This document shows, in pieces, positions 1-28,931 of a DNA stretch of 28,931 nucleotides. The stretch's first letter is position 1. Each line of letters starts with the position of its first letter. Made by a program: the position numbers and the translations under genes. The notes below the pieces were generated by a model. It searched no databases and was not told the DNA's origin. It saw only the letters and a program-made list of their open reading frames with translations. The DNA comes from a virus, in IMG/VR virus record IMGVR_UViG_3300027736_000184, positions 1 to 28,931 of that record. One strand, 5' to 3'.

Positions 1-113
1 GTAAAACTAGAGTAATTGATTTTATAGGTAACTCTAAAAAAGCTGTAGCTGATTTTTATATTAAATTAGAAAAAGAATTAAAAACTAAAAAAGTAACTTT
101 AACAATTGAATAA
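1..113 (+). CDS. DUF5675 lysis protein, 3' fragment (duplicate of the gene at 28513)
   Basis: This is the C-terminal end of the gene that is complete at 28513-28905; reading begins in the second base of a Gly codon and ends at TAA 111-113. It appears only because the window repeats its own end. The one difference, base 13, turns Gly98 (gga) of the complete copy into Val (gta). The glycine copy is interior to the contig and is more likely to be correct; the variant may be an end-of-contig error or a real minority allele. Confidence 0.9.
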   Translation, partial: KTRVIDFIGNSKKAVADFYIKLEKELKTKKVTLTIE

Positions 114-139
114 TATGAATAATATTCCTGAGCCAATTA
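1..139. repeat. Terminal direct repeat, left copy (circular overlap)
   Basis: Bases 1-139 match 28793-28931 except at base 13 (t here, g at 28805). The repeat starts and ends inside genes rather than at a defined terminus, which is typical of an assembly of a circular or circularly permuted genome whose ends overlap. Removing one copy gives a 28,792-bp unit and restores an intact lysis gene and an intact 53-aa gene. Confidence 0.93.
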
Positions 140-276
140 AAAATGTTTTAGATGAAGCTGCTAATCAGTATTCATCAAGTCCTTCTACTACTAATGCAGG
201 TTTTTTCTTACGTTTAGTATGTAAGTTTATTAAACCAAGTACTATTATTAAAATGTTTGCTCACAAACTAGGATAA
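115..276 (+). CDS. Small phage protein, 53 aa, function unknown
   Basis: The ORF starts one base after the stop of the DUF5675 gene and ends at TAA 274-276. The protein begins MNNIPEPIKNVLDEAANQYS; the first half is polar with an amphipathic helix, and the second half is basic and moderately hydrophobic (FFLRLVCKFIKPSTIIKMF, about residues 30-48), which could lie on a membrane. I do not recognise the family. Tight coupling to the holin and DUF5675 genes makes a role late in infection, perhaps in lysis, reasonable but unproven. It is the last gene of the late block before a probable weak terminator. Confidence 0.7.
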   Translation: MNNIPEPIKNVLDEAANQYSSSPSTTNAGFFLRLVCKFIKPSTIIKMFAHKLG

Positions 277-293
277 TAATTTAATTTATAAAT

Positions 294-317
294 GCCACTT
301 TAATTAGTAGCTTTTTT
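294..317 (+). terminator. Weak rho-independent terminator after the late/lysis block
   Basis: GCCACT (294-299) pairs with AGTAGC (306-311) with one C-A mismatch and a 6-nt loop, followed by six T (312-317). It is weaker than the other terminators here but sits where the late transcript should end, 18 bases after the 53-aa gene. Confidence 0.45.
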
Positions 318-394
318 ATTTATAATTATAAGTTAAAAACAATTTATTTAACATTTGTTAATAACATAGTTTTTTTAAATTCATTTTTTTTCTA

Positions 395-402
395 TAAATT
401 TG
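395..402 (+). promoter_or_regulatory. Putative Bacteroidota -7 box (TAAATTTG)
   Basis: TAAATTTG matches the Bacteroidota -7 consensus TAnnTTTG and lies 28 bases before the ATG of the GIY-YIG gene. The surrounding 277-430 gap is extremely AT-rich. No good TTTG -33 element sits at the expected 18-20-nt distance; the nearest (354-357) is too far, so the call rests on the -7 box and its position. Confidence 0.4.
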
Positions 403-430
403 TGCTATAATTTTAACACAAAGAAATATA

Positions 431-919
431 ATGAAATTAGAATATATAGTTAATTGTAAGTACTATGGTGTTTCTAAAGTATATAATAAAGTTTTCTATT
501 CAGATAAAGAATATTTTAACTTTAAGGAATGGATAACACATAAGAAAGGATATACTAATGTTAAGTTTCTTAAAAAAGTAGTTCAAGATAGATCTATATC
601 TCCACTTCAAGTTAAATTAGAAAGAAAAAATACAAAAGATAAATTAAAACAATACTTATTACATAATAAAAAAGAAGTATTATTTTTTAAGTTTATATAT
701 TGTTTAATACATAATGAAGAAATAGTTTATGTAGGTAAAACAATTAATATACAGAATAGAATCTTAGAACATAAAAAAGATAGTACTAAGGTTTTTGATA
801 GTTTTTCTGTAATATCTCAATTACCAAACGAAATACCAGATAACGAATTACTTGCTTTAGAAGAAAAGTACATTAAGTTATTAAAACCTAAATATAACAT
901 TATACATAATAAAGTATAA
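431..919 (+). CDS. GIY-YIG family endonuclease, free-standing
   Basis: This 162-aa protein has a GIY-YIG nuclease domain in its C-terminal half: an IY pair at residues 89-90 (degenerate GIY), YVG at 100-102, the catalytic-type Arg110, His114, Glu144/145 in an LEEKYI helix, and Asn156 in PKYN. The N-terminal 85 residues are basic and aromatic (SDKEYFNFKEWI, KKGYTNVKFLKK) and may bind DNA. Such proteins in phages are usually homing endonucleases that cleave a related genome lacking the gene; a repair or host-DNA degradation role is also possible. It has its own likely promoter and is followed, after a gap holding another promoter, by ninG. Domain call firm, biological role inferred. Confidence 0.85.
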   Translation: MKLEYIVNCKYYGVSKVYNKVFYSDKEYFNFKEWITHKKGYTNVKFLKKVVQDRSISPLQVKLERKNTKDKLKQYLLHNKKEVLFFKFIYCLIHNEEIVYVGKTINIQNRILEHKKDSTKVFDSFSVISQLPNEIPDNELLALEEKYIKLLKPKYNIIHNKV

Positions 920-930
920 ACAAATTTGCT

Positions 931-938
931 TACATTTG
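931..938 (+). promoter_or_regulatory. Putative -7 box (TACATTTG) for ninG, leaderless arrangement
   Basis: TACATTTG is a full match to TAnnTTTG and ends only 4 bases before the ninG ATG (943). Because Bacteroidota transcription starts a few bases after this box, the transcript would begin at or within a base or two of the start codon. The same box with the same 4-nt gap precedes the gene at 4172. Confidence 0.55.
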
Positions 939-942
939 TACT

Positions 943-1320
943 ATGAAAGCTAAAACAAAATCACAACTAGTAAAAGATTTAGATGCAGTATTTAGCAAGT
1001 ATATTAGATACTCTAATTCTAAAAATGGATATTGCACCTGTATTACTTGTGATAGAGAATATGAAGTAAAAAAAATACACTGTGGCCATTTTATGAGTAG
1101 GCAATATATGAGTACTAGGTGGGATGAAAGAAATGTAGCTCCACAATGTTATGGATGTAATGTAATGCAACAGGGTAAACAATTCGAGTTTAGCTTAAAA
1201 ATAGGAAAAGAACTATCAGAAGAATTATACTTACTTTCTAAACAAACTAAAAAATGGAGTTTAGATGAAATAAAAGATATGATAGAACAATATAAAGACA
1301 AATTAAAAGAATTTTCTTAG
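943..1320 (+). CDS. ninG: NinG-type recombination protein (Rap-like)
   Basis: The 125-aa protein matches the lambda NinG family: a Cys cluster C31, C33, C36, then IHCGHFMSRQ (His46, Cys47, His49), the segment RWDERNVAPQCYGCN (Cys69, Cys72) and a charged helical tail. These are the HNH-like zinc-binding and catalytic features of NinG, which in lambda stimulates recombination and acts on branched DNA. It lies between a GIY-YIG nuclease and the ERF/SSB-like operon, which fits a recombination role. The gene appears to form its own transcription unit, with a promoter directly before the ATG and a strong terminator 26 bases after the stop. Confidence 0.85.
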   Translation: MKAKTKSQLVKDLDAVFSKYIRYSNSKNGYCTCITCDREYEVKKIHCGHFMSRQYMSTRWDERNVAPQCYGCNVMQQGKQFEFSLKIGKELSEELYLLSKQTKKWSLDEIKDMIEQYKDKLKEFS

Positions 1321-1346
1321 TTTTCATAGTAATTTTGTTTGTGATT

Positions 1347-1375
1347 GGGTAGCTTAACGGCTACCCTTTCTTTTT
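1347..1375 (+). terminator. Rho-independent terminator after ninG
   Basis: A perfect 7-bp stem GGGTAGC (1347-1353) / GCTACCC (1360-1366) with loop TTAACG is followed by TTTCTTTTT. The 11-mer AATTTTGTTTG lies 5 bases upstream (1331-1341); the same 11-mer precedes the terminator at 12137. Confidence 0.85.
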
Positions 1376-1391
1376 GCAATGTGTTAAAATT

Positions 1392-1443
1392 ATGTTAAAG
1401 TATTAATACTTAGTTTGATATTAAAAAAATAGTTATATATTTG
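1392..1443 (+). promoter_or_regulatory. Promoter region of the recombination operon, with palindromic operator candidate
   Basis: TATATTTG (1436-1443) is a full -7 match and TTTG (1414-1417) lies 18 bases upstream as a -33 element, the best promoter in the window. Just upstream is a perfect 14-bp palindrome AAGTATTAATACTT (1398-1411), overlapping the motif ATGTTAAAGTATT (1392-1404) that recurs at 6826-6838. The palindrome abuts the -33 element, where a repressor or activator could act. Confidence 0.6.
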
Positions 1444-1466
1444 CTTCATAATTAAAAATATATACT

Positions 1467-1643
1467 ATGAAAGATTTAATTGATTACCAAAGATTTCAAG
1501 TAGAAGCATTACAAAGAAAAGTTTGCGACCTTGAAAGTAAATTAAACGAAGTTAAAACCTATGTTTTTGAACTTTGTGAGGATGACTGTCCTAATGACTA
1601 CAAAACAATTATTAAACAACAACTTTACGAAATTAGCAAGTAA
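1467..1643 (+). CDS. Small coiled-coil protein, 58 aa, function unknown
   Basis: The protein begins MKDLIDYQRFQVEALQRKV and is mostly one heptad-patterned helix (residues 5-38), followed by an acidic Cys-containing segment (Cys37, Cys41) and a second helix. It is the first gene after a strong promoter, and its stop overlaps the erf start by one base (TAATG), so the two are translationally coupled. Its position suggests a partner of the recombination proteins, but no family is recognised. Confidence 0.75.
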   Translation: MKDLIDYQRFQVEALQRKVCDLESKLNEVKTYVFELCEDDCPNDYKTIIKQQLYEISK

Positions 1644-2212
1644 TGAAATTATTACACGAAAAACTAAGCAAAATCCAAGTAGAATTTAAATCGAATAAGA
1701 GTAAATTTAATTCATTTGGTAAGTACAATTTTAGAAGTGCAGAAGATATCTTAGAAGCACTAAAACCATTTAATGAAAAGTATGGTGTATATTTTACTAT
1801 AAATGAGGAATGTTTATTTTATGGTGATATACCAACTATTTCTTCAGCAGCAACTATACACGATATTGATGGTGTACAAGAAATTAAAGCTACTGCAATA
1901 GTAGGAGTAGATTTAGCACAGAAAGGTATGCAGATTCCACAAGCTTTTGGTTCAGCTTCTAGTTATGGTAAAAAGTATGCTTTAGGTAACTTATTACTTA
2001 TTGACGATACACAAGATGCAGATGCAACTAATACACACGGAAAAGAAAGTAAACCAGAAGTTAAAGAAAAAGAGTTATCTTGGTTGAATAAAAATACACC
2101 TGAATTTACACAAGCTATTGAATATTTAAAAAAAGGTGGTAAATTAGCAGCAATAGAAACTAAATATAAATTATCAAAATCAGTAAAAGACGAACTATTA
2201 AAAATTAAATAA
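1643..2212 (+). CDS. erf: ERF-family single-strand annealing protein
   Basis: At 189 aa this has the size and signature of ERF recombinases such as P22 Erf: an N-terminal region with FNSFGKYNFRSAEDILEAL and the diagnostic GSASSYGKKYALGNLLLIDD stretch near residues 103-122, followed by DTQDAD. ERF proteins anneal complementary ssDNA and promote RecA-independent recombination. The C-terminal 60 residues are Lys/Glu-rich and probably flexible or interacting. It is coupled to the preceding 58-aa gene and followed 21 bases later by an SSB-like gene. A RecE-like exonuclease that would supply its ssDNA substrate is at 7103. Confidence 0.9.
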   Translation: MKLLHEKLSKIQVEFKSNKSKFNSFGKYNFRSAEDILEALKPFNEKYGVYFTINEECLFYGDIPTISSAATIHDIDGVQEIKATAIVGVDLAQKGMQIPQAFGSASSYGKKYALGNLLLIDDTQDADATNTHGKESKPEVKEKELSWLNKNTPEFTQAIEYLKKGGKLAAIETKYKLSKSVKDELLKIK

Positions 2213-2233
2213 ATAACAATTAAATTAAAAATT

Positions 2234-2527
2234 ATGAGTACATTATTAAACATTGGAATTAAACAACAAGATGGAAGTTATAAAAATTATACTTTATCTT
2301 TAAATGATGAAACTAACGGATACGGACAAAACGTATCAGTATGGGAATCACAAACTAAAGAACAACAAGCTGCAAAAGAACAAAGAAACTTTGTAGGTAA
2401 CGGAAAAGTAGTTTGGACTGATGGGAATGTTAAAGTAGCTGATAAAGTTGTAACTAATACAGAACACAACAACGCTAGAAACATTAAAGTAAATGGTGCT
2501 GAGGTAGTTGCTGATTTACCATTTTAA
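2234..2527 (+). CDS. Probable phage single-stranded DNA-binding protein
   Basis: The 97-aa protein is beta-rich (LLNIGIKQQDGSYKNYTLSL, VSVWESQT) with an acidic-aromatic terminus ending ADLPF. That ending mimics the DIPF/DDLPF tip of bacterial SSBs, which docks partner proteins. It lies immediately downstream of erf in the same operon, the usual place for a phage SSB. A canonical OB-fold SSB would be longer, and no full family signature is evident, so the call rests on tail, size and context. A strong terminator follows 6 bases after the stop. Confidence 0.55.
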   Translation: MSTLLNIGIKQQDGSYKNYTLSLNDETNGYGQNVSVWESQTKEQQAAKEQRNFVGNGKVVWTDGNVKVADKVVTNTEHNNARNIKVNGAEVVADLPF

Positions 2528-2533
2528 TTTATC

Positions 2534-2562
2534 AAGGGTAGTGTAAAAGCTACCCTTTTTTT
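2534..2562 (+). terminator. Rho-independent terminator after the recombination operon
   Basis: An 8-bp stem AAGGGTAG (2534-2541) / CTACCCTT (2550-2557) with an 8-nt loop runs into a T tract ending at 2562. The 2575 gene starts 12 bases later with no evident promoter, so it may depend on readthrough. Confidence 0.85.
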
Positions 2563-2574
2563 AAACAAAAAACT

Positions 2575-3222
2575 ATGAAAGTAACAGATAAAATAACAAT
2601 AACAAATGAGGATAATATGCTGCTTATGGCTAGATATCCTGATAAATATTTTGATTTGGCTATTGTAGATCCACCTTATGGAATTAATGCAGAACAAGGA
2701 ACTAATAGAAAAAGTAGAAAACAATTTGCAGATAAAAAAAGTGGATGGGATTCAAAACCACCTGAATTAAAATATTTCAATGAATTAATTAGGGTATCAA
2801 AAAATCAAATTATATGGGGTGCAAATCATTTTATAGAATTAATACCTAATGCAAATAGTAAAAGTTGGTTAGTTTGGGATAAAAAAAACCCAGAAAGAAA
2901 TTTTGCAGATGCAGAATTAGCTTGGTGCTCAAATTTAGAAGTAGTTAGAATAATTAATTTAAAAAGAGTACAGGAATTAAATAGAGATGATAATGGTAAA
3001 ATTCACCCAACACAAAAACCTGTAGCTTTATATAAATGGATGTTAGATAAATATGCAGAAGAAAACTTTAAAATATTAGACACACATTTAGGATCAGGTA
3101 GTATTGCAATAGCTTGTCACGATTACGGATATGAACTTACAGCCTGTGAACTTGATAAAGAGTATTACGAAAAAGCAATACAAAGAATAACTAACCATAC
3201 TAACCAACAAAAACTTTTCTAA
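2575..3222 (+). CDS. DNA adenine/cytosine-N4 methyltransferase (DPPY type)
   Basis: This 215-aa protein has catalytic motif IV DPPY (residues 32-35) near the N-terminus, HPTQKP at 144-149, and a SAM-binding motif I-like DTHLGSGS at 169-176 near the C-terminus. That order is the beta class of amino-methyltransferases (N6-adenine or N4-cytosine). The target sequence cannot be read from the protein. No partner restriction enzyme lies beside it, so it is an orphan phage methylase, probably protecting phage DNA from host restriction. It follows a terminator without a clear promoter and ends 2 bases before the helicase gene. Confidence 0.9.
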   Translation: MKVTDKITITNEDNMLLMARYPDKYFDLAIVDPPYGINAEQGTNRKSRKQFADKKSGWDSKPPELKYFNELIRVSKNQIIWGANHFIELIPNANSKSWLVWDKKNPERNFADAELAWCSNLEVVRIINLKRVQELNRDDNGKIHPTQKPVALYKWMLDKYAEENFKILDTHLGSGSIAIACHDYGYELTACELDKEYYEKAIQRITNHTNQQKLF

Positions 3223-3224
3223 AT

Positions 3225-4133
3225 ATGTTAGCGAATTTATTAGATATACAAAAAAACATTTTAGATGTTAAATATGGTAGAGTTAAAGAAGGACTTAAAA
3301 TTAACATACCAGAATTTGACGAACATATTAGATTTAAACCTGCAAACTTTAACGTAATTATAGGACACGCAAACGTAGGAAAAACTACAGTTATACTTTA
3401 CTTAATGACTATGTACACTATAAAGCATAATATTAAGTGGTTAATATTTTCAAGTGAAAATACATCAACTTCAGTAGCTAGAAAAATACTAGAATTTGCT
3501 AGAAATAAAGCAATACAGCAGATGACTGATGATGAAATAGAATATGGTTTAAATTGGGTATTACAGCACTTTAAAATTATTGATGTAGATAAACTATATA
3601 CTTACAAAGATTTGCTTAAAGAAGCTAAAGAAATATACTCTGAATGGACTTACGATGGTTTACTAATTGATCCTTATAATTCACTTGCAAAAGATAAAGA
3701 TTTAATGAAAAATGTAGGTAGCCACGAATACGATTACCAAGTAAGTAGCGAAATGCGTTTATTTTGTAAAGAAAATCAAATATCTATTTGGTTAAATACT
3801 CACGCTGTTACAGAAGCTTTAAGAAGGGTACACCAAAAAGAACACGAATACAACGGCTTACCTGTACCACCAAATATGGCAGATGTAGAAGGTGGTGGTA
3901 AATGGGGTAACAGAGCAGATGATGTATTTACTATTCATAGATATACTCAGCATCCTACAGATTGGATGATTAGCGAAGTACACGTTAGAAAAGTTAAAGA
4001 AGTAGAAACAGGTGGCAGACCAACTTCAATAGATGCACCTATTAAATTAAGAATGATGCCTAACAATATTGGCTTTACTTACGCAGGTATTAATTTACTT
4101 CAAGCAAAAAATATTAAAGGTTTAGATTTTTAG
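3225..4133 (+). CDS. DnaB-like replicative helicase (RecA-fold ATPase)
   Basis: The 302-aa protein has Walker A GHANVGKTT at residues 47-55, SSENTS at the position of the DnaB H1a motif, a Walker B-type segment YDGLLIDPYNSL, and a Gln/His-sensor-like WLNTHAVTEALRR. These define the C-terminal ATPase of DnaB/SF4 helicases. The N-terminal domain of full DnaB (about 450 aa) is absent, so this is a compact phage version, or a helicase-like ATPase relying on other proteins for primase contact. No phage DNA polymerase or primase is evident, so it probably recruits host replication enzymes. Confidence 0.87.
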   Translation: MLANLLDIQKNILDVKYGRVKEGLKINIPEFDEHIRFKPANFNVIIGHANVGKTTVILYLMTMYTIKHNIKWLIFSSENTSTSVARKILEFARNKAIQQMTDDEIEYGLNWVLQHFKIIDVDKLYTYKDLLKEAKEIYSEWTYDGLLIDPYNSLAKDKDLMKNVGSHEYDYQVSSEMRLFCKENQISIWLNTHAVTEALRRVHQKEHEYNGLPVPPNMADVEGGGKWGNRADDVFTIHRYTQHPTDWMISEVHVRKVKEVETGGRPTSIDAPIKLRMMPNNIGFTYAGINLLQAKNIKGLDF

Positions 4134-4159
4134 TTATCTACTTATTAAAAATTAATTTA

Positions 4160-4167
4160 TACATTTG
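4160..4167 (+). promoter_or_regulatory. Putative -7 box (TACATTTG) for the 4172 operon, leaderless arrangement
   Basis: TACATTTG ends 4 bases before the ATG at 4172, with the downstream sequence AACTATG closely matching the TACTATG at ninG. The predicted transcript starts at or next to the start codon. No TTTG -33 element is evident about 19 bases upstream. Confidence 0.55.
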
Positions 4168-4171
4168 AACT

Positions 4172-4489
4172 ATGGAAAAAATCACAATTAAAAATCATTT
4201 AAACGATTTACAATTAAGCACTAGCAGAATGTTAGTTTATCACTCTGATAATGCAGAGCTATTAACCTACTTTAAAAATGTAACTTTTAAGTTACAAATG
4301 ATAGAGGAGTTAATTAATGCAGAAGATAGCTTAGATTTCGCAGTTATTGAAGAAGCATTTAAAACGATTTTAAAGCAAGATAATGAATTAACTAATATAG
4401 AAATTAATATACAGGTTAAACCCGCTTTAAAAGAAATAAAAATAGGTAAAATTAAAGCTAAACTATTCAATTATGATATTGCTTATTAG
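4172..4489 (+). CDS. Conserved-looking early protein, 105 aa, function unknown
   Basis: The protein is alpha-helical for most of its length (LNDLQLSTSRMLVYH, ELLTYFKNVTFKLQMIEELI, FAVIEEAFKTILKQ) and ends in a beta-like Lys/Ile-rich segment (IEINIQVKPALKEIKIGKIK). No catalytic motif is visible. It heads an early operon read from a leaderless promoter, and its last 17 bases overlap the next gene. No family recognised. Confidence 0.75.
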   Translation: MEKITIKNHLNDLQLSTSRMLVYHSDNAELLTYFKNVTFKLQMIEELINAEDSLDFAVIEEAFKTILKQDNELTNIEINIQVKPALKEIKIGKIKAKLFNYDIAY

Positions 4490-4670
4490 TATTTTAATAT
4501 TTTCTCTTATAACTTGGGCAGTGTACTCAGGTAAAGAGCTTCAGTTTGCAATTATTCACGGCTTTATGATAGGTTTTTTATATGATGTAGATCAACAAGA
4601 AGAAGAAAACTACCACACTATACAAGTATTACTAGGTATTTTATCAATTAATATTTTATGGGAATCTTAG
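4473..4670 (+). CDS. Small membrane protein, 65 aa
   Basis: The N-terminus MILLISILIFSLITWAVY is a strong transmembrane helix or signal anchor; a second hydrophobic stretch is FAIIHGFMIGFLY (about residues 25-37) and a third is VLLGILSINILW near the C-terminus, with an acidic linker QQEEENYH between. A two- or three-pass inner-membrane protein is likely. Its position between early genes argues against a lysis holin and suggests superinfection exclusion or another host-takeover role; this is inference. It overlaps its neighbours by 17 and 13 bases. Confidence 0.7.
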   Translation: MILLISILIFSLITWAVYSGKELQFAIIHGFMIGFLYDVDQQEEENYHTIQVLLGILSINILWES

Positions 4671-5170
4671 AAAAAGTTTCACAGTACCAAGATTACTTAG
4701 TTGAGTTAGCTTCTGTATTTGATGCTGATTTTGCTGAAGATATTGTACAAGAGTTTTATCTTTTACTGCATAAGTATAAAATTACTGAAGAACAAATGTT
4801 TACTAATGGTAAATTAAATAGAGGTTATTGCTTTATTATTATTAGAAACATACATTTTCAGATTTACAATATAAAAAAAAGGATAACTAAATGCGAACTA
4901 AACGAAGAAATTTACAATATGGTAGATGATTTCGATTTAGAAAAAGAGCTAGATTGGAACGAATTTAGAACTAAAGCAGAATCTGAGGTAAATAACTGGG
5001 ATTGGTACGATAAAAAACTATTTTCTATTTATAGAGATTCTAATATAAGTATTAGAGGACTAGCAAAAGAAACAGGAATAAGCTTTGTAAGTATATTCCA
5101 CTCACTAAAAAAGCATAAAGAAAAATTAAAAGAATTACTTAAAGAAGATTACGATAACTTAAAACTTTAA
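4658..5170 (+). CDS. Sigma-70-like transcription factor
   Basis: At 170 aa this resembles a divergent ECF-sized sigma factor. Residues 24-40 (DFAEDIVQEFYLLLHKY) match region 2 of sigma-70 proteins (AEDxVQExFL). The following RGYCFIIIRNIHFQIYNIKKR corresponds to the region 2.3-2.4 helix. After an acidic linker (DDFDLEKELDWNEF), the C-terminal SIRGLAKETGISFVSIFHSL is a helix-turn-helix like region 4. A phage sigma could switch host RNA polymerase to phage promoters. A DNA-binding regulator of sigma ancestry without polymerase binding is the main alternative. Confidence 0.65.
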   Translation: MGILEKVSQYQDYLVELASVFDADFAEDIVQEFYLLLHKYKITEEQMFTNGKLNRGYCFIIIRNIHFQIYNIKKRITKCELNEEIYNMVDDFDLEKELDWNEFRTKAESEVNNWDWYDKKLFSIYRDSNISIRGLAKETGISFVSIFHSLKKHKEKLKELLKEDYDNLKL

Positions 5171-5174
5171 AATT

Positions 5175-5549
5175 ATGGCAAAAGGAAGAAAACCAAAAGG
5201 ACTAGGTGATACTGTAGAACAAATAACAGAAGCTACAGGTATTAAAGCAGTAGTAGAAGCTTTATCAAAAGCTACAGGAATAGATTGTGGATGTAGTGCA
5301 AGAAAAGAATTTTTAAATAAGATTTGGAGCTACAGAAAACCAAACTGCTTAGAGCAAGAAGATATAGATTTTTTACTACCTTATTTTCAGTTTAAAAAAG
5401 AAACTTTAACACCAAAAGAACAATGGAGAATTAAAGATATTTATAAAGCTGTATTTAATGAGGTAATACAAGATAGTAATTGTGCTAGTTGCTGGAGAGA
5501 TACTTTAAACGATTTAAGAAAAGTTTACGAAACTCAGCAGGATGCATAA
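5175..5549 (+). CDS. Putative metal-binding early protein, 124 aa
   Basis: The protein starts basic (MAKGRKPKGLGDTVEQ), then carries TGIDCGCSARKEFLNKIW with Cys38 and Cys40, an isolated Cys58, and CASCWRD with Cys103 and Cys106 near the end. The four outer cysteines could hold one zinc ion. Similar short proteins with a CGCS-RKExLN segment occur in other Bacteroidota phages as far as I recall, but without a known function. It starts 4 bases after the sigma-like gene and overlaps the next gene by 8 bases, so it belongs to the same operon. Confidence 0.72.
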   Translation: MAKGRKPKGLGDTVEQITEATGIKAVVEALSKATGIDCGCSARKEFLNKIWSYRKPNCLEQEDIDFLLPYFQFKKETLTPKEQWRIKDIYKAVFNEVIQDSNCASCWRDTLNDLRKVYETQQDA

Positions 5550-5943
5550 CTGGAAAGAACAAGATCTATTTCTTTGGTTAAAAGAAAATATCTATAAGGA
5601 CTTGGTTAAATCTAAAAACCAAATGAGCCGATGGGATTGCTACTCACCACAATTCAAACATAGAATAGAATTAAAATGTAGAACAGCACACTACGATAAT
5701 ATGCTTTTAGAAAAAAAGAAATATGATGCTATGTTAGCAGAATGTGAAAAGCATTTAGATATTCCTATTTATGTTAATTCTACTCCAAGAGGTGTTTACT
5801 TTTGGAATTTACTAATGGTAAAACCTGATTGGGAAACTAATAACAAAAACCCTGCTTCAACACACTTTAGCTTACGATACAAAGTTTCAAAAGAAGTAAC
5901 TTATTTAAAAATTAACTCAGAAAACATTTTAAAAGAAATATGA
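5542..5943 (+). CDS. Probable PD-(D/E)XK nuclease, 133 aa
   Basis: Residues 30-47 (RWDCYSPQFKHRIELKCR) give Asp32 followed by Glu43-x-Lys45 in a beta strand, the spacing of a PD-(D/E)XK active site. A following helix (DNMLLEKKKYDAMLAEC) and strand (IPIYVNSTPRGVYFWNL) fit the minimal fold. Such small phage nucleases include Holliday junction resolvases and restriction-like enzymes; the substrate cannot be told. It is the last gene before the palindromic array and ends in TGA, which shows the standard bacterial code is in use. Confidence 0.6.
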   Translation: MHNWKEQDLFLWLKENIYKDLVKSKNQMSRWDCYSPQFKHRIELKCRTAHYDNMLLEKKKYDAMLAECEKHLDIPIYVNSTPRGVYFWNLLMVKPDWETNNKNPASTHFSLRYKVSKEVTYLKINSENILKEI

Positions 5944-5954
5944 AAACAATAAAA

Positions 5955-6023
5955 CGACGCAATTATATTAATTTCCGTCAACAAACTGACGTAATTATAT
6001 TAATTTCCGTCATTATGTTGACG
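5955..6023. repeat. Tandem palindromic array with 32-bp period (operator or origin candidate)
   Basis: Five half-sites alternate in orientation: CGACG 5955-5959, CGTCA 5976-5980, TGACG 5987-5991, CGTCA 6008-6012, TGACG 6019-6023. Gaps are exactly 16, 6, 16 and 6 bases, so the period is 32 bp, close to three helical turns. The two 16-nt gaps are identical except for the first base and contain AATTA-TAT-TAATT. The array fills most of the 117-bp gap between two early genes. It could be a protein-binding operator, iterons of a replication origin, or RNA hairpins. Confidence 0.8.
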
Positions 6024-6060
6024 AAAATAAGTTTTTTAATTCACATAGATAAATAACAAT

Positions 6061-6411
6061 ATGAATATAATACAACTAGAATACTTAAAATCAATTATCT
6101 TAGGGCAACTACTTTTAGAAGCTAACGATAATTTAAAAACTACTACACAATACAGACAAAGTTTAAAGAATAGAATTAACTCTTTAAATAAAGATTTAGA
6201 AAGTATAGTAAGTGAAGAATATGTTAAGATGCATAAATCAGAGCCTGAAATGCTTTTAAATATAGAAAGAAAGATAGAAAGTTTAGTACATAAACTAGCA
6301 ACTAAAACAATAGATGAGCTAGTAATGATAGAAGCTATTATAGAAAAGTACGAAACTAATAAAGATTGGTTTTTAGAATACGCAGAAGCTGAATTTTTAA
6401 GAATAGAATAA
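6061..6411 (+). CDS. Helical early protein, 116 aa, function unknown
   Basis: Almost the whole protein is predicted helix with heptad spacing (YRQSLKNRINSLNKDLESIV, MLLNIERKIESLVHKLATK, LVMIEAIIEKYETNKDWFL), suggesting a coiled-coil oligomer. No catalytic residues stand out. It is the first gene after the palindromic array, so its expression may be controlled by that site. Its stop overlaps the DUF3310 start by one base (TAATG). Confidence 0.75.
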   Translation: MNIIQLEYLKSIILGQLLLEANDNLKTTTQYRQSLKNRINSLNKDLESIVSEEYVKMHKSEPEMLLNIERKIESLVHKLATKTIDELVMIEAIIEKYETNKDWFLEYAEAEFLRIE

Positions 6412-6653
6412 TGGCACAGGTAGATATGAGAGCAACCCAGTTACATTACGAAAACAATAAAGGTTACGATGTAATAGATTTTATCAAAGATTATAACTTA
6501 AACTTTAATAGAGGTAATATAATTAAATACCTTGCAAGAGCAGGTAAAAAAGATAACGAACTTCAGGACTTAAGAAAAGCTTTAGATTACCTACAAAGAG
6601 AAATAGAGCATTACGAAATGTTACAAACTGAATGGATAGAAAACAATAAATAA
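6411..6653 (+). CDS. DUF3310 family protein
   Basis: The 80-aa protein matches the DUF3310 pattern across its length: HYENNKGYDVIDFIKDYNL (residues 12-30), NFNRGNIIKYLARAGKKD, and ELQDLRKALDYLQREIEHYE. These short proteins are widespread in phages and are sometimes labelled nucleotide kinase by annotation transfer, although they lack a P-loop; the true role is unknown. It is coupled by a one-base overlap to the previous gene. Confidence 0.88.
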   Translation: MAQVDMRATQLHYENNKGYDVIDFIKDYNLNFNRGNIIKYLARAGKKDNELQDLRKALDYLQREIEHYEMLQTEWIENNK

Positions 6654-6661
6654 TTTATACT

Positions 6662-6805
6662 ATGCCAATACCACAACCACAACCAAAAGAGAAAGATCAG
6701 GAGTTTTTACAAAGATGTATGATAGATGACAAAATGGTAAAAGAATATCCAGACAAAGACCAGCGTTACAGCATTTGTATCGCACAAATTAAGGGAAGCA
6801 AATAG
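6662..6805 (+). CDS. Small conserved phage protein, 47 aa (RCM...EYPD-QR motif)
   Basis: The short protein starts MPIPQPQPKEKDQEFLQRCM and continues with MVKEYPDKDQRYSICIAQ. The pattern (proline-rich start, FLxRCM, xxEYPDxxQRxxIC) is one I know from the N-terminal segment of many phage prohead proteases and other head proteins, where its function is obscure. Here it stands alone in the early region, 13 kb from the protease gene. Its stop codon TAG (6803-6805) lies inside the terminator hairpin. Confidence 0.75.
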   Translation: MPIPQPQPKEKDQEFLQRCMIDDKMVKEYPDKDQRYSICIAQIKGSK

Positions 6806-6816
6806 CTTCCTTTTTT
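6791..6816 (+). terminator. Rho-independent terminator overlapping a stop codon
   Basis: Stem GGAAGC (6794-6799) / GCTTCC (6805-6810) with loop AAATA is followed by six T. The left arm encodes the last residues of the 47-aa protein, so a ribosome finishing translation would cover the hairpin; termination may be tied to translation of that gene. Confidence 0.85.
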
Positions 6817-6825
6817 GTTAAATAA

Positions 6826-6867
6826 ATGTTAAAGTATTTTTTTATTAAAATAATATGTTTACATTTG
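6826..6867 (+). promoter_or_regulatory. Promoter region for the 6892 operon
   Basis: TACATTTG (6860-6867) matches the -7 consensus and lies 24 bases before the ATG. ATGTTAAAGTATT (6826-6838) is a 13-bp exact copy of 1392-1404 and begins 34 bases upstream of the box. A terminator ends just before it, so this is a clear boundary between transcription units. Confidence 0.55.
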
Positions 6868-6891
6868 TATATAATTTAAAAACAAATAACT

Positions 6892-7101
6892 ATGAACAAG
6901 CAAGAAATTATTACAAAACTAGAAAGATTATTAGCTTTATCAGAAGCTAGAGAAGATGTTTACTTGGTAGCTAATTTAATGGATATTATAGCTGCTTTAA
7001 CAAAAGAATTTGATTTAAGTGATATGTACGCACAAGAAGTCAGAGAAGTATTAAATACAGATGAAACTATGAATTTATTAAATAACATTAAAATAAGATA
7101 A
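6892..7101 (+). CDS. Small helical protein, 69 aa, function unknown
   Basis: The acidic, leucine-rich sequence (KLERLLALSEAREDVYLVAN, LMDIIAALTKEFDLSDMY) suggests three short helices. No motif identifies a function. It is the first gene of the operon carrying the RecE-like exonuclease, whose start lies 1 base after this stop, so it may be an exonuclease partner. The ATG follows an A-rich leader (aaaaacaaataact). Confidence 0.75.
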   Translation: MNKQEIITKLERLLALSEAREDVYLVANLMDIIAALTKEFDLSDMYAQEVREVLNTDETMNLLNNIKIR

Positions 7102-7102
7102 T

Positions 7103-7867
7103 ATGATAACTACATTTGACGGAAAACGTTGGGATAAACAAGAAATATTAGATAATATGTATGATGATAATTTCTACTATGGTTACTTAGGGCAAAACGC
7201 TTTAAGTAGTTCAAGTATTAAAACTTTATTATCTTCTCCTAAAACTTATTACTTTACTACTAAATACGGCTCAGGAGAAACACAAGCTTTAAGAGATGGT
7301 AAACTATTTCATACAATGGTATTAGAGCCAAACAAATTAGACAATATGATATTTGTAGAAGCTGCTACAAAAGCAAGTAAAGAATACAAACTAGCAAAAG
7401 AAACAGGAAAAGAAGTTTATACCAATAGCGAACTAAAAGCAGCAGAAAGATTAACAGACGCTTTGTTTAGAAATGAAGCAGTAAAAGAATACTTAACAAA
7501 AGCAGAATTTGAAGTACCACAAATAGCTATGATAGATGGAATACCAATTAGAGCAAAAGCAGATATACTAAAAGGCAATACTATTATAGATTTAAAAACT
7601 ACTACAGGTATAAAAGATTTTAGATACTCAGCAGATAAATATAGTTACGATTTACAAGCTTGGCTGTATAGAGAAATGTTTGGAGTAGATAACTTTGTAT
7701 TTATTGCAATAGATAAAGGTAGTTTAGATATAGCTATATTTGAATGTAGTGATGAATTTTATGCTAAAGGTGAAGAAAAGTTTAAACAAGGTATTAGCAA
7801 CTATAAATACTTCTTTCAAACTGAAGGAGTAGACCTGGACCAATATGTATTAAGAGGAATTTTGTAA
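7103..7867 (+). CDS. RecE-like PD-(D/E)XK exonuclease
   Basis: This 254-aa protein has the hallmarks of the phage exonuclease VIII-like family. ALSSSSIKTLLSSPKTYYF (33-51) is the SSS-x-K-x-LL-x-SP motif, LRDGKLFHTMVLEP contains His70, then come Glu137, Asp154 in RAKADIL and Asp163-x-Lys165 in IIDLKTT, and a C-terminal helix YSYDLQAWLYREMF that carries the QxxxY element. Such enzymes resect dsDNA 5'-3' to provide 3' ssDNA for an annealing protein; here the partner is the ERF protein at 1643. It is close to full length for the nuclease domain, without the large N-terminal extension of E. coli RecE. Confidence 0.88.
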   Translation: MITTFDGKRWDKQEILDNMYDDNFYYGYLGQNALSSSSIKTLLSSPKTYYFTTKYGSGETQALRDGKLFHTMVLEPNKLDNMIFVEAATKASKEYKLAKETGKEVYTNSELKAAERLTDALFRNEAVKEYLTKAEFEVPQIAMIDGIPIRAKADILKGNTIIDLKTTTGIKDFRYSADKYSYDLQAWLYREMFGVDNFVFIAIDKGSLDIAIFECSDEFYAKGEEKFKQGISNYKYFFQTEGVDLDQYVLRGIL

Positions 7868-8091
7868 TGGATAAAGAAAGAATAGAAGAACACTTTAAAA
7901 TAGCTTTGTATGAAATTGAAAACGGAAGTACAATAGATGAACTAAGAGAAATTATTACAGAGTATGAAGCTGTAGAAGATTATGAAGTTTGTGCTGGTAT
8001 TTACAGAGCTATTGAAATGGTTTCTTTTATAACTTTAACTATAATTGCAAAACAATTAGGAAGTAAAATAAGATTAAGATTTAAGAAATGA
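7867..8091 (+). CDS. Small protein, 74 aa, function unknown
   Basis: An acidic first half (IEEHFKIALYEIENG, IDELREIITEYEAVEDYEV) is followed by a hydrophobic helix (IYRAIEMVSFITLTIIAKQL) and a basic tail (KIRLRFKK). The overlap of one base with the exonuclease stop and four bases (ATGA) with the DnaA-like gene shows translational coupling. No family recognised. Confidence 0.75.
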   Translation: MDKERIEEHFKIALYEIENGSTIDELREIITEYEAVEDYEVCAGIYRAIEMVSFITLTIIAKQLGSKIRLRFKK

Positions 8092-8501
8092 TAAAAGAAG
8101 AAATAAAAAATAAGGTATTAAATACAATACAAAAAGTAACAGGAGTAGATATAACAACTAAAACACGAAAGTATGAGTTTATAGAAGCTAGAATGATTTA
8201 CTATAAGCTATTAAGAGATAGAGGCTATTCATTACAAGAGATAGGAGATACACTAAATAAAAACCACGCTACAGTATTACACGGAATTAATGTATTTAAC
8301 GATATTAAAGATTACGATAAAGATTTAATGGAAAAGTATAGTGCAGCAATACAATTACTAGCAGGAGAAAAGATAAGTAAGTATGTAACTACTGAAGAAT
8401 TAACTGTAGGTTTTGGTAATTGGTTACTTATGCTAGGAAAAGAATTACCAGTAACATTAGAAGTATACCAACAATTTAAAAAAGAAGCAGGATATGAATA
8501 A
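8088..8501 (+). CDS. DnaA domain IV-like DNA-binding protein
   Basis: Residues 33-67 (EARMIYYKLLRDRGYSLQ, EIGDTL, NKNHATVLHGI) match the DnaA C-terminal domain, whose signature is a helix-turn-helix followed by a basic loop of the type grdHsTVlHa; His60, Thr62, Val63 and His65 are conserved here. The AAA+ ATPase of DnaA is missing, so it cannot act as a full initiator. It may recognise a phage origin or operator with DnaA-box-like sites, or compete with host DnaA. The C-terminal 60 residues are unassigned. It starts inside an ATGA overlap with the previous gene. Confidence 0.82.
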   Translation: MIKEEIKNKVLNTIQKVTGVDITTKTRKYEFIEARMIYYKLLRDRGYSLQEIGDTLNKNHATVLHGINVFNDIKDYDKDLMEKYSAAIQLLAGEKISKYVTTEELTVGFGNWLLMLGKELPVTLEVYQQFKKEAGYE

Positions 8502-8802
8502 ACAAAATATTTACGATGTAATAGATATACTATATAAACAACCTAAGTGCTACCTATGGGATAAACAATACAACCAATGGGAAGAAGACGACTTTAAATG
8601 TTTACAAACTATAGTAGATAATACTTACGATGGTAAGATAAAAACTAAGAAAAGAAAAACAATTACAATACTATCACCAGATAAAGAATTCTATACATTT
8701 ACTACATATAAAGAAGCAGCTACCTTTTTAAAAGTTAAACTACCTGTAATATCTATAGCAGTAAAGAAAGGATATAATATTAATGGACACAAAATAGTTT
8801 AA
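8494..8802 (+). CDS. NUMOD1-like DNA-binding protein
   Basis: The C-terminal half, DKEFYTFTTYKEAATFLKVK then LPVISIAVKKGYNINGHKI (about residues 63-101), follows the NUMOD1 pattern: a strand, a Ser/Thr-Tyr-x-Glu-Ala-Ala helix, a helix-turn-helix and a GYxINGHKI ending. NUMOD1 modules normally help homing endonucleases bind DNA. No nuclease motif is visible in the N-terminal half, which is Trp/Tyr-rich (CYLWDKQYNQWEEDDF). It could be a remnant of a homing endonuclease or a stand-alone DNA-binding protein. Confidence 0.68.
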   Translation: MNKQNIYDVIDILYKQPKCYLWDKQYNQWEEDDFKCLQTIVDNTYDGKIKTKKRKTITILSPDKEFYTFTTYKEAATFLKVKLPVISIAVKKGYNINGHKIV

Positions 8803-8805
8803 GAT

Positions 8806-8895
8806 ATGAAATATTTATTAATTTGGATGTGTTATGAATTTATAAGGCCTAAGATTATTTGGTTATGGTATTATTTAATAAGTAAAGGACAATAA
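8806..8895 (+). CDS. Tiny Trp-rich membrane peptide, 29 aa
   Basis: The ORF begins MKYLLIWMCYEFIRP and has four Trp in 29 residues with a second hydrophobic run IIWLWYYLI. It starts 3 bases after the NUMOD1 gene stop and is followed 1 base later by the next ATG, so spacing supports expression. Likely a single-pass or hairpin membrane peptide. No family known. Confidence 0.5.
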   Translation: MKYLLIWMCYEFIRPKIIWLWYYLISKGQ

Positions 8896-8896
8896 G

Positions 8897-9034
8897 ATGA
8901 AAGAAAAACAAAAGCAATCAGATCTACAAAGAATAAAAAGAGTAATGAACTTCTACTATAATAGAGGATGTAATAAAGAATCAGTAAATGATTTATATAA
9001 AAAGATACTTAAACAAAGATATGAAAACATTTAA
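8897..9034 (+). CDS. Small basic protein, 45 aa
   Basis: The sequence MKEKQKQSDLQRIKRVMNFY continues with NKESVNDLYKKILKQRYENI. It is highly charged with basic excess and appears helical; it could bind nucleic acid. It overlaps the start of the PP-loop gene (9021) by 14 bases in another frame, typical of this genome's coupling. Function unknown. Confidence 0.6.
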   Translation: MKEKQKQSDLQRIKRVMNFYYNRGCNKESVNDLYKKILKQRYENI

Positions 9035-9878
9035 TAGTATTTCAGGTGGTAAAACAAGTGCTTATTTAGAAGTTAATTATCCTAGTGATTATAGAGCATT
9101 TTCATTAGTAAGAACAAATGATATTAATTGTTTATTCCCTGATAAAAAATTACGACAAATGGTATCAGATGAATTAGGAATTGAATTTATAGGAACTTTA
9201 GAAGATAATATAATAATAAATACTATTTTTGATTTAGAACAATTTACAGGAAGAAAAATTAAATGGGTTACAGGTAAAACTTTTGAAGAAGTTATAGATA
9301 GAAAATCAGGAATACCAAATTTACCTCAACCAATGAGAAGATTTTGTACAAAAGAATTAAAAGTTGATCCATTATTTAATTATTGGAAATCTTTAAATAT
9401 TGATGCTTGGGAATGTCGTTTTGGTTTTAGAGCAAATGAAACTAATAGGGCAAAAAATACAAATAATAAATTAAATGAAAATGGTTTATTAACCCACAAA
9501 GGTATTATAGGAAAATCTAAAAATGGAAATAATATATGGAAATCATTTGAATATCAAAAGCCAAGTTATCCATTAATAGAAGATAATATTTATAAAGATA
9601 AAATAGAGTTATTTTGGAAAGATAAACCTGTTCGATTTGCTTGGATGAATAATTGCGTAGGATGTATGCATAAAAATCCTATACTTTTAAAAAAAATGAT
9701 GGGATTGCATCCTGAAAAATTACAATGGTTTATTGAAAAAGAAAATCAAGCAAAAGTTATGAAAGGTAATACTTGGAGGCAAGATATTACTTATGCTGAA
9801 ATTCAAAAATGGCAACCTCAATACGAAATGTTTTTTGATGATTTCAATGAATGTGATTCTGGATTCTGTGGAGTTTAA
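9021..9878 (+). CDS. PAPS-reductase-like PP-loop protein
   Basis: The PP-loop SGGKTSA (residues 8-14) is the ATP-pyrophosphatase signature of the PAPS/APS reductase and adenine-nucleotide alpha-hydrolase superfamily. RRFCTKELKVDP resembles the conserved FCT-x-LK segment. Two cysteine pairs, Cys212/Cys215 (CVGCMHKNP) and Cys278/Cys283 (ECDSGFCG), could hold an Fe-S cluster or zinc. I start the 285-aa protein at Met 9021 because it puts the PP-loop at the usual distance from the N-terminus; a longer reading from 8988 adds an unrelated 11 residues that overlap the previous gene. A role in sulfur metabolism or nucleic-acid sulfur modification is possible. Confidence 0.82.
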   Translation: MKTFNSISGGKTSAYLEVNYPSDYRAFSLVRTNDINCLFPDKKLRQMVSDELGIEFIGTLEDNIIINTIFDLEQFTGRKIKWVTGKTFEEVIDRKSGIPNLPQPMRRFCTKELKVDPLFNYWKSLNIDAWECRFGFRANETNRAKNTNNKLNENGLLTHKGIIGKSKNGNNIWKSFEYQKPSYPLIEDNIYKDKIELFWKDKPVRFAWMNNCVGCMHKNPILLKKMMGLHPEKLQWFIEKENQAKVMKGNTWRQDITYAEIQKWQPQYEMFFDDFNECDSGFCGV

Positions 9879-9927
9879 CAATTAGTTATTTATATTATTT
9901 TTAAATTGAATAAACAAATTAATTCAA

Positions 9928-10182
9928 ATGGAAAATAAAAGAGGTGGAGCAAGAGATGGAGCAGGTAGACCAAGTAAAGCTTCAGAAGTAGCATTAATTG
10001 AAAAGCTTACTCCATTAGAGCCTTTAGCATTTGCAGCATTAGAAAAAGGTTTAGAAAGAGGTGATTTTAAATTCACACAATTATTCTATAACTACTATGC
10101 TGGTAAACCAAGAGAAACAAAAGATGTAACTCTTACAACTGAACAGCCTATATTTGATTTAAACGATTTAGGCGACCTGTAA
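9928..10182 (+). CDS. terS: Terminase small subunit
   Basis: The 84-aa protein begins with MENKRGGARDGAGRPSKASE, the GGAR-x-GAGRP motif common at the start of small terminase subunits, followed by helices (ALIEKLTPLEPLAFAALEKG, DFKFTQLFYNYYAGKP). It is short for the family. TerS recognises the packaging site and regulates TerL. It lies 9 bases before the large subunit gene, which strongly supports the call. Confidence 0.82.
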   Translation: MENKRGGARDGAGRPSKASEVALIEKLTPLEPLAFAALEKGLERGDFKFTQLFYNYYAGKPRETKDVTLTTEQPIFDLNDLGDL

Positions 10183-10191
10183 TAAACGATA

Positions 10192-11358
10192 ATGGAATTT
10201 ATAGTAACTACTGCTTTAAAGAAGTTATTGAAGCTTAAAAAGCGTATAAAGGTAGTTAGAGGTGGTACATCTGCTTCTAAAACCTTTTCTATTTTACCTA
10301 TACTAATAGATAGAGCAATTAAAACACCTAAATTAGAAATAAGTGTAGTATCTGAATCTATACCACATTTACGCAGAGGTGCATTAAAGGACTTCTTAAA
10401 AATAATGATGGCACTAGGTAGATATAGCGATAATCAATTTAATAAGAGTACACTTAAATACACTTTTGGTAATGGTAGCTATATTGAATTCTTTAGTGTA
10501 GATCAACCTGATAAATTAAGAGGAGCTAGAAGAAATGTACTTTATGTTAATGAGTGCAATAATGTAGATTTTGATTCTTACTATCAGTTAGCTATTAGAA
10601 CAAGTGGTGATATATGGTTAGATTACAATCCAAGTAGTTTGTTTTGGGTAGATAGAGAAATAATAAACCAAGAAGATGTTGACTTCATCACACTTACCTA
10701 TTTAGATAATGAAGCACTACCTGAAACTATTGTAAAAGAAATTGAATCAGCAAAAGAGAAATCTAAAACTTCTAGTTATTGGGCTAACTGGTGGCAAGTA
10801 TACGGACTAGGTTTAACAGGCTCTTTAGAAGGTGTATGTATTCCTGATTGGCAAGAAATACAATTACCTGCAGAAGCTAGGTTATTATGTTACGGAATGG
10901 ACTGGGGTTATAGTAATGATCCTACAAGTTTAATTGCTATGTACAAGTATAACGATGCTTTTATATTTGATGAGTTAGTATACCAAAAAGGTTTACTTAA
11001 TTCTGATATAAGCGACCTACTTAAAACAAATGAAGTTAACGATATTATTTATGCTGATAGTGCAGAGCCTAAATCAATAGCTGAGTTAAACAGTTATGGG
11101 CATAATATATTACCAGTTAGTAAAGGTAGAGATAGTATCGTATATGGGCTTAATTTAATTAATCAAAATAAAGTTTATGTAACATCTAGGAGTAAGAACT
11201 TAATAAACGAATTAAGAAACTATGTATGGATGGTAGATAAAACAGGAAACAAATTAAACAAACCTATTGATGCTTACAATCACGCTATAGATGCTATGCG
11301 TTATGCACTTACTTCACAATTAGAGAATCCACATAAAGGAAATTACTTTGTATATTAA
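10192..11358 (+). CDS. terL: Terminase large subunit
   Basis: This 388-aa packaging motor has the ATPase Walker A-type GGTSASKT (residues 24-31), Walker B VLYVNE (116-121) and WLDYNPSS as the coupling region. The RNase H-like nuclease domain contributes Asp237 in GMDWGYSNDPTS, Asp289 in IIYADSAEPKS and Asp367 in HAIDAMRYAL. It is close to the compact PBSX/Terminase_3 type. It cuts concatemeric DNA and drives it into the procapsid through the portal (23205). All catalytic residues appear intact. Confidence 0.95.
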   Translation: MEFIVTTALKKLLKLKKRIKVVRGGTSASKTFSILPILIDRAIKTPKLEISVVSESIPHLRRGALKDFLKIMMALGRYSDNQFNKSTLKYTFGNGSYIEFFSVDQPDKLRGARRNVLYVNECNNVDFDSYYQLAIRTSGDIWLDYNPSSLFWVDREIINQEDVDFITLTYLDNEALPETIVKEIESAKEKSKTSSYWANWWQVYGLGLTGSLEGVCIPDWQEIQLPAEARLLCYGMDWGYSNDPTSLIAMYKYNDAFIFDELVYQKGLLNSDISDLLKTNEVNDIIYADSAEPKSIAELNSYGHNILPVSKGRDSIVYGLNLINQNKVYVTSRSKNLINELRNYVWMVDKTGNKLNKPIDAYNHAIDAMRYALTSQLENPHKGNYFVY

Positions 11359-11511
11359 ATGACTTACGGAGAAATAATATCAGTTATACAATGCTACATA
11401 CACCACAGTACAGGACAGCAAGTAAATATTAACTTACCTAGAAATATAGGTGAGATTAAAAAGATGAAAGCTATGTATGAAGTAGCTATCCAAATGTTAA
11501 AGTTTTGTTAA
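11359..11511 (+). CDS. Small protein, 50 aa, function unknown
   Basis: The ORF starts immediately after the terL stop (TAA ATG) and reads MTYGEIISVIQCYIHHSTGQ, ending AMYEVAIQMLKFC. It looks like a beta strand/helix mini-domain with a Cys at each end region (Cys12, Cys50). Its last bases contain the repeated GTTAAAG motif of the next promoter region. No family recognised. Confidence 0.65.
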   Translation: MTYGEIISVIQCYIHHSTGQQVNINLPRNIGEIKKMKAMYEVAIQMLKFC

Positions 11512-11546
11512 AGTTTTTTTAGTTTAAAATATTGTTTGTAGTTTTA
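11494..11546 (+). promoter_or_regulatory. Possible promoter region before the small-gene cassette
   Basis: Two copies of TGTTAAAGTTTT-type sequence (11496-11506 and, with G for the first T pair shifted, 11507-11517) precede possible -7 boxes TATTGTTTG (11530-11538, one base too long) and TAGTTTTA (11539-11546, last base off). The upstream GTTAAAGT motif is shared with the promoter regions at 1392 and 6826, but the -7 box is imperfect. Confidence 0.35.
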
Positions 11547-11569
11547 CACCATAATTAAAAACAAAAACT

Positions 11570-11659
11570 ATGAAATACTTTTTACAGAACAAACGACCAC
11601 AGCTTACATTTGCTTATTTAGTGTTAATCTATGTAATAATTCAAATAGCTAGAATATGA
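11570..11659 (+). CDS. Tiny membrane peptide, 29 aa
   Basis: The sequence MKYFLQNKRPQLTF is followed by the hydrophobic helix AYLVLIYVIIQIARI (residues 15-29), giving a single-pass membrane peptide with a basic N-terminus. The ATG follows an A-rich leader (aattaaaaacaaaaact) and its TGA overlaps the next start (ATGA), which supports translation. Function unknown. Confidence 0.5.
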   Translation: MKYFLQNKRPQLTFAYLVLIYVIIQIARI

Positions 11660-11886
11660 TAGATCCTACAGAAACTTGGACAGGTGATTGGGAGTATAGC
11701 AACGAAAGAAACTTCTGGCACAATCAGGACTTTGAAAGTGATGAAGCTAAGATATATGTTAAAGAACTAGAAGCTAAAATATCTAGCACAAGAAAAGAAC
11801 TAACTAAGCTTAGAGATTATTTTAAAACAACCAATCAAATATTACTTACAAATGAACTTGAAGGAATACTTAAAAGACTACAATAA
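11656..11886 (+). CDS. Small coiled-coil protein, 76 aa
   Basis: The N-terminus is acidic and Trp-rich (ETWTGDWEYSNERNFWHNQD); the remainder is a coiled coil (VKELEAKISSTRKELTKLRD, NELEGILKRLQ). It starts in an ATGA overlap with the membrane peptide before it. No family recognised; the cassette position after terL is where phages often carry accessory genes. Confidence 0.7.
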   Translation: MIDPTETWTGDWEYSNERNFWHNQDFESDEAKIYVKELEAKISSTRKELTKLRDYFKTTNQILLTNELEGILKRLQ

Positions 11887-11890
11887 AACA

Positions 11891-12109
11891 ATGGAAGCTT
11901 TTAAATGGTGTATAGAGAATGGTATTACTATTTACCCTATCTGCTTACAAGAGTTTTATATGGAAGGCAAAAGAAAGATAAACAAAGTAAAGATAGAAAT
12001 AAATATAAACGGAAGTAAGATACAGGGTAAACAAATATACAAGCAGGATCAGGAACTGCACAATAAAATAAACGAATTATATTTGCATTATAAAAACAGA
12101 GCTTCATAA
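11891..12109 (+). CDS. Small protein, 72 aa, function unknown
   Basis: I start this at Met 11891, 4 bases after the preceding stop and in an A-rich leader; an alternative start at 11852 would overlap the previous gene by 35 bases. The protein reads MEAFKWCIENGITIYPICLQ, then a basic stretch (GKRKINKVKIEININGSKIQ) and a helical tail (ELHNKINELYLHYKNR). It may be a small DNA- or protein-binding module. A terminator follows 27 bases after the stop. Confidence 0.65.
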   Translation: MEAFKWCIENGITIYPICLQEFYMEGKRKINKVKIEININGSKIQGKQIYKQDQELHNKINELYLHYKNRAS

Positions 12110-12135
12110 TTAGTAGGTTAAATTTTGTTTGGTTA

Positions 12136-12162
12136 GGGTAGTCAGAAATGGCTACCTTTTTT
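12136..12162 (+). terminator. Rho-independent terminator closing the small-gene cassette
   Basis: GGTAG (12137-12141) pairs with CTACC (12152-12156), extended by C12143-G12151 across a one-base bulge, followed by a run of T. The 11-mer AATTTTGTTTG (12121-12131) precedes the hairpin by 4 bases, as at the ninG terminator. Confidence 0.7.
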
Positions 12163-12203
12163 ACTTTATACAAATAGCTAGATTAATTATTTTTAAAATA
12201 AAA

Positions 12204-12887
12204 ATGAAAGTAGAAATTAATGTACCTGAAACTTTATCTGAAGTAAAATTAGAACAGTATCAAAAGTACGTTAAACTTATAACTGATAATGAAGCTTCTG
12301 ATTTTGTAAATCAAAAAACACTAGAGATATTTTGTAACCTACCTTTAACAGATGTTATTAGAATTAGTTATAGTTCAGTTGATGAAATACTAACACACTT
12401 AAATAGTTTGTTTTCTAAAAAGTATTTTCTTAAACCTACATTTGAATTATACGGAAAAGAGTTTGGTTTTATTCCTAACCTAGAAGAAATTACATTTGGT
12501 GAATATATAGATTTAGATACTTATTTAAAAGATACTTCTACTTGGCACAAAGCTATGGCTGTGTTATATAGACCAGTTAAAAAGAAGATAAAAAATATGT
12601 ATCTAATAGAAGATTATAACGGCTCTGATAAATACGCTGAAGTAATGAAAGATAGTCCTTTAGATGTTATGCTAGGTGCTATGGTTTTTTTTTACACTTT
12701 AGGCAGCGAATTACTGAACGATACGATGGACTATTTACAAGCTCAGAAGCTGGAACGATTGGAGATTACTCAAGGGAGCAACAATTCTCGGCTAAATATG
12801 GATGGTATCAATCAATCTATGGAATCGCTAAAGGAGATCTCACAAAGTTTGATATGGTTACCAAGCTTCCATTACACCAATGCTTAA
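12204..12887 (+). CDS. Tail assembly chaperone, zero-frame product (gpG-like), 227 aa
   Basis: I start at Met 12204 after the leader taaaataaaa; a longer reading from 12129 runs back through the terminator and is rejected. The protein begins MKVEINVPETLSEVKLEQYQ and is mostly helical (VNQKTLEIFCNLPLTDVIRI). Size, position upstream of the tape measure and a frameshift site suggest the lambda G/GT type chaperone that coats the tape measure during tail assembly. From 12692 the last 195 bases are shared with another open frame; in this stretch the codons (ctg, cga, cgg, tcg, ggg, acg) are unusual for this genome, as expected if two frames are constrained. Beyond FFYTLGSELLNDTM the zero-frame tail is less protein-like than the alternative. 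Confidence 0.7.
   Translation: MKVEINVPETLSEVKLEQYQKYVKLITDNEASDFVNQKTLEIFCNLPLTDVIRISYSSVDEILTHLNSLFSKKYFLKPTFELYGKEFGFIPNLEEITFGEYIDLDTYLKDTSTWHKAMAVLYRPVKKKIKNMYLIEDYNGSDKYAEVMKDSPLDVMLGAMVFFYTLGSELLNDTMDYLQAQKLERLEITQGSNNSRLNMDGINQSMESLKEISQSLIWLPSFHYTNA
12686..12692 (+). promoter_or_regulatory. Candidate -1 ribosomal frameshift site (T TTT TTT)
   Basis: Nine T (12685-12693) are read GTT TTT TTT TAC in the zero frame, so T TTT TTT fits the X XXY YYZ slippery form. The -1 frame is closed by TAG at 12653-12655 and then open to TAA 12953-12955, so a shift must occur after 12655; this run is the best slippery sequence in that interval. Confidence 0.65.
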
Positions 12888-12955
12888 CTTGGTTAACATT
12901 TGAAAAAGAAAAAACAGAAATAGAAATAGCAAACATAAAAAGAAATGGTATATAA
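12692..12955 (+). CDS. Tail assembly chaperone -1 frame extension (gpGT-like; fusion about 250 aa with 12204-12692)
   Basis: The -1 frame encodes 87 codons with no usable early ATG, ending at TAA 12953-12955. Its C-terminal part is strongly protein-like: SAKYGWYQSIYGIAKGDLTK, then FDMVTKLPLHQCLTWLTFEK and EKTEIEIANIKR, with a dense aromatic/charged pattern. The combined product would be 163 residues from the zero frame plus 87. The extension ends 11 bases inside the next gene, the kind of coupling seen elsewhere here. In lambda the GT extension recruits the major tail protein. A missing T in the 9-T run would equally make one continuous gene look split, so sequence error must be excluded. Confidence 0.65.
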   Translation, partial: LHFRQRITERYDGLFTSSEAGTIGDYSREQQFSAKYGWYQSIYGIAKGDLTKFDMVTKLPLHQCLTWLTFEKEKTEIEIANIKRNGI

Positions 12956-13367
12956 TTTAATTGAAACTATAAAAGGAGCTTTAATAAACGAGCCTTTTTG
13001 CAATACAGTAACAGAAGGTGATATATTTCAAGTTGATTTAAATAAACGCACTATATTCCCTTTAACGCATATTATAGTTAATTCTTCAACGCATCAAGGT
13101 AATGTTATTTCTTTTAACGTTACAATGCTTTGTATGGATATGATAAACCAAAAAGAGCAAGACAATAAAGTGGATATTTGGAATACTCAGCATTTATTAG
13201 CTACAAGAGTTTTAGATATTTTAAACAGAGGTGATTTAAGAGATGGTACTTACGAGTTAACTGGCAACCCAAGTTATGAGCCTTTTACTGAAAGATTTGA
13301 AAATGATTTAGCAGGATGGGCAGTTACATTTGATATTCAAGTTAGAAACAATATGAGTATATGTTAA
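12945..13367 (+). CDS. Probable tail terminator protein
   Basis: This 140-aa protein is alpha/beta with an N-terminal helix (MVYNLIETIKGALINEPFCN), strands (IFPLTHIIVNSSTHQGNVIS, FNVTMLCMD), a helix with WNTQHLLATRVLDILNRGDL and a terminal strand pair (WAVTFDIQVRNNMSIC). The architecture and place between chaperone and HK97 gp10-like genes match tail terminator proteins, which cap the tail tube at the head-proximal end. I recall close relatives in Bacteroidota phages by the NTVTEGDIFQVDLN and PFTERFENDLAGW segments. It starts inside the chaperone -1 frame and overlaps the next gene by 7 bases. Confidence 0.65.
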   Translation: MVYNLIETIKGALINEPFCNTVTEGDIFQVDLNKRTIFPLTHIIVNSSTHQGNVISFNVTMLCMDMINQKEQDNKVDIWNTQHLLATRVLDILNRGDLRDGTYELTGNPSYEPFTERFENDLAGWAVTFDIQVRNNMSIC

Positions 13368-13873
13368 AACTAGAAGAAACGCAAAAGTATTTAAATGGTT
13401 TTGCTAAGTATGTTATACAACAATCTAGGAGTAACTTAACTAAGCAAGGTAAGAACGTAAATAAAAAGCTTTACGATAGTTTAGATAGCGAAATAGAAGT
13501 AAGTGCTAATAGTTTTAGATTATCTTTCTTAATGGAAGATTATGGAGCATTCCAAGATAAAGGAGTTAGTGGTACAAAAAAGAAATATAACACACCATTT
13601 AGCTACAAATCTAAAATGCCACCTGCAAAACCTATAACTGAGTGGGTTAAAAAAAGAGGGTTTCAGTTTAGAAAGAAAGATGGTAAGTTTATGAGTTACC
13701 AACAAACAAGTTATTTAGTTAGAAGTGCAATTTACAAGAATGGTATTAAGCCTAGTTTGTTTTTTACTAAACCATTTGAAGCAGCATTTAAAAGATTACC
13801 AGATGAATTAGTAGAAAAGTTTGGTTTAGATATAGAAAATTTAATGAAACATAGTTTAAAAAATATAAAATAA
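13361..13873 (+). CDS. HK97 gp10-like neck/tail completion protein
   Basis: At 170 aa, the protein contains an N-terminal helix (TQKYLNGFAKYVIQQSRSNL), a strand-rich core ending in EDYGAFQDKGVSGTKKKY, then a conserved-looking segment PPAKPITEWVKKRGFQF and a C-terminal FFTKPFEAAFKRLPDELVEK. The YG-x-FQDKG and FFTKPFExAFKRLP features match head-tail or tail completion proteins of Bacteroidota phages as I know them. It would sit at the head-tail joint. The one-base stop/start overlap with 13873 indicates a continuous tail operon. Confidence 0.62.
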   Translation: MLKLEETQKYLNGFAKYVIQQSRSNLTKQGKNVNKKLYDSLDSEIEVSANSFRLSFLMEDYGAFQDKGVSGTKKKYNTPFSYKSKMPPAKPITEWVKKRGFQFRKKDGKFMSYQQTSYLVRSAIYKNGIKPSLFFTKPFEAAFKRLPDELVEKFGLDIENLMKHSLKNIK

Positions 13874-14985
13874 TGAACATATTTAATTGTAGAAGTCCGT
13901 ATATAATTAGAATTGATGGTGATTCAGCACAGGTTGCTACTAAAATAGAGTTGTTTATTTGGAAGGTAGGAGAAAGTGAGCCAACTACACCAACTAAAAC
14001 AATAGAGAAAACTAAATATAGTGATACTCAGTATATCAACTATTATAATATATCTCCATTTGTTTACGATTTGATTAATACATTTGCAGAGCCAACTTAT
14101 GCTTTTGCTTATAATATTAGATATAAATTATATTATAAAACTACAGGAGATTATTCTTTACTTGAAGATGAAACTTTAATTAGTGTTTGTGGCTATAATG
14201 CTTATAACAATCCTAATTATATTTGGTCAACTTCTATAGCTTTATTAACTAATTATGGTAGCACATTAGATTATATTTATGATAATAGTATGATGCCGAA
14301 TTTAGATTTTATAATTGATTTTGCTGCTACTGTTAATGATATAAGATTTGAATGGATTAGTACTGAATTTGTAGAAGATCATAATGAAATATTTACCTAT
14401 AATATTGATTATATAAATGATGGCTCTTTATTTGCAGATAGAGTTCAAATGGTACAAAACGCATCAGAAGGAATTTTAGTTAGTACAGAATTTAATATTT
14501 ATTATTATGATGGTGATACTTATACATCAATTTATCAATGTGTATTAACTCCTATTTGCGAAAATAAATATACTCCTTTAGGATTAAGATTTGTAAATAG
14601 AAAAGGTGGAGTACAGCAGCTTACTTTATTTAAAAATAATACTAAAACTATTGATGTTAAAGCTTCAGATTATAATACTAATACTTTTACAGAAGGTTAT
14701 CCAGTTTACGATCAAACCTTAGGGCAAAAAAGAGTATTTAATAAAAATGGTAATGTAACTGTTAAAGCTAATACAGGTTGGTTAAATGAAAGTGAAAATA
14801 TAAACATACAGGATATTATGTTATCTGAAATGCTTAGTTTGACTTCTGCAAATTCTGATTATGCTTATGGAGCTGTAACATTAAAGTCAAGTTCTCAATT
14901 AATGAAAACGCATTTAAACGAGAAAGTAATTAACTATGAGTTAGAGTTTGAAGTAGCAAGTAGTTTAATAAATAATGTAGTATAA
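13873..14985 (+). CDS. Tail/baseplate structural protein, 370 aa
   Basis: The sequence is rich in Tyr, Asn, Thr and beta strands (IDGDSAQVATKIELFIWKVG, YNIRYKLYYKTTGDYSLLED), with an N-terminal opening FNCRSPYIIRIDG and a core FVNRKGGVQQLTLFKNNTKT that resembles the NxxGGxxxxTF segment of Bacteroidota phage tail proteins. No enzyme motif is visible. Position just before the 763-aa tail protein and the tape measure suggests a baseplate or distal tail component. Coupled by a one-base overlap to both neighbours. Exact role unassigned. Confidence 0.6.
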   Translation: MNIFNCRSPYIIRIDGDSAQVATKIELFIWKVGESEPTTPTKTIEKTKYSDTQYINYYNISPFVYDLINTFAEPTYAFAYNIRYKLYYKTTGDYSLLEDETLISVCGYNAYNNPNYIWSTSIALLTNYGSTLDYIYDNSMMPNLDFIIDFAATVNDIRFEWISTEFVEDHNEIFTYNIDYINDGSLFADRVQMVQNASEGILVSTEFNIYYYDGDTYTSIYQCVLTPICENKYTPLGLRFVNRKGGVQQLTLFKNNTKTIDVKASDYNTNTFTEGYPVYDQTLGQKRVFNKNGNVTVKANTGWLNESENINIQDIMLSEMLSLTSANSDYAYGAVTLKSSSQLMKTHLNEKVINYELEFEVASSLINNVV

Positions 14986-17276
14986 TGGTATCAGTTGAAA
15001 TTTATATTAAAGTAGGGGAAGAATACAAGCGATTAGATTTGTTTAAAGATGAGAAGATAAGTTTAACTTCATCTATTCAAAATGTAAATGATTTAAGCAA
15101 GGTATTTACCGATTATTCAAATTCCTTTACTTTACCTGCATCAAAAGCAAATAACCAAATATTTAACTATTGGAATGAATCAGGAGTTAATGATGGTTTT
15201 GATCAAAGAATAAGATACGATGCAATAATAGAAATAAATACAATACCATTTAGAAAAGGTCAAATACAAATAGAAAAAGCAAACGAAAAAAATAATAGAG
15301 TTGAAAGCTTCTCAGTTACTTTTTATGGTAAAGTAAAACAGATTAAAGATTTATTTAAAGAAGATAAATTAAGTATCTTAGATTATAGTAGTATTAATCA
15401 TAATTACGGATATAATGAAGTTAAAGATAGAATAGATGGTACTATTGATGATGGAGTATGTTATCCATTAATAGGAAACCAAAATAAATATGAATATTTA
15501 ACAGGAACTTCAAATGATATTACTTTAGGTGGTACTCCTACAAGGTCAATAGTATATACTGATTTATTCCCTGCTATTCCTGTAAATAAAATATTTGAAT
15601 TTATAGAAAATAAATACAATATAACTTTTACAAGTAGTTTATTTACTTCTTCATATTGGACTGATTTATATTTATATTGTAAGAATATAGAAAAAACTGA
15701 TGCATATAGTTTTATTTCAAGAGTTAATTTTAATACAACTACTCAACCTAGAAATATAAATGTTACAAATGATACTTATACTATTGATTGGGTTGTAAAT
15801 GATGGTGTTACAAATTGTACTTCTCAAACAATTTTTTTAGTTATTTATCCAAGTATTACAAATATTCCTTATAGATTAAAAGTATATACTTCTGCAGGAT
15901 TATTAGCAGTTTATAATAATTTAATAGGTAATGCAGGTATTGATTTATTTACATATTTACAAAATCATAATATAACTTATACGATGTGGTTTGAAATTGA
16001 ATCTACTGCATCATTTTCTTATACTTCACATTTACAAGAAGAAAAATATTATGGTAGTGTTTTTACAAGTTGGGGGCAACAAATAAATACTGCAGATGGA
16101 AGCAACCCAACATCAACACAAATTATACAAATTGGTACTTTAGTACCTACAATGAAAATTATTGATTTTTTTAATGGAATAATTAAAATATTTAATTTAA
16201 CTATAACAGCTATTAGTGAAACTGAATTTAATTTAGAGCCATTAGAATTTTATTATAATTATGGTAAATATATAGATATTAATAATTATGTAATTAATGA
16301 TAGCGTAGATATAGAAAGAACAAAACTTTACAAAAAATTATCATTTTTACACGAAAAAAGCGAGAACATATTAAATAATTTTTTTAGAAATAATTTTAAT
16401 AGGGGTTATGATTATGGAGATTTATTATATGAAGATGAATTTTCAAATGAATCTTCTACTTATGAAATTAAAACTCCTTTTGAAGATGTAATGTGGGAAA
16501 GAAACCCTGTTGATGCAAATTTTTTAACTTCTTCTTTAATTGATAAAGATTTAAAACCATATAAACCTAAACCTATTTTAATGTATAAAAACAATATAGG
16601 TGGTGATGCTACAACATTAGCTATTCCAATTAAATTATTTGATGGTACTAATTACAATGATTTACCTAGATATGTTAGATTTTCAAATGAATTATATTTA
16701 AATGGAAGTATTGGAACAATTAATTTTAATTCTGAACAATCAGTATGGGACTCAAACTCAATAACAAATAATTCTTTATTCAATTTATGGTATAGAAATT
16801 ATATTAGTGGGTTATATAATATTAGATGTAGAATAGTTAAATTAAAATCTATTATACCTGTTACAATGCTATCAGATATTAAATTAAATGATAAAATAAT
16901 TTATAAGGACAAAAAATATATTATAAATCAATTTACTTCAGATTTAACTACAGGAGAAGTAGATTTTGAATTAGTATCTGATTTTAGAGAAATAACAAAT
17001 CAAACTAATGCAGGTGGAAGATTTGCAATTCAACAAGATTTTAATATTGATAATACTGCACAAGATTTAGAAGTTACTATTTTAAAATTAGATAGTGAAT
17101 ATTATGATGTTAAATATGCTCCTACTTCATACGATAGTTCAGGTAATTATGCAGATGATACTTTTATAGTACCTATAGATGCAAATGGAACAGGAAATGT
17201 AGCTTTTAAACAAATAGAAATAACATATCATAATCCTGATTACAAACAATACATAAACATTATACAAAATGCTTAA
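14985..17276 (+). CDS. Large tail/baseplate protein, 763 aa
   Basis: The N-terminal 150 residues carry a characteristic segment, KISLTSSIQNVNDLSKVFTD followed by YSNSFTLPASKANNQIFNYW, that I recognise from large tail or baseplate proteins of Bacteroidota phages. The middle is Asn/Tyr/Thr-rich and beta-structured; the segment LVPTMKIIDFFNGIIKIFNL near residue 384 is a likely helical linker. The last part includes MLSDIKLNDKIIYKDKKYII and a beta-sandwich-like tail with the pattern QQDFNIDNTAQDLEVTI. It probably forms the baseplate hub or tail tip and may include the cell-contact surface. No lytic domain was recognised. Confidence 0.62.
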   Translation: MVSVEIYIKVGEEYKRLDLFKDEKISLTSSIQNVNDLSKVFTDYSNSFTLPASKANNQIFNYWNESGVNDGFDQRIRYDAIIEINTIPFRKGQIQIEKANEKNNRVESFSVTFYGKVKQIKDLFKEDKLSILDYSSINHNYGYNEVKDRIDGTIDDGVCYPLIGNQNKYEYLTGTSNDITLGGTPTRSIVYTDLFPAIPVNKIFEFIENKYNITFTSSLFTSSYWTDLYLYCKNIEKTDAYSFISRVNFNTTTQPRNINVTNDTYTIDWVVNDGVTNCTSQTIFLVIYPSITNIPYRLKVYTSAGLLAVYNNLIGNAGIDLFTYLQNHNITYTMWFEIESTASFSYTSHLQEEKYYGSVFTSWGQQINTADGSNPTSTQIIQIGTLVPTMKIIDFFNGIIKIFNLTITAISETEFNLEPLEFYYNYGKYIDINNYVINDSVDIERTKLYKKLSFLHEKSENILNNFFRNNFNRGYDYGDLLYEDEFSNESSTYEIKTPFEDVMWERNPVDANFLTSSLIDKDLKPYKPKPILMYKNNIGGDATTLAIPIKLFDGTNYNDLPRYVRFSNELYLNGSIGTINFNSEQSVWDSNSITNNSLFNLWYRNYISGLYNIRCRIVKLKSIIPVTMLSDIKLNDKIIYKDKKYIINQFTSDLTTGEVDFELVSDFREITNQTNAGGRFAIQQDFNIDNTAQDLEVTILKLDSEYYDVKYAPTSYDSSGNYADDTFIVPIDANGTGNVAFKQIEITYHNPDYKQYINIIQNA

Positions 17277-17418
17277 AAATATTTTAGATTTATTAAAACT
17301 TCAAAAAGGTTATGGATCTACAGAATCTATAGCAATAGCAAAAGGAGTAAATAAAATACCAGAAACAACAAAAGAACTAAAACAATACTTTAAAAGATTA
17401 GCAAATGGCAATAACTAA
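17269..17418 (+). CDS. Small protein overlapping the tape measure start, 49 aa
   Basis: The sequence MLKNILDLLKLQKGYGSTES continues IAIAKGVNKIPETTKELKQY and ends FKRLANGNN. It overlaps the previous gene by 8 bases and the tape measure gene by 14 bases in different frames. The helical, basic sequence gives no function; position right before the tape measure suggests a tail assembly or coupling role. Confidence 0.55.
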   Translation: MLKNILDLLKLQKGYGSTESIAIAKGVNKIPETTKELKQYFKRLANGNN

Positions 17419-19447
17419 GACAATAGAAATAGATGTAAATTCTAATAAAGCTGAGGGAGAGGTAAAAGACCTTATAAAAGGTTTTGAAACTTTAAACGAT
17501 TCTATTAAAGATGTAGGTAAAACTGGTGCTAAGGCTTTAGATAATATAGAAAAGAATACTAAAGAAGCAGAAAAATCTACTAAAACATTAGCAGAAGGTT
17601 TTAAATCTACAGGTGTTGCTATGAAAGCTATGGGTATTGGGCTTATAATAAGTGCATTTTCTATGCTTAAAGATATATTTATGTCTAATCAAAAAGTAGC
17701 TGATACGTTTAGTGCAGTTATGGGTACTGTTGCTAATGTATTTACTCAAGTTACAAATATTGTAGTTTCTGTAATTGAAAAAGTAAGTGCTTCTACAGGT
17801 GGTTTTAAAGCTCTTAGTGCTGTAGTTAGTGGTTTATTAACTTTATCTTTAACTCCGTTAAAACTTACGTTCTATGCTCTTAGTTTAGCTATTGATGAAA
17901 TTAATTTAGCTTGGGAGCAAAGTATATTTGGAGATGGAGATCCTACAAAAATTAAAAAGTTAACTAAAAGTATTGATGAAACTAAAGACACTTTAAAAAA
18001 GGTAGGTAACGATGCAGTAGAAGCTGGTAAGAAAGTAGCTGTTAATATTGGTGATGCTATTGGTGAAGTAGGTGCTGTAGTAGAAGGTACTATTGATGGT
18101 GTTAGTAAAATATCTATTAAAGGAGCTTACGAACAAGCTAAGGCAAATGTACAATTACAAAATACTGCAAAATTAGCAGAAGCAGAACAAGCTAGATTAG
18201 TAGAACAATATGATAGACAAGCTGAAAAATTAAGACAAGTAAGGGATGATGATAGAAATAGTATTGCAGATAGAATAGCTGCTAATGAAAAATTAAAAAA
18301 TGTTTTAAATAATCAACAAGCTGCTATGTTAGGTCAGGCTGATGCTCAAATATCTGCAGCAAAAGCTACACTTCAACAAAACAATAATATAGAAAACCAA
18401 GTAGCTTTAACTAATGCTTTAGCAAATAGAGAAGGTGTACTTGCACAAATTGAAGGTTTAAGATCGGAACAACAAGCAAACAATTTAGCTTTAAGTAAAG
18501 AGGCTTTAGATTTAACTAAAAGTAAAAATGAAGCAGAAACTCAATTAGCAATAGAGCAAAAACAATTCAACGCTGAAAGATTAAAAGACGAAGAAGCTAT
18601 TTTATTAGCTCAAAAAGATGCTTTAGAATACAGCAAAAAGGTAGAACTTGAAAGATTACAAAACGTAATAGATTCAACTAAAGCAGGTACTCAGGCTAGA
18701 GTAGATGCAGAGAATGAATATGCTGCTAAAAAGCAAGAAGTAGAAAATGCTTTAACTACTAAACAAGATGAAATAGATACTTATAGATTAAATAAGAAAA
18801 TAGAGAATCAACAATTAGTAGCAGATAACGAAGCTTTAAATTTTCAAACTAGATTAGAAGCTTTAACTGAGCAAGAAAGATTAATAACTGAAGCTACCAA
18901 TATTTCGGAAACAGAACGTACAGCATTATTAAAAGCGAATGCAGAAGCTAGAACTGAAATAGCAACTAAAGAAAAGGAAGCTAAATTAAAATTAATGGAT
19001 GCAGTTTCTAGTGGTTTATCTATGGCTGCAGGTGAACTTGGAGAGGCTACTGCTGCTGGTAAAGCTGCTGCTGTTGCTGCTGCTACAATATCTACCTATA
19101 CTGCTATTGCAGGTCAATTACAAGCGTTTTCTAAAGTTCCTATTCCAGGTTATGCTATTGCTCAGGCTATTGTAACAGGTGCTACAGGTTTACTACAAGT
19201 TAAAAAGATTTTAGAAGTAAAAACTCCTGAAGGTGGAGGTGGTGGATCTGCCCCAAGTATTGGAAGTGCAGGTGGTGGTGCTGCTGCTCCTGCTTTTAAT
19301 GTAGTTGGTGCAGGTGGTGCTAATCAAATTGCTCAAGTAATGAATAATCAAGGAATGCCACCAGTTCAAGCTTATGTAGTTGCTAGTAATGTAACATCAG
19401 CACAAAGTTTGAATAGAAACATAGTAAACAACGCTACTTTAGGCTAA
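17405..19447 (+). CDS. Tape measure protein
   Basis: The 680-aa protein has the profile of a tape measure. A charged N-terminal region is followed by hydrophobic helices at about 74-92 (KAMGIGLIISAFSMLKDIF), 102-127 and 135-165. A long Ala/Glu/Gln/Lys coiled coil follows (about 240-530), then an Ala/Gly hydrophobic region and a Gly-rich segment (GGGGGSAPS). It ends QAYVVASNVTSAQSLNRN, an ending I know from tape measures of Bacteroidota phages. The protein sets tail length; 680 residues at 0.15 nm each predicts about 100 nm. It is the last gene before a 41-base gap leading to the head genes. Confidence 0.9.
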   Translation: MAITKTIEIDVNSNKAEGEVKDLIKGFETLNDSIKDVGKTGAKALDNIEKNTKEAEKSTKTLAEGFKSTGVAMKAMGIGLIISAFSMLKDIFMSNQKVADTFSAVMGTVANVFTQVTNIVVSVIEKVSASTGGFKALSAVVSGLLTLSLTPLKLTFYALSLAIDEINLAWEQSIFGDGDPTKIKKLTKSIDETKDTLKKVGNDAVEAGKKVAVNIGDAIGEVGAVVEGTIDGVSKISIKGAYEQAKANVQLQNTAKLAEAEQARLVEQYDRQAEKLRQVRDDDRNSIADRIAANEKLKNVLNNQQAAMLGQADAQISAAKATLQQNNNIENQVALTNALANREGVLAQIEGLRSEQQANNLALSKEALDLTKSKNEAETQLAIEQKQFNAERLKDEEAILLAQKDALEYSKKVELERLQNVIDSTKAGTQARVDAENEYAAKKQEVENALTTKQDEIDTYRLNKKIENQQLVADNEALNFQTRLEALTEQERLITEATNISETERTALLKANAEARTEIATKEKEAKLKLMDAVSSGLSMAAGELGEATAAGKAAAVAAATISTYTAIAGQLQAFSKVPIPGYAIAQAIVTGATGLLQVKKILEVKTPEGGGGGSAPSIGSAGGGAAAPAFNVVGAGGANQIAQVMNNQGMPPVQAYVVASNVTSAQSLNRNIVNNATLG

Positions 19448-19488
19448 ATAACAATTTAATATAATATTAATTTTTAAATAAAAACTAA

Positions 19489-20088
19489 ATGAATTTAATT
19501 GAATTAATTATAGACGATAACGAAGAATTACAAGGTGTAGAAGCTATTAGTGTAGTAGAATCACCTGCAATAGAATCGGACTTTGTAGCTTTAAAAACAG
19601 AAGAAGTTAAACTTGCTGAGGTAAGTAAAGAAAAACGTATCTTAATGGGTGCTGTATTAATACCTGAAAAACCTATCTATAGAAGAAATGGAGATACTGA
19701 ATATTACATTTATTTTTCAAAAGATACAGTAGTAAAAGCATCTCAATTATTTTTAAAGAAAGGTAATCAATCTAATAGTACTTTAGAACATCAAAAAGCT
19801 ATTGAAGGGTTAACAGTAGTTGAAAGTTGGATAGTAGAAGATTTAACTAAAGACAAATCTGCTTTATATAATTTAAGTGTACCTGTAGGTACTTGGATGG
19901 CTTCTATAAAAGTTGATAATGATGAAATTTGGAATGACTTTGTAAAAACAGGTAAGGTAAAAGGATTTTCACTTGAAGGATATTTCGCTGATAAATTAGA
20001 ATCTAAAAAAGAGTTAAGCAAAGAACTTACAGAAGAAGAAAGTTTAATAGAGCAAATTAAAGAAGTATTAAGAAACTATGAAAATTAG
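19489..20088 (+). CDS. XkdF-type prohead serine protease
   Basis: The 199-aa protein opens with a VESPAIESDFVAL segment (residues 23-35), followed by ILMGAVLIPEKPIYR, the core of the XkdF-like phage protease family. LEHQKA with His101 and GFSLEGYF with Ser161 are the likely catalytic His and Ser; YNLSVPVGTWMASIKVDND is also typical. The enzyme would process the scaffold and capsid proteins within the prohead. It lies before the scaffold and capsid genes as expected, although the portal is downstream rather than upstream. Its 3' end overlaps the HAD-like gene by 11 bases. Confidence 0.82.
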   Translation: MNLIELIIDDNEELQGVEAISVVESPAIESDFVALKTEEVKLAEVSKEKRILMGAVLIPEKPIYRRNGDTEYYIYFSKDTVVKASQLFLKKGNQSNSTLEHQKAIEGLTVVESWIVEDLTKDKSALYNLSVPVGTWMASIKVDNDEIWNDFVKTGKVKGFSLEGYFADKLESKKELSKELTEEESLIEQIKEVLRNYEN

Positions 20089-20371
20089 TTTTGATTACGA
20101 TGAAACTATCTCAACTAAAAAAGGTGGAGATTTAGCAAGGCAATTAATTGCTGATGGTAATGAAGTTTATATTATATCTGCTAGAAATTTAAAAGTAGGT
20201 ATGATAGATAGAGCTAAAAGTATTGGAATACCTATAAGTAGAGTATACGCTACAGGTAGTAATAAAGAAAAGATAGCTAAAGTTAAAGAATTAAATATAG
20301 ATACTCACTACGATAATAATAGTGATGTAATAAAAGAGTTAGGATCAATAGGTAAATTATTCACTAATTAA
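20078..20371 (+). CDS. HAD-superfamily-like phosphatase, 97 aa
   Basis: The N-terminus MKISFDYDETIST has Asp6-x-Asp8-x-Thr10, the nucleophile motif of HAD hydrolases. EVYIISARN gives the motif II Ser34, Lys63/Lys65 in TGSNKEKIAKVKEL can serve as motif III, and HYDNNSDVI with Asp79 as motif IV. The cap domain is missing and the protein is small, so it is a minimal HAD fold. Its place between the prohead protease and the capsid genes is unusual for a metabolic enzyme. Substrate unknown; nucleotide or protein phosphate are equally open. Confidence 0.75.
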   Translation: MKISFDYDETISTKKGGDLARQLIADGNEVYIISARNLKVGMIDRAKSIGIPISRVYATGSNKEKIAKVKELNIDTHYDNNSDVIKELGSIGKLFTN

Positions 20372-20378
20372 AATAAAA

Positions 20379-20570
20379 ATGAAAAAAACAAAAAGTAAAA
20401 CAAGCCCAGAAGGTGGGAGAAGAGGTTGTCTATGTAATGACGGAACTTATAAATCAGAATGCTGCAACGGAGATTTACAAAATCAAGGTGTAGGAACTTT
20501 AGTAAGTCAAGGTGTAAGTGAAGTAACTAATACTAACCAAGCTAGAGTAATAAGTAACTCAAGAGGTTAA
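20379..20570 (+). CDS. Small Cys-rich protein, 63 aa, head region
   Basis: The N-terminal half (KTSPEGGRRGCLCNDGTYKS then ECCNGD) has four cysteines, C-x-C and CC, in a compact pattern that suggests metal binding or a disulfide knot. The second half (LQNQGVGTLVSQGVSEVTNT) is low complexity. Similar small proteins occur beside capsid genes in Bacteroidota phages as I recall, with no known function. Starts 7 bases after the HAD-like gene. Confidence 0.7.
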   Translation: MKKTKSKTSPEGGRRGCLCNDGTYKSECCNGDLQNQGVGTLVSQGVSEVTNTNQARVISNSRG

Positions 20571-20633
20571 AAATATAACAAATAAATAATTGTTAATTTT
20601 AAAATAAAGTATTTAACTAAATTAAATATAAAT

Positions 20634-21206
20634 ATGTCAAATGTAATTAATCAAATCAAAACCATTTTGGGAATGGAAGTAAAACTTGCCCAAATGAAGT
20701 TAGATAACGGAACGGTTTTAGAAGCTGAGGCTTTCGAAGCAGGTATGCCTATTTTCATCGTTAATGGTGAAGATAGAGTAGCTCTACCTGTAGGTGAGTA
20801 TACCTTAGAAGATGGTATGATGCTTATTGTAACAGAAGAAGGTATTATTGCTGAAATTAAAGAAGCTATGATGCCACAAACTGAAGCAGAAATGCCTGAA
20901 GTAGAAGTAGAAGTTGAACAAGAAATGTCAGAAACTTCAACTCCTAAAAAAGTTATCGAATCTACAATTAGAGAATCTCACTTTTCTAAAGAAGAAGTAG
21001 ACGCTTTAAAAGCAGAAATCGAAGCTTTAAAAACTGAATTAGCATCTTTAAAAGCTGTTGAAGTAGTAGAGGAAGTAGAATTATCTGCTCAACCTTTAGT
21101 ACACAACCCAGAAGCTAAATCTGAAGTTAAATTAAACTTATACTCACAATCAAGAACTAGAACTACTTTTGATACTGTGTTAAGTAAAATTGCAAATATT
21201 AAATAA
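20634..21206 (+). CDS. Probable capsid scaffolding protein
   Basis: The 190-aa protein has an N-terminal beta domain (VKLAQMKLDNGTVLEAEAFE, IVNGEDRVALPVGEYTLEDG), a Glu/Met-rich acidic linker (EVEVEVEQEMSET), a coiled coil (KEEVDALKAEIEALKTELAS) and a basic end with SRTRTTFDTVLSKIANI. Acidic linker, coiled coil and basic C-terminus are typical of scaffolds, where the tail binds the capsid protein. It lies 21 bases before the major capsid gene. The leader is highly AT-rich with no clear promoter box. Confidence 0.68.
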   Translation: MSNVINQIKTILGMEVKLAQMKLDNGTVLEAEAFEAGMPIFIVNGEDRVALPVGEYTLEDGMMLIVTEEGIIAEIKEAMMPQTEAEMPEVEVEVEQEMSETSTPKKVIESTIRESHFSKEEVDALKAEIEALKTELASLKAVEVVEEVELSAQPLVHNPEAKSEVKLNLYSQSRTRTTFDTVLSKIANIK

Positions 21207-21227
21207 TAACAAATTAAACATTAAAAA

Positions 21228-22181
21228 ATGGCTACTACAACTAGTATTACAACTACTTACGCTGGTGAATTTGCAGGTAAATATATTTCTGCTGCTTTAT
21301 TATCAGCTTCTACTATCGAAAACGGTGGTATTGAAGTAAAACCAAACATTAAATACAAAGAAGTAATTAAAAAAATCGCTACTGATGCTATCGTTAAAGA
21401 TGCAACTTGTGACTTTACTGCTACTTCTACTGTAACTTTAACTGAGAAAATTTTACAACCTGAAGAATTTCAAGTAAACTTACAACTTTGTAAAAAAGAC
21501 TTCCACTCAGATTGGGAAGCTGTACAAATGGGTTATTCTGCTTTTGATTCTTTGCCACCATCATTTGCTGATTTCATTTTATCTCACGTAGCTGCTAAAG
21601 TAGCTGAGAAAACAGAACAAAACATTTGGAAAGGTGTAACTGCTAACGCAGGAGAATTCAACGGAATTGCTACTTTAGTTGCTTTAGATGCTGCTTTACC
21701 TGCTGCTCAAGAGGTTGCTGGTACTACAGTTACTTCTTCTAACGTAGTTGCTGAGTTAGGAAAAGTAGTAGATGCTATTCCTGCTTCACTTTACGGAAAA
21801 GAAGATTTATATATCTATGTATCTCAAAATATTGCTAAAGCTTATGTACGTGCTTTAGGTGGTTTTGGTGCTTCAGGTTTAGGTGCTAATGGTACTAACG
21901 CTATGGGTACTCAATGGTGGAATAACGGAAGTTTATCATTTGACGGAATTAAACTTTTCGTTTGTAATGGTATGGCTGCTAACACTGCTATCGCTACTTT
22001 GAAAAGTAATTTATTCTTTGGAACGGGCTTACTTAACGATCTAAATACTGTGAAGTTGCTAGATATGCAAGATTTGGACGGATCAGAAAATGTGAGAGTA
22101 GTTGTACGTTTCACTGCAGGTGTACAATATGCTATTGTTGAGGATATCGTAACTTACGGAATCACTAACTCTGCTAACTAA
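21228..22181 (+). CDS. Major capsid protein
   Basis: The 317-aa protein is Ala/Thr/Gly-rich with few charged clusters and shows the pattern of HK97-fold capsid proteins of Bacteroidota phages, including EEFQVNLQLCKKDFHSDWEA, QNIWKGVTANAGEFNGIATL and a C-terminal MQDLDGSENVRVVVRFTAG. Codon usage favours gct, act, tct and aac, consistent with high expression. It follows the scaffold gene and is closed by a strong terminator, so the protease-to-capsid genes could form one late transcript. A stretch near 22017-22105 uses ttg, cta, gtg and acg more than its surroundings. Confidence 0.87.
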   Translation: MATTTSITTTYAGEFAGKYISAALLSASTIENGGIEVKPNIKYKEVIKKIATDAIVKDATCDFTATSTVTLTEKILQPEEFQVNLQLCKKDFHSDWEAVQMGYSAFDSLPPSFADFILSHVAAKVAEKTEQNIWKGVTANAGEFNGIATLVALDAALPAAQEVAGTTVTSSNVVAELGKVVDAIPASLYGKEDLYIYVSQNIAKAYVRALGGFGASGLGANGTNAMGTQWWNNGSLSFDGIKLFVCNGMAANTAIATLKSNLFFGTGLLNDLNTVKLLDMQDLDGSENVRVVVRFTAGVQYAIVEDIVTYGITNSAN

Positions 22182-22200
22182 TAATTAGCAAACTAACTTA

Positions 22201-22234
22201 AAAGGGTGGTGCAAAAACACCATCCTTTTTTTTT
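22201..22234 (+). terminator. Rho-independent terminator after the capsid gene
   Basis: An 8-bp stem GGGTGGTG (22204-22211) / CACCATCC (22218-22225), with one G-U pair and an A-rich loop, is followed by nine T. It is the strongest T tract in the window. Confidence 0.87.
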
Positions 22235-22263
22235 ACTAATAACTTAAAATAAATATATAAATT

Positions 22264-22791
22264 ATGGCTTGTGATATTTCATTAGGTAGAATCGAACCTT
22301 GTAAAGATTCAGTAGGTGGATTGAAAGCTGTTTATTTCGTAAATTATGGTGATGCTACAGGGTACACTTACAATGGCACTAATACAGATGTTATTGATGA
22401 TGTAGCTGGAACTCCAACAGCATACAAATACGATTTAAAAGGTGCTTCTACATTTACACAAAACGTAAATAGCTCTAGAGAAAATGGTACTACATTTTAC
22501 GAGCAAGTACTTGAACTAACATTTAAAAAATTATCTATTGTAGATAACAAACAACTTAAACTTATGGCTTATGGTAGACCACAAGTTATTGTTGAAGATA
22601 ACAATGGTAATTTCTTTTATTCAGGTTTAAAACACGGAATGGATGTAACTGGTGGGACTATCGTAACAGGTGGTGCTATGGGAGATTTAAGTGGATATAC
22701 TTTAACTCTTACAGGAATGGAGCCAGTACCAGCTAACTTTATCGGAGATACTTTAGCAGGTGCAGGGTTTACTGTAGTTTCAGGATCTTAA
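22264..22791 (+). CDS. Major tail protein (tail tube)
   Basis: The 175-aa protein starts MACDISLGRIEPCKDSVGG, the MAC-x-GR-x-EPCKD-x-GG opening I know from major tail proteins in Bacteroidota phages. It is beta-rich (STFTQNVNSSRENGTTFYEQ, FKKLSIVDNKQLKLMAYGR) and ends with YTLTLTGMEPVPANF. It would polymerise into the tail tube around the tape measure. Being isolated between two terminators suggests separately tuned, high expression. It lies 2.8 kb downstream of the tape measure instead of upstream, an unusual order. Confidence 0.8.
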   Translation: MACDISLGRIEPCKDSVGGLKAVYFVNYGDATGYTYNGTNTDVIDDVAGTPTAYKYDLKGASTFTQNVNSSRENGTTFYEQVLELTFKKLSIVDNKQLKLMAYGRPQVIVEDNNGNFFYSGLKHGMDVTGGTIVTGGAMGDLSGYTLTLTGMEPVPANFIGDTLAGAGFTVVSGS

Positions 22792-22811
22792 TATTTAATT
22801 ATATTACTTTT

Positions 22812-22839
22812 AAAGGGTGGCTAATTGCTACCCTTTTTT
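22812..22839 (+). terminator. Rho-independent terminator after the major tail gene
   Basis: Stem GGGTGGC (22815-22821) / GCTACCC (22827-22833), one G-U pair, loop TAATT, followed by six T. A weak promoter-like CAAATTTG (22848-22855) lies just downstream, before the next gene. Confidence 0.85.
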
Positions 22840-22882
22840 AGTTATAACAAATTTGTAGTTTTTTAATTTTTAAAATAAAACA

Positions 22883-23212
22883 ATGATAATACTAAAAGAA
22901 CAGGAAGGAGTACAAACATTAAAATTAGCAATTAATGGCTGCAGTGCTACTTCAATAGTTTTAGTAGATGAAGAAACTAATTTAGAAACTGAAATTAATT
23001 GTGAGTTTTATATATCTGCTTACTATATGGAAATTAATGTAGTATTAGATGTAAAAGAAAATAAATACTATACAGTTAAAGTTAAAAATGATACTGAAGT
23101 AGTTTATACAGGTTTAGCTTTTTGTACAAATCAAGATATTGTAGATTACACTATAAACAAAAATGTTTACACAGAACATACTACAGATAACGAATTTATA
23201 ATTTATGAATAA
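22883..23212 (+). CDS. Virion-associated beta protein, 109 aa
   Basis: The protein is almost entirely beta strand (MIILKEQEGVQTLKLAINGC, KYYTVKVKNDTEVVYTGLAF), with CTNQDIVDYTIN and a closing DNEFIIYE. It resembles small proteins beside portal or capsid genes in Bacteroidota phages, perhaps an Ig-like head decoration or connector part; this is from memory of the pattern. It overlaps the portal gene by 8 bases. Confidence 0.6.
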   Translation: MIILKEQEGVQTLKLAINGCSATSIVLVDEETNLETEINCEFYISAYYMEINVVLDVKENKYYTVKVKNDTEVVYTGLAFCTNQDIVDYTINKNVYTEHTTDNEFIIYE

Positions 23213-24995
23213 TATCCACATTTTAAATTTAAGTGCTTATACTTCTCCGATAATAGAGGAAAGCAAGAATAAAGATTTTGTACAATATGGTGCAGATAAT
23301 AACTATTTTCAATACTTAATTGATAGATTTCTTTACTCTAATACTAACCACGCTATTATTACAGGTGTAACTAATATGGTTTATGGTAAAGGTATTGCTG
23401 CTACTGATTCTAATAGAAAGCCTGATCAATATGCACAAATGATTTCCTTAATAAAAGGAGATTGTTTAAAAAGAGTAGCTTTAGAAAGAAAGCTTTTAGG
23501 AATGGCTGCTATGCAGGTAGTTTACTCAAAAGGTAAAGTTACTAGAATAGACCACTTCCCTATGCAAACCTTAAGAGCTGAAAAATGCAACGATAAAGGA
23601 GAGATTGAAGCTTGGTACTATCACCACGATTGGAGTAAATATAGAAATGGTGATGTATTAAAACGTATTCCTGCTTTTGGTTTTGGTAACGGAAACGAAG
23701 TAGAACTTTATATAGTTAAGCCTTATATTAGTGGATATTATTATTATACACCTATTGACTATTCAGGTGCTTTACCTTATGCTAAATTAGAAGAAGAAAT
23801 TGCAGATTATTTAATTAATGATGTAATGAATGGTTTTAGTGGTACTAAAGTTATCAACTTCAATAACAATATACCACCTGAAGAAAAAAGACAAGAAATT
23901 GCAAATGATGTTAAGCGTAAATTAACAGGTGCTAAAGGAGATAAAGTAATAGTTTCGTTTAACGCTTCACAAGAGAATAAAACTACTGTAGATGATATTC
24001 CTTTAAACGATGCACCTGCTCACTATGAGTATTTATCTACTGAATGTTTTGAAAAGTTAATTGTAGGTCACAGAGTAACTTCTCCAATGCTTTTAGGTAT
24101 TAGAGATACAGGTGGTGGTTTAAGCAATAACGCAGATGAAATTGAAACAGCAACTAGATTATTTGATAATATTGTTATTAGACCTTATCAATTAGAAATA
24201 ATAGATGCCTTAGATGTTATTTTAGCAGTTAATGGTATATCATTAAACTTATATTTTAAAACAATACAGCCTTTAGATTTTATCGATGTTAATACTGCTA
24301 ATGCTACAACTAATGAAGAAGAAACTGGAGTTAAAATGGCTGCAGTATGTTGTGCAAGTGATAAAGATACTTCTGTGGATTTAGCAGATGCTTTAACTGA
24401 AAAAGGCGAAGTATTAGGTGCTGAATGGTTTTTAATTGATGAAAGCGAAGTAGATTTAGATGCAGAAGAAGAATTAGATGCAGAAATTAACTTCTTAAAC
24501 AACAAAGGTAAAAAAGATAAAAATTTACTTTCTAAATTAGTTGATTTAGCTTCTACTATTACAGGTAGACCTAATTCAAGTTCTAATCAAGATGAAAATA
24601 TAGATGGTATTCGTTTTATTACACGCTATAAATATAGTGGTGATGAAACAGGAGAAAGAGAATTTTGTAAAAGAATGTTAGCAGCTGATAAACTTTACAG
24701 AAAAGAAGATATAGAGCAAACTTCTTCTAATGAAGTCAATCCTGGACAAGGTCACAATGGTAATAATTATGATTTATTTCTTTACAAAGGTGGAGTAAAT
24801 TGTAAGCACAAATGGTTAAGACAAACTTACGTTTCTTTTGATAATGTAAATATAGATGTAAATAACCCTAATGCTACAACTATTTCAACTAATAAAGCAG
24901 AAAAATACGGATATAGAGTAAGAAATGATAAAGAAGTAGCTATGAAACCTTACGATATGCCTAATCACGGACACCACCCAAATTATAACAAATAG
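23205..24995 (+). CDS. Portal protein with C-terminal Cys/His extension
   Basis: The first 400 residues of 596 form a portal-like protein: DFVQYGADNNYFQYLIDRFL, a region with LPYAKLEEEIADYLINDVMN, and HRVTSPMLLGIRDTGGGLSN, the last being typical of the portal crown/stem. An acidic linker (DLDAEEELDAEINFL) leads to a distinct C-terminal domain (about 467-575) with ITRYKYSGDETGEREFCKRM, LYRKEDI and GGVNCKHKWLRQTY. In many phages this last domain is found at the end of minor head proteins; here it appears fused to the portal. The portal forms the dodecameric DNA gate with TerL. Confidence 0.8.
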   Translation: MNNIHILNLSAYTSPIIEESKNKDFVQYGADNNYFQYLIDRFLYSNTNHAIITGVTNMVYGKGIAATDSNRKPDQYAQMISLIKGDCLKRVALERKLLGMAAMQVVYSKGKVTRIDHFPMQTLRAEKCNDKGEIEAWYYHHDWSKYRNGDVLKRIPAFGFGNGNEVELYIVKPYISGYYYYTPIDYSGALPYAKLEEEIADYLINDVMNGFSGTKVINFNNNIPPEEKRQEIANDVKRKLTGAKGDKVIVSFNASQENKTTVDDIPLNDAPAHYEYLSTECFEKLIVGHRVTSPMLLGIRDTGGGLSNNADEIETATRLFDNIVIRPYQLEIIDALDVILAVNGISLNLYFKTIQPLDFIDVNTANATTNEEETGVKMAAVCCASDKDTSVDLADALTEKGEVLGAEWFLIDESEVDLDAEEELDAEINFLNNKGKKDKNLLSKLVDLASTITGRPNSSSNQDENIDGIRFITRYKYSGDETGEREFCKRMLAADKLYRKEDIEQTSSNEVNPGQGHNGNNYDLFLYKGGVNCKHKWLRQTYVSFDNVNIDVNNPNATTISTNKAEKYGYRVRNDKEVAMKPYDMPNHGHHPNYNK

Positions 24996-24997
24996 AT

Positions 24998-25510
24998 ATG
25001 GCTTACGCACTATTAATTTCTACAGAGGATATTAAAAAGTTTACTATTCTAAATGGTAATTTAGATGTAGATGATTTTATACAATATATAAAAATAGCAC
25101 AGGATGTTACTATCCAAAATTATTTAGGTACTGATTTATACAATAAATTCCAGGATCTTATAATTTCAGGTGATATTAATGAAGCAGAGTTTTTAAGCTA
25201 TAAAACGCTTTTAAACACTTATATTAAACCAATGCACATACACTGGAGTATGGTTTATTATTTACCATTTGCATCTTATACAATAGCTAATAAAGGAGTA
25301 TTTAAACATACTTCTGAGAATGCTAATACTTTAGAGAAGTTAGAAATAGATTATTTAGTAGAAAAGGAAAGAGATATTGCAGAACATTACACTCAAAGGT
25401 TTATTGATTATATGTGTTTTCAGCAATCGGAATTCCCTGAGTACACTTCTAATTCAAATGAAGATATGAATCCTGATACAAATAATTTCTATGGAAGTTG
25501 GGTGCTTTAA
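24998..25510 (+). CDS. Head-tail connector protein (DUF6712-like)
   Basis: The 170-aa protein has the pattern MAYALLISTEDIKKFTILNG, DDFIQYIKIAQDVTIQNYLG then TDLYNKFQDL of the DUF6712 type, which I associate with head completion or adaptor proteins in Bacteroidota phages. It is all-helical, as gp6-like adaptors are, with a central YIKPMHIHWSMVYYLPFASY. It lies 2 bases after the portal gene, where a connector is expected. The acidic C-terminus (EDMNPDTNNFYGSW) may reach toward the next component. Confidence 0.75.
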   Translation: MAYALLISTEDIKKFTILNGNLDVDDFIQYIKIAQDVTIQNYLGTDLYNKFQDLIISGDINEAEFLSYKTLLNTYIKPMHIHWSMVYYLPFASYTIANKGVFKHTSENANTLEKLEIDYLVEKERDIAEHYTQRFIDYMCFQQSEFPEYTSNSNEDMNPDTNNFYGSWVL

Positions 25511-25622
25511 AAAACAAAGAAAGAAAGTAGGTAATTATAAGCCTAAAGAACAAAACAAAGAAAAACTACAAATATTTTTAACTAAGTTAGAAAAAAATGG
25601 GACTGAATTTTCAAAATATTAA
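25491..25622 (+). CDS. Small basic protein in an alternative frame, 43 aa
   Basis: The ORF reads MEVGCFKKQRKKVGNYKPKE and ends QIFLTKLEKNGTEFSKY. It overlaps the connector gene by 20 bases and the next gene by 26 bases, bridging an otherwise empty 86-base gap. Overlaps of this kind are common here, but the length is short and the AT-rich sequence makes chance ORFs possible. Function unknown. Confidence 0.45.
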   Translation: MEVGCFKKQRKKVGNYKPKEQNKEKLQIFLTKLEKNGTEFSKY

Positions 25623-25932
25623 AGGTGATACTTTCGAACAAGTAAACTTTGAAGTAAAAATAAACGATGTAGCAGTAGATTTAACTGATGCAGTTATTCG
25701 TATGCAACTTAGAAAAGAATATGGTGGTGTAATTGCTTTATCTTTAACTTCAGTTGCTAATGCTGGTATAACTATTACATCTCCTGCAAATGGTTTGTTT
25801 AAAATAAATAAACAAGTTATAGATGTAGCACCTTATAATTACATTTACGATATTGAAATTCATTTTGATAATGGAGATATTAAGACTTGGATCAGTGGTA
25901 ACTTTCTAATTTTAGCAGATGTCACAAGATAA
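25597..25932 (+). CDS. Baseplate/tail accessory protein, 111 aa
   Basis: The protein starts MGLNFQNIKGDTFEQVNFEV and carries DLTDAVIRMQLRKEYGG and NYIYDIEIHFDNGDIKTW. The GDTF opening, a Dx-IRMQLR strand and a DI-x-D-GDIKTW strand resemble the N-terminal domain of upper-baseplate proteins (BppU-like), which join fibres to the tail. It overlaps the fibre gene by 14 bases, which fits a fibre-attachment part. The call is by pattern only. Confidence 0.62.
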   Translation: MGLNFQNIKGDTFEQVNFEVKINDVAVDLTDAVIRMQLRKEYGGVIALSLTSVANAGITITSPANGLFKINKQVIDVAPYNYIYDIEIHFDNGDIKTWISGNFLILADVTR

Positions 25933-27985
25933 TATAAATATAAACATACAGGAAACTAACGATATTATTAATATTGTAAGCTCGGAAACTACTGAAGTTA
26001 TTGATATTAATGTAGGTGAAACTGTAGAAGAAGTTACTTTAAATATTACTGAGGAGATTATTCAGGTAAATATTAATAAAGTTACAGGTGGTGGTGGAAA
26101 TCAAACTTTAGCAGAAACTTTAGCGTTAGGAAATGTAACAGGTGGCGAAAATATTGTTATAAATAATGCTGATTCTATTCAATTAGAAAATTCATCAACA
26201 CTAAAAAAAGGTACTTATAATTATGGTGGTAATGGTGGTATTTCTCGTATATGCTCAAATAATTATGAGGATATGTGGCAAGATGGATTTAGACACGTAT
26301 TCGATCAAAGTGGCTTTATAAGAAATTCAACTAATTGTTTTGATATAGTACCTGATTCATCTTTTGATGTTACATTAAGATTTAAAATTGGTTCTATTTG
26401 GACTTTAGATAATGGAACTAATTATATTTGTACTGATGCTACTGAAGGTGATGCAGTTTGGGAGCTTTACAATGTAATACCAACTAACACAAGTGATTTA
26501 ACTAATGATAGTAATTTTGTATCAGATGCTAGTTATGTGCATACTGATAACAATTTTACTACTGCAGAACAAACTAAATTAGCAGGTATTGAAGTAGGTG
26601 CTGAAGTTAATGTAAATGCTGATTGGAATGCTACAAGTGGTGATGCTGAAATTTTAAATAAACCAAGTATTCCTGCAGCACAAATTCAATCAGATTGGAA
26701 TCAAACTAATAATGTTTCTTTAGATTTTATTAAAAATAAACCTACTATTCCGTCTATTAGTGGGTTAGTTCCATATACAGGTGCTACTTCTGATTTAGAT
26801 TTAGGAAGTAAAAATTTAAAATCTAATAACATATTTGAAGGTTTTAGTTCAATTGTAGCTTCAGGTACATTAATAACTTTAACTATTGATTCAGTACCTA
26901 CTTATGTAGTAACAGGAAGTGGTGGACAAACTATTAAATTACCAAACGCAACTACTTTACCGAATGGTGCTGTATATTATTTTAATAATAATCAAAGTAG
27001 TGGAGCAATAACTATAAATAATAATTCTAATACTTTAATAGCTTCAGTTCCTAGTGGTGGTTTTACTCAAATTACTTTATTATCAAATGCAATAGCAGCA
27101 GGTAGTTGGGAAAGACACGAACAAGCACCTTCTAATGTAAGTTGGAGTACTAATACTTTTGATTATCCTGGCTCAATAACTTCTGCAACTTGGAATGGTG
27201 TATCTATTGCAGATAATAGAATAGCAAGTGCTTCAACTTGGAATGCTAAACAAGATGCTTTAGTTAGTGGTACAAATATTAAAACTATAAATTCTACTTC
27301 AGTTTTAGGTAGTGGAAATATATCTACAGGTACAGTTACCTCAGTTTCTGCTTTAACTTTAGGAACAACAGGAAGTGATTTATCTTCCTCAGTTGCTAAT
27401 GGAACTACAACACCTGTAATCACTTTAAATGTACCTACTGCTTCTGCAACAAATAGAGGTGTATTAAGTTCAGCAGATTGGACTACATTTAATAATAAAC
27501 AAAATGCTTTAGGATATACTCCTTATAGATTTTCAAATGCTTCTTGGTCAACAGTAACAGGGACAACTTCTAAAACTGTGGTTGCTACAACTACAATAGC
27601 AGCTAATACATTTAATTCAACGGATATAATGAAATTAGCATTTAGAGTTAGTAAAACAGTTGCCGCTTCGTCTACAACAATAAGAATAGAAATAAACACA
27701 ACCAATACAATTACAGGGGCTACTATTATTGCTGCTTATGGTATGGCATCTGGAGTAACTTTTGCAAATTTACAACGCACAATATCAATAAATGGAGGTA
27801 CAACTGCGGGAGTTAGTGCATCAATTACAAATATTATTAATGATTTTGCTATAAGTTCTACAGCTTCATTTTTAACAACAATATCTTCTTATAATGTTGC
27901 CAATCCTTTATATGTATTTTTTACAGTTCAAAATGGAGCAACAGGAGACTCGACAACTTTTGACTTTGCTAATATAACAAACTAA
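25919..27985 (+). CDS. Tail fibre / receptor-binding protein, 688 aa
   Basis: The N-terminal 50 residues are an acidic beta segment (NININIQETNDIINIVSSET); a Gly-rich turn (VTGGGGNQT) follows. The middle holds fibre repeats: TNTSDLTNDSNFVSDASYVH, TTAEQTKLAGIEVGAEVNVN, and two copies of a DWN...NKP-I element (ADWNATSGDAEILNKPSI and SDWNQTNNVSLDFIKNKPTI). WNAKQDALVSGTNIKTIN and RGVLSSADWTTFNNKQNALG are trimeric-fibre shaft motifs seen in many phages. The last about 150 residues (from YRFSNASW) form a Ser/Thr/Ala-rich distal domain, probably binding the receptor, with codons (gcc, tcg, gcg) rare in the rest of the gene. Confidence 0.85.
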   Translation: MSQDNININIQETNDIINIVSSETTEVIDINVGETVEEVTLNITEEIIQVNINKVTGGGGNQTLAETLALGNVTGGENIVINNADSIQLENSSTLKKGTYNYGGNGGISRICSNNYEDMWQDGFRHVFDQSGFIRNSTNCFDIVPDSSFDVTLRFKIGSIWTLDNGTNYICTDATEGDAVWELYNVIPTNTSDLTNDSNFVSDASYVHTDNNFTTAEQTKLAGIEVGAEVNVNADWNATSGDAEILNKPSIPAAQIQSDWNQTNNVSLDFIKNKPTIPSISGLVPYTGATSDLDLGSKNLKSNNIFEGFSSIVASGTLITLTIDSVPTYVVTGSGGQTIKLPNATTLPNGAVYYFNNNQSSGAITINNNSNTLIASVPSGGFTQITLLSNAIAAGSWERHEQAPSNVSWSTNTFDYPGSITSATWNGVSIADNRIASASTWNAKQDALVSGTNIKTINSTSVLGSGNISTGTVTSVSALTLGTTGSDLSSSVANGTTTPVITLNVPTASATNRGVLSSADWTTFNNKQNALGYTPYRFSNASWSTVTGTTSKTVVATTTIAANTFNSTDIMKLAFRVSKTVAASSTTIRIEINTTNTITGATIIAAYGMASGVTFANLQRTISINGGTTAGVSASITNIINDFAISSTASFLTTISSYNVANPLYVFFTVQNGATGDSTTFDFANITN

Positions 27986-28146
27986 TGAAATCAATAATAG
28001 ATAAATATACAGGTCAATTAATATGTGCAACAACAATTCAGTTAGAATTGTTTGAAAATGAAATATTAATTGATGAACTTTTAACTGAAGTTATGGGAAA
28101 CCCTTATTTTGATTTTGATACAAGAACTTTTTATAATAAAATTTAA
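27985..28146 (+). CDS. Small protein after the fibre, 53 aa
   Basis: The sequence MKSIIDKYTGQLICATTIQL continues ELFENEILIDELLTEVMGNP and ends YFDFDTRTFYNKI. It overlaps the fibre stop by one base (TAATG), so is likely co-translated. Position and acidic alpha/beta look fit a fibre assembly chaperone, a common companion of distal fibre genes, but there is no sequence proof. Confidence 0.65.
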   Translation: MKSIIDKYTGQLICATTIQLELFENEILIDELLTEVMGNPYFDFDTRTFYNKI

Positions 28147-28149
28147 TAT

Positions 28150-28323
28150 ATGATACAAAAAACTAATATACAGGGAATAATAGCAGTTATTATTATAACA
28201 GTAGGTTTATATATACTTGGGTGGGATAATGCTTCTAACGATGTTAGAATAGCTGTAGTAGGTTTAATGGGTAGCGTTATAGGTTACTATTTCGGAAGTT
28301 CAAAACAAAATAGAAATGAATAA
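28150..28323 (+). CDS. Holin-like two-helix membrane protein, 57 aa
   Basis: Two hydrophobic helices are clear: GIIAVIIITVGLYILGW (about residues 9-25) and VRIAVVGLMGSVIGYYFG (about 32-49), separated by a short polar turn DNASND and followed by a charged tail SSKQNRNE. Size and hairpin topology fit a small holin. It is followed by another membrane protein with an 8-base overlap and then by the DUF5675 gene, completing a lysis cassette. Confidence 0.65.
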   Translation: MIQKTNIQGIIAVIIITVGLYILGWDNASNDVRIAVVGLMGSVIGYYFGSSKQNRNE

Positions 28324-28516
28324 TCAAGATCACAACGCAATATCAATAGGTTTTGGTAGTGTACTATCAATATTCTCTTATATTGCAGAAAACCCATTTA
28401 TACAGGATGGTACTCAATTATTAAAAGTAGTTGTGTTTGGTATTGTCGGTGGTGCTATGGGATATTTTGGTAAATTAATAGCGATTGAAATACATAAAAA
28501 ATTAAAGAAAAAATGA
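28316..28516 (+). CDS. Second holin-like membrane protein, 66 aa
   Basis: Hydrophobic stretches AISIGFGSVLSIFSYI (about 8-23) and LLKVVVFGIVGGAMGYFG (about 35-52) are followed by a strongly basic C-terminus (EIHKKLKKK), the usual holin charge pattern. The gene overlaps both its neighbours (8 and 4 bases). It may be the holin proper, with the preceding protein an antiholin or partner, or the reverse. Confidence 0.68.
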   Translation: MNNQDHNAISIGFGSVLSIFSYIAENPFIQDGTQLLKVVVFGIVGGAMGYFGKLIAIEIHKKLKKK

Positions 28517-28905
28517 AACTATTATTAAAAAGAATTCATAAAACAGATAAATCTACTATTGGTGAATTATATATTGATGGTAAATTTGAATGTTATACTT
28601 TAGAAGATGTAGAGCGTAAAGATAAAGTATATGGTAAAACAGCTATTCCTAAAGGTAGTTACGAAGTAATTATGAATATGTCTAATAGATTTAAAAAGTT
28701 AATGCCTTTGCTATTAAATGTACCTAATTACGAAGGTGTAAGAATTCACACTGGTAATAAAGCTGAAGATACTGAAGGTTGTATATTATTAGGTAAAACT
28801 AGAGGAATTGATTTTATAGGTAACTCTAAAAAAGCTGTAGCTGATTTTTATATTAAATTAGAAAAAGAATTAAAAACTAAAAAAGTAACTTTAACAATTG
28901 AATAA
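28513..28905 (+). CDS. DUF5675 family protein, probable endolysin
   Basis: The 130-aa protein shows the DUF5675 signature: LYIDGKFECYTLEDVERKD, VYGKTAIPKGSYEV, SNRFKKLMPLLLNVPNYEGV and IHTGNKAEDTEGCILLG. His79, Gly81 and Cys90 in RIHTGN...DTEGC are arranged like the His-x-x-Gly...S-x-GC active site of L,D-transpeptidase folds. Because it follows two holin-like genes, a role in cutting or remodelling peptidoglycan is likely, though direct evidence for the family is limited as far as I know. The gene is complete here; its 3' end is repeated at the start of the window with one substitution. Confidence 0.8.
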   Translation: MKLLLKRIHKTDKSTIGELYIDGKFECYTLEDVERKDKVYGKTAIPKGSYEVIMNMSNRFKKLMPLLLNVPNYEGVRIHTGNKAEDTEGCILLGKTRGIDFIGNSKKAVADFYIKLEKELKTKKVTLTIE

Positions 28906-28931
28906 TATGAATAATATTCCTGAGCCAATTA
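28793..28931. repeat. Terminal direct repeat, right copy (circular overlap)
   Basis: This copy corresponds to bases 1-139 with a constant offset of 28,792. The only difference is base 28805 (g) against base 13 (t). Bases 28806-28931 are a 126-bp perfect match, a length consistent with a k-mer overlap of an assembler. Confidence 0.93.
28907..28931 (+). CDS. Start of the 53-aa protein (duplicate of 115)
   Basis: The first 25 bases of the gene that is complete at 115-276 recur here and are cut by the window end. It encodes MNNIPEPI before truncation and is not a separate gene. Confidence 0.9.

Follow-up and report, generated by a model that had tools for sequence, protein, structure and literature searches.

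Programmed recoding at a conserved T9 run, with a gene end read in two frames, in a phage gene probably akin to tail chaperones

The locus considered here raises the question of what a run of nine T does at the point where two reading frames of a phage gene meet: whether it is a programmed recoding site, what slips on it, and whether the DNA that follows truly codes for protein in both frames. The window, i.e., the whole stretch analysed (28,931 nucleotides of virus DNA, IMG/VR record IMGVR_UViG_3300027736_000184), had been predicted to contain a programmed -1 frameshift on this run.

The recoding site and its conservation in relatives

The zero frame, the T9 run and the -1 frame are all present at the coordinates given in Table 1. 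The heptamer T_TTT_TTT occupies 12686–12692 in the zero frame, and a TAG at 12653–12655 directly precedes the -1 open frame. The absence of an early ATG from the -1 frame was confirmed, the earliest start-type codon after the slip being the ATG at 12854, inside the -1 domain. A separate start for the -1 frame was ruled out: the window has no start-type codon close to the slip, and relatives share no conserved one. A shift downstream of the T9 run, at 12740–12800, where the zero frame looks protein-like, was also rejected, since the -1 homology begins at the T run.

Table 1. Features of the recoded gene and its surroundings
Feature	Coordinates	Strand	Description
Zero-frame ORF	12204..12887	+	227 aa: 163 aa through the slip codons and a 64-aa zero-frame tail
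T9 run (slippage site)	12685..12693	+	Zero-frame codons GTT TTT TTT TAC; 9–10 T in 306/306 readable relatives
-1 frame open stretch	12656..12955	+	87 aa from 12692 on, giving a 250-aa trans-frame product
Stretch read in two frames	12693..12887	+	195 nt; synonymous suppression and zero-frame stop avoidance
First 24 post-slip zero-frame codons	12693..12764	+	Protein conservation (YxLGxELLxxTxxYL helix)
Next gene	12945..13367	+	Overlap of 11 nt between its ATG start and the -1 frame end
Probable tape measure protein	17405..19447	+	Weak PHROG tape-measure matches, E 0.005–0.014

The zero-frame tail includes LEITQGSNNSR and the -1 tail includes YGWYQSIYGIAK. The ending of the -1 frame, first described only as protein-like, proved to be a conserved domain in relatives (motif KWGWYxSIYxLAxGDxxxFDxVTKL...FEKEK) and is modelled as helices with a mean pLDDT of 80. 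In the annotation of phages P12024L and P12024S, the -1 part stands as a hypothetical gene of its own; annotated relatives list this domain only in such a truncated form, and the products of the gene are thus misannotated. The ATG of the next gene commonly overlaps the -1 stop in relatives, as ATGA in 19 of 40, which suggests that the next gene is coupled to -1-frame termination.

About 300 loci were collected from IMG/VR, genome contigs, annotated phages and Flavobacteriaceae genomes, with some contigs represented twice. All 306 relatives with a readable site have T_TTT_TTT in the zero frame; two further loci end before the slip site and lie outside this count. Among the carriers are the cultured Nonlabens (Persicivirga) phages P12024L and P12024S and a Galbibacter pacificus isolate contig, so that the site is seen in isolate genome contigs as well. 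The comparison with relatives therefore revealed a conserved slippery run, and no single uninterrupted frame was found among the first 223 relatives, whose zero-frame tails were checked for the GW motif of the -1 domain. The in-frame heptamer and the conserved -1 tail domain bear out the predicted -1 shift, and we regard programmed recoding at the T9 run as nearly certain. Homopolymers are mutable and error-prone, which speaks for an assembly or sequencing error, or for phase variation through replication slippage at the run; however, the constancy of the frame relation across 306/306 relatives refutes either as a general cause, no fused ORF occurs in the 223 relatives checked, and T9 is also present in the cultured P12024L and P12024S and in an isolate contig titled 413x coverage, leaving this explanation highly improbable. 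The gene appears to belong to a large unannotated phage group with Bacteroidota-type hosts. One contig with a short zero-frame tail (L104) is binned as Pseudooceanicola (Pseudomonadota), reflecting either a non-Bacteroidota host or a binning error.

RNA polymerase or ribosome at the T run

A ribosomal -1 heptamer requires just seven T. The run in this family consists of nine T in 295 loci and ten in 11, and never of seven or eight (306 loci). The T9 runs take the registers 2+6+1 (263 loci), 1+6+2 (28 loci) and 3+6+0 (4 loci), the rest being the eleven T10 runs. Across 75 non-redundant loci, loss of T on the left side (codons GCT, GGT, ACT and AGT) is always paired with two T on the right, and a locus that has lost T on the right side (CTC, GCT and GTG) invariably has a complete TTT on the left. 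When the sides were permuted among these loci, a mean of 7.0 runs shorter than nine was expected and none was observed, zero being reached in 0 of 200,000 permutations; this procedure treats the loci as independent though they are related, but the register changes are spread over the tree, on which at least 12 are required. The T10 locus L146 is sister to the L103 lineage with its shifted T9, as expected of a T10 intermediate. Compensation on the opposite side, together with such T10 intermediates, is the trace expected if selection acts on a run of nine and not on a heptamer or on particular residues. Elsewhere in about 1.06 Mb of related loci, poly-T runs of at least nine inside ORFs were very rare, with two unique contexts. 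Runs of A or T are selected against in the coding regions of many bacteria from a length of nine (PMC1088944).

We consider slippage of RNA polymerase on the T9 run to be the probable main cause of the shift (probability about 0.6), because the run is never shorter than nine, the loss of flanking T is compensated, and no downstream RNA structure was found in folds of 50–120 nt from 66 sequences, computed without pseudoknots (mean z about 0; 1–2 of 66 below -2). The polymerase would add an extra U in a fraction of the transcripts, so that U9 mRNA would be translated into the zero-frame form (227 aa) and U10 mRNA into the -1 form (250 aa), with a common N-terminal part of 163 aa. In transcripts that had lost one U (U8), translation would run into a stop no more than five codons on in most relatives (36 of 40); this early third-frame stop may follow from the proteins encoded in the other two frames. 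Every such run also contains U_UUU_UUU, and ribosomal -1 slippage on this heptamer possibly contributes.

The shift could instead be mainly ribosomal, as in lambda G/GT and other tailed phages, with the additional T's maintained by the residues that the two frames encode. All readable relatives have the heptamer in frame, known phage tail-chaperone shifts are ribosomal -1 shifts (PMC5009743), and the flanking T's suit hydrophobic codons of both frames: conservation of T is partly attributable to a second-position T in a zero-frame V/L/I/F codon and to a TTR Leu codon in the -1 frame. However, a heptamer maintained in this way leaves the lack of any run of seven or eight T across 306 loci, the opposite-side compensation and the lack of a stimulatory structure in the 66 folded sequences (again without pseudoknots) standing against it, and we judge it rather doubtful as the main mechanism. 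Of the original prediction, the -1 shift at the T9 run stands, whereas a purely ribosomal slip on the heptamer gives way to polymerase slippage on at least nine T as the favoured agent.

Coding in the two overlapping frames

The zero frame had been singled out for running on far past the slip. It does so for 64 codons here and for 47–84 codons in most relatives, but the tail has only 16–42 codons in Inhavirus, the L103 group, the L104 group and other clades, and these short forms show that members of the family do not always have a long zero-frame tail. In the structure model, a helix at residues 153–191 spans the slip point into the zero-frame tail with falling confidence, and a second helix after it is poorly predicted.

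As had been predicted, both frames of the shared stretch proved to be under constraint, which is clearest over the first ~24 codons. Synonymous differences were counted in 33 pairs of relatives at codons with an unchanged -1 residue, with the expectation taken from the upstream zero-frame region; the overlap showed 271 against 521.5 expected (O/E 0.52). Along the overlap, O/E was 0.27–0.38 at codons 1–24, 0.77–0.84 at codons 24–35 and 0.37–0.44 at codons 36–47. Part of this reduction does not come from the overlap, because the -1-only stretch past the zero-frame stop also had an O/E of 0.68. Among substitutions silent in the -1 frame, only 2 led to gain or loss of a zero-frame stop against 22.8 ± 4.6 expected, whereas controls in non-coding frames or in the post-stop stretch fitted expectation (47 vs 49.4, 140 vs 146.4, 234 vs 243.2, and 11 vs 13.9). 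When -1 codons were resampled, the mean chance of a zero frame open as far as observed was 0.03 (62 loci), and the third frame had 440 stops against 448 expected. Conservative residue changes in the zero frame were in excess over the first 24 codons (z 5.5); beyond them, z was -0.8 at codons 24–35 and 2–3 further on, values within the control spread. The calibration of this BLOSUM-based test is only rough (z from -2.3 to +2.7 in control frames), and the distal z of 2–3 is not claimed as proof. The zero-frame motif GxGIxxSMxxLKE is a shadow of the -1 motif WGWYxSIYxLAxGD and was given no weight of its own; all tests relied on were conditioned on the -1 frame.

Taken together, the stop-avoidance, synonymous and conservative-change tests show that the zero frame is selected to stay open over the whole tail, and that the tail is clearly selected as protein over its first ~24 residues. 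The part beyond these residues may have no function as a peptide and be open only so that ribosomes run toward the next gene, for coupling or for protection of the mRNA; both slippage mechanisms would fit such an arrangement. The whole tail shows strong stop avoidance while residue conservation is clear only in the first 24 codons, and the length of the tail varies from 16 to 84 codons, as such a role would allow; against it, synonymous suppression is strong again at codons 36–47 (O/E 0.37–0.44). We regard this view of the distal tail as a serious possibility, if a little short of probable.

Genome context, significance and comparison with known systems

The recoded gene follows the terminase large subunit gene and is separated by four ORFs from a probable tape measure gene; in P12024L, it likewise lies directly after the terminase gene, and the two ORFs that come next are comparable in size. 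By analogy of gene position, size and the recoding itself, the two forms probably act like lambda gpG/gpGT in tail assembly. The predicted tail-chaperone identity is upheld to this extent, but searches of Pfam and PHROG returned no tail-chaperone match that would name the product, and those of PDB sequences and PDB folds were negative. A BFVD fold search retrieved uncharacterised phage proteins, along with two annotated tail chaperones at insignificant E values of 0.24 and 1.1. The zero-frame ORF belongs to phrog_32199 (unknown function; E 1.7e-16), a profile matched by all 60 zero-frame homologues scanned.

The order of genes across 10192–27985 is unusual: the genes for the head maturation protease and the portal come after the terminase, the recoded gene and the tape measure gene, which places head genes downstream of tail genes. 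In the portal ORF (23205–24995, 596 aa), the stretch after about residue 450 reads like an extra C-terminal domain, and the portal profile phrog_33693 spans nearly the entire length of the ORF. The other T9 of the window, at 22226 (within 22204–22234), lies beyond the ORF at 21228–22181, where an inverted repeat, GGGTGGTG...CACCATCC, precedes it, and looks like part of an intrinsic terminator.

We tentatively propose, at somewhat under even odds for the whole, that tail-assembly genes of a widespread family control the proportion of their two chaperone forms by RNA polymerase slippage at an obligatory run of 9–10 T, rather than by a lambda-like ribosomal shift, with most of the DNA of the -1 domain truly dual-coding. 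If so, phages would have two routes, the ribosome or RNA polymerase, for setting the dose of a tail chaperone, and the slippage rate of the host polymerase would directly affect virion assembly. The family also offers a natural alignment of hundreds of two-frame gene ends, useful for studying the origin and upkeep of overlapping coding regions. A recoded phage gene of tail type is of a known kind. For transcriptional slippage in phage tail genes, no report was found in the open-access literature, seen mostly as titles and abstracts.

The phrog_32199 profile is 175 aa long, the length of the zero-frame ORF of Inhavirus P12024L and P12024S, and the -1 domain lies outside it. Programmed transcriptional slippage at A9 or T9 occurs in Thermus dnaX, IS elements, Shigella mxiE and Citrobacter tssM, and these systems share with the present one, in which no clear structure follows the run, a homopolymer of about nine and two products per gene; unlike them, the candidate described here lies in a phage structural-gene region. 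With lambda gpG/gpGT and its equivalents in tailed phages, the present gene shares two products from one gene, a common N-terminus, a -1 shift and a place upstream of the (here probable) tape measure gene. It differs from the lambda pair in slipping on T9, where the lambda site is G_GGA_AAG, in the long zero-frame tail that shares about 195 nt with the -1 domain, and in the four other ORFs that stand between the recoded gene and the tape measure gene.
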